64,000 nucleotides of DNA from Methylobacterium sp. WL1 (GTDB lineage: Bacteria > Pseudomonadota > Alphaproteobacteria > Rhizobiales > Beijerinckiaceae). The notes beneath the pieces are model-generated. The model saw nothing but the letters and a program-made list of their open reading frames with translations. It was not told the DNA's origin and searched no databases. A program made the position numbers and the translations under genes. Shown in pieces: positions 1 through 64,000 of this stretch. How positions within the stretch are numbered: the stretch's first letter is position 1; each line of letters starts with the position of its first letter. Location of the stretch: NCBI RefSeq assembly GCF_008000895.1, contig NZ_CP042823.1, positions 930,001-994,000 on the forward strand. The letters are read 5' to 3'.

Positions 1-2973
<2,973 letters not shown>

Positions 2974-2977
<4 letters not shown>

Positions 2978-3200
2978 CTCGCCGCTGAGCCACCTGCCGC
3001 CAGCACCACCGCCCGCGTACCGCCCGGCACGCGGGCGTACAGGTCGATGATGTCCGGGTTCAGGAACCGCACGCAGCCCGAAGACACCATGGTCCCGATG
3101 GTCTGGGGTTCCGTCGTGCTGCGGAAGGGACCGGCGACGCAGGGTGCCGCCGTGGTCGAGGTGCATCCAGGCTGCCCGACGGTGGTTGCCGGCCCCAAGA
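2974..3200 (-). pseudogene. Remnant of an L,D-transpeptidase (YkuD domain)
   Basis: On the minus strand a stretch reads TEPQTIG, then SSGCVRFLNPDIIDLYARVP, then GGTRAVVL. This is the C-terminal half of a YkuD catalytic domain: the S-x-G-C-[IV]-R motif with the active-site Cys is intact. The HGT motif expected just before TEPQTIG is reduced to RSTTEP, which looks like loss of about six bases, and the upstream sequence is scrambled between frames. No full-length reading frame precedes it. It overlaps the dnaE stop codon by a few bases. I infer a decayed gene; a short intact gene is unlikely because about 100 residues of the domain and any signal peptide are missing. Confidence 0.55.
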
Positions 3201-3468
3201 AGCACCGAGCCCCGCAGCCTCAGGACCGCGCCGGACGTCGGCGGCATGATCGAGGAACGCAGCTGATCCTGCCGGATTGACCTGTTGCGGATGTCATCGA
3301 TCGGGGCGTGCGGCGACGCCATTCTGAGAATATTCTTCTCCGGCTATCGAGGTGCCGTAGCTGAAACGTTCCTGCGGGGACGGCAAAAGAAGCTCGGTCG
3401 CAGGCAGGAACATGTATGTCCCTCGCTGGTAGGTCCCATGCGCACCTGGCGCAAACGGAGCTGCCCGC

Positions 3469-4383
3469 ATGTTCATGAAGATCGACCGTCTGCTGACGGA
3501 GCTACCGGAGCCGAAGAAGCCCGAGCCCAACGCAGCCGCCGCCCTGCAGGAACTGCTCGGTGGCAAGTACGGCGAGATGTCGACCCTCGGGAACTACATG
3601 TTCCAGAGCTTCAATTTCCGCAACAAGACCAAACTTCGGCCTTTCTATAGCCTCGTGTCGAGCATCTTCGCTGAAGAGATCGGACACGTCGAACTCGTCT
3701 CGACCGGCATCGCCATGCTGAACAATGGTCCAGGCAACCCGAAGAAGGACGTCGACATCTCCAAGGCACCGTTTGCCGAGATGCAGGATGTCCGCCTCGC
3801 CGGCAGCTTCCTGGCGAATGGCGGCGGCGCGATGCCGATGAATTCCAACGCCGCGTCCTGGAACATGGACATGGTCACGACGACCGGTAACCTGATCATC
3901 GACCTGCTGCACAACTTCCACTTGGAATGCGGTGCCCGTATCCACAAGCTGCGGGTCTACGAGACCATGTCCGAGCCGACCGGCCGGGAAGTCTGTGCCT
4001 ACCTTCTGGTCCGCGGCTCGCTGCACGCCCATGCCTACGCACTGGCCCTGAAGAAGCTCACCGGCGTCGAGATCGAGAAGATGCTGCCGACCCCGAACAT
4101 CGATCTGTCGCGGGTCCCTGAGTGTCAGAAGTACCTCGACGAGGGAAAGCACCGGCGCCTCTACACGTTCAGCGAGGCGGATTATCAGGAAGCTGCCGGC
4201 GTCTGGTCGAACGACGAGGTGGCGCTGCCGGGCGACCCGCCGGGCAACCTCGAAGTGGTTGATGGCTATCCCGAGGGCGGCAAGATTCCGGAACTCGATG
4301 GCAACTACGGGGCCTTCGCGCCGGATTACGCGCCGGAAGAAATCTTCGAGATCGCCAGCAAACTCTACAAGAAGGGGCGCTGA
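3469..4383 (+). CDS. katN: Manganese (non-heme) catalase
   Basis: Predicted dimanganese catalase, 304 residues, the usual length of the KatN group, converting hydrogen peroxide to water and oxygen. The four-helix ferritin-like core shows ligand-type residues in LLGGKYGEMSTLGNYMFQ and FAEEIGHVELVSTGIAML near residues 30-90, then NLIIDLLHNFHLECGARIHK and REVCAYLLVRGSLHAHAYA further on, which supply the second Glu/His set. The start at 3469 has GGAG at 3457-3460, eight bases upstream. The gene stands alone on its strand. GGAAC at 3407-3411 resembles the -35 of an EcfG general-stress promoter, but no convincing GTT -10 follows, so stress control is only a possibility. No signal peptide, so probably cytoplasmic. 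Confidence 0.9.
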   Translation: MFMKIDRLLTELPEPKKPEPNAAAALQELLGGKYGEMSTLGNYMFQSFNFRNKTKLRPFYSLVSSIFAEEIGHVELVSTGIAMLNNGPGNPKKDVDISKAPFAEMQDVRLAGSFLANGGGAMPMNSNAASWNMDMVTTTGNLIIDLLHNFHLECGARIHKLRVYETMSEPTGREVCAYLLVRGSLHAHAYALALKKLTGVEIEKMLPTPNIDLSRVPECQKYLDEGKHRRLYTFSEADYQEAAGVWSNDEVALPGDPPGNLEVVDGYPEGGKIPELDGNYGAFAPDYAPEEIFEIASKLYKKGR

Positions 4384-4732
4384 GTCCGCTCCTCTTGGGG
4401 CCCTTTGCCGGCGCCAAGCCATCAAGGAGGCCGCCCCGGACAGGGTGAAGCGTCTTCGTCTCCTCGGAGCAGGATGTCGAGCCGTCCTGCCTCCCCCTGC
4501 CGGACAGGGCGTTCGGCATCGTGGTCTGGGATTGATCGTTCGATCCCAGACCACCCACGTGTGTCTTGCCGCCGGAGCGCCCGACGGGCAGTGCGGGTTC
4601 GACGGCAGAGTACACCGTCGACGCACGAGACGACGTGCAGCGAGCCACTGTAGCTTGACTCCAGATCCAAGCGCCCGGTGCCTTTGAAGGCCCGACGCTT
4701 AATTCAGATGTCGCAGTCGGTGCCAAGCGCCG
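4384..4732. other. Convergent intergenic region, no gene seen
   Basis: About 350 bases between katN and a convergent secreted-protein gene. Short open frames here lack ribosome sites and family features. The only clear structure is the perfect inverted repeat at 4521-4554, listed separately. Confidence 0.6.
4521..4554. terminator. Strong hairpin, possible bidirectional terminator
   Basis: GTGGTCTGGGAT at 4521-4532 pairs perfectly with ATCCCAGACCAC at 4543-4554, and the next two pairs (T-G, G-C) extend the stem to 14 bp around a six-base loop. It lies between two convergent genes. There is no T tract on either side, so an intrinsic terminator is not certain; an operator or mobile palindrome is possible. 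Confidence 0.5.
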
Positions 4733-5350
4733 TTACGGCACCGCGAGGCAGCTGTTCAGCGCGGCCTTCAACGCTGCCGCATCACCTTCCGCCACCGAGA
4801 AGCTCCCCACCAGGGATTGGTCACCGGCGCGTGGGCTCGTCTGCGTCCAGGTGATTCGGGTCCCGGGCTGGGCAAGCGCCAGGGCGATGCCGCGCAATGG
4901 GTCCTCTCCCCGGTGGCCGCCGGTCACCGTCAGGGTGATCTGCTTGTTGGGATCGGTCGAGACAGCCCCCTTCGCTGCCATCCGCACGGAGCGGACGCTC
5001 CCCGCGCTCGACACCAGGATGCTGGTGAGCGGTGGTCCTCCTCCGTCGAGGCGGGCCACATCGAACCCATCCGCTAAATCCGTGAAGCGCTGGACCGTCA
5101 GGACCGCCGACAGGCCGGCCCCCGCGGGGTCGCAGGCAAGCCGCAGGGTCGCGGGACGCTGACCGGCGCCCAGAGTGGCGTTGCCGGCGAGTTCCACGGC
5201 GCCGGCCATCGGCCGCGACCCGTCCGGCAGGAGAGGCGTCCCCCCGGTCAAGACGTCGGACAGCCGGAAGCCGTGGGGCCAGGGGCCCGCGGCCAGCACT
5301 GCGACCGCAACCACCAGAATCGCCAGAGCCACACCGATCCTCAGCCGCAT
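4733..5350 (-). CDS. Putative secreted or membrane-anchored protein
   Basis: I do not recognise a family. The chosen start (MRLRIGVALAILVVAVAVL) gives 205 residues with an N-terminal hydrophobic segment at residues 4-22, followed by a Gly/Ala/Thr-rich domain likely exported to the periplasm. GAGG lies just upstream of this ATG; the frame stays open further upstream, but that part is charged and low-complexity and looks non-coding. Two Cys residues, one in LRLACDP and one in NSCLAVP at the C terminus, could form a disulphide. It converges on katN and has no partner on its strand. Confidence 0.65.
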   Translation of the reverse strand: MRLRIGVALAILVVAVAVLAAGPWPHGFRLSDVLTGGTPLLPDGSRPMAGAVELAGNATLGAGQRPATLRLACDPAGAGLSAVLTVQRFTDLADGFDVARLDGGGPPLTSILVSSAGSVRSVRMAAKGAVSTDPNKQITLTVTGGHRGEDPLRGIALALAQPGTRITWTQTSPRAGDQSLVGSFSVAEGDAAALKAALNSCLAVP

Positions 5351-5625
5351 CCTGTCCTCGCCCATGGGGATCCTGGGCCGGCGGCATAAAGCATGAGGCG
5401 TGAAAGTCGAATCCAGCCTTTCGGAATCGCCATGCGATTTCAAGGAACTAAGGCGTCCTGCCAGGGTCGCGCGGGAACGGGCTACCCGAGACGATCGCGG
5501 CCGGCCAGCAACGATTCGTTCACCACGATCCATGGAAATGCCCACAACCACAGCCTGTGAGCCTGTCGGCAACTTCGTAAAAACCGATCGATCCTATGCA
5601 CCCTCGCTCAACCCTGAGCGTTGCG

Positions 5626-5769
5626 ATGCGCACCAAGATCCTCCTCGCCCTCACCCTTGTCGTCTATCTCACCACCGGGCGGGCGCCGGGTATCCGCGAG
5701 CCGCGCAACCCGGATACCGAGCATGCGGGCGGCCGTGTGGTGATCGCGATGAAGCGCGCCTGGTCTTGA
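5626..5769 (+). CDS. Small putative secreted protein (47 residues)
   Basis: The frame starts MRTKILLALTLVVYLTTG, a Lys/Arg then hydrophobic stretch typical of a signal peptide or single membrane helix, then a short polar tail ending GGRVVIAMKRAWS. An in-frame ATG ten codons upstream at 5596 is an alternative start. Codon use (GC-rich third positions) matches real genes nearby, and the stop lies three bases from the convergent chaC-like gene. No family recognised. Confidence 0.45.
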   Translation: MRTKILLALTLVVYLTTGRAPGIREPRNPDTEHAGGRVVIAMKRAWS

Positions 5770-5772
5770 GGC

Positions 5773-6477
5773 TCACTGCCGCGCCGCACGGGCCTTGAGC
5801 CGCGCAGCCACGAAGGCCTGAAGGCTCCAGAGGTGGCGGTCGCGGATACCGAGCCGTTCGCAAGCCTCGACGGTCCGGAACAGGTACTCGGCGCTCGGCC
5901 CGGCATGCCCGCGGGCGGCCGCGATCTTGTCAGCGATGTCCGGGTCCGAGAGACGGCCCGCGTAGCGCTCGTTGGCTCGGTTGGCCAGGAAGGTCAGCGC
6001 CGAGACGGTCCCGGCCTCGGTCGCCACCAGCAGCCAACGGGCGACATAGCCGCGGCCGCGCATCTCCCGCCGCCAGACCGGCATCAGCGCCTCGCGGATC
6101 TCCGTCCCCGGCAGACGGAACACGACGCCCTTGCACAGGCCGCCGCGATCCAGCGCCAGGACGAAACCCGGCCGCTCCGGGGTGCCACGGAACCGCCGTT
6201 GGAGCAGACAGAAGCGGCGGTGGAAGCCCCGCACGGTCCCGATCCGGCTCTCGGCCACCGGAAATTCCGGCCGCCACATCAGGGACCCGTAGGCGAACAC
6301 CCAGAGGTCATGCCCCTCCCGCCCGGCCGTGATCGCTTCGAGGCCGGGACGCAGCTCCGCATCGCTGAGCAGCTCGAGTGCGCTCGGATCGTCCGGGACC
6401 GGGGTGGCGTGGGCGCGCACGATCAGATCGAGGCTGAGGTCCAGGGTGCGCGCGTGTATCGAGGGCATGGCCATCAA
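5773..6477 (-). CDS. chaC: ChaC-like gamma-glutamylcyclotransferase
   Basis: Predicted glutathione-specific gamma-glutamylcyclotransferase, cleaving glutathione to 5-oxoproline and Cys-Gly in the cytoplasm. The hallmark VFAYGSLMWRPEF near residues 60-72 forms the substrate-binding loop (YGSL). RGFHRRFCLLQRRFRGTPE and PGFVLALDRGG follow, as in ChaC proteins. At 234 residues it fits the family. The neighbour upstream on the same strand (6488-6889) ends 10 bases before this start, so the two are probably co-transcribed. In a methylotroph, turnover of glutathione would link to formaldehyde and redox handling, but that is inference. Confidence 0.88.
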   Translation of the reverse strand: MMAMPSIHARTLDLSLDLIVRAHATPVPDDPSALELLSDAELRPGLEAITAGREGHDLWVFAYGSLMWRPEFPVAESRIGTVRGFHRRFCLLQRRFRGTPERPGFVLALDRGGLCKGVVFRLPGTEIREALMPVWRREMRGRGYVARWLLVATEAGTVSALTFLANRANERYAGRLSDPDIADKIAAARGHAGPSAEYLFRTVEACERLGIRDRHLWSLQAFVAARLKARAARQ

Positions 6478-6487
6478 CGCGGCCGGC

Positions 6488-6889
6488 TCACCGCGCGTTG
6501 CCGAGGGCGTCCAGTTCCGGGAACGGCTGGCTGCGATGGCCGGTGCAGACCTCGTCGTCGTCGATCACGTCCAGCCGGTCGGCAGCGTAGCGCATCACCG
6601 CCTTGGGCCGCTCGGGCTTGCCGAAGGTCCGGCCGCTCATCCGGCTCGACACGCAGTAGATCGTCCGCCCGCCATCCTCGATCGGCCCGGCGAGCCGGCT
6701 GCCCGCGAAGCGCACCGGCAGCAGCGAGACCGAACCGAAATCGACCTGTTTCAGAGCGAGCGCGGCAAGCCGCTGCTTCAAGGCCGGGGAGGGCGCTTCC
6801 GCGGCAACGGGCTTCGCCGCCTTGTTCGCAGCCCGCGCGCCGGTGAGCGTCAGGGCCAGGACAAGAACCGGAACTGCGGCGCGGCGCAT
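6488..6889 (-). CDS. Putative exported protein, unknown function
   Basis: 133 residues. An N-terminal signal peptide (MRRAAVPVLVLALTLTGARA, cleavage likely after ARA) precedes a Lys/Ala linker and a small domain with one Cys in IYCVSSRMSGR and another in DDDEVCTGH, which could pair in the periplasm. No family recognised. It lies 10 bases upstream of the chaC-like gene on the same strand and is divergent from recO, with about 145 bases for promoters between them. Confidence 0.65.
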   Translation of the reverse strand: MRRAAVPVLVLALTLTGARAANKAAKPVAAEAPSPALKQRLAALALKQVDFGSVSLLPVRFAGSRLAGPIEDGGRTIYCVSSRMSGRTFGKPERPKAVMRYAADRLDVIDDDEVCTGHRSQPFPELDALGNAR

Positions 6890-7034
6890 GGGCGTGATTC
6901 CTTTACGGCCACGCTAAAGCTGCGCCGCCGGCGCGCAAAGGCGGCGTGGCGGCCGAGGAGCGCTTATATGGAGATCTCTTGCGGATCACCGGCGTTCGCC
7001 GACCCGCGCCACGCCCACCGGTCACGGGAACTCG

Positions 7035-7754
7035 ATGCAGTGGACCGACGACGCCCTCGTGCTCGGCTTGCGCCGGCACGGAGAGACCGGCGTCATTCTG
7101 GAAGCGATGACCGAATACCACGGGCGCCATCTCGGCCTCGTGCATGGCGGACGTTCGCGCCGGATGCAGCCAGTGCTTCAGCCCGGCAACCGGGTCCGGC
7201 TGAGCTGGCGGGCGCGGCTCGACGAGGGGCTCGGCGCCTACACTGTGGAGCCGCTGGAATCCCAGGTCTCGCGGATGATCGGGTCGGGCATCGCGCTCTA
7301 CGGGCTCGGCCACATGGCGGCGCTGCTGCGGCTCCTGCCGGAGCGGGATCCGCATCCGGCTCTCTACGAGGCGGCCGGCGTGCTGGTCGAGCACCTCGAC
7401 GACCCGGCCGTCGCGCCGCCCCTGATGGTGCGGTTCGAGCTGGAGATCCTGTCTGAGCTCGGATTCGGCCTCGACCTGACTGCCTGCGCAGCGACCGGCG
7501 GCAACGACGCGCTGGCCTACGTCTCGCCGAAGAGCGGCCGGGCGGTCAGCGCCTCGGCTGGGGAGCCGTTTCGCGATCGGCTGCTGGCGCTGCCGACCTT
7601 CCTGCACGCGGGCGGATCCCCGGGGCCGGACGGTGTTGCCCAAGGGTTTACCTTGACGGGATACTTCCTCGACCGGCACGTCTGGGGTCCGCGCGGCCTC
7701 GCCGCGCCGGAAGAGCGCGCACGATTCGTTGCGCTCGGTCACGAGGCCGAGTAA
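7035..7754 (+). CDS. recO: DNA repair protein RecO
   Basis: Recombination mediator that helps load RecA on SSB-coated gaps (RecFOR pathway). The protein has 239 residues, the usual size. The N-terminal OB fold begins [20 protein letters not shown], the classic RecO opening, and [20 protein letters not shown] follows. The helical C-terminal domain contains [20 protein letters not shown], matching the family's conserved 'LELLxxLGFGLDLxxCA' region. The zinc Cys cluster seen in some RecO proteins is reduced to a single Cys here. The gene precedes parC after 160 bases that hold a palindrome. Confidence 0.95.
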
Positions 7755-7818
7755 TGTTCGCTTTATGTTCTAGAGACGGCCGAGCCGGGGGCGACTGAGC
7801 CCCGGTTGAAACCAACCC

Positions 7819-7856
7819 CGTCATTCCGGGCTCGCCGACGGCGCCACGGAATGACG
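7819..7856. repeat. Short palindrome between recO and parC
   Basis: CGTCATTCCG at 7819-7828 and CGGAATGACG at 7847-7856 are perfect inverted copies around an 18-base loop that is itself GC-rich. No T tract follows. It looks like a dispersed intergenic palindrome, and may also act as an mRNA 3' end for recO. Confidence 0.5.
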
Positions 7857-7914
7857 AATCGCGCGTTGAGGCGGTGCTGCCGGTCGGCGGCCCTGCCCTG
7901 AGACAGGAGCCGTC

Positions 7915-10161
7915 ATGGGCCAGCCCTTCGAGCCGCCGTCCGGCGACGGGATCGAGAGCGTCGAGCTGAAATCCGCGCTGGAAGAGCGCTACCTCGCCTA
8001 TGCGCTCTCCACGATCATGCACCGGGCGCTGCCGGATGCCCGCGACGGGCTGAAGCCCGTGCACCGGCGCATCCTGTACGGCATGCGGCTGCTTCGCCTC
8101 GACCCGAACACCGCGCACAAGAAATGCGCCAAGATCGTCGGCGACGTGATGGGTGACTTCCACCCACACGGCGACCAGGCGATCTACGACGCGCTGGTGC
8201 GGCTCTCTCAGGACTTCGCGCAGCGCTATCCGCTGGTCGACGGGCAGGGCAATTTCGGCAATATCGACGGCGACGGCCCGGCCGCCTACCGCTACACGGA
8301 GGCCCGGCTCACCGAGGTCGCGCGGCTGCTGCTCGACGGGATCGACGAGGACACGGTTGATTTCCGCCCGTCCTACAACGGCGAGAAAGACGAGCCGGTG
8401 GTGCTGCCGGCGGCCTTCCCGAACCTGCTGGCCAACGGCAGCCAGGGCATCGCGGTCGGCATGGCGACCTCGATCCCGCCCCACAACGCCGCCGAGCTGT
8501 GCGACGCGGCGCTCTACCTGATCAGCCATCCTGGGGCGACGTCAGCGCAGCTCAACAGCTTCGTCCAGGGGCCGGACTTCCCGACCGGCGGCATCCTGGT
8601 CGATTCGGCGGAGTCGATCACCGAGGCCTACCGGACCGGCCGCGGCGCCTTCCGGGTCCGGGCCCGGTGGCACAAGGAGGATCTCGGCCGCGGCACCTGG
8701 AACATCATCGTCACCGAGATCCCGTACGGCATCCCGAAGGGCCGGCTGATCGAGAAGATGGCAGAGCTTCTCCAGGAGAAGAAGCTGCCGCTGCTGGCCG
8801 ACGTACGCGACGAGTCGGCCGAGGACGTCCGCGTTGTGCTGGAGCCGCGCTCGCGCACGGTCGATCCCGTGATCCTGATGGAATCGCTGTTCCGGCTGAC
8901 CGAGCTGGAAGCCCGCATCCCGCTCAACCTCAACGTCCTGGTCGGCGGCCTCGTGCCGAAGGTGATCGGGCTCACCGAATGCCTGCGGGAATGGGTCGAC
9001 CATCGCCGCGTGGTGCTCCAGCGCCGCTCGCGCCATCGCCTCGGGCAGATCGACAGGCGCCTGGAGATCCTCGGCGGACTGCTGATCGTCTATCTCGACC
9101 TCGACGAGGTGATCCGCATCATCCGCGAGGAGGACGAGCCGAAGCCGGCCCTGATGGCCCGGTTCGAGCTGACCGAGATCCAGGCCAACGCGATCCTCGA
9201 CACGCGCCTCCGGTCCTTGCGAAAGCTCGAAGAGATGGAGCTGAAGCGCGAACTGGACGCACTCACCGCCGAGAAGGCGGAGATCGATGCGCTGCTCGCC
9301 TCCGAGCCAGCGCAATGGAAGGCGATCCAAGCCCAGATCCGCGCCGTGAAAAAAACCTTCGGGCCGGAGACCAAGCTGGGCAAGCGCCGCACCACGCTCG
9401 CGAGCCCGCCGGATGTCGGCGGCATCGATTTCACGGCAGCCTTGGTCGAGCGCGAGCCGATCACCGTGATCGTCTCGAACAAGGGCTGGATCCGGGCGCT
9501 CAAGGGGCACGTCGCCGACCTGTCAGGGGTGGCGTTCAAGGGTGACGACGGCCTGAAGATCGCCTTCCCGAGCGAGACCACTCAAAAGATCCTGCTGCTC
9601 GCCTCGAACGGTAAAGTGTTCACCATCGAGGCGTCGAAGCTGCCGGGCGGGCGCGGCTTCGGCGATCCGGTGCGGCTGATGGTCGATCTCGACGACGGCA
9701 CCGAGGTGGTGGCCGCGCTGCCCTACAAGCCGGAGACCAAGCTTCTGATCGTGGGCTCGGATGGGCGCGGCTTCGTGGCGCCGTCGGACGCGCTGGTGGC
9801 CAACACCCGCAAGGGCAAGGGCGTGCTCGGCCTCGACGGCGACGCGGCGGCCGTGGTGCTCGTCCCCGCCGACGGCGATCACGTCGCGGTGGTCAACACC
9901 GAGAAGCTGCTGCTGATCTTCCCGATCTCGGAGGTGGCCGAACTCTCCCGGGGCAAGGGCGTCCGGCTCCAGCGCTGCCGCAGCGGCGGCCTCACCGACG
10001 CGCACGTCTTCCGGCTGGCCGACGGTCTGCCCTGGCAGGACGGCTCACCCGAGGGGCGGCTCGCCAACGCGTCGGTTCTCGAGAAATGGCTGGGTCACCG
10101 CGGCGAGGTCGGCCTGATGATGGCGCGCAGCTTCCCGAAATTCGAGCGGTTCGGGCGGTGA
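7915..10161 (+). CDS. parC: DNA topoisomerase IV subunit A
   Basis: Catalytic breakage-reunion subunit that decatenates daughter chromosomes with ParE. It has 748 residues, matching alphaproteobacterial ParC. The N-terminal winged-helix domain holds [20 protein letters not shown] and the active-site tyrosine region [12 protein letters not shown]. The quinolone-pocket positions equal to E. coli Ser80 and Glu84 are Gln and Asp here, which I believe is common in this class. A coiled-coil region (residues about 360-490) leads to a degenerate six-bladed beta-pinwheel C-terminal domain. No GyrA-box is visible, which favours ParC over GyrA. The start is ATG at 7915, with a possible weak GGAG (7906-7909) two bases short of ideal spacing. 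Confidence 0.95.
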
Positions 10162-11138
10162 GGGGCAGCATTACCGCTCGCGCACAAAAGCCTCGTCGGC
10201 GGCCCAGAGATGCTGGGCCGCGTAGGCTCTGAACGGGCGCCATGCCTCGGCCCGGGCGAGGAGTGCGGCCGGGCTGGGACGGCCGGTGGCGGTCTCGAGG
10301 GCGCGGAGAAGGCCAATGTCGCCCACCGGCAGGGCGTCCGGCAGCTTGAGCGCCCGCATGGCGATGTACTGCGCGGTCCAGGGGCCGATCCCGCGGATCG
10401 CCGTGAAGCGCAGCACCGCATCCTCCAGGGTCCCGGCCGGGGCGAACAGGTCCGGGTTCGCGAGCGCGGCGGCCGCCAGCGCCCGGATCGCTGCGCCGCG
10501 GGCGCGGGGCATGTTCAGCGCGAGCGCCACGTCGGCCTCGACCAGTTGAAGCGGCGTCGGAAAGACATGGGTCAGGCTGCCCGCCGGCTCTGCCAGCGGC
10601 GTCCCGAATGCGGCGACCAGCTTTCCGGCGAGCCGGATCGCGGCCTGAACCGAGACCTGCTGGCCGAGGATCGCCCGGCATCCGGTCTCGAACGGGTCCC
10701 ACGCGCCGGGCAGCCGCAATCCTGGCCGGGCCGCCACGAGTCCGGCCAGGGTAGGGTCTCGGGACAGGCAGGCCGCGATCGCGGCCGGATCGGCGTCGCA
10801 ATCGAACAGGCGGCGGAGGCGCTCGGCGACCTCAATCCCGGACGTGACGTCGAGGCCCTGGAGCGTCGCGTCCAGGCCGGCATCGCCGAACGCGACCGCG
10901 ACGATGCCGGGCCGTCCGCCGATGCAGACCGTGCGCGCGTAGGATTGCGCGCCGGGCTCGGCCGCTTCGACCCCAAGGATGGCTCGCTTCGCCAGGAAGG
11001 CGCGGATCGACGGCCAATCATAGGGTTGCCGACAAGGGATGCGGAGCGTGACGACCGCCCCGCTGACCAGGACCGGCCAAAGCGAGAGGGGCGGCCCTTC
11101 GGCCGCCCCCGGTGTCGCTTCGGGTTCGATGGCTCGGC

Positions 11139-12428
<1,290 letters not shown>

Positions 12429-12570
12429 GGAACGTGGACCCTTCTCTGGCGACGTGGCGGATGCCGGCCTCGGGCTGCCCGAGTCGACCCCGGGGCCGGA
12501 GCACGCCGCGCGTCATGTTGCGGGTGCTCACAGGCCATGGGTTACCCAAACGGCAGTGCAGCAGCAACGG

Positions 12571-12588
12571 GGTCGGTGACAACCGACC
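12571..12588. terminator. Small hairpin between gltX and gltA
   Basis: GGTCGGT at 12571-12577 pairs with ACCGACC at 12582-12588 across a GACA loop, about 70 bases past the gltX stop. No T tract is present, so a terminator role for gltX is only likely from position. Confidence 0.3.
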
Positions 12589-12656
12589 GCCATCGCCAAG
12601 CAAAATCCAGTACCAAGCGAAATCCGGGCCGAGGCGCGCAGTTCCTTCCCGCCCGC

Positions 12657-14084
12657 TCAGCCCTGCGGCACCTGATCGGCGAGGCGCGCCAGGGTCTCGG
12701 ATCGTCCGAGCACCGCCATCACGTCGAACAGGGGCGGGGAGGTGGTGCGGCCGGTGAGTGCGGCCCGCAGGGGCTGGGCCACCTGCCCAAGCTTGCACCC
12801 GGCTGTCTCCGCATACTGACGCACCGCACCCTCGGTCGCCGCCGCGCTCCACTCGGGCAGCGACTGGAGATCCGGCAGCACCCCAGCCAGACGCGCCCGG
12901 CCCTCGTCGGACAGGAGCGTCCGGGCCTTGTCGTCGAGCACCAGGGGACGCTGGGCGGTGAGGTAATAGGCGCTGTCGAGCAGTTCGATCAGTGTCTTGG
13001 CCCGCTCTTTCAGGCCCGGCATGGCCTGGATCAGCTGGTCCTTGAGGGCTGGCTGGAGCGTCGCCGGGAGGCCGCGCTCCGGGCCGACGTTCGGCAGGAT
13101 CGTCTCGAGCGCGGCGACCAGATCCGCATCGGCGCTGCCTCGGATGTAGAGTCCGTTGAGGTTGGCGAGCTTGGCGAAGTCGAACCGCGCCGCCGAGCGC
13201 CCCACTGCGCGGAGATCGAAGGCCGTGATCATCTCGTCGGTGGAGAACACCTCCTGGTCGCCGTGGCTCCAGCCCAGTCGCACGAGGTAGTTGCGCAGCG
13301 CCTCCGGCAGGTAGCCGAGGTCGCGGTAGGCCTCGACCCCGAGCGCCCCGTGGCGCTTCGACAGCTTCGCCCCGTCGGCGCCGTGGATCAGCGGGATATG
13401 GGCCATCCTGGGGATGTCCCAGCCGAGCGCAGAGAAGATCTGGCTCTGCCGGGCCGCGTTGGTGAGGTGGTCGTCGCCGCGGATGACCTGGGTGACGCCC
13501 ATGTCGTGGTCGTCGACCACGACGGCGAGCATGTAGGTCGGCGTCCCGTCCGAGCGCAGCAGGACGAGGTCGTCGAGATCGCGGTTGGCCCAGGTCACCC
13601 GCCCCTGCACGGCATCCTCGACCACCGTCTCGCCCTCGATGGGCGCTCGCAGCCGGATCACCGGCCTGACCCCGGCAGGAGCCTCGGACGGGTCGCGATC
13701 GCGCCACCGCCCGTCGTAGCGCGGGGCCCGGCCCTCGGCTCGGGCGGTCTCCCGCATCTGCGTCAGTTCCTCCGCGGAGGCGTAGCAATGGTAGGCGCGG
13801 CCGGCGGCCAGCAGCTCCTCGGCGACCGCGCGATGGCGCTCGGCGCGGGCGAACTGGAAGACCACGTCCCCGTCCCAATCGAGGCCGAGCCAGGACAGGC
13901 CGTCGAGGATCGCGTCGATCGCGCCCTTGGTCGAGCGTTCCCGGTCGGTATCCTCGATGCGCAGCAGCATCTTGCCGCCGGTGTGGCGGGCGTACAGCCA
14001 ATTGAACAGCGCCGTGCGGGCACCGCCGATATGGAGGTATCCGGTGGGCGAGGGGGCGAAGCGCGTGACGACGGCTGAGGACAT
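12657..14084 (-). CDS. gltX: Glutamate-tRNA ligase
   Basis: Charges tRNA-Glu (and possibly tRNA-Gln in organisms using the transamidation route). It has 475 residues. The Rossmann fold opens with [20 protein letters not shown], containing the HIGH-type motif (HIGG), then [12 protein letters not shown]. The second class-I motif appears as [20 protein letters not shown] (KLSKR in place of KMSKS). The C-terminal anticodon-binding helices follow. The start is ATG at 14084 ([12 protein letters not shown]); the frame stays open upstream but is low-complexity and runs into comEC on the other strand. Alphaproteobacteria often carry two gltX copies; which one this is cannot be told here. Confidence 0.96.
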
Positions 14085-14253
14085 CGGGCCGATATGTTCG
14101 GGGGCGAAGGGCGACGGGGCGGTGCAGGGCGTCAGGGCGGCGCCCGTCGCACGGCGTGGCGCCCGTAGCACGAAGCGTCCGCTGTAGCACGGGCCGACGG
14201 GTGCGTTAAGAATCCCCGGCCGGGACTTGGTCGTCCGGCACGGGGCGGGGCGG

Positions 14254-16527
14254 ATGCGGCGGATCGGCGCGAGGCTGGCGGGCGGCGCGGTGGCGCTGGC
14301 CGGCACGCGCCCGGTATCGATGCCGGCGCTCCGCGGCTGGCTCGCCGATGGGCTCACCCGGGAGGTCGAGCAGCGCCGCCTGTTCCCGTGGCTGGCGGTG
14401 GCGTTCGGCGCCGGGATCCTGGTCTTCTTCGGGTGTGCCGACGGGACGCCGTTCCTCGCCGCTCCCTTGGCCGGAGCGGCGCTCGCCCTCGCGCCGGCGC
14501 CGTTCCTGGGTGCGCGGCCGGGGGCACTCGCCCTTTGCCTGGCGCTGACAGCCGGCTTCCTGGGCTTCGCGGCGGCGACCTGGCGGGTCTCGCAGGTGGC
14601 GGCGCCGATCCTCACCCGCACCACAATCGGGCCGCTGACCGGGATGATCGAGGGGCTGGACGAGCGCGAGGTCGGCGCCCGGCTGGTGATCAGGGTCGAG
14701 AGCTTCGCCGGGCTCGAACCCGCTTTGAGGCCGCTTCGGGTGCGGGTCTCGTTCCGGAAGGCGCCATCCCTGCGGCCCGGGGACTTCATCGTCGCGACGG
14801 CAAGGTTGCTGCCGCCGCCCGAGGCGGCACGACCGGGCGGCTACGATTTCGCCCGGGATGCCTACTTTCAGGGACTCGGCGCGGTAGGCTCGCTGATCGG
14901 GGCGATCACGGTTCGAGAGCCGCCCACCCCGCCGCCTCTGCGCCTGCGACTGGCAGCCTTGCTGGACGAGGCCCGCAACGCGCTGACACGCCGGATCGCG
15001 CAGGCCGAGGGCGGGCAAGCGGGGGCCGTGGCGGCGGCCCTGGTCACGGGCAAGCGCGGCCTGATCGGACCGGCCGCCAACGATGCGCTCCGGGCGGCGG
15101 GCATCTATCACGTCGTTTCCATCTCGGGCCTCCACATGGTGCTGGCCGCCGGCGTGGTGTTCTGGCTGGTGCGGGCCGTCTTGGCGCTGGTGCCGTATTG
15201 CGCGCTGGTCTGGCCGATCAAGAAGATCGCCGCCGGGTTCGCGATGCTGGGCGTCACCGCCTATTGCGCGTTCTCGGGCTGGGACATCGCCGCCGAGCGC
15301 TCGCTGATCATGACGCTGATCATGCTCGGCGCGATCCTGGTCGACCGGCCGGCGCTGTCCATGCGCAACCTCGCGCTGGCCGCCCTGATAGCATTGGCGC
15401 GGGAACCCGAGGGCCTGCTCGGACCGAGCTTCCAGATGTCGTTCGGGGCGGTGGCCGGGCTGATCGCCTGCGCGCGGCTGATCGACGGACGCCTGTTCCA
15501 GCGTCCCGGGGCGGGGCGGATCGAGCGGTTCGTCGGCACCGGCCTCTCGGCCGTGACAGGCACCCTCGCGACGACCCTGGTGGCACAGGTCGCGACGGCG
15601 CCGTTCGCGACCTACCATTTCCAGACGGTCCAGCCGTTCGGCCTGATCGGCAACGCCCTGACCCTGCCGCTGGTCTCCCTGGTCGTGATGCCGGCGGCGG
15701 TGATCGGGATCCTGGCCTATCCCTTCGCCCTGGACCGGCCGATCTGGTGGCTGATGGGACAGGCGGTGGGCGGCATGCTGGCGATCTCCGAATGGATCGC
15801 CGGCTTCAATCGGGCCGTCCTGGTGCTGCCGGCCTTCGGCACCGGCGCGCTGATGCTGCTGGCGGCCGGGCTGCTGCTGGCGACGCTGCCGGTATCGCGA
15901 CTGCGCTGGCTGGCCCTGCCGCCCGCCCTGCTCGGGCTCGGCCTCGCCGTCGTTCCGGAGCGATTTGACTTGTACGTCGACCGGCAGGGCGGTGGTGCGG
16001 CCGTGCGTGGACCGGACGGAGTCCTGTGGGCCCTCGGCAATCCTTCGGCCTTCGTGATGGAGCAGTGGCTGAAAGCGGATGGCGACGGGCGATCGGCGAA
16101 GGCGGTGATCCAGGCTTCGTCGGCTGTCGGACGGTGCGACCGGCTCGGCTGCACCGCAAGCCTGCCGGACGGCCGCGCCGTCGCCCTGGTCCGCGACCGG
16201 CGCGCCTTCACGGAGGACTGCGCCCGGGCGGCCCTGCTGATCTCGCGGCTCGCGGCGCCGCCCATCTGCACGGGGCCTCTGGTGATCGACCGCCGGGTGC
16301 TCGCCGAACGAGGCGCCGTCGCGCTCCGGGCCGACCGGGATGGCTTCACGGCACGCTATACCCGCGACACGGGCCGTACCATGCCTTGGCGGGCATCACC
16401 GGCTTCGCGGCCATCGCCTGTCCCACAACCGAAAGTGGTAACACCCTCCGAGCCGATCCCGGCCGAGGCCGACGTCGCCGGTTCCGAGGCCGCGCCCGGC
16501 GACGCGCCGGCCGAACCCCTTCAGTAG
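14254..16527 (+). CDS. comEC: ComEC/Rec2-family membrane protein
   Basis: Inner-membrane protein of the competence family, forming the channel that takes up single-stranded DNA. About 757 residues. A DUF4131-type N-terminal membrane and OB region is followed by the Competence domain with [19 protein letters not shown] near residues 280-300 and many hydrophobic helices up to about residue 570. The C-terminal metallo-beta-lactamase-like domain of long ComEC proteins is not present in active form: the remaining 170 residues contain no HxHxDH motif. I chose ATG 14254 with GGGGCGGGG upstream; TTG at 14227 is an in-frame alternative. No other competence gene is nearby, so a natural transformation role is unproven. 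Confidence 0.88.
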
Positions 16528-17240
16528 CGGCGGACGAGGCTGACGAGCCGCCCCTGGATCTGGACCCGGTCGGGCCCGAGCACGCGGGTCTCGTAGGCCG
16601 GGTTGGCGGCCTCCAGGGCGATCGAGGAGCCCCGGCGGCGGAGGCGCTTGAGCGTCGCCTCCTCGTCGTCGATCAGCGCCACGATGATGTCGCCGGTATT
16701 GGCCGTATCCTGCTTGCGGATCACCACGAGGTCACCGTCCAGGATGCCGGCATCGACCATCGAGTCGCCGCGGACCTCGAGGGCGTAATGCTCGCCGCCG
16801 GCTAGGAAGTCCGGCGACATGGTGATGGCGTGGCTCTGGTTCTGGATCGCCGAGACCGGCGTACCGGCCGCGATCCGGCCCATCACGGGGATCGAGATGG
16901 CGCGGCCGCCGTCGTCGATCATCCGGGCGGTCGCCGGCTGCGCCGGCAGCTTGGACTTCCCGCCCTCGACCACGCTCGGGGTGAAGCGGCGGGGCTCCGC
17001 AGGTGGAGCAGCCGCCTGGGACAGGCTCTCGGGGATGCGGATCACCTCGATGGCGCGCGCCCGGTTCGGCAGGCGGCGCAGGAAGCCGCGCTCCTCGAGG
17101 GCCGTGATCAGCCGGTGGATGCCCGATTTGGACTTCAGATCGAGGGCGTCCTTCATCTCGTCGAACGAGGGCGGGACGCCACATTCCTGCATGCGGCTCT
17201 GGATGAAACGCAGGAGGTCCAGCTGCTTGCGCGTGAGCAT
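16521..17240 (-). CDS. lexA: SOS repressor LexA
   Basis: Transcription repressor and self-cleaving protease controlling the SOS response. 239 residues. The N-terminal winged helix starts [19 protein letters not shown], with [20 protein letters not shown] as the recognition region. The cleavage site is Ala-Gly in [13 protein letters not shown]. The catalytic Ser lies in [13 protein letters not shown] and the Lys in [14 protein letters not shown]. Start ATG 17240; a longer open frame upstream runs through the operators and is not used. Two LexA boxes at 17287-17301 and 17311-17325 show autoregulation. Its stop overlaps the convergent comEC end by seven bases. Confidence 0.97.
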
Positions 17241-17286
17241 CGACGGGGGACTCGCGGCTTGGAGGACCGCATCGATGCGGTCGCGG

Positions 17287-17301
17287 AAACAAATCACGAA
17301 C
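17287..17301 (-). promoter_or_regulatory. LexA box (one mismatch) upstream of lexA
   Basis: On the minus strand the sequence reads GTTC, seven bases, GTTT. This is the alphaproteobacterial direct-repeat SOS box GTTC-N7-GTTC with the last base changed. It lies 47-61 bases before the lexA start. Confidence 0.7.
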
Positions 17302-17310
17302 ACGTTAAAC

Positions 17311-17325
17311 GTTCCGCAAGTGTTC
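17311..17325 (+). promoter_or_regulatory. LexA box (perfect) upstream of lexA
   Basis: GTTC at 17311-17314, seven bases, GTTC at 17322-17325: an exact match to the alphaproteobacterial SOS box, in opposite orientation to the first site and 71-85 bases before lexA. It also lies about 235 bases before the divergent heme oxygenase gene. Confidence 0.8.
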
Positions 17326-17560
17326 CGCAAGCGTGATCGGCTGAGCTTGATCGATCGGCGATGTGCGGATGCGGCCGTTGTGTGCCGTGACGCGGTCGCG
17401 CCGCCATGGCAGAACCGGTCTGGCCGGATCGGCACGATCCCGGGCCAGCCTCGGTGACCTGAATCGCCGGAATGGTCCATAGGCTGGGACGGTCAGAGTG
17501 GCGCGGCGGGCCGCTCACGTCTGCCCACGGCACCTTGCCCGGACGACAGACATAGATCGC

Positions 17561-18160
17561 ATGGACGCCGCATCATCCGACATCGCCGAGACCTGCAGCC
17601 GCGTGAAGCGCCTGAGAGTGGCGACCGCGGCCGCCCATGATCAGCTTGATCGGCGCATCATGGCGGCAAAGCCGTTCGCGAGCCTGGAGCGCTACGCGCT
17701 GTTCCTCCAGATCCAGTACAGGTTCCATGCGGTCGTCGATCGAGTCTATCGCGATGGCGCGTTCGCCCATGTCCTGCCCGATCTCGACGGCAGGCGCCGA
17801 CTGCCCCTGATCCAGCAGGATCTGCGCGATGTCGGAGCGCCCGTCCCTGACGGCGCGTCCGAGGAACATTTCGGGACGATCGAACCGGCGCAGGGATTGG
17901 GCTGGCTCTACGTCGCCGAGGGCTCGAATCTCGGGGCGGCCATCCTGCTCAAGGAGGCCCGGGCGCTCGGCCTGTCGGAAACCCACGGTGCGCGCCATCT
18001 TGCCGGACATCCCGAAGGACGCGGGTTGCATTGGCGGCTTTTCACGGCCGCCCTCGACCGGGTCGAACTCCGGGAGACCGGGGAGCAACGCGTCGCCGCG
18101 GGGGCGACGGAGGCGTTCCAGTTCGTGCGCCGGCTGGTCGGGGACGTCTTCGAGGACTGA
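17561..18160 (+). CDS. Biliverdin-producing heme oxygenase (BphO/HemO type)
   Basis: Predicted enzyme that opens heme to biliverdin, CO and iron. 199 residues from ATG 17561. The proximal heme ligand is His26 in RVATAAAHDQLDRRI. The distal-helix region reads GLGWLYVAEGSNLGAAILLK, matching the conserved G-rich helix that lets oxygen bind. In bacteria this short form usually serves either iron acquisition or chromophore supply for bacteriophytochromes. No phytochrome or heme-uptake gene is next to it, so the partner is elsewhere, but a LOV kinase, a B12 protein and two BLUF proteins lie within 7 kb. ATG 17561 is preferred; the frame extends upstream without family sequence. Confidence 0.88.
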   Translation: MDAASSDIAETCSRVKRLRVATAAAHDQLDRRIMAAKPFASLERYALFLQIQYRFHAVVDRVYRDGAFAHVLPDLDGRRRLPLIQQDLRDVGAPVPDGASEEHFGTIEPAQGLGWLYVAEGSNLGAAILLKEARALGLSETHGARHLAGHPEGRGLHWRLFTAALDRVELRETGEQRVAAGATEAFQFVRRLVGDVFED

Positions 18161-18401
18161 CGGCGCCGCCACCCGGTCGGATCGTTCCGCCGCCCTGGCG
18201 CAGCAACAAAGCCTGTCACGCGCGCCGTCCACCGCCGAGTCGGGCGATGACCGGTCGCGGACGCCTGGAACGGCATCTCGGGCGACAAACGAATTGACTG
18301 GGCAAGCGGCGCCGTTTCAATGCGCCGAGGTGCTTGACCCGGTCGGCGGGGCAGGCGGATCGTCCCGGCGGCTTCGAGACTGGGCTGGAATTGGGCTTGG
18401 G

Positions 18402-18863
18402 ATGACGAGGATGCGACGCGCGGCTCTTCTGCCCATCGGTGCCGGGGCCGTCGGCTTGACGCTGGCCGGCTGCACCACCGGGTTCTCGTATATCTCGCGC
18501 AACTACGTGGCGCTCACCCCGCAGGTGGTCACCATCGGCTGCAAGGAGCCCTACGAGGTCTACGACAACCGGCAGGTGCGCCGGATGCTCGTCGTCTCGA
18601 ACGCCCTGCGCGAGTACACCGGCTGCAATCTCAGCGAGGTGCGGATCGATCCCGATCCGGCCGCGACCCGGGTGAAGCGCTTCCGCACCGCCGCCCGCGC
18701 CTATCTCGACGAGACCGTGCGGGAGGATTGCCGGATCACCGGCGAGACGGTGTTCGATCCGCAGAAGAGCGAATTCACCTACGCCTGCGACGCGCCGATC
18801 GAGAAGCGGGGCACGGTGGTGCCGCGCCTGCCGGGCCGCAATCCGGGCTTCATCCAACAATGA
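18402..18863 (+). CDS. Putative lipoprotein
   Basis: 153 residues. Signal peptide with a lipobox: RRAALLPIGAGAVGLTLAGC, with lipidation expected on that Cys (about residue 24). The mature part has Cys residues in TIGCKEPYEVYDNRQV, EYTGCNLSEVRID, VREDCRITGET and TYACDAP, enough for two disulphides. Sequence resembles small conserved alphaproteobacterial exported proteins that I cannot name. An in-frame ATG three codons later (18411) could be the start. It is about 240 bases after the heme oxygenase gene, on the same strand but probably separate. Confidence 0.65.
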   Translation: MTRMRRAALLPIGAGAVGLTLAGCTTGFSYISRNYVALTPQVVTIGCKEPYEVYDNRQVRRMLVVSNALREYTGCNLSEVRIDPDPAATRVKRFRTAARAYLDETVREDCRITGETVFDPQKSEFTYACDAPIEKRGTVVPRLPGRNPGFIQQ

Positions 18864-18898
18864 TCTGAGCCGCCCGCGCCGGCCCCGAGCCCGCCCGG

Positions 18899-19114
18899 TC
18901 AGGCGCCCGGCTTTGGGAAGGTGCGCTCGGCCGCATCGCCGGCCGCCGCCAGCAGGGCGCGGGCGAAGGCCCGGGCCTCCGCCCGGTCCAGCACGATCGC
19001 CGCGGTGACCGGGCCGCCGCCGAGGTCGGCGAGGGCGAGTTCGAGCCGTACCCCGTCCGGCATGGCGCTCGCCTGGAGGCTCCAGCCGCCCCCCCGATCC
19101 GTGCTCTCCGTCAT
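18899..19114 (-). CDS. Small conserved-looking protein (71 residues)
   Basis: Starts MTESTDRGGGWSLQASAM and ends in AERTFPKPGA. GGGAGGGA lies just upstream of the ATG at 19114, a strong ribosome site. No membrane segment or known motif; the middle reads like a small beta-hairpin plus helix (AAIVLDRAEARAFARALLAA). It is divergent from the fae-like gene, separated by 255 bases, so both may be expressed from a shared regulatory region. Function unknown. Confidence 0.55.
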   Translation of the reverse strand: MTESTDRGGGWSLQASAMPDGVRLELALADLGGGPVTAAIVLDRAEARAFARALLAAAGDAAERTFPKPGA

Positions 19115-19369
19115 GACATCCCTCCCGGCTGCCGGACCCGAGACAACGCCGCAGGCTCCGGCCGGAACGGCCCTGGCCCGGGACTGTTCCCGCGTCGCGC
19201 CGCACCCGACTTCCCTGCCCCGCGGATCCGAGTTCCTCAAGAGCGCCGGCCCGACCGTGGCGATCGCCGGGGTCGGCGCCCTCGACGGGGTCGGCCTGCT
19301 CCGGAGCGATTGACGCCGGCGCCTCGATGATGTCTCCCCCGGGCGACCTGACACGGGGAGTCGCGACAC

Positions 19370-19909
19370 ATGCAAGAGATCTGGTTCCGCACCGGCGAGG
19401 CCACCGTCCTGGCCGCCGACGGGCAGTACACCGACGCCATGCCCGAGGTGCTGATCGGCTCGGTCCGCGGGCCGGTGGGTCAGGCCTTCGCGTCGATGAT
19501 GGGGCAGGTCCAGGGCCACACCCGGATGTTCGTGGTGCGCGACCTCAACCAGCTCGTGCGCCCCGCCACGATGATGACCACCAAGGCGACGATCCACACG
19601 GCCGAGTATGTCGAGCTGCTCGGCGGCGTCGTCCAGGCCGCCACCGGCGACGCGATCGTGGATTGCATCATCGAGGGCGTGCTGCCCAAGGACGGTCTCG
19701 ACGAGCTGTGCATGATCATCATGATCTGGCTCGACCCGCGCTGCGCGGAGGACGACAACCTCGACCGCAAGGACCTGTACCGCACCAACTACGAGGCGAC
19801 GAAGCTCGCCATCGCCCGGGCCCTCAAGGGCGAGCCGACCGTGGACGAGCTGATCGCCAACCGGAAGACCGTGAAGCATTACGCGCTTGAGGACGTGATC
19901 GAGTATTGA
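19370..19909 (+). CDS. Formaldehyde-activating enzyme paralog, catalytic His replaced
   Basis: Member of the Fae family (179 residues), whose founding enzyme joins formaldehyde to tetrahydromethanopterin in methylotrophs. Shared features: RTGEATV at the start, then MPEVLIGSVRGPVGQAF matching Fae 'HIDLIIGPRGSPAETAF', and TNYEATKLAIARALKGEP matching Fae 'YNYEATKLSIQRAVNGEP' near the C terminus. At the position of the His proposed as catalytic in Fae this protein has Met24. I therefore expect it not to be a normal Fae; it fits the Fae2/Fae3-type paralogs of Methylobacterium whose role is unclear. GGGGAG lies upstream of ATG 19370. It stands alone, without other C1 genes nearby. Confidence 0.85.
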   Translation: MQEIWFRTGEATVLAADGQYTDAMPEVLIGSVRGPVGQAFASMMGQVQGHTRMFVVRDLNQLVRPATMMTTKATIHTAEYVELLGGVVQAATGDAIVDCIIEGVLPKDGLDELCMIIMIWLDPRCAEDDNLDRKDLYRTNYEATKLAIARALKGEPTVDELIANRKTVKHYALEDVIEY

Positions 19910-20377
19910 TCAGCGCGGCGGGATGCGCCCCACCGAGCACAGGGTGCGCATCGCGCTGCTGCCGGGATCGGTGTAGCAGGAGGCGGACCAGCCGTTCTGC
20001 TGGATGAACGACTTGCGGCGGTCCGACAGGGCGGTCCGGTAGGCGTCGGCGATGATCGGCTCGACCCGCGCGGCCGGCTCGCCGACCAGGATCTCCGAGG
20101 CCGCCGCGAGGTCGCGGAAGAAGGCCGCCGAGGGAGCGGGCTCCGCGGAGGTCGCCTGCACGATCGGCTCGGCCCGGCAGGTCACGTCGAACTTGATCGG
20201 ACCGGCCAGGCGGATGTCGATGCTCGGCCCGGCGCGCTTGCCGACCTTGCCGCCGATCGCCCCGGCGATCTGCTGGGCGAGGTCGTCACACGGCTCCGCC
20301 CGGGCGGCGAGGGGCAGGCCGGCCAGGGCCGCGAGGAATGTGACCAGGAGCGGGCGGGCGACGCGGAAGCTTGACAT
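19910..20377 (-). CDS. Putative exported protein, unknown function
   Basis: 155 residues from ATG 20377. A signal peptide (SSFRVARPLLVTFLAALAGL, cleavage likely after ARA before EPCDDLAQQ) precedes a small domain with Cys residues in EPCDDL, VTCRAEP, SASCYTDPG and RTLCSVGR, suggesting two disulphides in the periplasm. No family recognised. The stop is adjacent to the fae-like stop (convergent, zero spacing), so the two transcripts probably overlap. It follows the response regulator gene on the same strand by 44 bases, so it could be the last gene of the LOV-kinase operon. Confidence 0.6.
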   Translation of the reverse strand: MSSFRVARPLLVTFLAALAGLPLAARAEPCDDLAQQIAGAIGGKVGKRAGPSIDIRLAGPIKFDVTCRAEPIVQATSAEPAPSAAFFRDLAAASEILVGEPAARVEPIIADAYRTALSDRRKSFIQQNGWSASCYTDPGSSAMRTLCSVGRIPPR

Positions 20378-20421
20378 GGCCGGCACTCTACGCGCCGGGC
20401 CGGAGGTGTCGAGGGCGGCGT

Positions 20422-20871
20422 TCACTGCCGCATCTGGGCGAAGCTCTTGAGCAGGGCCGGGGCGAGGCGCATCCCGGTCGGCACCAGCTCGGCCGGCGGC
20501 GGCCGGCGGACGCAATCCTCGAGGTAGGCCAGGGATTCCTCCAGGACCGCTCCGGTGAACGGCTTGGCGATCACCGCCGTGGCGCCCTCCAGATCGTCCG
20601 AGAGGGCCCGGGCGTTGGCGGTCATGAAGGCGGCCGTGATGCCGCCGATGGCGCGCACCGCGTGCGCCACGTCCACGCCCGAGGAATCATCGCCGAGGCG
20701 CAGGTCGATCAGCACCAGTTCGGGCCGGGTTTCGTGGACGAGGGCGATCGCCTCTGCCGCCGTCATGGCGGTGCCCACGACGCGATAGCCGGCCTCCTCC
20801 AGCATCATCTCGATCTGCATCAGGATCAGGGCCTCGTCCTCGACGACGAGGATTCGCATCGGCTCGCTCAT
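20422..20871 (-). CDS. Single-domain response regulator
   Basis: 149 residues, a receiver domain with no DNA-binding output. The acidic pocket is in RILVVEDEALILM (Glu11, Asp12), the phosphoacceptor is Asp56 in LVLIDLRLGDD, the switch Thr is in AAFMTANA and the Lys in VIAKPF. The short Pro-rich tail has no recognised domain. Its ATG overlaps the stop of the upstream LOV kinase gene by four bases (ATGA), so the two proteins are translationally coupled and are almost certainly a cognate pair. With no output domain, it probably acts by protein contact or as a phosphate sink. Confidence 0.92.
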   Translation of the reverse strand: MSEPMRILVVEDEALILMQIEMMLEEAGYRVVGTAMTAAEAIALVHETRPELVLIDLRLGDDSSGVDVAHAVRAIGGITAAFMTANARALSDDLEGATAVIAKPFTGAVLEESLAYLEDCVRRPPPAELVPTGMRLAPALLKSFAQMRQ

Positions 20872-21989
20872 CTGGCCTCCGGACCGGTAGCCAATTCGCG
20901 GGGCAGGCGAACGTTGACGATCGTGCCCGGGTCGTTCGCCTGCCAGGCGATGCTGGCATTGAGCTGGCGGCAGAGGGTGCCGATCAGCCGCTTGCCGAAC
21001 GAGCGCTGCTCCATGACCTGCACGGGCATGCCGACGCCGTCGTCGGCGATCTTGATGGTGAAGTGGCGGTCGTCCGGCGCCACCGTCACGGAGAGCCGGC
21101 CGGCGCGGTGGTCCGGGAAGGCGTGCTTGAGGGCGTTGGTGATCAGCTCGTTCATCATCAGGGCCACCGGCGGGGCCTTTGTCACCGGGATCTCCACGGT
21201 TTCCAGATCCAGGTGCAGGCGGATCCGGTCGGTCCCGGAACCGCGGATCAGGTCGGTGGCGAGGTCGCGGGCGAACTCGGCCACGTCGAACCGCTCGACG
21301 TTGTTGGACTGGTAGAGCCTGCGGTGGACCGTGCCGAGGGCCTCCACCCGGGTCAGCATGGATTCCATCGCGGCGCGGGCGGCGGGATCGGTGATCGCCC
21401 GCGTCTGCATGGCCAGGAGGGCCGCGATCATCTGGAGGTTGTTCTTGACCCGATGATCGACCTCGTGGACCAGCATGGTCTGCGTGGCCAGGGCCTCGGT
21501 GAGGTCGCGGGTCCGGCGGGCGACCTCGGCCTCGAAATGGTCCTTCTCCTTCTGCACCTGCAGGTGCGCGTCGACGCGATCGGTGACGTCGAGCTGCGAG
21601 GCGAAGAAGAACAGCACCTCGCCGGCCTCGTTGGCGACGGGGCTGAGATACAGGGCGTTCCAGAACGGCGCCCCGTCCTTGCGATAGTTCAGGACGTCGA
21701 TCGCGATGTCGCGCTGGGCCGCCACGGCCTCCCGGATCAGCGCCACGGCGCCCCGGTCGGTGTCGGGCCCCTGGAGGAAGCGGCAGTTGCGGCCGAGCAC
21801 ATCCTGGCGGTCATAGCCGCTCATCCGCAGGAACGCGTCGTTGGCGAAGACGATCGGGTTGTCGGGCAGGCGCGGATTGGTCACGATCATCGCCATCCGC
21901 GTGGCACGGACCGCGGCGGCGAACGGATCGCCCTTGCCGTGTTCGGCATCGAGCCGGTCCGTCAGATGCCAAGCGTCGGGCTGTTCCAT
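20868..21989 (-). CDS. LOV-domain blue-light sensor histidine kinase
   Basis: Predicted flavin photoreceptor kinase, about 373 residues, cytoplasmic. The LOV/PAS domain (residues about 25-138) has the full signature GRNCRFLQGPDTD, with photoactive Cys69, plus flavin contacts in NYRKDGAPFWNALYLSPV and Gln132 in FFFASQLDVTD. A coiled linker (140-172) leads to a HisKA_2-type helix with the phospho-His (about 179) in HEVDHRVKNNLQMIAALLAM, then an HATPase domain with MMNELITNALKHAFPDH and IADDGVGMPV. This layout matches LOV-HK of Brucella and related bacteria. Start taken at ATG 21989 (MEQPDAWHL); a longer frame upstream is possible. Coupled to the response regulator downstream. Confidence 0.94.
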   Translation of the reverse strand: MEQPDAWHLTDRLDAEHGKGDPFAAAVRATRMAMIVTNPRLPDNPIVFANDAFLRMSGYDRQDVLGRNCRFLQGPDTDRGAVALIREAVAAQRDIAIDVLNYRKDGAPFWNALYLSPVANEAGEVLFFFASQLDVTDRVDAHLQVQKEKDHFEAEVARRTRDLTEALATQTMLVHEVDHRVKNNLQMIAALLAMQTRAITDPAARAAMESMLTRVEALGTVHRRLYQSNNVERFDVAEFARDLATDLIRGSGTDRIRLHLDLETVEIPVTKAPPVALMMNELITNALKHAFPDHRAGRLSVTVAPDDRHFTIKIADDGVGMPVQVMEQRSFGKRLIGTLCRQLNASIAWQANDPGTIVNVRLPRELATGPEAR

Positions 21990-23123
21990 CGAATCGACTC
22001 TTTCATGCCCGGCGTTCGTGACCTCCGGCAATTGGCTGGGCCTGCGCGGTCGCAGTGCCGAACGCTCAACGGCCAATCAGAAGATTGGGTTCAGCCCAGT
22101 CTCACTTTGATTCTGGAATCGACCAGACAGGATGCCGCACGGGTGGGCCCCGGTCCGGTTTTGCGGGCGCGCCGGCCACGCGATCTCCCGACAGGCTTCA
22201 TCGTCCCCGCGCGCTTGGTGCGCCGGGGGCATGGCCCAAGAAGATTCAGCACGCTGGACGCGGGACGCCGCGGGAACCCAGGTGTCGGCCAAGTTACGCG
22301 CGGGATCCGATCCCCGCGGCGACCCGCGGCATCGGCCGGGCATGGTCCCCGGCCGGTGCCGTCTGTCTCGTCGCGATGTCTGTGCGACGCCCCGATCCCC
22401 GCGACTCCGTGTTAGCGGTCACTGCCCATGGCGCCCAAGCCGCAATCGCAGCCGAGACGCCCCCGGAACCCGCATCACCGCCGTGGCCTTCCACCCGACA
22501 TCCGCCTCGTAGTGGGCGGGTCCGCAGGTTTCTGAGGGTCACGCCCAGATCCGGGTCGCCGCGGGGGCATTTCCGCACCCCGCCGGGCAGACTACCGCCC
22601 GATCTTCACGCCCGTATCCGAGACACGCCCTGCATCGGCACGCCGCCCGGGGCGATGGCGGCTGAGAGCCACCGACGCGGGCATCGCCCCATCCCCCGAG
22701 CCCGCCGGTCAGCCACCGGACGGACCCCCGAGGAGCGCCGTGGAGTCACCCCCACACCGCCGAAGGACAGGTGACGGCTAATGAGCACAAAATAGGAACA
22801 TTGTCAAGGGCGGCGTGGCGGTCGATGGGTCTGCGTCTTCATGCGCCGAGACGGGATCCGACGTTTGGTGCCGTCTACAACGGCTGGGGAGCAGTCGGTC
22901 CGCCCGAGGCTGCGGTCGACGAGGGGCGGACGTTCGAAGACCTGTATCTCCCGCCTGACGGCTGTACTTCTCTGCCCGCCGTAAACTGCTGATATCGGGC
23001 GAGCGCGGTAGGAGAGTCGTCTCCTTTACAACGCGCGCATTTGCGTCTCTCCTGCGCCCCGTACTCGCCGACGACGGTCAATAACAAACGGGGATGCCAA
23101 CCCCGGACCATGGGGAGGAGGCA
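21990..23123. other. Long non-coding stretch between sensory units
   Basis: About 1.1 kb. Several frames are open here on both strands, as expected for high GC, but none has a ribosome site, family sequence or typical codon use. No tRNA, hairpin with T tract or clean long repeat was found. It contains the divergent promoters for the LOV kinase operon (minus) and the B12-binding gene (plus). The AT-richer patch near 22780-22800 is a candidate promoter area. Confidence 0.5.
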
Positions 23124-24017
23124 ATGCTGGATCAGGGATCAACCCACCGAGAGTGGGCCGATCTGATCACGGAGGGGATCGCCGAAGCGGCGTATGCCCG
23201 GGAGGATTATGCACGACGAAGATCCGTCGACGAGGCACGGCACCGGACCCTAGCGCTTGGCCGCATCGTTCAGACGGACATCATCCCGCGGATGATGCTG
23301 GTCGATCGCGGCGAGAGGGAGGTCCGGTCGGACGTCCTGCCGAAGCTGGAAGCGGAAACGGTCGCGGGCTTCACGGACCTGATCCTCGGGCACGACGTCA
23401 CGGCCCTCATGGACGCCTTCACCGCCCTGACGGCCAAGGGATATTCCGTCGACGACCTGTTCCTCGACCTGTTGGCACCTTCGGCGGCCCTGCTGGGGCG
23501 CATGTGGGACGACGATCTGTGCGACTTCATCGAGGTCACGGCCGGCCTCGCCCAACTCCAGTTCCTGTTGGCCACGTTCCGCACGGACGGAGGCGTCGCG
23601 CCCTACGATAGCGGGCGCCGCATCCTCCTGATGGGAGCACCGGGCGAACTTCACACCTTCGGCTTGGCCATCGTCGAACAGTTCATGCGGAAGGCCGGCT
23701 GGCATGCGGATAGCGGGCTTGCCTCCAGCCCCCAGGAGATCGCCGATCTCGTCGCTTCGGAGCGGTTCGGCGTCGTGGGTCTGACGCTGAGCCGGGAGAG
23801 CCATCTCGATCAACTCGCCGCCTCGATCCAGGCGGTACGACGGGCGTCGCTCAACCCCTCGATCGGCGTCATGGTCGGGGGACCCGTCTTCCTGGAGCAT
23901 CCCGAATACGTCGAACGGGTCGGCGCCGATGCCTCGGCGGTCGATGCACCCACCGCGGTTCTGCTCGCGCAGAGATTGCTCACATCCGCCTTCGAGCCTG
24001 CGAACGACCGAACGTAG
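23124..24017 (+). CDS. B12-binding (cobalamin) sensory protein, AerR/CarH-like domains
   Basis: 297 residues from ATG 23124, which has GGGGAGGAGG directly upstream. Residues about 70-155 resemble the helical B12 cap domain, ending GRMWDDDLCDFIEVTAGLAQ, with the Trp (about 128) and Glu (about 137) that sit over the corrin ring in photoreceptors such as CarH. Residues 165-290 form the Rossmann B12 domain; the Co ligand would be His177 in GAPGELHTFG (ExHxxG in place of DxHxxG), followed by LTLSRESHLDQL and VMVGGPVFLEHPEY. There is no DNA-binding or methyltransferase domain, like AerR/PpaA regulators. Next to two BLUF genes, a light- or redox-regulatory role is likely, by inference. Confidence 0.85.
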   Translation: MLDQGSTHREWADLITEGIAEAAYAREDYARRRSVDEARHRTLALGRIVQTDIIPRMMLVDRGEREVRSDVLPKLEAETVAGFTDLILGHDVTALMDAFTALTAKGYSVDDLFLDLLAPSAALLGRMWDDDLCDFIEVTAGLAQLQFLLATFRTDGGVAPYDSGRRILLMGAPGELHTFGLAIVEQFMRKAGWHADSGLASSPQEIADLVASERFGVVGLTLSRESHLDQLAASIQAVRRASLNPSIGVMVGGPVFLEHPEYVERVGADASAVDAPTAVLLAQRLLTSAFEPANDRT

Positions 24018-24068
24018 ATCTCTCTACCGATCCGAACCAATCCGACGGCCCGATAGGATCCAGCAGCC

Positions 24069-24485
24069 ATGTCTGTCGTTCAGCTCATCTATGCCTCACG
24101 CCCCTTTGGGTTTGACCAAGCGATGCTCAACGGCATCCTATCGCAATCGCGGCGATGCAACGCGCGAGATGGGATCACTGGCGCCCTCATCTGTAGGGCC
24201 GATGTCTACATGCAGTTGTTGGAGGGCTCGGCCGAAGCGCTGGATGACACGTATGCTCGGATCTTGCGGGACGACCGGCATTTGGAGATCAGGCGATTGT
24301 CCTATCACACTGTGACGGACCGATTATTCCCGCGCTGGGCCATGCGTGACGATCCGGCCCGATCTTGGATGTGGTCACAAGCTGAAGTCGCGAACGGCGC
24401 GATAGACCGGGCCACTCCTGTGCAAGCATTGAAAGTCTTCGAGCGGCTTGCGGCCGAACGCGGCGACGCGCTTCGCGACTCATGA
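24069..24485 (+). CDS. BLUF-domain blue-light receptor
   Basis: 138 residues, essentially a BLUF domain with a short helical tail. All photochemistry residues are present: Tyr8 in VQLIYASR, Asn31 in RRCNARDGITGALI, Gln49 in VYMQLLEG, and Trp90/Met92 in FPRWAMR. FAD-binding is therefore expected. No output domain, so it probably works through a partner protein. It lies 51 bases after the B12-binding gene and 126 bases before a second BLUF gene, all on the same strand. Confidence 0.93.
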   Translation: MSVVQLIYASRPFGFDQAMLNGILSQSRRCNARDGITGALICRADVYMQLLEGSAEALDDTYARILRDDRHLEIRRLSYHTVTDRLFPRWAMRDDPARSWMWSQAEVANGAIDRATPVQALKVFERLAAERGDALRDS

Positions 24486-24611
24486 ACCGCTGAGCGATCC
24501 GCAACGTATGAGTCTCGACCGGATTGGACCGGCGCCGCCCCGCATATGCGGGCGCGGGTCCGATTGAGGTCGCGGCTTGATTACAGTGTCACACATCAAG
24601 CGAGCTTACTC

Positions 24612-25079
24612 ATGTTCGACGAATACGGCATCCCGCGCGGCGTCGAGTTAGACGAAGCTGCGCTGCCCAAACTCTACCATTTTGTCTATTGCAGTCGTGC
24701 CGCCGAGGGCGTTGACGACGCCGAAGTCTGCCGCATCGTCGAGACGGCCCAGCGCAACAATTTCGAACACGGCATCACCGGGGTGCTGGTTTTCGGCAGC
24801 GGCGTCTTCTTCCAGTGGATCGAGGGGCCGGCCGCCAAGATCCAGAACCTGATCGCGATTTTGCATCGCGACAAGCGGCATCACGACATCGTTTCGCTGA
24901 GCCAGAGCGAAGAAGAACGAGAGCGTCTTTACCCGAACTGGGACATGGAGAAAGTCGAGGCCGAGGATATCCGTCTCGTGTTGGAAGATGCGCTCGAAAA
25001 CGCAGACGATAAAAACAATCGTGCGACGCTGACGCGGATCCTCGAACAACTCGATGCGGGTCCACTTGGTCGAGGCTGA
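24612..25079 (+). CDS. BLUF-domain blue-light receptor (second copy)
   Basis: 155 residues from ATG 24612. A 20-residue N-terminal extension precedes the BLUF core: Tyr26 in HFVYCSRAAE, Asn50 in RNNFEHGITGVLV, Gln68 in VFFQWIEGP, Trp110 and Met112 in YPNWDM. The C-terminal tail (about 120-155) is acidic then helical (VLEDALENADDKNN). It is clearly diverged from the preceding BLUF protein, so it is not a recent duplicate. Base composition of both BLUF genes is a little less GC-rich than neighbours, which could reflect horizontal acquisition. Confidence 0.92.
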   Translation: MFDEYGIPRGVELDEAALPKLYHFVYCSRAAEGVDDAEVCRIVETAQRNNFEHGITGVLVFGSGVFFQWIEGPAAKIQNLIAILHRDKRHHDIVSLSQSEEERERLYPNWDMEKVEAEDIRLVLEDALENADDKNNRATLTRILEQLDAGPLGRG

Positions 25080-25227
25080 TCGGGGCCCCTATCCGCTTTT
25101 CGGCAGATCCTAGGAGCACCGTGTACGCCTCGATCGGGTCGCCGGCAGGCGCTGCCAAGCGTCTGTCATCCGCCGCTCGGTCGCGTCGCTGCGCACGCGT
25201 TCGCGGCGGGCGTCCCCGGTCGAACGC

Positions 25228-28200
25228 TCAATGGAAATCCCGGCTCGGATACGCCCGCCGGTCCTGAGGCGCCCCGAAATCGGTGGTCTCGGGGGGCAGC
25301 TTCATCCCGGCGGCGCGCAGGTCGCGCAGGGATTCCGTCAGATCGCGAAATCCCTCGGCGACCAAGTGGACCACCCCCTCGGCTCGCTGCACCCGGCCGC
25401 GCACGGCGAGGAAACGGGCCTGCATGGCGGCCCGGCGGTTCGCCTCGAACACCGTCTTCCAGATGATCACGTTGGCGATGCCGGTCTCGTCCTCCAGGGT
25501 CAGGAACACCACGCCCTTGGCGGTGCCCGGCCGCTGGCGGATCAGCACCAGGCCCGCCACCGTGACCCGGGCGCCCTGGGGCAGGGCCGGATCCTGATGG
25601 GCCCGGGCCGGGATCGCGCCGATCCGGGCGAGCCGGCCCCGGAAGAACGCGACCGGGTGCCCCTGCAGGGACAGGCCGGTGGCGGCGTAATCCTCGGCCA
25701 CCGCCTCGGACAGGGGCAGCGAGGGCAGGTCCACGTTCGGCTCGTGCCGGAACAGGCCGTCGTCGGCGTGCCAGGCGAACAGCGGCAGCGGCGCGTCGAG
25801 GAGGTGGCCGCGCCGCTCGGTGCCGTCCGCCTTGGCCGCCCTCCGGGCCGAGGTGCCCTCGAGGGTCCGCACCATCCACAGGGCGGCGCGCCGATCGAGG
25901 CCGAGCGACCGGAACGCATCGGCCTCGGCCAGGCGCTCCAAGGCGTTGCGTGGCAAGGCGAGGGCCGCCTGCAGGCCCTCGATGCTGGCATAGCCGTTGG
26001 CGCGAAGCCGGACGAGCCGGTGCATCGCGGCCTCGGGCAGGCCGTTCACCTGGCGCAGGCCGAGACGCACCGCGTGCAGCTTCGGATCCCCGGCCGGCTC
26101 CAGGGTGCAGTCCCAGGCGCTGGCGTTGACGCAGACGCCCCGCACCTCGACCCCGTGGGCGCGGGCGTCCCGCACCAGCTGGGCCGGCTGGTAGAAGCCC
26201 ATCGGCTGGGCGTTGAGGATCGCGGCCAGGAACACGTCCGGGTGCCGGCACTTCATCCAGGCCGAGGCGTAGACCAGGAGCGCGAAGCTCGCCGCGTGGC
26301 TCTCCGGGAAACCGTAGGTAGAGAACCCCTTGATCTGCGCGAAGCAGCGCTGGGCGAAATCCGCCGGGTAGCCGCGGCGGGTCATCCCGCCCACGAACTT
26401 CTGCTCGAAGCCGCCGATCGTGCCGACATGCCGGAACGTCGCCATCGCCCGGCGCAGGCCGTCGGCCTCGGCCGGGGTGAAGCCCGCCGCCGTGATGGCG
26501 ATCTGCATCGCGTGCTCCTGGAACAGCGGCACGCCGTAGGTTTTTTTCAGGACTTCCTTCAGCTCGTCCGCATCGCCGTGGGCGGGGTCGGGCGACGGAT
26601 AGACCACCGGCTCCTGCCCCGACCGCCGGCGCAGGTAGGGATGGACCATGTCGCCCTGGATCGGGCCCGGGCGCACGATCGCCACCTGGACGACGAGGTC
26701 GTAGAATTCCTTCGGCTTGAGGCGGGGCAGCATCGACATCTGCGCCCGGCTCTCGACCTGGAACACGCCGACGGAATCGGCCTTCGCCAGCATCGCGTAG
26801 GTGTCGGGATCCTCCCGGGGCAGGTCGGCCAGGGTCTCGTAGAAGACGCCGTGGTCCGTCTCCAGAAAATCGAGGCCGCGCTTGAGGCAGGTCAGCATGC
26901 CGAGCGCCAGCACGTCGACCTTCATCAGGCCGATCGCGTCGATGTCGTCCTTGTCCCACTCGATGAAGGTGCGGTCCGCCATGGCGCCGTTGCCCACCGG
27001 CACGGTCTCGTCGAGGCGCCCGCGGGTCAGGATGAAGCCGCCGACATGCTGCGACAGGTGGCGAGGGAAGCCGATCAGCTGGTGCGCGAGGTCGAGCGCC
27101 TGCCGGAGCACCGGGTTGTCGGGGTCGAGGCCGGCCTCGCGCACGTGCTTGTCCGGCACGTCCTTGCCCCAGGAGCCCCAGACCGTGTCGGCGATCGCCG
27201 CGGTCACGTCCTCGGTGAGCCCCAAGACCTTGCCGACCTCCCGGATCGCCATGCGCGGACGGTAGTGGATCACCGTGGCGCAGAGGGCGGCACGCTCCCG
27301 CCCGTAGCGGTGGTAGAGGTGCTGGATCACCTCCTCCCGCCGCTCGTGCTCGAAATCGACGTCGATGTCGGGGGGCTCGCCCCGGTTCTCGGAGATGAAC
27401 CGGGCGAACAGCAGCCGGTGCTTGGACGGGTCCACCGCGGTGATGCCCAGGCAGAAGCACACGGCGGAATTGGCCGCCGAGCCGCGCCCCTGGCACAGGA
27501 TCCCCCGGCTCCGGGCGAACTCGACCACGTCGAACAGGGTCAGGAAGTAGCGGGCGTAGTCCAGCTTGGCGATGAGCCGCAGCTCCTCGCCGAGCGTGGC
27601 CCCGACCGAGTCCGGGACGGCGCCGGCATAGCGCCAGCGCGCCCGCTCCCAGGTCTTCTCCTCCAGGTATTCCTGGGCCGTGCGCCCGGGGGGCACCGGC
27701 TCGTCGGGATACTCGTAGTGCAGCTGCGACAGGCAGAAGGTGCAGGCCTGCGCGATCTCGACCGTGCGGGCGAGCGCCTCCGGATGGTCGGCGAACAGCC
27801 GGGCGATCTCGGAGGGCGGCTTCAGGTGGCGCTCGGCGTTGGCCTCCAGCCGATAGCCGGCCTCCCCGATCCGGCAGCGTTCGCGGATGCAGGCCACCAC
27901 GTCCTGGAGCGGGCGCCGGTCGGGATGGTGGTAGAGCGCATCCGAGATCGCGACCATGGGCGCCCCGTAGGTCTCCCCCAGCTCGGCCAGGAGGCCGAGA
28001 CGGCGGCGCTCGTCGCCCCGCCGCGCATGGCTCGCCCTGAGCCAGGTCCGGACGCGGCGGCAGCCAGGGCCTCGAGCCGCCCGAGGAAGCCGTCCGGGGC
28101 CGCGGGCGCCGGCTCCGGCGGGATCGCGATGAACATCTGTCCCTCGGCGGCCTCCAGCATCTCGGCGAAGGAGAACTGGCACGCGCCCTTGCGGCTGCGC

Positions 28201-28514
28201 CGGTTGCCCTGGGTGAGCAACCGGCAGAGGCGGCCCCAGGCCTGCCGGTCCACCGGATAGGTCACGGCCTCGAACCCGTCCTCGGTGACGAGGCGCACGC
28301 CCGGCAGGACACGGATCGCCACGCCCTCCGCCGCGAGGGCCTGGGCCGCCGCATGGGCCCGCACCACCCCGGCCACGGTGTTGCGGTCGGCGACCCCGAT
28401 CGCGGCGAGCCCGTAGGCTGCGCCTTGCACGACGTATTCCTGCGGATGCGAGGCGCCGCGTAAAAACGAGAAGTTCGTGGTCAGGGCGAGTTCGGCGTAG
28501 GCGGGATCGCTCAT
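25228..28514 (-). CDS. dnaE2: Error-prone DNA polymerase DnaE2 (ImuC), one frameshift
   Basis: Translesion polymerase of the SOS imuABC cassette, about 1095 residues. The PHP domain starts [20 protein letters not shown]. The palm has [17 protein letters not shown] and [19 protein letters not shown] with the catalytic aspartates. A C-terminal OB fold contains [18 protein letters not shown]. The frame is broken near 28056: adding one G to GG at 28056-28057 restores [18 protein letters not shown] exactly, so a sequencing slip is likely. ATG 28514 overlaps the imuB stop by four bases. Co-expression with imuA and imuB under LexA is expected from the box at 30801-30815. Confidence 0.93.
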
Positions 28515-30055
28515 GGGAACACCCCGTGCACGAACCAGGCGGCCGGGCGGCCGGGGGCGTGCGGCCCGTCCCGGTACAGCCAGAGCCTTCGGCCGGCCGC
28601 GCACTCGACCCGGTAATAGTCCCGGGCCTGGCCGGATGCGCGCCCCGTTCGCCGCCGCCGGCATCCCGCCGGCGGCGGGCGCGTCGGGCGGTGCCACCAC
28701 TCGGCCGCGATCCGCTCCGGCCCTCGGCATGGACGATCGCGTGGATCCGGGCGCGCCAGCGGAAGCGCCGGGGCGGTCCCTCGGGCACCGTGGACAGCAC
28801 GTCGAGGGCAGCCTCGCCCGGGAACAGCACCAGGGGCCGGGGCGGGAGGTGGTCCGGCCAGGGCGTCGGGTCTGCAGTCCACGGGAGGGTGTGGCCGGCC
28901 CGGCTCCGGAGGTGGCTCGCCCGCGCCCCGAGGCGCAGGAGCGGCCGGCCGAGCCTCTGCGCCAGGGCGTCGGCCAGGACTCCGATCCCGTCCCCCTGGG
29001 GCGACGCCCCGAGATCCGTCTGGCGGGCCGTCATCGGCCCGGTCACCGTGACGGTGAGCGCCACGGTCTCGAAGCCGAAGCCGGCGTCGAGAGCCGCCCC
29101 GAGGCGGTCGAGGCGCAGGGAGACCAGGGTGGCGACGCGCTCGGGACAGCGCTCGGGCCGGGACAGGCCGAGATCGAGGGCGCGCGTGACCCCGTCGACC
29201 CGGTGCAGGACGAGGCGCAGGGCGCAGGCGCCGACCCCGTCGCGCTCCAGCCGGGGGGCGATCTCCGCCATCAGCAGCCGGGCGGTGACGACGATGTCCG
29301 ACTGCCGGCCGATCGGGTCGAGGAAGCCCCGGGCGGCCCGGTACGCGGCCTCCTCGGTGAGCGGCGCCAGGGGTTCGGGCCGGCAGCCCATCGCCCGGTC
29401 GAGGCGGCAGCAGGGCCTCGCCGAAGCGGCGGGCCAGCGGCCCCGGGCGAGGGCGTCGATCCTCGCCGACCCGGCGCAGGCCGAGCCGCCTCAGGCCCGA
29501 GACCGTGCTGCCGGGATCGGGCGCAGGGCCTCCACGGGCAGCCCCGAGGGCCCGGGCGGCCCGGGGTACGACTCCACCCGGGTCGGCGGCGCCGAAGCGG
29601 GCCACAGCGAAGGCGCCGCCGGGGATGGGCCAGCGCGATCGGGCGGGAATCTTCGACCGGGCGAGGCGCCCGGCGAGGTCGTCCACGAGGGGGCCCTCGC
29701 CCTGCGCAGGTGGCTCGCCCGGCGACGTCGACGTAAAACCCGTCCGCGGCCTCGGCCGGCCCGAATGAGCACCCTAGCGTAGCCCCCCAGCGGCAGAGCC
29801 GCAGCAGCGCCGCCCGGTCGGCTTCCGGGATCGGCGGGTAGACCTGGGCGGGCACGCCGATCCGCGCCCGGACCCGGCCCAGGAGTTGAACCGGCCTCAA
29901 GCCGAGGGCACCCGCCCCGGGTCGAGGGCGAGGAGCCGCAGGCCGCCGGGCCCTCGGCCGCCACCGCGAGCGGGCCCTCGGTCAGTGCGCGGACCGGCCC
30001 GCCGCAACCGCGTCACGGGCCAATGGCTCAGGCAGACGCAGACGATGCGCGGCAT
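28511..30055 (-). pseudogene. imuB: ImuB, Y-family polymerase-like protein, multiple frameshifts
   Basis: ImuB links DnaE2 and ImuA to the sliding clamp in SOS mutagenesis. Pieces in different frames add up to one protein: start MPRIVCVCLSHWPVTRLR, then [70 protein letters not shown], a long clean piece from [18 protein letters not shown] to [12 protein letters not shown] (29391-28735), and the C-terminal WFVHGVFP. I count about ten single-base shifts. Several are one-base losses in homopolymers (CCC at 28731-28733, CC at 29946-29947, CCCC at 29915-29918). Either the sequence is poor here or the gene is decaying; intact codon content favours the first. It overlaps imuA by 74 bases and dnaE2 by four. 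Confidence 0.8.
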
Positions 30056-30788
30056 GGTCCCACTCCAGAAGCCAGTCGCCGCCCCGGCCGTTGCGGCAGC
30101 GATCGAGGCGCGCCCGCCAGCGCGGGCTGTCGAGGGTGCCGAACCGGTCCCGGGCGGCCGGAGCCGGAGCGATCCCGCCACCGGGTAGGCGGCGCCGTTA
30201 AGCAGCCCGGCCTCGGCGGGCTGCAGGATCGCTGAGCGGCGGCCCGTCGCTCTCCGTGCCCCTTCGGCGGCGAAGCTGCAGGCGCCGGCCGGCTTCAGCG
30301 GCAGGCCGTCCTGAACCAGGCCGACGAGCGCCGACAAGGTGCGGGCGTGGAGCGCCGCCTCGAGCGCGCGGAACACCTCCGCGTCGCCGCCCGCTTCCAG
30401 CAGGAGCAGCCGGGCGGATCCAGGCCGAGGCCGGCTCGGCCGGGCCCGTGGGGCAACGGCTGGTCTGGGGCGGCGGCGATCAGCGCCGCGCCTTTGCGTG
30501 CGGGCGAGCGGCACAGAGCGCTAGCGGCGAAGCTCAGGGCCGCGATCGCGTCCGCAGGCTCGGCCGGGGCGATTTCGTGCGGCGGCCCGAGCGCCAGACC
30601 GCCGCCGGGCAGGTGCGCGTCGATCGCCGGCAGATCCAGGGACAGGACCGACGGCGGGCTGCCTGACCAGCCGACGCGGACAGAGCGCGCCCCTGCAGCG
30701 CCGCCAGCCGCTCCTGGGGCTGCCTGGCGCGGGATCCCGCCCGGTCTGGTTCGCAGGGTCCAGCCCCATCTCCGCGTGCTCCGATCAT
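29982..30788 (-). pseudogene. imuA: ImuA, RecA-like SOS mutagenesis protein, frameshifted
   Basis: First gene of the imuA-imuB-dnaE2 cassette; ImuA is a RecA/SulA-like inhibitor-type protein needed for damage-induced mutagenesis. Fragments: QERLAALQGRALSASAG, then VLSLDLPAIDAHLPGGGLAL with PPHEIAPAEPADAIAALSFA, then ARLLLLEAGGDAEVFRALEA and LHARTLSALVGLV, and the C-terminal signature SPRWRARLDRCRNGRGGDW followed by LLEWDHA. Three or so one-base shifts (near 30660, 30413 and 30140) separate them. Start taken as ATG 30788; a later ATG at 30769 is possible. The LexA box lies 13-27 bases upstream of 30788. Confidence 0.78.
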
Positions 30789-30800
30789 GCCGGACGATAA

Positions 30801-30815
30801 GAACATAACAGGAAC
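30801..30815. promoter_or_regulatory. LexA box for the imuA-imuB-dnaE2 cassette
   Basis: GAAC, seven bases, GAAC on the plus strand, which is GTTC-N7-GTTC on the coding (minus) strand: a perfect alphaproteobacterial SOS box directly upstream of imuA. GAACATGTTC at 30812-30821 is also a short palindrome. Confidence 0.85.
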
Positions 30816-30997
30816 ATGTTCAAACCGTTTCAGCGGGTCACCTGAATCGGACGCCGGGCCAGCAGCTTGGCCTGTGGATGATTGTGGACGCCTGTGGAAT
30901 CAGCCGCCCCGCCCGCGACCAAAGCCACGGTTGACCGAGCCCGCGAGCCGAGACCACAGTCGTCTGCCGCGCCAGACGCGGCCGACACGGTCCGAGC

Positions 30998-31847
30998 ATG
31001 CGCCCAGCCCTCGCCTTGACGATCCTGCTCGCCCTCTCAGGAGCGGCCCTCGCCCAGCAGCCGCCCGACCCCGGCCCTGCCCCATCCTCCGAGGCGCCCC
31101 GCGCCAGGCTAAGCTGCGCCCCGGCACGCGCCGGTCCCGAGCCAGCCGATCATGGTCTACGACGCCCGGATCGAGGCCGGCGACCTGCGGATCTCGGGCT
31201 CGGTGCGCAAGCCGGGGGCGATCGTGGTCCTGGACGACGACATCTCGATCCAGGCCGACCGGCGCGGGCGCTTCGCGTTCCGGGTCCCCTACCGGCCGCC
31301 GACCTGCGTGGTGACCCTCGCGGCCGACCCGGACGAGGCGCGAGGCGGTCGTCGCGAACTGCGCCGCCGAAGGCGCCAGCTGGGCCCGCCTGGCCCCCAG
31401 GGCGCCGCGGGTCCGACCGGGGAGCCTGGTCCGAAGGGCGAGACCGGCCCGAAGGGTGAACCGGGCAGCAAGGGCGACTCGGGCAGCAAGGGTGAACCGG
31501 GCAGCAAGGGAGAGCCTGGCGAGAAGGGTGAGCCGGGTGCTGCGGGAATTCCGGGCGCAAAGGGCGATCCGGGACCGAAGGGCGATCCAGGACCGAAGGG
31601 CGAGCCGGGCATCAAGGGCGAGCCCGGCCCGGCCGGCGGGGCAGAGTCCAGGGGCGAGACCGGCGCATCCGCCCTGCGGGCCGTGCGCAAGTCCGACTGC
31701 GCGGGCGGCTGCACCGTCACCTGCGCGGCCGATGAGATGCTGGTCACCGCCCACTGCCTCAAGGGCGGCACCCCCGTCTATGACGGGGAGGGCGCCACCT
31801 GCCCGGCGGACGCCTCGGGGATCGTCGGGTTCTGCACCCGGCGGTGA
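30998..31847 (+). CDS. Secreted collagen-like protein, frameshifted in N-terminal half
   Basis: The signal peptide [20 protein letters not shown] starts at 30998 in one frame. From 31152 a second frame carries a domain like [20 protein letters not shown] and [20 protein letters not shown], suggesting a carboxypeptidase-regulatory/Ig-like fold. From 31383 to 31634 there are 28 uninterrupted Gly-X-Y triplets rich in GEP, GPK, GSK and GDP, the signature of a collagen triple helix with Lys/Glu/Asp salt bridges. A C-terminal domain of about 60 residues has six Cys ([33 protein letters not shown]). About three single-base shifts (near 31145, 31340 and 31380) break the N-terminal half. Likely extracellular or surface. 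Confidence 0.75.
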
Positions 31848-31893
31848 GCCGGTATCCCCTTCGGCGACGAGCGTCCTAGCCGCGACGGGCGCC

Positions 31894-33099
31894 CTAGCCG
31901 CCGCTCTGGCGCAGCCAGTCGAGCATCCCGGCGGCGGCGGCCCGTCCGCCCGCGAAGGCGCCCTGGAGCAGGTAGCCGCCGGTCTGCGCCTCCCAGTCGA
32001 GCATCCGCCGGCCAGGAACAGGCCGGGACGGGCGCGCAGCATGGCGCGGCCGTCGAGGGCGTCGAGCGGACCCCGCCCGCCGTCGAGATCGCCCGCTCGA
32101 TCGGGGCCGAGCCGGTGAGGTCGAGGGGGCGGCTGATCAGCCCGGCGAGCGCCGGGCTCGCCGGAAGGTTTTGGCCGGCCGCCTCGCGCAGGAGACCCGC
32201 GGCCACCGGCGAGAGCCCCGCGGCCTTGCGCAGGCGGGTCGCGGTCGAGTCCCGCCGGGCGCCGGCGAGGCGGCGGGCAGATCCGTCCCGGTCAGTCCGG
32301 GGCGCAGATCGACGGTGAGCCGGGCACGGCCCCGTCCGGCGATCGCCGTCCGCAGGGGCCGCGACAGGGCGTAGATCGCCCCGCCCTCGATCCCGGCGGC
32401 CGTGATCACGGCCTCGCCCCGGACCGCAACGCCGTCGCAGGCGAGCGCCACCCGCTTGAGCGGCGCCCCGGAAAACCGCTCGCGGAACAGGGCGGACCAC
32501 GCCACGGCAAAACCCGCATTGGCCGGCTCCAGGGGCGCGACGTCCACGCCGAGCCCCTCGAGAAGCGGCACCCAGAGCCCGTCAGAGCCGAGCCGCGGCC
32601 AGCTCGCCCCGCCGAGCGCCAGCAGGGCAGCCCGGGGCCGGATCTCGACCGGCCCGTCCGGCGTCGCGAAGGCAAGTGCCTCACCGATCGCCGTGAGCCG
32701 GTGTCGGGTGCGGATCCGGACCCCGAGCCGGTCGAGCCGCGTCAGCCAGGCCCGGAGCAGCGGCGACGCCTTGAAGCTCGTCGGAAACACCCGCCCGCTC
32801 GATCCCACGAAGGTCGGCTCGCCGAGATCCGCGCACCAGTCTCGCAGGGCCTCCGGGGGAAACGCCGCGATGGCGGCGTCCAGGTGGCCGGCGGGATGGT
32901 AGCGGGCCAGGAAGGCCGCGCGCGGCTCGCTGTGGGTGAGGTTGAGGCCGCCGCGCCCGGCGATCAGCAGCTTGCGGGCGACAGAGGGCATCCGGTCGTA
33001 CACCGTCACCGCGCGGCCGGCCTGCGCCAGCACCTCGGCCGCAGCCAGCCCGGCCGGCCCGCCGCCCACGATGGCGATATCGTTGATGTCGTCCGGCAT
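31894..33099 (-). pseudogene. HI0933/BaiN-family flavoprotein, frameshifted C-terminal part
   Basis: NAD(P)/FAD-dependent oxidoreductase, about 400 residues when pieced together. The FAD-binding start is clear: NDIAIVGGGPAGLAAAEVLA, then MPSVARKLLIAGRGGLNLTH and GSSGRVFPTSFKASPLLRAW, which are family hallmarks. The middle (PRAALLALGGASWPRLGSDG) is intact to about 32290. After that at least three one-base shifts occur (near 32280, 32075 and 32000), with recognisable pieces RKAAGLSPVAAGLLREAAGQ, RAMLRARPGLFLAGRRMLDW and QTGGYLLQGAFAGGRAAAAG, ending MLDWLRQSGG. The final 'GGYLLQ' FAD loop is preserved, so sequence error is likely. Substrate unknown. Confidence 0.82.
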
Positions 33100-33417
33100 C
33101 CGCCTGGAGAGCGGCAGGCTGCCCGCACCTGTCAAGATGTGGCCGATGTCGGCGGCGTCTCAGGGGCCGGACCGCCTTACCCGGCGCCGTTCTGCGACGA
33201 TGCGGCTCCCCGACAGCCTGTTTGTCCGCCCGGTTCCCGTCGCGTGACGGTTCCGGTTGGCGGAGATCCCACACTCCCCCCTCATCCTGAGGTACGGCGC
33301 AGCCGCCTCGAAGGAGCCCTCCAGGGATCGCGCAGCTGGCTGGAGGGCTCCTTCGAGGCCTCCGCTGCGCTCCGGCGCCTCAGGATGAGGAGGATGGGAA
33401 AGATCGAACAACAGATT
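33100..33417. other. Intergenic region with a large palindrome
   Basis: Between the flavoprotein (divergent start) and the acetyltransferase stop. No gene is seen. The region holds the 111-base inverted repeat at 33280-33390, listed separately. Confidence 0.6.
33280..33390. repeat. Intergenic palindromic repeat (111 bp)
   Basis: Nested perfect arms: CCTCATCCTGAGG (33280-33292) with CCTCAGGATGAGG (33378-33390), and CCTCGAAGGAGCCCTCCAG (33306-33324) with its complement at 33340-33358. The pieces between the arms pair imperfectly. This form, with 'CCTCATCCTGAGG' ends, is a dispersed intergenic repeat known in Rhizobiales; here it would fold into a long RNA hairpin just past the acetyltransferase gene and could act as its terminator. 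Confidence 0.8.
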
Positions 33418-33954
33418 CTAACACAAATCCGACAGTGTCGGCCAATGGACCCGCAGAATTGTCCTGCCGTTCGCGGCCGGGATCTGCGAGATGGCTTGTT
33501 CGACAACCTGGCCGCCCATACGCTCATAGAAGCGAAGCGCAGCCTCATTGGCCTCGAAAACCCATAGGTACAGGCCATTTCCCGCCTGCTGGGCGGCGAG
33601 CTTTCGCGCAGCCGAGCGCAGCAGTGCCTCCCCGATCTTCCTGCCCCGCATCTCTGGACGGACGTGCAGGTTATCGACCAAGCTGCCCCATCGCCGATCA
33701 AGATCACGATGCGTCGCTACGAAGCCGACAAGTCCTTCATCGGACGTCGAGGCGATCTCGACCATGAAATTCAAGGCCGGCGTGTCGAGCTTTCCGAGCC
33801 AGTGCGAAAGGCGATCCTCCTCGACGGGCTCGGCCAGAAACGCGGGATCGAGGATCGACCGATAGGCATCGCGCCAACTCGCTACGTGGATCGCAGCGAT
33901 GGTCTGCGCGTCCGTCGCCCGCGCGGCCCGGTAGATGATGTCGGCCATCCGCAC
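33418..33954 (-). CDS. GNAT-family N-acetyltransferase
   Basis: 178 residues, single GNAT domain. The start reads MADIIYRAARATDAQTIAAI, then HVASWRDAYRSIL and a beta strand GLVGFVATHRD. The acetyl-CoA motif is VDNLHVRPEMRGRKIGEALL with the R-x-x-x-I-G pyrophosphate loop, and NEAALRFYERMGG is the typical motif B. Substrate cannot be told; this subgroup includes peptide- and amine-acetylating enzymes. Two ATG codons (33954, 33948) are possible starts. It is divergent from the MFS exporter. Confidence 0.88.
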   Translation of the reverse strand: MRMADIIYRAARATDAQTIAAIHVASWRDAYRSILDPAFLAEPVEEDRLSHWLGKLDTPALNFMVEIASTSDEGLVGFVATHRDLDRRWGSLVDNLHVRPEMRGRKIGEALLRSAARKLAAQQAGNGLYLWVFEANEAALRFYERMGGQVVEQAISQIPAANGRTILRVHWPTLSDLC

Positions 33955-34140
33955 ATTATCCGTGGGGCACCGCCTGCGGGCAATTCACCCCGTGTCACGC
34001 ACACGGCAGACGACCGCGGAACGCGTAGGATCCGGCGCGGCCCGACGTTAATGCCGTCCTCTGCGCGCAACCGTGATGCTGCAGCCTCGTTCCCGTCCAG
34101 CCTGCCGATCCGGCGCAAACCCAGAAGAGGCTTCCCGCCC

Positions 34141-35670
34141 GTGACGCTCTCCACCGCCGTCACCGCGACCGATCCGTCCACGCCGGCCCCCGCCGTGCCC
34201 TCGAAAGGCCGCCTCAGCCCGCTCGAGATCCGGTCGATCGTCTTCGGCCTGATGACCGCGATGCTGCTCGCGGCCCTCGATCAGACCATCGTGGCGACCG
34301 CGATGCCGACCATCGGGCTCGATCTCGGCGACGCCGCCAACCTGCCCTGGATCGTCACCGCCTACCTGCTCGCCTCCACGGCGGTCACGCCGCTCTACGG
34401 CAAGCTCTCTGACATCCACGGCCGGCGGATCATGCTGCTGATCGCCATCGCGACCTTCGTGCTCGGGTCGCTCGCCTGCGCGGTGGCGCCCACCATGGTG
34501 ACCCTGGCGCTGGCCCGGGGCCTCCAGGGCATCGGCGGCGGCGGGCTGATCGCCCTGTCGCAGACCATCCTGGCCGACATCATGGCGCCCAAGGAGCGGG
34601 CGCGCTACCAGGTGGTGATCGCGGGCGTGTTCGTGGCGGCCTCGGTGGCGGGGCCCCTGCTCGGGGGCTTCTTCGCCCAGCACCTGCACTGGTCGCTGAT
34701 CTTCTGGATCAACCTGCCGATCGGCTTCCTCGCCTTCGCGCTGACCAACGCCAAGCTGAAGCTGCTGCCGCGCAACGAGCGCCGCCACACGCTGGATTAT
34801 CCCGGCGCCATCCTGCTGGTGCTGAGCTCGACCACCCTGATGCTGGCCCTGAGCTGGGGCGGCGTGCGCTACCCTTGGGGCTCCGCGCCGGTGCTCGGCC
34901 TGCTCGCCGTTGCGGCCGTGCTCGGGTGCGGCTTCGCGGCCCGGCTCGCCACGGCAGCCGAGCCGCTGATCCCCACGCAGGTGCTGAAGGACCGGGTGGT
35001 CTACAGCGCCACGCTGTCGGCCTGCTTTGCCATGGGCACCTTCATCGGCCTGACCATCTACGTGCCGATCTTCCTCGAAGGCGTGCTCGGGCTCACCGCC
35101 AGCGAATCCGGCGTGGCCCTGGTGCCCCTGATGGTCGGCACCGTCACCGGGGCGACGCTGTCGGGCCGGTCGATGCTGCTGTTCCGGCACTACAAGCGCG
35201 TGCCGCTGGCCATGATGAGCGTCAGCATCGCCTGCTGCGCCATCATCGCCCTGGAGGGACGGGCGCTGCCGTTCTGGCTGATGGAGGTGATGCTGGCGCT
35301 GCTCTCCATGGGGATCGGGACGATCCTGCCGCTCTCCACCATCGCGATCCAGAACGCCGTGGAGCCGCACCAGCTCGGCATCGCCACGGCAGCGATGAAC
35401 TTCTTCCGCTCGCTCGGCGGCGCCCTGATCGTGGCCGCCTTCGGGACGATCGTGCTCGGGGGGGCCGCCGGGACCGGGCACGACGTGGAGAGCCTGATCC
35501 GCGGCGGCGATCCCGCGCATCTGGCCGAGACCTTCCGCTCCGTGTTCCTGGCCGCCTGCGTCGGCCTGGTGGCGGCCCTCGGGTTCCTCGCCTACATGGA
35601 GGAGCGCCCGCTCGGTGAACGTCCCGCGGCAAAGCCCGGCGCAGCGCCGGCCGCCGACACCCCGACATGA
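34141..35670 (+). CDS. MFS multidrug exporter, DHA2 (14-helix) family
   Basis: About 509 residues from GTG 34141 (AGAGG upstream); the frame is open further up but without family sequence. Helix 1 begins RSIVFGLMTAMLLAALDQTI, with the DHA2 motif D1 'LDQTIVATAMPTI'. Motif A is GKLSDIHGRR and motif C-like GPLLGGFFAQHLHW follows. About 14 hydrophobic helices are visible. Likely a proton-driven exporter of lipophilic cations or drugs in the inner membrane. The SMR gene begins ten bases after its stop, so they form an operon. Confidence 0.9.
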   Translation: MTLSTAVTATDPSTPAPAVPSKGRLSPLEIRSIVFGLMTAMLLAALDQTIVATAMPTIGLDLGDAANLPWIVTAYLLASTAVTPLYGKLSDIHGRRIMLLIAIATFVLGSLACAVAPTMVTLALARGLQGIGGGGLIALSQTILADIMAPKERARYQVVIAGVFVAASVAGPLLGGFFAQHLHWSLIFWINLPIGFLAFALTNAKLKLLPRNERRHTLDYPGAILLVLSSTTLMLALSWGGVRYPWGSAPVLGLLAVAAVLGCGFAARLATAAEPLIPTQVLKDRVVYSATLSACFAMGTFIGLTIYVPIFLEGVLGLTASESGVALVPLMVGTVTGATLSGRSMLLFRHYKRVPLAMMSVSIACCAIIALEGRALPFWLMEVMLALLSMGIGTILPLSTIAIQNAVEPHQLGIATAAMNFFRSLGGALIVAAFGTIVLGGAAGTGHDVESLIRGGDPAHLAETFRSVFLAACVGLVAALGFLAYMEERPLGERPAAKPGAAPAADTPT

Positions 35671-35680
35671 GGACACGACC

Positions 35681-36001
35681 TTGGCTTGGCTGATCCTGCT
35701 CGCGGCCGGCCTGCTGGAGGTGGTCTGGGCCTACGCGATGAAGCGCTCGGACGGCTTCACCCAGCCTATCCCGAGCGCCGTGACGGTGGCGGCCGCGCTC
35801 GGCAGCTTCGTCCTGCTGGCCTTCGCGATGCGCAGCCTGCCGCTGGGCACCGCCTACACGGTCTGGACCGGCATCGGGGCGGTGGGCGCCTTCCTGCTCG
35901 GCATCCTGATGCTCGGCGAGAGCGCGAGCCCGTTGCGGATCGCCGCGGCGGCGCTGATCGTCTCGGGCCTGGTGCTGATGAAGCTCTCCGGGGAGGCCTG
36001 A
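35681..36001 (+). CDS. sugE: SMR-family transporter, SugE/Gdx type
   Basis: 106 residues with four membrane helices. The start TTG 35681 has GAGG eight bases upstream. The sequence AGLLEVVWAYAMKRSDGFT carries the essential Glu and the Trp of the Gdx subgroup, and RSLPLGTAYTVWTGIGAVGA and LGESASPLRIAAAALIVSGL match SugE/Gdx closely. That subgroup exports guanidinium in exchange for protons, unlike EmrE. No guanidine riboswitch is visible, and expression probably comes from the MFS promoter upstream. The pairing with a DHA2 exporter hints at a resistance operon, while the Gdx signature points to guanidinium. Confidence 0.9.
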   Translation: MAWLILLAAGLLEVVWAYAMKRSDGFTQPIPSAVTVAAALGSFVLLAFAMRSLPLGTAYTVWTGIGAVGAFLLGILMLGESASPLRIAAAALIVSGLVLMKLSGEA

Positions 36002-36114
36002 GCACCGGCCGCGGACGCGGTCCGACGCGCGAGTCACCCGCGCGCCGCCACCGTGCCCTTGATTCGCCCGGTTCGCCCGCTTAACTCGCCCCTATCGGCT
36101 GCGGGCCCCTCTGG

Positions 36115-36134
36115 CGGGCGCTTTTCAGCGCCCG
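36115..36134. promoter_or_regulatory. Hairpin in the terC leader
   Basis: CGGGCGC at 36115-36121 and GCGCCCG at 36128-36134 pair perfectly around TTTTCA, 50 bases before the terC start. It could end the sugE transcript or lie in the terC leader. It does not have the conserved pieces of the yybP-ykoY manganese riboswitch. Confidence 0.35.
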
Positions 36135-36184
36135 TGATGTCGGAGCCGATGCTTTCCTTCCGGAATCAGCATCAGGTCCCGCAC

Positions 36185-37219
36185 ATGATGGACGTTCTAA
36201 CCGTCGAATGGCTCGGCAAGCCGTTGTGGATGTGGCTCGGCTTCCACGTCCTGATCGCCTGTCTGCTCGCCTTCGATCTCGGGCTGCTGCACCGGGACAA
36301 GGACCACGAGATCGGGGTCCGCGAGAGCCTGCTGCTGACCGGCTTCTACCTCGCGCTCGGGCTCGCCTTCGGCGGCTGGATCTGGTGGTATCTCGGTCCG
36401 CAGGCGGGCGAGGAATACGTCACCGGCCTCGTGGTCGAGAAGTCGCTGTCGATGGACAACGTCTTCGTCATCGCCATGATCCTGGCCGCCCTCGGCATCC
36501 CGCGCGCCGCCCAGCACCGGGTCCTGCTCTGGGGCATCCTGGCCGCCGTGCTGTTGCGCGGCCTGATGATCGGGCTCGGCGCGGCGCTGGTGCACCAGGT
36601 CCACTGGGTGCTGTCGCTGTTTGCCGCCTTCCTGATCTTCGCCGGCCTCAAGATCCTGTTCTCGGGCCCCGAGGAAGAGGGCGACTTCCAGAACAGCGCC
36701 ATCGTGCGCTGGATCAAGAAGACCTTCCGGGTCACGCCCGAGCTGCACGGCCAGCACTTCGCGGTGCGCCGGCCGGACCCGGCCACCGGCAAGAAGGCCC
36801 TGTGGTTCACCCCGCTCGCCCTGGCGCTGGTGCTGGTCAACGGCGCCGACGTGATCTTCGCGGTCGACAGCGTGCCGGCGATCTTCGCGATCACCACCGA
36901 CACGTTCGTGGTCTACACCTCCAACATCTTCGCGATCCTGGGACTGCGCGCCCTCTACTTCGCCCTCGCCGCGATGGTCGACCGGTTCGCCTATCTCAAG
37001 ACCGCGCTCGCCTTCATCCTGATCTTCATCGGCGCCAAGATCGTCATCGCCGACACGTTCGGGCTGATCCACGTCCAGCCGTGGGTGTCCCTGGTGGTGA
37101 CCCTGTCGCTGCTGACGATCGGCGTGCTCTACAGCCTGTGGCGCACCCGCACCGACGCGCCGGCCCCGGCGGTCTCCGGCCCGGCCCACGGCCACGAGGC
37201 GCCGGCCCATCGGGCCTGA
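36185..37219 (+). CDS. TerC-family membrane protein
   Basis: Integral membrane protein of the TerC/Alx group (metal homeostasis, often Mn2+ or tellurite-related), about 344 residues with seven to nine helices. The opening is VEWLGKPLWMWLGFHVLIAC, and the family motifs are present: YVTGLVVEKSLSMDNVFVIA, with acidic residues in the membrane, and VNGADVIFAVDSVPAIFAIT, the second half-repeat. The C terminus has a His-containing tail (GHEAPAHRA). Two adjacent ATG codons at 36185 and 36188 could both start. Other tellurite genes are absent, but a TerB-like domain occurs in the DjlA-like protein 900 bases downstream. Mn2+ export in an organism with Mn catalase is plausible only by inference. Confidence 0.9.
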   Translation: MMDVLTVEWLGKPLWMWLGFHVLIACLLAFDLGLLHRDKDHEIGVRESLLLTGFYLALGLAFGGWIWWYLGPQAGEEYVTGLVVEKSLSMDNVFVIAMILAALGIPRAAQHRVLLWGILAAVLLRGLMIGLGAALVHQVHWVLSLFAAFLIFAGLKILFSGPEEEGDFQNSAIVRWIKKTFRVTPELHGQHFAVRRPDPATGKKALWFTPLALALVLVNGADVIFAVDSVPAIFAITTDTFVVYTSNIFAILGLRALYFALAAMVDRFAYLKTALAFILIFIGAKIVIADTFGLIHVQPWVSLVVTLSLLTIGVLYSLWRTRTDAPAPAVSGPAHGHEAPAHRA

Positions 37220-37233
37220 AGTCCTGGTTTCAA

Positions 37234-37322
37234 AAGGTCCGGGACCTTGTGCGGGGCCAGGGCGGGGCCCTGGTTCATCGGGGCTCCGTCCCGACACCAC
37301 GCCAAAGGGCCGAGCCCTTTGG
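37234..37322. terminator. Three consecutive small hairpins after terC
   Basis: AAGGTCC/GGACCTT (37234-37248), CCAGGGC/GCCCTGG (37257-37273) and CCAAAGGGC/GCCCTTTGG (37302-37322) are perfect stems of 7, 7 and 9 bp with loops of one to three bases. They fill the gap between convergent genes and may end both transcripts. No T tracts. Confidence 0.4.
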
Positions 37323-37342
37323 AAGCCCGGGATTTCCCCGTG

Positions 37343-38095
37343 CTAGGCTGGTAGCGCGGCGATCAGGTCGCGCAGGGTGGTGATGGTCGAGGCGTCGGCC
37401 ACGCCGTCCACGCGCTCCTGGCGGAAATGGCGCTGGAAGGCCGTGACGACCGCATGCGTGCGCGCATCGAACGTCCCGGTTACCGCCACGTCGTAGCCGT
37501 AGAGGGCGAACATCGCCTGCAGCGCCTCCACGGGCTGGCCGGCATCGCCCTGCGCGAAGAACCGCCCATCCCGGAGGCGGGCCGGCGGCACCCGGTGGCC
37601 GATGCCGGCCGCCGCGAGGCGATCCCAGGGAAAGGTCTCGCCCGGATCCTCCTTGCGCTCCGGGGCGATGTCGGAATGGCCGAGCACCCGCTCCGGCGGG
37701 ATCGGCCAGCGCCCCAGGATGTCCAGGGCCAGAGCGATCACGGCGTCGATCTGCACGTCCGGGTAGGGCGGCAGCCCGCCGGCATGGCCCGGATGAACGA
37801 TCTCGATCCCGACCGAGCGGGAATTCAGGTCGGTCACGCCCTTCCAGGCACCCCGGCCCGCGTGCCAGGCGCGCCGAGCCTCCGGCACCATCTGGACGAT
37901 GCCGCCATCCTCGAACACGAGGTAGTGGGCCGAGACCTCGCTCAGCGGGTCCCGCAGCCGCGCCAGCGCGGCGGCGCCGCCCGCCATGCCGGTATAGTGC
38001 AGGAGCAGCATGTCGGGCTTCGCTCCGCGGCGCTCGCCGTGGTTCGGCGAGGGCGCCACGCGGCGGGCGAGGGGGCTGTCCGGATCGAGGCTCAC
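37343..38095 (-). CDS. N-acetylmuramoyl-L-alanine amidase with peptidoglycan-binding domain (AmiD-like)
   Basis: 250 residues. The amidase_2 domain has the zinc ligands in KPDMLLLHYTGMAGG (His), RRAWHAGRGAWKG and VLGHSDIAPERKEDPG (His and Asp), plus IEIVHPGHAGG. A PG_binding_1 domain covers the last 70 residues (LQAMFALYGYDV, TFDARTHAVVTAFQRHFRQE). No signal peptide is visible at the predicted start, so it could act on recycled muropeptides in the cytoplasm, or use an undetected export route. The start is GTG 38095, overlapping the stop of the DjlA-like gene by four bases (GTGA), so translation is coupled. Confidence 0.9.
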   Translation of the reverse strand: MSLDPDSPLARRVAPSPNHGERRGAKPDMLLLHYTGMAGGAAALARLRDPLSEVSAHYLVFEDGGIVQMVPEARRAWHAGRGAWKGVTDLNSRSVGIEIVHPGHAGGLPPYPDVQIDAVIALALDILGRWPIPPERVLGHSDIAPERKEDPGETFPWDRLAAAGIGHRVPPARLRDGRFFAQGDAGQPVEALQAMFALYGYDVAVTGTFDARTHAVVTAFQRHFRQERVDGVADASTITTLRDLIAALPA

Positions 38096-38832
38096 CGCGC
38101 TCCGCGCTCCTGCACGATCCGGTCGTAGGCGGCGTTGATGGCGGCGAGCCGCCGGGTCGCGATGGTCACGGCCTCGGCGGGCAGGCCCCGGGCCAGCGCG
38201 CGGTCGGGATGATGCTCGGCGACCAGCGCCCGGTGACGGGCCTTGACGGTGGCCTCGTCGGCCTCCGAGTCGAGGCCGAGGACCGCGTAGGGATCGTCCG
38301 GCAGCCGCACGTGCCGGGCCGCGATCCGCCGGAAGGCGGCATCGTCGAAGCCGAAGATCTCCGAGACGGCGCGCAGGTAGCGCTCCTCGGCCTCGTGCAG
38401 CGCGCCGTCGGCGCCCGCGATCTGGAACAGGCCGTCGAGCACGTCCTCGAGAAGGGCCGGCTCGTCACCGAAGGTCGTCGCGAGCTGACGCGCGTAGGCT
38501 TCGAAGCCGTTCGTGGTCTTTTTGGCCAGGTCGAACAGCCGCTCGACGCCGGACCGCGCGGATTCGTCGACGCGGACGACCCGGCCGAACGCCTCGACCT
38601 CGGAGGGCAGCACGACGCCGTCGGACTTGGCCATCTTGGCCGCCAGCGCCACCAGTCCGGTGGTGAACACCACGTCGCGCGGCGTCGGGCCGAAGGGCGC
38701 GCCGATCCGGTCGACCAGGAAGTGGCCCGCGACGCCGCCGATCAGCGCCCCGAGCGGACCGCCCACGGCGAGGCCGAGCCCGGCACCGCCGAGCTTGCCC
38801 CAGGGGCCCTGGAGCTTGGCCCCCTGGCTCAT
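38092..38832 (-). CDS. DjlA-like protein: TerB and DnaJ domains
   Basis: 246 residues. A Gly-rich hydrophobic N-terminal segment (GLAVGGPLGALIGGVAGHFL) resembles the membrane anchor of DjlA. Residues about 55-165 form a TerB domain, with acidic pairs in KMAKSDGVVLPSEVEAF and GADGALHEAEERYLR. The last 60 residues are a J domain: DPYAVLGLDSEADEATVKAR and the HPD tripeptide in VAEHHPDRALARG, so DnaK stimulation is expected. This is the standard DjlA architecture. It is coupled to the amidase gene, suggesting a role in envelope maintenance. Confidence 0.9.
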   Translation of the reverse strand: MSQGAKLQGPWGKLGGAGLGLAVGGPLGALIGGVAGHFLVDRIGAPFGPTPRDVVFTTGLVALAAKMAKSDGVVLPSEVEAFGRVVRVDESARSGVERLFDLAKKTTNGFEAYARQLATTFGDEPALLEDVLDGLFQIAGADGALHEAEERYLRAVSEIFGFDDAAFRRIAARHVRLPDDPYAVLGLDSEADEATVKARHRALVAEHHPDRALARGLPAEAVTIATRRLAAINAAYDRIVQERGAR

Positions 38833-38979
38833 GGACTGGGCGTTCCCGAGGGGAAACGCGGACGCGATGCGGTCATGGTCGGCGGCTTCAGGTCCGGCAC
38901 CGGGGACGCCCCGGCCAAGGCCGGGATAACCGCTCCTCGGGCGGTGCGGAAGGGCCGGGACGCGCCCGGCCCCCCGGCT

Positions 38980-39250
38980 TTAGCGGCAGTAGATGTTGCC
39001 GTAGGCGTCCCGGTAGGTGCCGTAGGGGCAGCGCGGCGCCGTGGAGGTGCGTCCACGATGGCGCCGCCGGCGCCGCCGATCGCGGCACCCGCCAGGCGCC
39101 GCCAGCGCGGCCCGTGGCGGCAGCGCCGATGGCCGCGCCGGTGAGCGCGCCGAGGCCGGCACCGCCGAGAGCCCGGTCCTCCGGCGTGTTGCAGGCGCCC
39201 AGCGACAGGGCTGCGATGGTGGCGAGGGCGGCTGCGGTCAGCTTCTTCAT
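38980..39250 (-). pseudogene. Small Gly-zipper lipoprotein, frameshifted
   Basis: Starts MKKLTAAALATIAALSLGAC, with a lipobox LSLGAC, then a Gly/Ala zipper (LGGAGLGALTGAAIGAAATG). The frame breaks near 39095: adding one G to GG at 39095-39096 restores GGALAGAAIGGAGGAIV. A second shift near 39050 is needed to reach the C-terminal CPYGTYRDAYGNIYCR. Complete length would be about 90 residues. Outer-membrane lipoproteins of this type (YMGG-like) are common in Methylobacterium. Two slips in 270 bases fit the local error pattern. Confidence 0.65.
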
Positions 39251-39506
39251 GGTCCCCTGATCTCCCTTGTGCATCCGGTCCGGCCGTCGTCGTGGCGGAT
39301 CGCGGTGAGCTTAGCAGTAAAGCAATGCGCTCCCTACGGCTAAGGTTCCCTGCCCGGAGCCGTCGATCGCGCGCGGGTCCCGAATGCCGCGCCGGCGCCT
39401 CCCACCGGCGGCGGCCGGAGTTGCGCCCGCTTCCCGTCTCGCCCTATGCCACCGGCCTGAGGCGGCGCTCCGGCCGGGGCGCCGCGGCGCCATCCCCGAG
39501 GGTCCC

Positions 39507-40216
39507 ATGTCGAGAGCCACCACGATCGTCCGCCGGGCCGCGGTTCGCCCCGACCGCGTGGTCGACACGGTGAGCCTCGACCACGCGGGCCGGGCGGCGG
39601 CCTCCGATCCCTCGTCGCGGAGGGCGGCCTCGGGTTCGAGGTGGCGCTCGCCAAGGCGGCGGCGCTGGAGGACGGCGACGCCCTGCGCCTGGAGGACGGC
39701 CGCCTCGTCGCGGTGCGGGCCGCCGCGGAGGCGCTGCTGGAGGTGCGCGCCGGGAACCCGGCCCGGCTGACCCGGCTGGCCTGGCAGCTCGGCGGCAATC
39801 ACGTCCCCGCCGAGATCGCCGCGGACGTGCTCTACGTCCCGGCCTCGCCGGCCAATGCCGAGCTGGTGCGCGGGCAGGGCTGCACCGCGAGCCCGGTCTC
39901 GCGTCCGTTCCGGCCCGAGCATGCCGCGCACGACCACAGCACCTGCGGGCACGATCACGGGCATGACCATCACGACCACGGGCATGATCACGAACACGCC
40001 CACGAACACGCCCACGAACACGCCCACGGGCACACCGACGGGCACACCCACGCGCACGCCGACGATCACGCACATGCGCATGATCACGGGCACGCGCATG
40101 ATCAGGGGCACGGCCATGGTCCTGATCACGACCCTCACGCGCACGACCAGGCCGGGACGCATGACCATGCGCATCCGGGGCACGTGCACGGTCCGGGCTG
40201 CAACCACGACCATTAG
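39507..40216 (+). CDS. ureE: Urease accessory protein UreE with long His-rich tail, one frameshift
   Basis: Nickel chaperone for urease. The N-terminal piece MSRATTIVRRAAVRPDRVVD in one frame is followed, after a one-base shift near 39595, by EGGLGFEVALAKAAALEDGD and RLEDGRLVAVRAAAEALLEV, which match UreE domain 1, then LTRLAWQLGGNHVPAEIAAD with the metal-binding His of domain 2. From about 39935 the C terminus is a tail of roughly 95 residues with nearly 40 His, mostly HDH, HAH and HGH patterns, and two Cys, clearly for Ni2+ (or Zn2+) storage. No urease structural or other accessory genes are near. The DNA of the tail is a near-tandem repeat. Confidence 0.87.
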
Positions 40217-40770
40217 GACCAACCGCGTCCGGAGCCGCAGCGCGCCGCCGAGCCCGGGGCGACTTCGGCGGCCTTCCTGAGGACGCCATGCCGACCCGGC
40301 TCTCCCGCAGGGCCGGGTCGGCTTGCCCGACATGCACGGCGTCCGACAGGCACGCGTCCGCTCTAGATCAGCGCCCCTCCAACCCGCCCCCAGATCCTCA
40401 GGCGTAAGCCATCCGAGTCTCGGTCCGTCGCCTCAGGACGCGGGCGAGGATGGGAAAGACGAGCCAGACGGGCCCCGATCTGGATCGGGCCGGCAGACCA
40501 TGCGGAGAAGTCACGCCACGAGTCCCGCAACATTCGCGCGGGGGTGGAGCGAGTCTATCCGACCTTAATCTATGTTTGTGCCGTAGGCGAACATTGCGAC
40601 AGTTCTTTCGAACACCGTCCTCGATCCTTCGCGTGACGGCTTTCGATTCACCTTCTCCCCGGACGACCTGTCGCAGGCGGGAACAGTGACCTGAAACCGC
40701 AGTTGCCCGAGTCCCGACCAGCGGTTGCCCCCTCCGGGGCGGACCTGCGCAGATACGGGCTACGGAGCGC
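40217..40770. other. Intergenic region before the YqcI/YcgG gene
   Basis: About 550 bases. It holds the ureE hairpin at 40290-40322. Short open frames in the rest have no support. The AT-richer patch at 40560-40620 is a candidate promoter for the YqcI/YcgG-DUF1989 pair. Confidence 0.5.
40290..40322. terminator. Hairpin after ureE
   Basis: GCCGACCCGGC at 40290-40300 pairs with GCCGGGTCGGC at 40312-40322, an 11-bp perfect stem with an 11-base loop, 74 bases past the ureE stop. No T tract, so termination is likely from position only. Confidence 0.4.
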
Positions 40771-41529
40771 ATGCAGTTTCCCCGCGACGACCAAGAGCAT
40801 CCGCGTGCCCAGGCCTTCCGCGACTTCATTCGAAATCCCCCGTTCCCCTGCGTCGGCGCCAAGTCGGCGCTGTCGCGCGGGCGCATGAAGATCGTCGTGG
40901 CCCGGGACATCACCTCGGGCTGGGACGACATGCGCGTCTACCCGGCTCTGCTCGCCTTCGTGGCGCGCTACCGGGAGGCTCCCGACCTGTTCCAGAGCTT
41001 CGCGGTGGTGTTCGAGGGGCCGGGCGACCTGTCAGAGGAAGCGTTCGAGCAGAATCTCTGGGCGCGGGCGCAATCCCTGACCGACAAGGATGCCTGGCTC
41101 GGCCAGCCCCACGACGCCCGGGTAGCGGACGATCCGGACAACCCGCACTTCTCGTTGAGCTTCGGCGGCGAGGCGTTCTTCGTGGTCGGCCTGCATCCGA
41201 ACGCGAGCCGGCCGGCGCGGCGGTTCTCCTCGCCGGTTCTGGTGTTCAACCTGCACGCCCAGTTCGAGCGGCTGCGGGCCGAGGGCCGCTACGAGAAGCT
41301 CCGCGCCTCGATCCTGGAGCGCGACGAGGCCCTAGCCGGCAGCCTCAATCCGATGCTGGCGCGTCACGGCGAGTCCTCGGAGGCGCGCCAGTACAGCGGC
41401 CGCGTGGTCGGCGACGAGTGGCGCTGCCCGATGCAGGGCCGTCCGGCGGCGCCCGCCACACCGGTCGTAGACGACTGGCATCCGCTGGCTTCCCCGCGCG
41501 ACCTCACCTTCCCGACCAGCGGCGCCTGA
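40771..41529 (+). CDS. YqcI/YcgG-family protein (GntA/DcsA-like heme N-oxygenase family)
   Basis: 252 residues. The conserved opening of the family is seen: FIRNPPFPCVGAKSALSRG with the Cys, then DITSGWDDMRVYPALLAFVA, and the core DPDNPHFSLSFGGEAFFVVG followed by LHPNASRPARRF with the His. Members with known activity (DcsA in D-cycloserine and GntA in guanitoxin synthesis) are heme-dependent enzymes that N-hydroxylate guanidino groups of arginine-type substrates. Whether this protein does the same is inference. It precedes a DUF1989 gene by 66 bases on the same strand, a pairing I believe is recurrent, so they probably act together. Confidence 0.85.
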   Translation: MQFPRDDQEHPRAQAFRDFIRNPPFPCVGAKSALSRGRMKIVVARDITSGWDDMRVYPALLAFVARYREAPDLFQSFAVVFEGPGDLSEEAFEQNLWARAQSLTDKDAWLGQPHDARVADDPDNPHFSLSFGGEAFFVVGLHPNASRPARRFSSPVLVFNLHAQFERLRAEGRYEKLRASILERDEALAGSLNPMLARHGESSEARQYSGRVVGDEWRCPMQGRPAAPATPVVDDWHPLASPRDLTFPTSGA

Positions 41530-41595
41530 GGCGCCGCTGGATCGCGGCGGCGCCTGCCGCGTTGCCGGCCGGAGCGGAGCGGGAGCAAAGACACC

Positions 41596-42192
41596 ATGGA
41601 CCGGGCGGATGTGCAGCAGATCGAGCCGCGTACAGGCGTCGCCTTCACCCTGGACCGCGGCCAGCGGCTGACGGTGATCGACCCGCGCGGGGAGCAGGTG
41701 GCCGATCTGGTCGCCTACAATCGTCACGACACGGGTGAGGTGATCTCGTCCGGGCGGACCCTCGACTATGCCAGCCGGATCTACCTGACCACCGGCGACC
41801 CGCTCTACTCGAACCGCTCGAACGTGCTGCTGCGCATCGTCGAGGACACGGTCGGCCGCCACGACTTCCTGCTGACGCCGTGCTCGGCCGACACGTTCCG
41901 GATCATCTACGGCGACACGGACCCGCACCGGGGCTGCTTCGGCAACCTCGCCGCGGCGCTCGCCCCCTACGGCATCGCACCCGACGCGATCCCGGTGGCG
42001 TTCAACTGCTTCATGAACGTGCCGATCGATGGAACGACCGGGGCGCTCACGGTCGAGCCGCCGCTGAGCCGGGCGGGCGACCGGATCGTGTTCACCGCCG
42101 AGACCGACCTGATCATCGGATTGACAGCCTGCTCGGCGCTGCAATCGAACAACGGAAGCTTCAAGCCGATTCACTATCGGATCGACGCTTAG
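41596..42192 (+). CDS. DUF1989 protein (urea carboxylase-associated family)
   Basis: 198 residues. Family hallmarks: EPRTGVAFTLDRGQRLTVID, DPRGEQVADLVAYN, SSGRTLDYASRIYLTTGDPL, LLTPCSADTFRIIYG, FNCFMNVPIDGTTG and CSALQSNNGSFKPIHYRID. The conserved Cys residues and His suggest metal binding. Proteins of this family are encoded with urea carboxylase/allophanate hydrolase, but no such genes lie here; instead it follows the YqcI/YcgG gene. Biochemical role unknown. Start ATG 41596. Confidence 0.87.
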   Translation: MDRADVQQIEPRTGVAFTLDRGQRLTVIDPRGEQVADLVAYNRHDTGEVISSGRTLDYASRIYLTTGDPLYSNRSNVLLRIVEDTVGRHDFLLTPCSADTFRIIYGDTDPHRGCFGNLAAALAPYGIAPDAIPVAFNCFMNVPIDGTTGALTVEPPLSRAGDRIVFTAETDLIIGLTACSALQSNNGSFKPIHYRIDA

Positions 42193-42497
42193 GCCACACA
42201 ATCCCGCCGGGGCGGGCGGTTGTTCCGCGAAGAGGTTCGTAGTTTTTTCTTGGAAACCTCTTGATCCCCCGCGCTCGTCGCGCGATGTGGTCATCGAATA
42301 TGTGTCCAGAGACTTATCGAGACCGGAAAGCGTATCCAATACGCTGTCGATACCCGGTGTGGACCGAATCTTTACCAATCCCGTGTCACACCTTCGCCCC
42401 GGAACGGTGCCGTGGGGTCCGGGCCGCCGTGGGCGGTGCCGCCCCCCGGCACCGGCAGCCCTCGACGGCCTTCGCCCGTCCCGTTTCCGGTGCCTCA
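42193..42497. other. Promoter region of the chemoreceptor, no gene
   Basis: About 300 bases, AT-richer between 42235 and 42350 than its surroundings, which suits a promoter. No operator, hairpin or small gene could be supported. Confidence 0.5.
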
Positions 42498-44237
42498 ATG
42501 ATACGCTCGCAGACCGACCGCTCGTCCGAGGGCCACGCCGTGCCCCGGTGGAGCCTCTCGAACGTCACGCTGCGCCACAAGCTGGCGGCGGTGATGGCCC
42601 TGGTGCTGGCGGCGGTCGGCGCCCTCAGTGGGTTGAACTACGTCGACACCCGCTCCTCGGCGCTCGAGGACCGGGCGTTGATGACCAGAAACCTCGGCGA
42701 CGTCGCCCAGAGCCTGCTCGCCCATTACGAGGCACTGGCCTCCGCCGGCCGGATGCCGCTCGATCAGGCCCAGAAGGCCGCCCTCGACGCGGTGAGCGCC
42801 CTGCGCTTCGGCAACGCCGACTATTTCTTCGTCCTGGATACCGACGGACGGCTGATCGCCAACGCGTTCAACGCCAAGAACGTCGGCAAGGTGGTTCTGG
42901 AGCAGACCGACGTCCCGGGCGGGAAACGCTACTTCGCCGAGATGGTGGACGTCGCCAAGCGCGACGGTGCCGGCTTCGTCGACTACATGAAGCCGCGTGC
43001 GGGCGGGAGCGAGCCGGTCGAGAAGGTCGCCAGCGTCCAGATGTTCAAGCCCTGGGGCTGGGTCGTCGCCGCCGGGCTCTATCGCGACGACGTCTACGCG
43101 GCCGTACGCCACCGCGCGCTGACCAATGCCCTCTGGTCCGCCGGCCTGGTGCTTCCCGTGCTCGCCCTGCTCGTACTCATCGGCAACGGCCTGTCGCGGC
43201 CGATCGTGCGCCTGACCGCGGCGATGCGGGGGCTCGCCGGCGGCGACCTCGCGGTGCCGGTGGCGGACCAGCGGCGCGGCGACGAGGTCGGCGCGATGGC
43301 CCGGGCCGTACAGGTCTTCAAGGATGCGCTGATCGCCAAGCGGGACGCCGAGACCGTCGCCGCCGCCGAGAACGCCGCCAAGATGCGCCGCGCCCAGGCC
43401 CTCGACGAACTCACCGGCCGGTTCGACGCCCATGTCGGCGCGCTGACCCAGAGCCTGTCGGCGGCAGCCGTGGAGATGGAGGCCACCGCCCGGGAGATGA
43501 CCCGCACGGCCGCCCGCACCACCGACCAGTCCGGGCGTGTCGCGGCCGCCTCGGAGCAGACGTCGTCCAACGTCGAGACCGTGGCCGCCGCCAGCGAGGA
43601 GATGTCCGCCTCGATCCAGGAGATCGCGTCCCGCGTCGCCCAGTCCTCCACGATGGCCGACCAGGCCAGCGTCGACGCCGCCCGCACGAACGACCTGATG
43701 CAGGTCCTGTCCCGGGGCACGGACCAGATCAGCGAGGTGATGGGCCTGATCGCCGGCATCGCCGGACAGACCAACCTGCTGGCGCTCAACGCCACCATCG
43801 AGGCCGCCCGGGCCGGGGAGGCCGGCAAAGGCTTCGCCGTCGTGGCCGGCGAGGTGAAGGCCCTGGCGGCCCAGACCGCCAAGGCCACCGACACGATCGC
43901 CCATCAGATCGCCGCGATCCAAAGCGAGACCCGGCACGCCGTCGAGTCGATCCGGACGATCGGGGGTACGATCGATGCCATGCGCACGGTCGCCCTGAGC
44001 GTGGCCGCCGCCATGGAGGAGCAGGGCGCCGCCACGAGCGAGATCGTGCGCAACGTCACCCAGGCCGCGCAGGGGACGCAGGCCGTCAGCGCCGACATCG
44101 CCGAGGTCCGGGAAGCCGCCGGCGAGACCGGCGCCGCCGCCAGCCAGGTGCTGAGCGCCGCGCAGGATCTGGCGCGCTACGCCTCCGGGCTGGGACAGGA
44201 GGTGACCACGTTCCTCGCCGCGGTCAAAGCCGCCTGA
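42498..44237 (+). CDS. Methyl-accepting chemotaxis protein with sCache sensor
   Basis: About 579 residues. Helix 1 (KLAAVMALVLAAVGALSGL) and helix 2 (LWSAGLVLPVLALLVLIGNG) flank a periplasmic single-Cache domain with FGNADYFFVLDTDGRLIAN and MFKPWGWVVAAGLYRDDVY, a fold that often binds small organic acids. A HAMP domain (LSRPIVRLTAAMRGLAGGDL) follows, then the signalling region with hairpin tip GLIAGIAGQTNLLALNATIE and AGEAGKGFAVVAGEVKALAA. No CheR/CheB pentapeptide at the C terminus. Start ATG 42498, although GTG 42540 is possible. Adjacent catabolic operons may supply the scent, but that is speculative. Confidence 0.92.
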   Translation: MIRSQTDRSSEGHAVPRWSLSNVTLRHKLAAVMALVLAAVGALSGLNYVDTRSSALEDRALMTRNLGDVAQSLLAHYEALASAGRMPLDQAQKAALDAVSALRFGNADYFFVLDTDGRLIANAFNAKNVGKVVLEQTDVPGGKRYFAEMVDVAKRDGAGFVDYMKPRAGGSEPVEKVASVQMFKPWGWVVAAGLYRDDVYAAVRHRALTNALWSAGLVLPVLALLVLIGNGLSRPIVRLTAAMRGLAGGDLAVPVADQRRGDEVGAMARAVQVFKDALIAKRDAETVAAAENAAKMRRAQALDELTGRFDAHVGALTQSLSAAAVEMEATAREMTRTAARTTDQSGRVAAASEQTSSNVETVAAASEEMSASIQEIASRVAQSSTMADQASVDAARTNDLMQVLSRGTDQISEVMGLIAGIAGQTNLLALNATIEAARAGEAGKGFAVVAGEVKALAAQTAKATDTIAHQIAAIQSETRHAVESIRTIGGTIDAMRTVALSVAAAMEEQGAATSEIVRNVTQAAQGTQAVSADIAEVREAAGETGAAASQVLSAAQDLARYASGLGQEVTTFLAAVKAA

Positions 44238-44376
44238 GAGGGTGGCCTAAGCTTCCGCTCCGGCGCGATGAAGAGGTGCTCTCCTCGCGCCGCTTGCGGG
44301 GAGAGGAGAACCCGCGCTTCGTCCTGAGGGGACGACGCGCAACCCGGCTTTGATCGGTAGCCCGCACCAGAGAAAA

Positions 44377-45630
44377 TCAAAGAATCCCGTCGATCGCCAC
44401 CCGGAGATGTTCCGGCCCGCGCAGGGCGGCCCCGGAGCGGTAGGGCGGCGGGTTTTCGATCAGCCGGGGGGCCTTGAGCCGGCTCGCCAGGGCGGTGAGC
44501 GCCGCCTCGGCCTCGAACCGGGCGAGCGGGGCGCCGACGCAGTAATGGAGGCTGCCGCCGAAGCCGAGGTGGCGGATGCCGGCGCGGTCGGGATCGAAGC
44601 GGTCGGGATCCGGGAAGACGGCGCCGTCGCGGTTGCCGGAGGCGAGCAGCAGGACGAGGTCGGCGCCCTCGGGGATCGTGACGCCGGCGATCTCGATGGC
44701 CGACAGCGTCTTTCGGGTCCGGAACTGCACGGGCGGCTCGTAGCGCAGCAGTTCCTCGATGAGGCGCGGGGCGCGGCCGGGATCCTGCCGCAGGCGCTCC
44801 AGCTCGTCGGGGTGGCGCAGCAGGGTCAGCAGCCCGTTGGTGATGAGGTTCACGGTGGTCTCGTGGCCTGCCACCAGCATCAGGATCGAGGTGGCGATCA
44901 GGTCGTAATCGCCCATCTTGGCGCCCTCCGGCGTCGCCTCGTTGGCGAGCCCCGAGAGCATGTCGTCCTGCGGATGGCGGCGCTTCTCCTTGATCAGGTC
45001 GGCCATGTAGCCGCCGATCGCGTCGAAGGTCCGGCTGTTCGCATCGCGGATCTCCCGATCCGACAGGCTGTCCGGCTCGAGGGCGGTGGCGAGCTGGGTC
45101 GCCCAGCCGTGGAACTTCGGCTCGTCTTCCCGGGGGACGCCGAACAACTCGCAGATCACCGTCACCGGCAGCGGGTAGGCGAGGTCGTCGACCGCGTCGA
45201 TCTCCCGGGCGCCGCACTTCTCGTTCAGCAGGTCGGCCACCAGCCGGTCGGAGCGGGCCCGCATCGCCTGGACGCGCGCACGGGAGAACTGGTGCATCAC
45301 GGACGCCCGCAGGACGTCGTGGTCCGGCGGGTCGCGGAAGATGAAGACCCGGTGCCGGTCCATCATCCAGTCCTTGAGCGGCTTGACGATGAGGTCGGTG
45401 AGGGGGTTGCCGGTGCGCGGCCGGTCGGCCGGGGGCAGGGTCTCGGAGCTGACCCGCGGGTCGTGCAGCAAGCTCGAGATGGCGCCGTGGGTCGCGGCCA
45501 CCCAGGTCCCTTCCTCGGTCCCGTCGTCCTGGCGCGAGACCGGATGCTCCCGCAGCTTGGCGTAGATCGGATAGGGGTCCGCGCGGTTGGCGAAATCCTT
45601 GACCTGATCGAGGAGGGTGGCGTCGGGCAT
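44377..45630 (-). CDS. Cytochrome P450
   Basis: 417 residues, soluble bacterial P450. I-helix AGHETTVN with the acid-alcohol pair, K-helix ExxR in LIEELLRYEPPVQFRTRKT, and heme loop LGFGGSLHYCVGAPLARFEA with the Cys ligand. The N-terminal part (DPYPIYAKLREHP, VSSETLPPADRPRTGNPLTD) is typical of class I enzymes. The ferredoxin reductase and ferredoxin genes lie directly upstream on the same strand, so electron supply is local. The start is ATG 45630, 101 bases after the reductase stop. Substrate cannot be predicted; camphor-, terpene- or fatty-acid-type P450s share this plan. Confidence 0.93.
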   Translation of the reverse strand: MPDATLLDQVKDFANRADPYPIYAKLREHPVSRQDDGTEEGTWVAATHGAISSLLHDPRVSSETLPPADRPRTGNPLTDLIVKPLKDWMMDRHRVFIFRDPPDHDVLRASVMHQFSRARVQAMRARSDRLVADLLNEKCGAREIDAVDDLAYPLPVTVICELFGVPREDEPKFHGWATQLATALEPDSLSDREIRDANSRTFDAIGGYMADLIKEKRRHPQDDMLSGLANEATPEGAKMGDYDLIATSILMLVAGHETTVNLITNGLLTLLRHPDELERLRQDPGRAPRLIEELLRYEPPVQFRTRKTLSAIEIAGVTIPEGADLVLLLASGNRDGAVFPDPDRFDPDRAGIRHLGFGGSLHYCVGAPLARFEAEAALTALASRLKAPRLIENPPPYRSGAALRGPEHLRVAIDGIL

Positions 45631-45731
45631 GCGGTGTCCAAGTTGCGCATCGTCCGGACGGAGACGTCCGGGCCGATCCAAATCGAAACCTCGGCGCGCC
45701 GCCCGGGATCCCGGGCGGGGCGCCGGAGCGG

Positions 45732-47012
45732 TCAGGGAAAGCCGGGGGTGAGGAGGGTGATCCCTTTCGCCGGGCGATCGGCGGCGGTCCCGTCCGGCGG
45801 GAACGGCGCGCCGGCGGCGACCCGCTCGGCATGGGCCGGCAACCAGCGGGCGCTGTCCACCGAGACGGCCGCGATGCACCGCCCCGCCCGTCCGTAGACG
45901 GCGAGGAAGCGGCCGGTGCCGGGCTCGCCATGGGTGATCGCCAGGGCGTCCGCGCCCTCGGTCAGCCCGACGGACTTGACCACCACGTTGCCCTGCGCGG
46001 ACCAGAAGGTCGGCAACGCGCCGTAGGGGCCCTCGGGCTTCGCCCCGGCCAGCAGCCGCCCGGCATGGATGCCCTGCGCCACCGCCTGGCTCCAATGCTC
46101 CAGCGCCACGCGCCGCCCGCCGTAGAGCGGATGGGGGAACCGGGCCACGTCGCCGGCGGCGGCGATGCGCGGGTCGGCCGCCCCGTCGGTGTCGAGGACG
46201 TAGCCCGCCGCGTCGCAATCGACGCCGCCCGGATCCGCCGACAGGCCGGAGCCGTCGAGCCATTCGGTGTTGCGGACGGCCCCGAGGGCGATCACCGCGA
46301 CGTCCGCGTCGATGCGGGTGCCGTCCGTGAGGTGTGCGCGCACGAACCGGCCGTCCGCCTCTTCGAGCCACTCGACCTCGCTGCCGCAGCGCAGATCGAC
46401 GCCCCGCCCCTCGTGGATCGCCCCGATGAACGCCCCGACCGTGCCTCCGAGGACGCGGGCCAGGGGCGTCGGCCCGGGCTCGACCAAGGTCACCGGCAGG
46501 CCGAGCTGCCGGCACACGCTGGCGACCTCGCAGCCGATGAAGCCGCCGCCGATCACCAACACCCGGCGGGGAGCCGCGGCCAGCGCGGTCCGCAGGGCGG
46601 CGGCATCGTCCCGCCCGCGCAGGGTGAAGACGCCGGCCAGCCGGCCCTCATGGGGGTTGGGCCACGCCCGGGCGCGGGTGCCGGTGGCGATCAGCAAGCG
46701 GTCGTAGGGCAGGGCGCGCCCGTCCGCGAGGTGGAGGGTGCGCGCCCCCCGGTCGAGGCGCTCGGCCGGGCTTCCGAGACGCCATTCCACATCCGCGCCG
46801 AGGCTGCTCGGCAGGGCGGTCGCGTCCGGTCCGGTCTCGCCGGTGAGAACGTGCTTCGAGAATGGCGGACGGTCATAGGGCCGGTACGGCTCGGCGCCGA
46901 CGATGGTCAGCGGACCGGCGAACCCGGCCTCCCGCATCGCCTCGGCGCCGCGCAAAGCCGCCAGGCCGGCGCCCACCACGATCGCGCGCTCGGTGGTCGA
47001 TCCCGACGCCAT
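45732..47012 (-). CDS. FAD-dependent ferredoxin reductase for the P450
   Basis: 426 residues. FAD-binding N terminus ERAIVVGAGLAALRGAEAMR, the putidaredoxin-reductase-type YRPYDRPPFSKHVLTGE, NAD-binding RVLVIGGGFIGCEVASVCRQ, and the FAD-closing IAAAGDVARFPHPLYGGRR followed by ALEHWSQAVAQG. It should pass electrons from NADH to the small ferredoxin encoded immediately upstream (one base between the two genes) and so to the P450. A C-terminal domain (about 320-426) is of the reductase C type. Confidence 0.93.
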   Translation of the reverse strand: MASGSTTERAIVVGAGLAALRGAEAMREAGFAGPLTIVGAEPYRPYDRPPFSKHVLTGETGPDATALPSSLGADVEWRLGSPAERLDRGARTLHLADGRALPYDRLLIATGTRARAWPNPHEGRLAGVFTLRGRDDAAALRTALAAAPRRVLVIGGGFIGCEVASVCRQLGLPVTLVEPGPTPLARVLGGTVGAFIGAIHEGRGVDLRCGSEVEWLEEADGRFVRAHLTDGTRIDADVAVIALGAVRNTEWLDGSGLSADPGGVDCDAAGYVLDTDGAADPRIAAAGDVARFPHPLYGGRRVALEHWSQAVAQGIHAGRLLAGAKPEGPYGALPTFWSAQGNVVVKSVGLTEGADALAITHGEPGTGRFLAVYGRAGRCIAAVSVDSARWLPAHAERVAAGAPFPPDGTAADRPAKGITLLTPGFP

Positions 47013-47013
47013 C

Positions 47014-47259
47014 TCAGGCAGCCTGCCCCGGATCCTCGACCCGGATCGCCTGGACCGGGCAGGCGACGCGCGCCCGCTCGATGTCGGCGCGGTCGTGCGC
47101 GGCCGGGGCGGGATCGTAGAACAGCGCCTCGTGTCCCTCGATGCGGAAGTGCCGCGGCGCCGCGTAACAGCACTGGGCGTAGGCCTGGCAGAGGTTCAGA
47201 TCGACGCACACCCGCAGGCCGGGTGGTGAGCCGGAGGACGCATCGGCGGGGGTGGACAT
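47014..47259 (-). CDS. [3Fe-4S]-type ferredoxin
   Basis: 81 residues. The motif CQAYAQCCYAAP followed later by ACPVQAIRVED gives C-x5-C and a final CP, the arrangement of single-cluster ferredoxins that serve P450s (C-x5-C…CP), probably [3Fe-4S]. It lies one base from the reductase gene. The ATG at 47259 has no strong ribosome site; a GTG near VCVDLNLCQ is a possible later start. Genes 47259 to 44377 form a complete three-component monooxygenase operon. Confidence 0.88.
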   Translation of the reverse strand: MSTPADASSGSPPGLRVCVDLNLCQAYAQCCYAAPRHFRIEGHEALFYDPAPAAHDRADIERARVACPVQAIRVEDPGQAA

Positions 47260-47702
47260 GGCGGTGCAACCACGGCGGGGGCGGCGAGTTCCGCGCAAAA
47301 CGCCGTCCCCGCCGTCGCAGACGCAACGGGCTGAGACGATGGGAACGGATCGGGCCGGGACCCGCGATGGCAATCGGGGCCTTCGAGCTCCACTGTGGAG
47401 ACGCTGCGCCGGATTGCCGACGCGACGGGTACGGAGCCCGCGGTTCGGTTCAGGGGCTCGCGCCGCGGCAGGCCCGTCCAGCCGAGCCGGACACCGGTTT
47501 GAAGCAACGGGCACGCGCTCCTCTCAAGCCAGCCGATCTCCAGCTTCGCAGCTCGGATCATCGGGAACGATTCACTGATCTAAAAATGTCCTGGGGGATC
47601 GCCGTCGAAATGATGCTGCGGAATTCCCCTGCGCGACGGTTCGCTCTATTGTCGTGCGGCCCAGCGGACCGATCCGAAACACCGCGATCTCAGGAGGGCA
47701 CC
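47260..47702. other. Divergent intergenic region, P450 operon / secreted protein
   Basis: About 440 bases between divergent starts. No gene is convincing. A Cys-rich-looking open frame on the minus strand is low-complexity and rejected. The region likely holds promoters for the ferredoxin operon and for the secreted protein at 47703; no operator was recognised. Confidence 0.5.
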
Positions 47703-48275
47703 ATGCCGTACGGTGCACGAACGAGTCTCGCCGCGCTCGTCCTCGCCCTCGCCCTCGCCCTGGGCGCGACCGGCGCGCGCGCCGAGCCGGCCTCGGGCTG
47801 GACCGACCCGCCAGCCCGCAAGGTGGCCCCGGCCGCGAGCCCGGCCGAGGCTCAGAAAGCCGATCCGCCGCCCGCATCGACTCCTGCTGCCGCGGCACCG
47901 GCCCGCAAGGCGGTCGCCGCACGGCCCACTCAGAAGCGCGTCGCGACGCGCCGCCCCGCCCCGGAGGCCAAGCGGGTCGCTACGACGCGGGGCGCCACGA
48001 CGGCGCACCGGTCGCGTGTCGCCGCAGCGGCGGCCCGGCCCATGCGTCCGCACCGGATGGTCGCGGTCGCACCGCCCCCACCGCCGCCGCTGCCGGACGG
48101 CTATCCGCGCTATCGGGCCTACAATTACGGCCCCGGCTATGCCGACGAGCGGCTGGAGCGCCTGCGTGCCGCGGAGGCCGCCGGCTACATGGTGGTACGC
48201 CGCCGCACGGTGGAGTTCCCGGACGGCCGGTCGCTGCGCGTCTACCGGCCGGACGACGAGGGCGAGCCGTTCTGA
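47703..48275 (+). CDS. Ala/Pro-rich secreted protein
   Basis: 190 residues from ATG 47703, with AGGAGGG directly upstream. Signal peptide SLAALVLALALALGATGARA, cleavage before EPASGW. The mature part is a low-complexity Ala/Pro/Arg/Lys linker (about 30-120) ending in a proline run, then a C-terminal region GYPRYRAYNYGPGYADERLE and YMVVRRRTVEFPDGRSLRVY. The basic linker may contact DNA, LPS or peptidoglycan. No family recognised. Its 3' end overlaps the convergent acyl-CoA synthetase gene by 34 bases. Confidence 0.65.
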   Translation: MPYGARTSLAALVLALALALGATGARAEPASGWTDPPARKVAPAASPAEAQKADPPPASTPAAAAPARKAVAARPTQKRVATRRPAPEAKRVATTRGATTAHRSRVAAAAARPMRPHRMVAVAPPPPPPLPDGYPRYRAYNYGPGYADERLERLRAAEAAGYMVVRRRTVEFPDGRSLRVYRPDDEGEPF

Positions 48276-50017
48276 GCTGATCCGACCGCGAACACCGACC
48301 GCAGGGGCGCCCGCAGGATCTTGCCGGCGGGGTTGCGGGGCAGGAGCCCGTCCCAGACCACCACGCGCACCGGAACCTTGAACGCCGCGAGCCGCTCGGC
48401 CGCGAAGGCCCGGATCTCCTCGGGTCCGGTCCGGGCCCCCTCGGCCAGGGCCACGATCGCGCCGGGCTCCTCGCCCAGCGTCGGGTGGGGCACCGCCAGC
48501 ACCACCGCGTCGATCACGTCCGGATGCGCGTAGAGGACGTTCTCGACCTCGCAGCAATAGATGTTCTCGCCGCCGCGGATCAGCATGTCCTTGATCCGGT
48601 CGACGATGGTCAGGAACCCCTCGTCGTCGGCGCGCGCGAGATCGCCGGTGCGCAGCCAGCCGTCGGACAGGATTTCGGCGGTGGCGTCCGGGTCGTCCCA
48701 GTAGCCGCGGACCACGTTGGGGCCCTTCACGTACAGCTCCCCGACGCTGCCGGGCGGCAGGTCCTGCCCGAGCGGATCGAGGATCCGCACCTCGCAGACC
48801 GGCAGGGGCGGGCCGCAGGATTCGGGATGGGCGAGATAGTCCTCGGCCTGGTGGTGGGTGAAGGTCGCCGAGGTCTCGGTCATGCCCCAGCCGGTGGCGG
48901 GGGCCGCCTTCGGGAACGCCTCGCCGAGCGCGCGCACCAGGTCGCCGGCCGCGGGCGCGCCGCCATAGGTCACCGATTCGAGGCTCGGCAGCGGCCGGCC
49001 CGCCTCCCGGGCGGCTGTCGCGAGCTGCCAAGCGATGGTCGGGACGCCGCCGGCTCCGGTGCAGCCCTCCCGGTCGATGAGGTCGAGGGCCTCATGGGCG
49101 TCCCAGCGATGCATCATCACCAGGCGGTGGCCGCCGTAGAGCGCCGCCCCGAGGTTCGCGTGGCAGCCGGTGACGTGGAACAGCGGGATCACCAGCAGCG
49201 AGGCCCGCTGCGGTGCGGACGGATCGGGCTTCGGCGGCGTCTCGCCCCGGCGCAGCGCACTGCGCGACGCCGAATAGGGGTAGGCCATCACGGTGGTGGC
49301 CGCAGCCCGGTGGGTGCCGACCGCACCCTTGGGCCGGCCGGTGGTGCCCGAGGTGTAGAACAGGGTCGCGTCGTCCTCCGGGTCGAGGGCGATGGCGGGC
49401 GGGGCCCGCTCGGGCAGAGCGGCCCAGTCCGCCACCGGGCCGATCACCGCGGAGAGTGGCGTCATTCGGTCGTCGGGCTCCATCCGCGTGACGAAAACCC
49501 GCTCCAGGGCCGGGCATTCCGTGCGGTGGTGGGCGATCCGCTCGAACCGGGCGCCGTCGGCGATCAGCACCCGGGCGCCGGAATGCCGGAGCGCGTAGGC
49601 GAGTTCCGGCCCGGTCCACCACGCGTTCAGCGGCGTCGCGATCGCCCCGGCCAGCAGGGCACCGTAATAGCAGACCGGCCATTCCGGCAGATTGCGCAGC
49701 GCGATGGCGACGCGGTCGCCCTTGCCGATCCCGGCGGCCACCAGGGCGTGGGCCAGGGCGGTCGCGGCCCGGGTGAAGCCGGTGAAGGTGACGCGCTCGT
49801 CCCGGTAGACCACGAAGGTCCGGTCCCCGTGCCCTCGGGCGATGCGGAACAGGTCGCGCAGCGTCGGCGGCGCGCTCGTCCAGATCCGGGTCGGGACGCC
49901 CCGGATCGGCAGGTTGGCGATCGCGAACGGCGCCCCTGGTGCGGTGAGGCGCGCTTCCGCCTCGCGGAAGGAGAGGGCCGGCCAGCCGGCGGGAAGGCGG
50001 GGATCGGGGCTCGTCAT
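48242..50017 (-). CDS. Acyl-CoA synthetase (AMP-forming)
   Basis: 591 residues of the ANL family. AMP-binding motif DDATLFYTSGTTGRPKGAVG, YxxTE-like WGMTETSATFTHH, aspartate hinge region DGWLRTGDLARADDEGFLTI, DRIKDMLIRGGENIYCCEVE, and the catalytic Lys in LLPRNPAGKILRAPLR. It activates a carboxylic acid with ATP and CoA; the chain length cannot be told. Its ATG overlaps the upstream SDR stop by four bases (ATGA), and it closes a nine-gene minus-strand operon that looks like hydroxyacid breakdown. Position and company fit an LvaE-type role. Confidence 0.93.
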   Translation of the reverse strand: MTSPDPRLPAGWPALSFREAEARLTAPGAPFAIANLPIRGVPTRIWTSAPPTLRDLFRIARGHGDRTFVVYRDERVTFTGFTRAATALAHALVAAGIGKGDRVAIALRNLPEWPVCYYGALLAGAIATPLNAWWTGPELAYALRHSGARVLIADGARFERIAHHRTECPALERVFVTRMEPDDRMTPLSAVIGPVADWAALPERAPPAIALDPEDDATLFYTSGTTGRPKGAVGTHRAAATTVMAYPYSASRSALRRGETPPKPDPSAPQRASLLVIPLFHVTGCHANLGAALYGGHRLVMMHRWDAHEALDLIDREGCTGAGGVPTIAWQLATAAREAGRPLPSLESVTYGGAPAAGDLVRALGEAFPKAAPATGWGMTETSATFTHHQAEDYLAHPESCGPPLPVCEVRILDPLGQDLPPGSVGELYVKGPNVVRGYWDDPDATAEILSDGWLRTGDLARADDEGFLTIVDRIKDMLIRGGENIYCCEVENVLYAHPDVIDAVVLAVPHPTLGEEPGAIVALAEGARTGPEEIRAFAAERLAAFKVPVRVVVWDGLLPRNPAGKILRAPLRSVFAVGSAQNGSPSSSGR

Positions 50018-50784
50018 CGCGCGATCGTCACGCCGCCGTCGACGACCAGCGCCTGGCCGGTGACGAACCGGCCGGCCGGCGAGGCCAGGAACACGGCCGC
50101 GCCCGCGATCTCGTCAGGCTCGCCGATCCGGCGGAGCGGCGCGGCCTCGGTGGTGGATGCCAGCATCTCGGGATCCTCCCACAGGGCCCGGGCGAAATCG
50201 GTGCGGATCAGCCCCGGGCACAGGCAGTTCACCCGCACGTTGGCCGGGCCGTACTCGACCGCGTAATTGCGGGCGAGTTGAAGGTCGGCGGCCTTGGAGA
50301 CGTTGTAGGCGCCGATCACCGGCGACCCCTTCAGCGCCCCGATGGACGAGACGATGACGATCGCCCCGTCCCGCCGCGCGACCATCCCGGGGGCGACCAT
50401 CTGGATCAGCCAGTGGTTCGACAGGACGTTGTTCTCCAGGATCTTGCGGAACTGGGCGTCCGAGATGCCGGCGAGCGGCCCGTAATACGGGTTGCTGGCG
50501 GCATTGCAGACCAGCACGTCCACCAGACCCAACCGGGCTTCGGTCCGGGCGACCAGATCCTCCAGCTCCGCCTTTACCGAGATGCTCGCCGGGATCGCCA
50601 CCGCGCGGCCCGGGCCGTGGGCGGCCTCGATTTCGGCCACCACCGCCTCGCAGGCCTCGCGCTTGCGCGACGAGATCACCACCCGCGCGCCGTGCTCGGC
50701 CATCCGCAGGGCGATCGCCCGGCCGATGCCCCGGGACGAGCCGGTGATCAGCGCGACCTTGTCGGTCAGATCGAACAGGGACAT
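50014..50784 (-). CDS. SDR-family oxidoreductase
   Basis: 256 residues. Cofactor loop VALITGSSRGIGRAIALRMA, NNAG-type motif seen as CNAASN, active site Ser in VSSIGALKG, YNVSK (Tyr-x3-Lys), and GG-end VTGQALVVDGGVTIAR typical of beta-ketoacyl reductase-like enzymes. NADP(H) preference is suggested by the Arg in SSRKREACE. GGAGG lies ahead of ATG 50784. In the operon it could oxidise or reduce a hydroxy/keto acyl-CoA. Confidence 0.92.
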   Translation of the reverse strand: MSLFDLTDKVALITGSSRGIGRAIALRMAEHGARVVISSRKREACEAVVAEIEAAHGPGRAVAIPASISVKAELEDLVARTEARLGLVDVLVCNAASNPYYGPLAGISDAQFRKILENNVLSNHWLIQMVAPGMVARRDGAIVIVSSIGALKGSPVIGAYNVSKAADLQLARNYAVEYGPANVRVNCLCPGLIRTDFARALWEDPEMLASTTEAAPLRRIGEPDEIAGAAVFLASPAGRFVTGQALVVDGGVTIAR

Positions 50785-50813
50785 GGCGCGTCCTCCCTGG
50801 GTCCGGTCGGGGG

Positions 50814-51591
50814 TCATCCGGCGTCCAGCATCGACCGGCGCAGGCGCGCCATGCCGGCGAGCCAGCGCTCGGGATCGTCCGCCCGGCGGCGTGCGTAGTC
50901 CGCGACCTGCGGGTGCGGCAGGATCAGGAACCGGCCGGCGGCCAGCCCGTCGAAGGCCGCCTCGGCCACGGCTTCGGGCGCGAGCACGCCGTCGCGGGCG
51001 GCGGCGCTCGCGGCACCGAGCATGGCGGTGTCGACGCCCCTGCGGGCACAGGGCGGCGATCCGGATGCCGTCCCCCGCATGCGCGATGGCGAGGTGCTCC
51101 AGGAAGGCGAGGGCGGCGTGCTTGGTCGCCGAGTAGGTCGCGCTGCCGATCTGGCTCAGCAATCCGGCCGCCGAGACGGTGCCGAGGAACGCCCCCTCGC
51201 CCCGGGCGAGCCAGAGCGGGACCAGGACCCGCGCCGCGTGGACGTGGCCCATCACGTTCACCGACCAGGCGCGCTCCCAGCTCGCCGGATCGGCCGAGGT
51301 CGCGAGCCCGGGATCCGGGTCGCGCTCCAGGATGCCGGCATTGGAGCAGTACAGCGCGATCGGCCCGGTCTCGGCCTCGATCCGCGCGATGGACTCGGCC
51401 ACGGCATCGGGATCGGCCACGTCGAGCGCGCAGGCGCGGCCGCCGAGCCGGGCGGCGACGGCCTGGGCCCCGGCGCCGTCCCGGTCCAGGGCGACGACGC
51501 AGGCGCCCCGCGCGTGGGCAGCCTCGGCGAGCGCACGGCCGATGCCCCCGGCGGCCCCGGTGACGGCGACGACGCGACCGGCGAGATCCAT
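50814..51591 (-). pseudogene. SDR-family oxidoreductase, one frameshift
   Basis: N-terminal frame from ATG 51591: MDLAGRVVAVTGAAGGIGRA, CSNAGILERDPD, VSAAGLLSQIGSATYSATKH (YSATK active site). The frame breaks near 51037: the run CCCC at 51037-51040 has one base too many, and removing it continues into GVDTAMLGAASAAARDGVLA and LPHPQVADYARRRADD. Repaired length about 259 residues. The C-terminal piece with LILPHPQVADYAR is typical of SDRs in fatty-acid and steroid clusters. Start codon is two bases after the kinase stop. Probably intact in the living cell. Confidence 0.82.
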
Positions 51592-51592
51592 C

Positions 51593-52655
51593 TCAGGCCC
51601 CTGCGCGCTCGGCGAACGCCCAGGCCGCGGCGGCCAGAGCCGGCACCCGCGCCGCCATGGCGGCGGCGTGCTTGCTCGCTCGCGGCGTTGCCGGCCTTGG
51701 CACGCGCGGCCACGCCCTGGAGGATGCCGACCAGCCGGAACAGGTTGTAGGCGAAGTACCAGTCGAGGTCGGGCAGGGCCGCCCGGTCCGCGGCCCGGCA
51801 GTAGAGCGCCACCGCCTCCTCCCGGGTCGGGATGCCCAGCGCCGGCAGGTCGAGGCCGCCGAGGCCGCTGCGCCCGTCCGCCGGCAAAGCCCAATGCATC
51901 AGCAGGTAGCTGAAATCGGCGAGCGGATCGCCGAGGGTCGACAGCTCCCAGTCGAGCACCGCGCTGACGCCGCCGTCGGGCGAGAAGATCAGGTTGTCGA
52001 GGCGGTAATCGCCGTGGACGATGGCCGTGCCCTGCTGCTCGGGCACGGTGCGGGGCAGCCAGGCGATCAGGCGCTCCACATCCGCGAGCCGGCCGTCCTC
52101 GGCGGCCCGGTACTGGCGGGTCCAGCGATCGACCTGCCGGGCGAAGTAGTTGCCGGGCTTGCCGTAATCGGCGAGGCCCGCCGCCTCCGGGTCGATCGCG
52201 TGGAGGCGCGCGAGCGTCGCGATCATGCCGGCATAGTGCCGGTGCCGGGCATGGGGGTCGAGGCCGGGCAGGGTGCCGTCCCAGTGCACGCTGCCGCCCA
52301 CCGCCTCCATCACGTAGAAGGCGGCGCCGATGATCGTTTCGTCCTCGCAGAGGGCGAACGGCCTCGGAACCGGAAACCCCTCGCCGTAGAGCGCGCCGAT
52401 CACCCGGAACTCGCGCTCCACCGCGTGCGCGGAGGGCAGGAGCGTCCCGAACGGCTTGCGCCGCAGCACGTAGGCCTGGCCGGGCGTCTCCAGCCGGTAG
52501 GTCGGGTTCGACTGGCCGCCGCGGAATTGCTGCACGGTGAGCGGCCCGGCATAGTCGCGGACGTGTTCGGCGAGCCAGGCTGCCAGCCGGGCCTCGTCGA
52601 TCCGATGGCGCGGCTCGACCGGCTTCACGCCGGAGAAGGCGTCGGGGCCGCTCAT
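51593..52655 (-). CDS. APH/choline-kinase-like phosphotransferase, frameshift near the 3' end
   Basis: About 354 residues. N-terminal [20 protein letters not shown] and [20 protein letters not shown] (nucleotide-binding Lys), the catalytic loop [19 protein letters not shown] (Asp and Asn), and the metal-binding [20 protein letters not shown]. One extra base near 51667 shifts the last 25 residues; the restored end is [23 protein letters not shown] 52655 overlaps the acyl-CoA dehydrogenase stop (ATGA). Such kinases next to (or fused with) acyl-CoA dehydrogenases act in 4-hydroxyacyl-CoA breakdown: LvaA in Pseudomonas, and ACAD10/11 in animals. That role is inferred here. Confidence 0.88.
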
Positions 52656-53887
52656 GCACCCTCCCGGGCGTTGGTGTAGCGCCCGAATTCGAGCCGGGCG
52701 ATGGAGCGGTTGTGCACCTCGTCCGGCCCGTCGGCCAGCCGCAGAGTGCGGATATGGGCGTACATCCTGGCCAGTCCGAAATCCTCGGACACGCCGGCGC
52801 CGCCATGGGCCTGGATCGCGTCGTCGATCACCTTGAGGGCGATCCGCGGGGCGGCGACCTTGATCATGGCGATCTCGAGCTTCGCACCCTTGGCGCCGAC
52901 CTTGTCCATCATGTCGGCGGCCTTCAGGCAGAGCAGCCGGGTCATCTCGATGTCGATCCGCGCCTCCGCGACCCGCTGCTCCCAGACCGACTGCTCGCTG
53001 ATGCGCTTGCCGAAGGCGACCCGCGAGACGAGGCGCCGGGCCATGGCCTCGAGCGCCGCCTCGGCGACCCCGATGGTGCGCATGCAATGGTGGATGCGCC
53101 CCGGCCCGAGCCGCCCCTGCGCGATCTCGAAGCCGCGCCCCTCGCCGAGGATCAGGTTCTCGGCCGGGACGCGCACGTTCTCGAGCACCACCTCGCCGTG
53201 TCCCTTGGGCGCGTCCTCGTAGCCGAAGACCGGCAGCAGGCGCGCGACCCGCAGGCCGGGCGTGTCCATGGGCACGAGGATCTGGGATTGCTGCCGGTGG
53301 CGGGGCGCGTCCGGGTCCGTCTTGCCCATCAGGATCGCGAGGCTGCAGCGCGGGTCGCCGACCCCGGTGGACCACCATTTGCGTCCGTCGATGACGTAGT
53401 GGTCGCCGTCGCGGCGGATCGCGGTCTCGATGTTGGTGGCGTCCGAGGAGGCGACATCGGGCTCGGTCATCAGGAACGCCGACCGGATCTCCCCGGCCAT
53501 CAGCGGCCGCAGCCACGTCTCCTTCTGGGCCGGGCTGCCGTAGCGGTGCAGCACCTCCATGTTGCCGGTGTCGGGCGCCGCGCAGTTGAAGCATTCCGAC
53601 GCGATGCCGACCCGACCCATCGCCTCGGCGCAGAGCGCGTAATCGAGGTTGGTCAGGCCGGCGCCGCGGTAGGCGTCCGTGTCATGCTCGGGGGAGGGCG
53701 GCAGGAACAGGTTCCACAGCCCTTCCCCGCGGGCTTTGTCCTTCAGCCGTTCCATCGTGGGCGAGGGTGCGCGGCTCGCCGCCCGCTCGGCCGCCACCGC
53801 GGCGGCGGCGGGCAGGATCGCGTCGGCGATGAAGGCGCGGACCCGGGTCAGCCAGTGCGTCTGGGATGGGGAGAGGTCGAAATCCAC
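52652..53887 (-). CDS. Acyl-CoA dehydrogenase, ACAD10/11-like
   Basis: 411 residues. N-terminal helices ([20 protein letters not shown]), FAD loop [20 protein letters not shown] and [24 protein letters not shown]-type region [20 protein letters not shown], and C-terminal [40 protein letters not shown] and [20 protein letters not shown]. The DGPDEVH ending and QAHGGAGVS are typical of the ACAD10/11 and LvaC groups. Overlap with the phosphotransferase gene indicates joint function. It is separated from the ABC transporter genes upstream by an intergenic repeat pair, but still on the same strand. Confidence 0.92.
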
Positions 53888-53928
53888 GGTGTCCGCTCCC
53901 GAGTTTCGTTCCGATGGGATCCGCGCCT

Positions 53929-53987
53929 CTCCCTCCCCCCTTTGCGGGGGAGGGTGGGCCGGCCGTCAGGCCGGGTCGGGAGAGGGG
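53929..53987. repeat. Intergenic repeat, copy 1
   Basis: A GC-rich element of 59 bases starting CTCCCTCCCCCCTTTGCGG and ending GGGTCGGGAGAGGGG. Inverted copy at 54052-54112 and a direct copy at 56578-56634; the three share the 'CCTTTGCGGGGGAGGGTGG' and 'GTCAGGCCGGGTCGGGA' blocks with small changes. Confidence 0.75.
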
Positions 53988-54051
53988 AGCGACGGTGCCG
54001 AAGAAGGCTGGCGGCCTTCATCACCGCTCCGCCCCTTTCTGATGCCGGGTT

Positions 54052-54112
54052 CCCCTCTCCCGACCCCCGCTGACGCGAGGGCCACCCTCCCCCGCAAAGG
54101 GGGGAGGGGGAG
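54052..54112. repeat. Intergenic repeat, copy 2 (inverted)
   Basis: Reverse-complement relative of the 53929-53987 element, about 64 bases away. Together they can pair into a long stem between the acyl-CoA dehydrogenase and LivGF genes, and might limit read-through or protect mRNA ends. Confidence 0.7.
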
Positions 54113-54132
54113 CAGCGGGTCCGATTCCCCCC

Positions 54133-55635
54133 TCACAGATACTTCGATCCCATCTCGCCGGCGAACCGGTCCGGCGGGCCTTCCCAAACGATGCGGGCCT
54201 GTTCCAGCACGTAGACCCGGTCGGCATGGGGCAGCGCGAAGGTGACGTTCTGCTCGCCGAGCAGGACGGTGATCGGCGTGGTCTGTCGCAGGCGCTCCAG
54301 GGCCTTCGACAGCAGCTCCAGGATCACCGGGGCGAGGCCGAGCGTCGGCTCGTCGAGGATCAGGAGGCGTGGGCGCATCATCAAGGCGCGGGCAATGGTC
54401 AGCATCTGCTGCTCACCGCCCGACAGCGTGCGGGCGGTCTGGCCTTCGCGGGCCTTCAGGATCGGGAACAGCTCGTAGAGCCACTCGCGCCGCTGCACGC
54501 TCTCGGCCTTGGTGACGTGCTGGCCGCCGAGATCGAGGTTCTCGCGCACGTTGAGGTCGCCGAACAGCTCGCGGGTCTCGGGCACCTGGACGATCCCGGC
54601 CCGGGCGATCGCGGCCGGCTTCATGCGGCCGAGATCCTGGCCGTCGAACCGGATCGTGCCGGAATGCGGGACGAGGCCCGAGATGGCGTTGAACAGCGTG
54701 GTCTTGCCGGCGCCGTTGAGGCCCACCACCGAGACGAACTCGCCCTCGTGGACGTGGATCGAGGCGGCGCGCAGGGCCTGCGCCTTGCCGTAGAGCACGT
54801 CGACGCCCTCGACGGTGAGCAGCGAATCCGCCTTGAACGCGGCCTCGGGCCTGGCGGCGGTCTCGATGCTGCCGCCGAGATAGACCCGGCGCACCGTCGG
54901 GTCGGCCATCACCGCCTCGGCCGAGCCCTCCGCGATGCGTTCGCCGAGATACATGGCGAACACCCGGTCCACGAGGGCCGCGACGCTCTTCACGTTGTGG
55001 TCGACGAGGAGCACGGCCTTGCCCTCGTCCCGGAAGCCCCGGATCAGCTCGGAGAAGGCCGCGACCTCGCCCCCGGTCAGGCCCGCGAACGGCTCGTCCA
55101 CCAGCACCACCCGCGGGTCGCGGGCGATCGCCTTGGCGAGTTCCAGGCGGCGCAGGTCCGCGAAGGGGAGGGTACCGGGCCGCCGGTCGGCCACCGCGCC
55201 GAGGCCGACGCGCTCGGCGATGTCCCTTGCGCGGCGCGCGACGTGGGGATCCGCAGCCAGGCGGATCAGGCTGTCGGGCAGCAGCGCGAGGCTGATGTTC
55301 TCCAGCACGGTCTGCCGCTGGAGCGGTCGCGCGTGCTGGAACACGAGGCCGATCCCCTGGCGGGCGACCCGGTGGGCCGGCATTCCGCCGATCTCGGCGC
55401 CGTCGAGGCGGATCGAGCCGGCGCTCGGCCGCTCCAGCCCCATGATCAGCTTCATCACGGTGGACTTGCCCGAGCCGTTCGGCCCGATCAGTCCCAGGAT
55501 CTCCCCGGGGCGCAGATCGAGGTCGATGTCCTTGACGGCGACGAGGCCGCCGAACCGCTTGGTCAGGCCCCGCACCGTGAGGCAGGGCTCGGCGAGGGGG
55601 GCGGCGTTCAGCGCAGGCCTGACGGCGACGGTCAT
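54133..55635 (-). CDS. Fused branched-chain-type ABC ATPase (LivG-LivF)
   Basis: 500 residues containing two ABC domains in one chain; LivG and LivF are usually separate. First domain (about 15-255): Walker A GLIGPNGSGKSTVMK, Walker B VVLVDEPFAGL, His loop LLVDHNVKS; its signature is unusual, LPFADLRRLELAKA in place of LSGGQ-type. Second domain (about 270-500): Walker A VVGLNGAGKTTLFN, signature LSGGEQQML, Walker B LLILDEPTLGLAP, Q/His loop LLGEQNVTF. It powers import by LivH/LivM. The start ATG 55635 overlaps the LivM stop by four bases. Confidence 0.92.
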   Translation of the reverse strand: MTVAVRPALNAAPLAEPCLTVRGLTKRFGGLVAVKDIDLDLRPGEILGLIGPNGSGKSTVMKLIMGLERPSAGSIRLDGAEIGGMPAHRVARQGIGLVFQHARPLQRQTVLENISLALLPDSLIRLAADPHVARRARDIAERVGLGAVADRRPGTLPFADLRRLELAKAIARDPRVVLVDEPFAGLTGGEVAAFSELIRGFRDEGKAVLLVDHNVKSVAALVDRVFAMYLGERIAEGSAEAVMADPTVRRVYLGGSIETAARPEAAFKADSLLTVEGVDVLYGKAQALRAASIHVHEGEFVSVVGLNGAGKTTLFNAISGLVPHSGTIRFDGQDLGRMKPAAIARAGIVQVPETRELFGDLNVRENLDLGGQHVTKAESVQRREWLYELFPILKAREGQTARTLSGGEQQMLTIARALMMRPRLLILDEPTLGLAPVILELLSKALERLRQTTPITVLLGEQNVTFALPHADRVYVLEQARIVWEGPPDRFAGEMGSKYL

Positions 55636-56564
55636 CGCGCTCTCCGGATGGATGCGAGGCCCAGCAGCCCCGAGGGCACGAACAGGATGACCAGCAGGGC
55701 CACGGCCGAGACCACGAAGGTCGAGAGCGGACCGAGCGGGCGCAGCAATTCGCCGGCGGCGATCAGGAACACCGCCCCGAGCGCGGCGCCCACGATGGTC
55801 CGCCGCCCGCCGAGCACCGCCGCGATGATCACCTGCACGCCCACCGCGGTGTCGATCAGCGTGCCGACCGAGGCGGTGCCCATGTAGAAGACCACCAGCC
55901 CACCCGCGAGGCCCGAAAAGGCGGCGCTGACCGCAAAGGCCGCGAGCTTGTGCTTGGCGACGTTGAAGCCGAGCGCGCCGGTCACGATCGGGTCCTGGCC
56001 GGCAGCCTGCAGGATCAGCCCCACCGGGGAGCGGGCGATGGCCGTGAGGACCAGCCCGGCAAAGGCCATGAAGCCGAGCGCGATCCAGTAATTGGTGTCG
56101 GCGTCGATGGAGATCACGTCCGGCACCGTGAGCCCGATCTCGCCGCCGGTGATCCCGGAGAACACCACGATCATGTTCTGCAGGAGCAGCACCGCGACCA
56201 GGGTGATCAGCCCGAAATACGGACCCCGCACCTTCAGGGCCGGCAGCGCCAGGGCCAGCCCGCCGACCACCGCCAGCACGGTCCCGGCCGCCAGGCAGTA
56301 GGGGATCGGCAGCTCGTAGCGGTTGTTGAGGATGCCGGCCCCGTAGGCTCCGAGCCCGATCAGGAAGGTCGGGCCGAAATTCACCTCGCCGGCGAAGCCG
56401 AAGAGCAGGTCCCAGGCCATGGCGAAGACGCCGAAATAATACGCGATGGTGAGGAGCCCGAGGATGTAGCCCGAGACCCACCAGGGCAGGAACGCGGCCA
56501 GGGCGAGCGCCAGCAGCGCGACCCAGAAGCCCGGGGTGGTGAGGAGCTTCATGAGCGGTTCCAT
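55632..56564 (-). CDS. livM: Branched-chain-type ABC permease LivM
   Basis: About 310 residues, eight to ten membrane helices. Opening MKLLTTPGFWVALLALALAA, the conserved YFGVFAMAWDLLFGFAGEVN and FGPTFLIGLGAYGAGILNN, and the C-terminal IIAAVLGGRRTIVGAALGAV with GG motif contacting the ATPase. Two starts are possible: ATG 56564 touches the GGAGG sequence directly, so ATG 56552 is a realistic alternative. Substrate of this HAAT-family transporter is set by the binding protein; amino acids, amides or small organic acids are all known. Confidence 0.93.
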   Translation of the reverse strand: MEPLMKLLTTPGFWVALLALALAAFLPWWVSGYILGLLTIAYYFGVFAMAWDLLFGFAGEVNFGPTFLIGLGAYGAGILNNRYELPIPYCLAAGTVLAVVGGLALALPALKVRGPYFGLITLVAVLLLQNMIVVFSGITGGEIGLTVPDVISIDADTNYWIALGFMAFAGLVLTAIARSPVGLILQAAGQDPIVTGALGFNVAKHKLAAFAVSAAFSGLAGGLVVFYMGTASVGTLIDTAVGVQVIIAAVLGGRRTIVGAALGAVFLIAAGELLRPLGPLSTFVVSAVALLVILFVPSGLLGLASIRRAR

Positions 56565-56577
56565 CCTCCGCGCGTTG

Positions 56578-56634
56578 CCCTCCGCCCTCTGCGGGGGAAG
56601 GTAGGCCGGCCGTCAGGCCGGGTCGGGATAGGGG
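56578..56634. repeat. Intergenic repeat, copy 3
   Basis: Direct relative of the 53929-53987 element, sharing 'GCCGGCCGTCAGGCCGGGTC' exactly. Lies between the two permease genes. Confidence 0.7.
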
Positions 56635-56697
56635 AGAGCGTTCCGCGGAGGTTGCGCATGTGGCATTCGGGCCGGCGGGAGAGTCCCGAAAGAACCA

Positions 56698-57573
56698 TCA
56701 CCGCCGCCCCAGCAGGCCCTGCGGGCGCAGGTACATGACGGCCACGAGCAGCAGCAGGGCCGGGATCACCCGGTAGGCCGGGGAGATCAGGTAGGCGGTG
56801 GCCGTCTCGAGATAGCCGACCACATAAGCCGCGATCAGCGAGCCGGTGACGCTGCCGAGCCCGCCCAGCACCACGATCGAGAAGGCGCTCGCGGTGAGCG
56901 GCCCCACCGAGTAGGACGACACCCCCAGGAACATCCCGAGCAGCACCCCGGCGATCCCGGCGAGCAGCCCGTAGATCGCCCAGACCGCGACGTAGATCCG
57001 GCCCATGTCGTGGCCGAGCAGCGTGACCCCGCGGGGGTTCATGGAGGCGGCGAGCAGGACCTTGCCGGCCCGCGCCTTGTTCACGAACAGCCAGAGCAGG
57101 CCGATCACGATCCAGCAGATCACCGCGGTGAAGATCTCGTTGCGGGGCGTGCGCACCCCGGCGATCTCGATCACGCCCTCGACGATCGGCAGGACCGTCT
57201 TCGGGTTGTCGGTGAAGAAGTAGGCGACCAGCTCCTGGATCATGATGCCCCAGAGCAGGGTGCCGGTGAGGACGAAGATCTCCTTCTCCTCCCGGGGGAT
57301 CGCCCTGCTGCGCTCGATCGGCGCGACGATGGCGAAGTAGGTCACCAGGGAAGCGGCCAGCCCGCACAAGATGCCGATCCCGGCGCCCGCGTAGGAGCCG
57401 AGGCCGAACTGGGCGGAGGCCGCCCAGGCGGCGACCGCAGCCATCACCATCAGCGCGCCGTGCGAGAGGTTGAGCACGCCGGAGACGCCGAAGATCAGGG
57501 TGAAGCCCATCGCGCCGAGCGCGTAGAGCGCCGAGATCGCGAAGCCGTCGACGAGGATCTGGAGGCCGATCAT
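56698..57573 (-). CDS. livH: Branched-chain-type ABC permease LivH
   Basis: 291 residues, eight helices. QILVDGFAISALYALGAMGF and TLIFGVSGVLNLSHGALMVM are the family opening, and SAFSIVVLGGLGSVTGSLIA with YLRPQGLLGR closes it. Pairs with LivM to form the inner-membrane channel. Starts 19 bases after the stop of the binding-protein gene, so they are in one operon. Confidence 0.94.
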   Translation of the reverse strand: MIGLQILVDGFAISALYALGAMGFTLIFGVSGVLNLSHGALMVMAAVAAWAASAQFGLGSYAGAGIGILCGLAASLVTYFAIVAPIERSRAIPREEKEIFVLTGTLLWGIMIQELVAYFFTDNPKTVLPIVEGVIEIAGVRTPRNEIFTAVICWIVIGLLWLFVNKARAGKVLLAASMNPRGVTLLGHDMGRIYVAVWAIYGLLAGIAGVLLGMFLGVSSYSVGPLTASAFSIVVLGGLGSVTGSLIAAYVVGYLETATAYLISPAYRVIPALLLLVAVMYLRPQGLLGRR

Positions 57574-57592
57574 CGCGCTCTCCCCGCCCGCT

Positions 57593-58852
57593 TCACTGCA
57601 CCGCCGGCTTGACCGCGGGCGGCAGGACCAGCTTGCCGTTGGCCACCTCCGTCGGCCAGATCGCGACCTGCTTGCCGCTCTGCCACTGGGCCAGCAGCCC
57701 GGTGACGAAGCCCCGCCCGTACTTGATCGAGTGGGTGAAGGTCTCGTCCTTGCCGTAGAACTGGATGCGCCCGACCGTGCCGAGCCAGTCGGTCTTCTCC
57801 AGGGCCTCGACCAGCTTGTCGGCCTCGGTGGAGCCGGCGCGCTTCACCGCGTCCGCCGCGTAGTGCATCGCGTCGTAGGCCATGTAGCCCGCGTAGGACG
57901 GGGCGCCGCCGAAGCGCTTGACGTAGGCGTCCGTGAAGGCGTTCGTCTTCTCGGTCATCGCCACGCCGGGGACGGCGATCGCGTCGAACAGCACGCCCTG
58001 CGTGCCGCCGTTGGTGTTGGCCCAGAAGGTGGACGAAGTCGCCTGGCCGCTGATGCCGGTCATGGCGATCGGCACCTGCTGGTTCTGCCACTGTACGGTG
58101 GGCTGCACGCCGACATGGGCGATGCCGGTGACGATCAGGTCGGGCTTGGCCGCCTCGATCTTGTTGTAGATCGGGGTGAAGTCGCCCGTATCCGGCGAGA
58201 ACCGGACATGCTCCACCACCTTGAGCCCGGCCTTGGGCAGGCAGTCCTCGTAGGCCGCATCCAGCGGACGGGTCCAGGCCGCGTCCTCGCTCATGATCGC
58301 GGCGGATTTCGCCTTGAGCAGCCCGACCAGCGCCTCCTTGGCCGAGTCGCAGACCGACTGCGCCAGGGCGTGCGAGGTCAGGTAGCCGTGGAAGGTGTAG
58401 CGGTTGCGCGCGTAGTCCTTGTGGACGGCGACGCTGATCTCGTTGGAGGCGGCCCCCGGGGTAATCATCGGGGTCTTGAGCCGCGCCGACCAAGGCATCA
58501 GCGCCAGCACGACCTCGGAGATGTAGCTGGCGATGACGAGGTTGACCTTGTCCTCGCTGACCGCCCGCTGGAACGCCCGGACCGCGTCGGAGGCGGAACT
58601 CTTGTCGTCGTAGGTCACGACCTGGATCTGGCGCCCGTCGACCCCGCCCTGGGCGTTGATCTCGTCGGCGGCGAGCTGGACCGCCTTCGGGATCGCGGCG
58701 CCGGCCACCGACTGCGCCTCGGCGATCACGCCGACCTTGATCGGGTCGGCCGCGTGGGCCTGTCCCGACACGATCAGCCCCGCAGCGAGCAGCGTGGGCA
58801 GCGCGCGCCGAATCGGGGCACGCCGAGCGACGACGCGCACGGTCTCGGACAT
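57593..58852 (-). CDS. Periplasmic substrate-binding protein of the HAAT ABC importer
   Basis: 419 residues. Signal peptide RRALPTLLAAGLIVSGQAHA, cleavage before ADPIKVGVIAEAQSVAG. Two-lobed Leu/Ile/Val-binding fold: VQLAADEINAQGGVDGRQIQ, VITYDDK-like VTYDDKSSASDAV, ISEVVLALMPWSARLKTPMI, YTFHGYLTSHALAQS, and a hinge near DFTPIYNKIEAAKPDLIVTG. GAGGA lies upstream of ATG 58852. First gene of the minus-strand operon running to 48242. Homologues bind diverse aliphatic or aromatic acids; the ligand here is unknown. Confidence 0.93.
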   Translation of the reverse strand: MSETVRVVARRAPIRRALPTLLAAGLIVSGQAHAADPIKVGVIAEAQSVAGAAIPKAVQLAADEINAQGGVDGRQIQVVTYDDKSSASDAVRAFQRAVSEDKVNLVIASYISEVVLALMPWSARLKTPMITPGAASNEISVAVHKDYARNRYTFHGYLTSHALAQSVCDSAKEALVGLLKAKSAAIMSEDAAWTRPLDAAYEDCLPKAGLKVVEHVRFSPDTGDFTPIYNKIEAAKPDLIVTGIAHVGVQPTVQWQNQQVPIAMTGISGQATSSTFWANTNGGTQGVLFDAIAVPGVAMTEKTNAFTDAYVKRFGGAPSYAGYMAYDAMHYAADAVKRAGSTEADKLVEALEKTDWLGTVGRIQFYGKDETFTHSIKYGRGFVTGLLAQWQSGKQVAIWPTEVANGKLVLPPAVKPAVQ

Positions 58853-59176
58853 CGGCGATTCCTCATCCCAAGTGCCCGAATTTTTTATTCGCGGGCTTGG
58901 GATGAACTGTATCCGCGCAAAACCAGAGCACAAGGCCCGCACCGGGACCGGCCGGTGACGTTTCGGCCCAGTCGTTTTCTGCCCGGGGTATCGACTCGCG
59001 CCGCGCCAGCCTAGGCTCGCACCGGCTCCGCGAAAAGCGGGCTCGACGGCCTCGAAGAAGGGCGACGGACAGGTGAGGAACGCACGCTCGGCCGCGGCCG
59101 GGGTTCGCCCCGGACCGCGGCCCCGGATTCCTGCGAGGCGACGCGACCTGCGGCCTCGGGCGACGGGGCGGCGCTC
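58853..59176. other. Divergent promoter region between the two catabolic operons
   Basis: About 320 bases between the binding-protein start (minus) and the cyclase start (plus). The part next to 58852 is AT-rich (58870-58920), a probable promoter. No regulator gene is adjacent and no clear operator palindrome was seen. Confidence 0.5.
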
Positions 59177-60202
59177 ATGAGCCTGCGCTGGACCCGGCGC
59201 CCGGAGGGCTCGACCTGGGGGGATTTCGGCCCCGACGACGAACTCGGACGCCTGAACCTGCTGACCCCCGAGAAGGTCCGCCAGGGCGTCGCCGAGGTCC
59301 GCGAGGGCCTGACCTTCTGCCTCAGCCTGCCGCTGGACCTGCCCGGCGGCACCGTCCTCAATCCGCGCCGCCACCCGCCGCAGATCACCCCGACCCGGCG
59401 GGCCGACGGCCGGCCGAACATGAACTTCCCGGTCTGCGAGGAGGTCGCGGGCGCCACCGACGTGATCTGCGACGACCGCGCGCTGATCCACCTGCAATAC
59501 TCGACGCAGTGGGATTCGCTCGCCCATGTCGGCTCGCTGTTCGATGCGGACGGCACCGGCGCCGGCCCGACCTTCTACAACGGCTTCCGCGGCGGCCGGG
59601 ACATCGTCGGCCCGAGCACGAACGAGGCGGCCGACCAGCCGTCCCGGGCGAACAGACTCGGGATCGAGCGCCTGGCCGAAGTCGGCATGCAGGGTCGGGC
59701 CGTGATGATCGACCTGCGCGCGCATCTCGCCGACGCCAAGGTCAAGGTCGGCTACGACCAGCTCGCCCGGATCCTCGAGGCCGACGGCGTCGTGATCGAG
59801 CCCGGCGACATGGTCTGCCTGCACACCGGCTTCGCCGAGCGGCTGATCGCCATGGGCGGCACGCCCGATCCGAAGCAGGTCCACAACCTCTGCGCCGGCC
59901 TCGACGGCCGGGACCCGCGGCTCCTCGACTGGATCACCCGCTCGGGGCTGTGCGCGCTGATCGCCGACAACTACGCCGTGGAGGCCTATCCGGCCGGGGT
60001 GGGACCGGCCTGCTGCGCGACGCTGCCGCTCCACGAGCACTGCCTGTTCAAGCTCGGAATCAACCTCGGCGAGCTGTGGCACCTGACGCCGCTCGCGGAG
60101 TGGCTGCGCGCCCATGGCCGCAGCCGGTTCCTGCTGACGGCGCCGCCGCTGCGCCTGCCAGGGGCGGTCGGCTCGCCGACGACGCCGATCGCGACGGTTT
60201 GA
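59177..60202 (+). CDS. Cyclase-family (kynurenine formamidase-like) hydrolase
   Basis: 341 residues, PF04199-type. Sequence runs RRPEGSTWGDFGPDDELGRL, NLLTPEKVRQGVAEVREG, LQYSTQWDSLAHVGSLFDAD, then VMIDLRAHLADA and LHTGFAERLIAMGG, and CCATLPLHEHCLFKLGINLG near the end. The metal-binding HxGTHxDxPxH motif of small members is altered to a Q-x-S-T-x-W-D-S-x-x-H form, as in the long subgroup. Probably hydrolyses an amide, lactone or ring; substrate unknown. First gene of the plus-strand operon. Confidence 0.85.
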   Translation: MSLRWTRRPEGSTWGDFGPDDELGRLNLLTPEKVRQGVAEVREGLTFCLSLPLDLPGGTVLNPRRHPPQITPTRRADGRPNMNFPVCEEVAGATDVICDDRALIHLQYSTQWDSLAHVGSLFDADGTGAGPTFYNGFRGGRDIVGPSTNEAADQPSRANRLGIERLAEVGMQGRAVMIDLRAHLADAKVKVGYDQLARILEADGVVIEPGDMVCLHTGFAERLIAMGGTPDPKQVHNLCAGLDGRDPRLLDWITRSGLCALIADNYAVEAYPAGVGPACCATLPLHEHCLFKLGINLGELWHLTPLAEWLRAHGRSRFLLTAPPLRLPGAVGSPTTPIATV

Positions 60203-60213
60203 GGGAGGGCACG

Positions 60214-61161
60214 ATGGAGATCGCGATCGTCGGCGGCGGCCTGATGGGCCACGGCATCGCCCTGGTGCTGGCGCTCCGGGGGCATGACGTCCGGATCACC
60301 GACACGGATGCGCAGACCCGTGCCCGGGTGCCGGCGCTCATGGAATCCGCGCTGGCGACCCTGCAGGAGGGCGGCGCTGCGCCGGACGGGTGGGACGCCG
60401 CGCGGCTCGCCCGGTCCGTCCGGGTCGAGGCGGAGCTCGAACCGGCGGTCGCGGGCGCCGGCCTGGTCATCGAGGCGATCACCGAGAACCCGGAATCCAA
60501 GCGGGCGCTGTTCGGGGCGCTCGACCGGCTCTGCCCGGCCGACGCGATCCTGGCGAGCAACACCAGCTACCTCGACGTCTTCCCGCTGATCCCGCAGGCC
60601 CGGCAGGCGCGGGCGCTCGTGATGCACTGGTACACGCCGCCCTACATCGTCGACCTCGTCGACGTGGTCCCGGGGCCCGGCACGGATCCGGCCGTGATCG
60701 CGGCGATGCACGACCTCGTGCTCGGCCTCGGTCAGGTGCCCATCGTGCTCAAGCGCTTCATCCCCGGCTACGTCGCCAACCGCATCCAGTCGGCGATCAG
60801 CGCCGAGGTGTTCCGGCTGCTGGACGAAGGCATCGCCGAGCCGCGCGAGATCGACGACGCGATCATCCACGGGCTCAGCTTACGCATCCCGATCCTCGGC
60901 CACCTCGCCAAGGCCGATTTCACCGGGCTGGACCTGACCCGGCGCGCCCTGGCGAACGGCAGCTACGCGCCGCCCCCGGCCCGGACCCGGTCGGAGACCC
61001 TGGACGCACTCTGCGCCGGGGGCCGGACCGGAGTGATGGCGGGGCGCGGCTATTTCGACTGGGGCGGGCGCGAGCCTGCGGACCTGTTCCGCGAGCGCGA
61101 CCGCAAGCTGCTGGCCTTGAAGAAGGCGATGGCCGGGATCGGCCGGATGGAGGGTACATGA
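60214..61161 (+). CDS. 3-hydroxyacyl-CoA dehydrogenase-family protein
   Basis: 315 residues. NAD-binding MEIAIVGGGLMGHGIALVLA and Asp-ended strand ITDTDAQ; ITENPESKRALFGALDRLCP and ILASNTSYLDVFPLIPQARQ; the catalytic His in LVMHWYTPPYIVDLVDVVPG; and PIVLKRFIPGYVANRIQSAI leading into the helical C-terminal domain. GGGAGGG precedes ATG 60214. The HWYTPPYI loop differs from typical HFFNPPH of fatty-acid enzymes, and resembles carnitine/lambda-crystallin-type dehydrogenases that oxidise a free beta-hydroxy acid. Coupled by an ATGA overlap to the SDR downstream. Confidence 0.9.
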   Translation: MEIAIVGGGLMGHGIALVLALRGHDVRITDTDAQTRARVPALMESALATLQEGGAAPDGWDAARLARSVRVEAELEPAVAGAGLVIEAITENPESKRALFGALDRLCPADAILASNTSYLDVFPLIPQARQARALVMHWYTPPYIVDLVDVVPGPGTDPAVIAAMHDLVLGLGQVPIVLKRFIPGYVANRIQSAISAEVFRLLDEGIAEPREIDDAIIHGLSLRIPILGHLAKADFTGLDLTRRALANGSYAPPPARTRSETLDALCAGGRTGVMAGRGYFDWGGREPADLFRERDRKLLALKKAMAGIGRMEGT

Positions 61162-61916
61162 TCGGCGCGGACCTGTCCGGACGGCGCATCCTCGTCACCG
61201 GCGCCTCCTCGGGCATCGGGCTGGCCACGGTGACGCTGTTCGCCCGCAACGGCGCCAGCGTGGCGCTGAACCACCTCCCCGACGATCCCCGCGGCCCCGC
61301 GGAGGCCGAGCGTCTCGCCGCCGAGGGCCTGGCCGTGATGGCGCTGCCCGGGGACGTGTCACGTCCCGGCGAGGCCGAGGCGATGGTGGCGGCCGGGATC
61401 GCGGCGCTCGGCGGCCTCGACGTGCTGGTCAACAATGCCGGGACCTCCGGCACCACTGCGCCGATCGCCTTCGAGGACCTCGACGCGATGACGGAAGAGT
61501 TTTGGGCCACCATCCTGGCCACGAACCTCCTCGGCCCGTACCGCTGTTCGCGGGCCGCGGCGGCGAGTCTGAAAGACAACCGCGGGGCGATCGTCAACAC
61601 GTCCTCCGTGGCCGGGCTCGGGCGGCGGGGCTCCTCGATCGCCTATTCGGCCAGCAAGGCCGGGCTGATCAATCTCACCCGCAGCCTGGCCAGGGCCCTC
61701 GCCCCGGACGTGCGCGTCAACGCGGTCGCCCCCGGCCTCGTCGCCACCCCGTGGACCGAGCCGTGGCCGGAGGCGCGCAAGGCCGCGACGGTGCAGCACA
61801 CGATGCTGCGCCGCATGGCCCGGCCCGAGGACATCGCCGAGACGATCTTCTTCCTGGCCGCGGGCGCCGCCTACATCACGGGCGAGACGATCACGGTGGA
61901 TGGCGGGGCGCTATAG
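61158..61916 (+). CDS. SDR-family oxidoreductase
   Basis: 252 residues. RRILVTGASSGIGLATVTLF, DVLVNNAGTSGTTAPIAFED, IVNTSSVAGLGRRGSSIAYS with YSASKAGLI (Tyr-x3-Lys), and the closing ITGETITVDGGAL. ALNHLPDD after the second strand leaves cofactor type open. Starts inside the end of the preceding gene (ATGA), and the BKACE gene follows after 55 bases, so it belongs to the beta-hydroxy/keto acid operon. Confidence 0.92.
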   Translation: MIGADLSGRRILVTGASSGIGLATVTLFARNGASVALNHLPDDPRGPAEAERLAAEGLAVMALPGDVSRPGEAEAMVAAGIAALGGLDVLVNNAGTSGTTAPIAFEDLDAMTEEFWATILATNLLGPYRCSRAAAASLKDNRGAIVNTSSVAGLGRRGSSIAYSASKAGLINLTRSLARALAPDVRVNAVAPGLVATPWTEPWPEARKAATVQHTMLRRMARPEDIAETIFFLAAGAAYITGETITVDGGAL

Positions 61917-61971
61917 CGGCCCTCGTCCACACGCGGGACGGCACCGTCAGGATCAGGCCAGGGAGGAAAGT

Positions 61972-62856
61972 ATGTCCCGGACGACCGTCATCACCTGCGC
62001 CCTCACGGGCTCGTTCGACACGCCGAAGAAGAACCCGGCGGTGCCGGTGAGCCCGAAGGCCATCGCCCAATCCGCCCTGGAGGCCGCCTCCGCCGGGGCC
62101 GCGGTGGTCCACATCCATGTCCGCGATCCCGAGACCGCCGCGCCCAGCATGGAACTCGCCCATTACCGCGAGGTGGTCGAGCGGGTGCGCGAGAAGAACG
62201 AGGCCGTGATCCTCAACCTTACCACCGGGGCCGGGGGCCGGTTCGTGCCCGGCGATCCCGACCCGTCGGTGGCCGGCCCCGGCACCACCTTCGCGTCACC
62301 CGAGACCCGGACCCGGCACGTCGCGGCGCTACGCCCCGAGATCTGCACCCTCGACGTCGCCACGATGAACTTCGGCGAGCACCTGTTCCTCAATACCCCC
62401 GCGCACCTGCGGGCGATGGCGGCGCAGATCCGCGAGGCCGGGGTGAAGCCCGAGATCGAGGTGTTCGACCTCGGCCAGATCGAGCTGGCCCGGCACCTGA
62501 TCGCCGAGGGGCACCTGGCGCGGCCGCCCCTGTTCCAGATCTGCCTCGGCATCCCCTGGGGCGCGCCCGCGACCCCGGAGGCCCTGGTGGCGATGCGCGC
62601 CCGGCTGCCCGAGGACGCGGTCTGGTCGGCCTTCGGCATCGGCCGGGAGGAGTTTCCGATCCTGGCGGTGGCCGCCGGGATGGGCGGCAACGTCCGGGTC
62701 GGGCTGGAGGACAACCTCTATCTGTCCCGGGGCGTGCTCGCGCCCAGCAACGCCGCCCTGGTGGAGAAAGCGGTGAGCCTGCTGGCCCATCTCGACCGCG
62801 AGCCGGCCACGCCCGACGAGGCGCGGGCGCTGTTTGGGCTGGCGCCCCGCGGGTGA
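61972..62856 (+). CDS. Beta-keto acid cleavage enzyme (BKACE, Kce family)
   Basis: 294 residues. N-terminal TVITCALTGSFDTPKKNPAV and the zinc-binding AAVVHIHVRDPETAAPSMEL with its two His; VILNLTTGAGGRF, GREEFPILAVAAGMGGNVRV and GLEDNLYLSRGVLAPSNAAL with the conserved Glu/Asn. BKACE enzymes transfer an acyl from acetyl-CoA onto a beta-keto acid, splitting it to acetoacetate and a new CoA ester. Beside a beta-hydroxy acid dehydrogenase this fits a two-step cleavage of a beta-hydroxy acid. Which acid (for example a carnitine- or amino-type substrate) is unknown. Confidence 0.92.
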   Translation: MSRTTVITCALTGSFDTPKKNPAVPVSPKAIAQSALEAASAGAAVVHIHVRDPETAAPSMELAHYREVVERVREKNEAVILNLTTGAGGRFVPGDPDPSVAGPGTTFASPETRTRHVAALRPEICTLDVATMNFGEHLFLNTPAHLRAMAAQIREAGVKPEIEVFDLGQIELARHLIAEGHLARPPLFQICLGIPWGAPATPEALVAMRARLPEDAVWSAFGIGREEFPILAVAAGMGGNVRVGLEDNLYLSRGVLAPSNAALVEKAVSLLAHLDREPATPDEARALFGLAPRG

Positions 62857-62990
62857 AGGGAGACCCTGACGGATCGCCCGCATCCTCTCACCGGCCGGTA
62901 TCGGCTCCGATCCGGTCCGCCTAGACTGCATTCGGACGACATCCGAGCGGCGAACAACGCCGCCGCGATCAAAGAAACAGGGAGTGAGAC

Positions 62991-64000
62991 ATGACGGTCC
63001 GCCACCGCGTCGCGGCACTGACGGGGCTTCTGTGCGCGCTCGGAGCCGGGGCGGCGCTCGCGGCCGACCTCGTGCCGGTGAAGATAGGCGTGCTGAACGA
63101 CCGCTCGGGCGTCTACTTCGATTCCACCGGCGAGGGCGCCGTGGTGGCGGCCCGCATGGCGGTGGAGGATTTCAAGCCGGAGACCCAGGGGCTGAAGGTC
63201 GAGGTCGTGGCCGCCGACCACCAGAACAAGCCCGATGTCGGGGCCTCGATCACCCGGCAATGGTACGACCGCGACGGGGTCGACGCGGTGTTCGACGTGC
63301 CGACCTCCTCGGTGGCGCTCGCGGTGGCGCAGATCACCAAGGAGAAGAACAAGGCCTTCATCAACTCGGGTGGCGGCACCGCCGACCTGACCGGCCCGGC
63401 CTGCACCCCCAACACCGTCCACTGGACCTACGACACCGCCGCGCTCGCCAACGGCACCGGCAAGGCGATGCTCAAGCGCGGCGGCAAGTCCTGGTACTTC
63501 ATCACCGCCGACTACGCCTTCGGCCTCGCCCTGGAACGCGACACCAAGGCGGTGGTGGAGAAGAGCGGCGGCACGGTCGTGGGCGGCGTGCGCACGCCCT
63601 TCCCGAACCCCGATTTCTCCTCGTTCCTCCTGCAGGCGCAGGCCTCCGGCGCGCAGGTGATCGGCCTGGCCGATGCCGGCCTCGACGCGGCCAACGCGAT
63701 CAAGCAGGCGCACGAGTTCGGCATCCGCCAGGGCGGCCAGACGCTGGCCGCCCTGCTGATCGCCATCACCGACATCCATTCCCTGGGGCTCGAAGTCGCC
63801 CAGGGCCTGGCGTTCACCGCCTCGTTCTACTGGGACCTCAACGACGGCACCCGGGCCTTCGCGGAACGGTTCGGCGCGCGCATGTCCGGCCGGAAGCCGA
63901 CCTCGTACCAGGCCGGCGTCTACGCCAGCACGCTGCACTACCTGAAGGCCGTGGCGGCCCTGCACTCGGCCAAGGACGGCGCCGCCGTGGTGGCCAAGAT
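62991..64000 (+). CDS. ABC substrate-binding protein (3' end outside window)
   Basis: First 336 residues of a Leu/Ile/Val-binding-type protein. Signal peptide VAALTGLLCALGAGAALA before ADLVPVKIGVLNDRSGVYFD. Family features: AVVAARMAVEDFKPETQGLK, DADQNKPDVG-like AADHQNKPDVGASITRQWYD, VFDVPTSSVALAVAQITKEK, YDTAALANGTGKAMLKRGGK and SWYFITADYAFGLALERDTK. GGGAG precedes ATG 62991. It ends the visible plus-strand operon and is not a duplicate of the 57593-58852 protein: the binding-site residues differ throughout. Permease genes may follow beyond the window. Confidence 0.93.
   Translation, partial: MTVRHRVAALTGLLCALGAGAALAADLVPVKIGVLNDRSGVYFDSTGEGAVVAARMAVEDFKPETQGLKVEVVAADHQNKPDVGASITRQWYDRDGVDAVFDVPTSSVALAVAQITKEKNKAFINSGGGTADLTGPACTPNTVHWTYDTAALANGTGKAMLKRGGKSWYFITADYAFGLALERDTKAVVEKSGGTVVGGVRTPFPNPDFSSFLLQAQASGAQVIGLADAGLDAANAIKQAHEFGIRQGGQTLAALLIAITDIHSLGLEVAQGLAFTASFYWDLNDGTRAFAERFGARMSGRKPTSYQAGVYASTLHYLKAVAALHSAKDGAAVVAK

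Follow-up and report, generated by a model that had tools for sequence, protein, structure and literature searches.

Does the cluster of five enzyme genes at 48242-53887 on the minus strand of Methylobacterium sp. WL1 (NZ_CP042823.1) represent a levulinate (lva) operon, or does it belong to another lineage of enzymes? The earlier note had matched it one to one with the lva genes of Pseudomonas putida, apart from the small LvaB, and had read it as a phosphorylation-based 4-hydroxyacid pathway coupled to dedicated uptake. Within the window, i.e. the whole 64-kb stretch that was analysed, open reading frames and domain searches bear out the gene content on which that proposal was built: an acyl-CoA synthetase, two short-chain dehydrogenases (SDRs), an APH-like kinase and an ACAD10/11-like acyl-CoA dehydrogenase (ACAD), all downstream of a HAAT ABC importer. 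The features are as follows.

48242..50017, minus strand: AMP-forming acyl-CoA ligase (PF00501 and PF13193)
50014..50784, minus strand: SDR2, short-chain dehydrogenase (open reading frame and domain search)
50814..51591, minus strand: SDR1 region, short-chain dehydrogenase, with a frame shift near 51038; absent from some relatives
51593..52655, minus strand: ACAD10/11-type APH-fold kinase region, predicted 4-hydroxyacyl-CoA kinase, with a frame shift near 51675
52652..53887, minus strand: ACAD10/11-type acyl-CoA dehydrogenase family protein, predicted 4-phosphoacyl-CoA eliminase
53914..54125, no strand: inverted repeat with 75-nt arms (84%), dispersed in the genome
54133..55635, minus strand: fused LivG-LivF ATPases in one 500-aa protein (two ABC_tran stretches)
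55632..56564, minus strand: HAAT permease 2 (BPD_transp_2)
56698..57573, minus strand: HAAT permease 1 (BPD_transp_2)
57593..58852, minus strand: HAAT periplasmic substrate-binding protein (Peripla_BP_6, Pfam PF13458)

Junctions of 1-4 bases, as had been claimed throughout, are found at three of the four boundaries: ACAD and kinase overlap by 4 bases, SDR2 and ligase likewise by 4, and kinase and SDR1 are separated by a single base, but SDR1 and SDR2 lie 29 bases apart. The importer is indeed upstream on the same strand, 245 bases from the ACAD gene, and it is complete, with a substrate-binding protein, two permeases and two ATPase domains. The inverted repeat, copies of which are dispersed genome-wide, occupies the greater part of these 245 bases, and a promoter and terminator scan gave no signal exceeding that of shuffled sequences.

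The kinase is of the ACAD10/11 type and, judged by its sequence, is predicted to act on 4-hydroxyacyl-CoA. It is 50% identical to PDB 3dxp and 41% to the kinase of mouse ACAD11, against 29-33% to the lva-type kinases, where the aligned stretches are shorter or partial. In the kinase tree a single branch (100/100) splits 19 ACAD11-type rows, including the window kinase, mouse ACAD11 and 3dxp, from 19 lva-type or DUF6285-associated rows. Grouping the window kinase with the lva kinases was rejected by the AU test (p 3.6e-5), in a tree that does not include the LvaA of P. putida KT2440 itself. The catalytic loop VHGDYRLDN aligns with VHGDFKLDN of ACAD11 (its Asp being D220 there) and the metal-binding Asp motif LDWE with LDWE of ACAD11; both precede the frame shift in the gene. 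An antibiotic-resistance kinase (aminoglycoside phosphotransferase) was considered and rejected, the score being 37.6 bits against a curated APH(3') cut-off of 205.

The dehydrogenase, too, is of the ACAD10/11 type and is predicted to be a 4-phosphoacyl-CoA eliminase. Its identity to mouse ACAD11 is 56%, versus 33-34% to LvaC, and the tree places it in the mouse ACAD11 clade of 13 rows (100/100); grouping it with the LvaC-type rows was rejected (AU p 6e-17), KT2440 LvaC itself lying outside this tree. All of the 4-phosphate-handling residues tested, R626, R631, H634, R637 and D753 in mouse ACAD11 numbering, are present. Over 32 dereplicated rows the complete set occurs in 15/15 ACAD11/LvaC-type sequences and in 0/17 other ACADs. 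The requirement for R626, H634 and R637 (HCMR) and for the catalytic Asp D753 is taken from PMC12440821, in the cited sections of which substitutions at R626, H634 and R637 abolish the ACAD step. LvaC is credited with 62% and 56% identity to the ACAD10/11 domains in the cited part of PMC11342911; the three lvaC genes found here, KT2440 LvaC not being among them, are 34% identical to mouse ACAD11, below those figures. The tree comparison of kinase and dehydrogenase with LvaA/LvaC and ACAD11, which the earlier note had proposed, hence leaves the chemistry unrefuted, both proteins falling inside the ACAD11 clade, and at the same time sets them outside the lva-type groups.

The neighbourhood points the same way. 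The LvaB small subunit corresponds to Pfam DUF6285, and its absence, already remarked on in the earlier note, is confirmed: DUF6285 was not found among the open reading frames of at least 60 aa across the window. In three partly overlapping sets of loci of the window type it occurs in 0/80, 0/30 and 0/20, versus 24/24 LvaA-type loci. A count of the signature ACAD in the 3.2-kb DUF6285 loci (1/30) was dropped, since the flank is too short for the ACAD in the own-genome loci. Within the genome of Methylobacterium sp. WL1, DUF6285 is matched only at 5013664 and 63401; elsewhere in this genome two lvaABC-type loci carry a kinase, DUF6285, an SDR, a thiolase and an HCMR-type ACAD, and the SDR and ligase of an lva operon find better matches in two loci elsewhere in the genome than in the window. 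For these comparisons the Pseudomonas lva operon was represented by loci L215, L229 and L230, the P. putida KT2440 sequence itself not being included. L229 has a PrpR-type regulator and a cation acetate symporter, and L215 a PrpR-type regulator; neither a PrpR-type sigma-54 regulator nor a cation acetate symporter occurs among the neighbouring genes that were identified (48242-64000). An lva operon lacking LvaB, with the HAAT importer standing in for the symporter and homologues of LvaE, LvaD, LvaA and LvaC degrading levulinate, would still be conceivable in that the enzyme types are identical, the phosphate-elimination residues are common to LvaC, and LvaB can be absent, a P. citronellolis lva cluster being reported without lvaB in the cited section of PMC6692424. 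The AU tests on kinase and ACAD, the two other loci as the closest own-genome relatives of the lva genes, and the distribution of DUF6285 make it very improbable, and the trees together with the two better lva-type loci led us to reject it. The one-to-one match with lva finds no support.

The locus is probably a bacterial module of the ACAD10/11 type, in which kinase and ACAD, fused in animals, are encoded by separate genes, and not an lva operon. This reading is based on gene order, family membership, catalytic residues and conservation, from which we infer the activities, the substrate and the roles of SDRs and importer. The importer would take up a carboxylic acid with a 4-hydroxy or 4-oxo group and the ligase would link it to CoA. 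Either SDR, or the two together, might then reduce a 4-oxo group to the hydroxyl, or invert the latter to the isomer preferred by the kinase. The kinase would phosphorylate the 4-hydroxyl, and the ACAD, with its aspartate base and Arg/His/Arg phosphate pocket, would eliminate the phosphate to yield a 2-enoyl-CoA for beta-oxidation. Of the pathway proposed earlier, CoA activation, 4-hydroxyacyl-CoA phosphorylation and ACAD-type elimination of the phosphate find support at family level, and the levulinate label does not.

No sequence evidence fixes the hydroxyl position or the chain. The same phosphorylation-elimination enzymes might have another natural substrate, such as a branched, cyclic or side-chain acid, or one with a different hydroxyl position. 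In favour of this, the second-best NCBIfam score of the ligase is to a steroid-24-oyl-CoA synthetase model, albeit far below the cut-off (418.7 against 750), and neighbouring genes vary with lineage around loci of the window type, some of which adjoin unrelated catabolic genes. The pocket equals that of ACAD11 at all residues tested, however, and the broad cavity modelled in PMC12440821 would, as far as the cited sections go, make a wide chain range compatible with a 4-hydroxy acid, so that we consider such a substrate unlikely. Next to the operon (48242-64000) a cyclase, a dehydrogenase, BKACE and HAAT genes were identified; the arm at 59177-64000 contains a PF04199 hydrolase/cyclase, a 3-hydroxyacyl-CoA-dehydrogenase-like enzyme, an SDR, a beta-keto acid cleavage enzyme and a second HAAT binding protein. 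A somewhat more remote idea is that both divergent arms form one catabolic island, 59177-64000 opening a lactone or cyclic precursor and shortening a beta-keto acid, and the ACAD11-type arm removing the resulting 4-hydroxyl. If true, this would be a bacterial pathway for gamma-lactones or plant metabolites that centres on the ACAD11 reaction and has an uptake system of its own.

As to dedicated uptake, importer, ACAD and kinase occur together in 18/20 Methylobacterium relatives, and this gene order is therefore more than chance; one relative has lost the importer and kept the enzymes, only 5/9 named Methylobacterium loci have a HAAT permease, and none was found in any of 47 non-Methylobacterium loci (each at least 14 kb). 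The linkage being seen here only in Methylobacterium, it was rejected as proof of function. Naming the substrate through the importer was likewise dropped: in the PDB the binding protein finds weak and heterogeneous matches, from which the ligand is not determinable.

Two of the enzyme genes, those for the kinase and SDR1, carry frame shifts in this assembly. In the kinase a break near 51675 shifts about 27 C-terminal codons and leaves the catalytic core in frame; in SDR1 the break is near 51038, and from there the broken frame continues without a stop into SDR2. With two frame shifts a working pathway in Methylobacterium sp. WL1 is doubtful, and the 4-hydroxy acid route may be inactive in this strain. 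The operon could be decaying, with kinase and SDR1 as real pseudogenes, a possibility that we regard as serious if short of probable, and one compatible with the ACAD11-type reading. The two shifts affect adjacent genes about 640 bases apart; among relatives the kinase is normal in 19/20 and SDR1 is in a single frame in all 17 that have it (it was not found in 2/19 whose stretch spans its position). Against this, a frame-split test over 200 kb flagged 9/113 genes here against relative G028 and 5/108 in the reverse direction, and three of five flags inspected were clean shifts in well-conserved genes, which keeps assembly error a live alternative; the test is blunt, in that kinase and SDR1 themselves were not flagged.

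By this analysis the unusual chemistry runs in two distinct bacterial lineages, one in which LvaA is accompanied by LvaB/DUF6285 and an ACAD10/11 type lacking that subunit; a single Methylobacterium genome has both. The analysis also connects Pfam DUF6285 with LvaB. For a class of enzymes investigated chiefly in animals, the operon context of stand-alone ACAD11-type genes offers a route to natural substrates. A literature search for the name DUF6285 found no paper, and none on a Methylobacterium operon of the ACAD10/11 kind was found by titles and abstract openings, with most subscription papers outside its scope. The ACAD10/11-type chemistry is already known; the Methylobacterium operon is added here as a predicted further member.

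Among known systems, the Pseudomonas lva operon resembles the locus in its acyl-CoA ligase, SDR, APH-fold kinase and HCMR-type ACAD, with the same chemistry according to the cited parts of the papers, and differs in its kinase and ACAD groups, in DUF6285 (LvaB), in the PrpR-type regulator (L215, L229) and in the cation acetate symporter (L229). PDB 3dxp, in the same clade as the window kinase, is a solved structure deposited as a putative acyl-CoA dehydrogenase, although its chain matches the kinase; the entry listing gives no tested function. The Burkholderia orthologues of LvaA and LvaC (Q63VL0, Q63VL1) are likewise separate bacterial proteins; the cited part of PMC11342911, from whose wording alone we take their clade placement, describes them as more similar to ACAD10 than are the P. 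putida proteins and as substituting for the ACAD10 domains on 4-hydroxyhexanoyl-CoA, and gives the R isomer as the preference of ACAD10. Animal ACAD11 removes the hydroxyl of 4-hydroxy acids via prior phosphorylation. Mouse ACAD11 (PDB 8v3u, 8v3v; PMC12440821, PMC11342911), compared by sequence, shares with the window the kinase and ACAD clades, the kinase motif, the aspartate base, R626 and the HCMR pocket, and ACAD10 was compared only through its published description. In both of these, kinase and ACAD are parts of a single polypeptide, to which ACAD10 adds a HAD domain; in the window they are two genes of an operon that also encodes a ligase and SDRs and, in Methylobacterium, is accompanied by an importer.

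The enzyme genes lie on the minus strand behind an HAAT importer and diverge from a second set of genes on the plus strand (59177-64000).

Features of the window operon, its importer and the divergent arm (the first nine in transcription order)
57593-58852, minus: HAAT substrate-binding protein (first transcribed)
56698-57573, minus: HAAT permease
55632-56564, minus: HAAT permease
54133-55635, minus: fused LivG-LivF ATPase
52652-53887, minus: acyl-CoA dehydrogenase family protein (ACAD)
51593-52655, minus: APH-fold kinase
50814-51591, minus: SDR1
50014-50784, minus: SDR2
48242-50017, minus: AMP-forming acyl-CoA ligase (last transcribed)
59177-60202, plus: PF04199 cyclase, divergent arm
60214-61161, plus: 3HCDH-like enzyme, divergent arm
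61158-61916, plus: SDR, divergent arm
61972-62856, plus: BKACE (PF05853), divergent arm
from 62991, running off the window, plus: second HAAT binding protein, divergent arm

The WL1 genome amounts to 6.25 Mb in two contigs, and the named genomes closest to it at this locus are Methylobacterium. The genes listed in the earlier note are present, but the close junctions it described hold only in part: ACAD and kinase, and likewise SDR2 and ligase, overlap by 4 bases and kinase and SDR1 are 1 base apart, whereas SDR1 and SDR2 are separated by 29 bases. Importer and ACAD are 245 bases apart, and this gap is largely an inverted repeat (53914-54125). The genome contains 63 matches to a 70-base piece of it, some of them as close inverted pairs; the same dispersed repeat occurs at 56567-56636. 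Downstream, ARAGORN calls a tRNA-Leu(gag) (46982-47072, minus strand) that shares 31 bases with the beginning of the predicted ORF 45732-47012, and one of these two ends is probably wrong.

The best solved relative of the window ACAD is mouse ACAD11 (457 bits); those of the kinase are PDB entry 3dxp (354 bits) and ACAD11 (245 bits). Trees of both proteins, proposed in the earlier note, were built with 38 rows (kinase) and 32 rows (ACAD), the lva side consisting of the lva genes found here, without LvaA and LvaC of KT2440, and in both the window protein groups with mouse ACAD11 and not with the LvaA/LvaC type. A single branch of the kinase tree (100/100) splits the window kinase, mouse ACAD11, 3dxp and 16 others from 19 lva-type or DUF6285-linked kinases, and a 13-row clade of the ACAD tree (100/100) holds the window ACAD and mouse ACAD11. 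The one-to-one match with the Pseudomonas levulinate (lva) genes claimed earlier is not supported here: trees that place the window kinase with those of lva are worse by 388 log units (AU p 3.6e-5), and trees that place the ACAD with LvaC-type rows are worse by 102 (AU p 6e-17). The ACAD half of this split would be weaker if KT2440 LvaC in fact lay inside the ACAD11 clade; PMC11342911 prints its identity to ACAD10/11 as 62% and 56%, and the three lvaC genes found here are about 34% identical (50-51% similar) to mouse ACAD11. The kinase half would stand even then, because the same paper gives only 29% for LvaA.

The locus L215, from a genome whose family and genus codes and gene content suggest Pseudomonas, shows the lva gene order: PrpR-type sigma-54 regulator, kinase, DUF6285 protein, ACAD, SDR and ligase; L229 of Stutzerimonas adds a histidine phosphatase gene, DUF485 and a cation acetate symporter, a content that fits the lva clusters described in PMC6692424. 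LvaB is taken to be DUF6285, since this gene directly follows the kinase in L215 and L229, and two P. aeruginosa records of the plasmid collection give the label 'lvaB: 4-hydroxypentanoyl-CoA kinase subunit LvaB' to a gene lying where an 88%-identical kinase matches. With a DUF6285 model built here, the domain was found in 24 of 24 LvaA-type loci (one of them in the training set; kinases 50-100% identical to that of L215) among 298 genomes of the L215 genus, and in none of 80, 30 and 20 window-type loci (overlapping sets; stretches of about 2.6-19 kb). In L175, L179 and L204, a DUF6285-linked kinase precedes an ACAD without the Arg/His/Arg/Asp set, so that LvaAB-like kinases also stand beside a different ACAD. 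The WL1 genome itself holds two lvaABC-type loci, one at 58.9-63.7 kb and the other at 5.01 Mb, each with an ACAD of HCMR type (H634-R637 in mouse ACAD11 numbering), a thiolase (named from sequence by eye), SDR, kinase and DUF6285; identities to L215 are 43-46% (kinase), 41-42% (ACAD), 58% (SDR) and 57% (ligase). Judged by sequence, these two loci, and not the window operon, are the lva relatives of this genome. Between the two loci (L121, 3224-7934; L122, 2902-7647) the kinases share 83% identity and the ACADs 93%. The levulinate label was rejected on the trees, the lack of DUF6285 in window-type loci and these two better relatives. The earlier observation is partly confirmed; the chemistry is supported at family level, the levulinate label is not.

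At least 75% identical kinases occur in 30 of 111 genomes of the genus, WL1 included. The flanks were compared in 20 relatives, of which 18 have the importer together with the ACAD-kinase pair; in one of the two without importer (L127), a binding-protein gene remnant marks its former site (8067-8348). Nineteen of the 20 stretches span the place of SDR1, and in two of these the gene was not found. The divergent cyclase adjoins in 17 relatives; one of the remaining three has a stretch that stops short of the cyclase's place. In two relatives, other genes lie between SDR1 and SDR2 over about 2-4 kb (L014, 10100-13940; L015, 10110-12150). A wider comparison took in those 56 of the 80 loci that reach at least 14 kb: 47 non-Methylobacterium loci with this ACAD and 9 named Methylobacterium loci. 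The former have the kinase in 38, an SDR2-like gene in 22, a ligase in 3 and, at the thresholds used, an HAAT permease in none, whereas permeases occur in 5 of the 9. By these counts the ACAD-kinase pair forms the more widespread core, to which the importer is added locally; the dedicated uptake proposed earlier comes down to a linkage that, among these loci, occurs in Methylobacterium only. ACAD11-type ACADs also occur in other settings: next to a gene judged LysR-like by eye in ten Pseudomonas-like genomes (L205-L214), with no kinase match in the surrounding stretch and a 35-39% identical kinase encoded elsewhere in each; with a kinase on an M. aquaticum plasmid (L228, 8872-19074), near an enoyl-CoA hydratase, an acetate-CoA ligase family protein, a CoA-transferase and an HAAT importer; and on plasmid pISP1 of Sphingomonas sp. 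MM-1 (L226, 9001-10239), adjoining linX, close to linA and flanked by IS6100 copies.

A single-frame reading departs from the normal kinase C-terminus near 51675; in SDR1 the break comes near 51038, so that the last third is lost and the frame continues into SDR2; proteins of close relatives aligned to the window change frame at both places. The kinase reads through in 19 of the 20 relatives (346-352 aa from match start) and in the 20th (L129) stays in frame beyond the window's break, its normal end and stop not being seen in the contig's last hundred or so bases. It is also whole in all seven named loci inspected singly (L011-L017), a set that partly shares genomes with the 20 and is not independent of them. 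In each of the 17 relatives where SDR1 was found, its match stayed within a single frame. A frame-split test over 200 kb flagged 9 of 113 WL1 genes against relative G028 and 5 of 108 in the reverse direction; of five of the nine inspected, three resemble clean shifts in well-conserved genes. The test is blunt: it covered the operon yet left both breaks unflagged, because automatic gene picking chose other frames there. Given this bluntness and the flags elsewhere, the breaks may mark pseudogenes or may be assembly errors, and the route may be inactive in WL1.

The catalytic loop and metal site of the window kinase are both in frame. According to PMC12440821, the kinase domain of ACAD11 yields a 4-phosphoacyl-CoA that its ACAD domain converts to a 2-enoyl-CoA; R626, H634 and R637 are modelled as phosphate holders, D753 is the base, and changes of the Arg/His residues abolish the ACAD step. 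The window ACAD has all four as well as R631, and this full set is found in 15 of 15 ACAD11/LvaC-type rows of the ACAD tree and 0 of 17 other ACADs. Beyond the family assignment we infer a route in which the ligase would form the CoA ester of the acid, the SDR(s) would adjust the 4-position, the kinase would phosphorylate it and the ACAD would eliminate the phosphate, the predicted product entering beta-oxidation. PMC11342911 reports that bacterial orthologues near ACAD10 substitute for its domains when 4-hydroxyhexanoyl-CoA is the substrate, and that ACAD10 itself has a preference for the R isomer.
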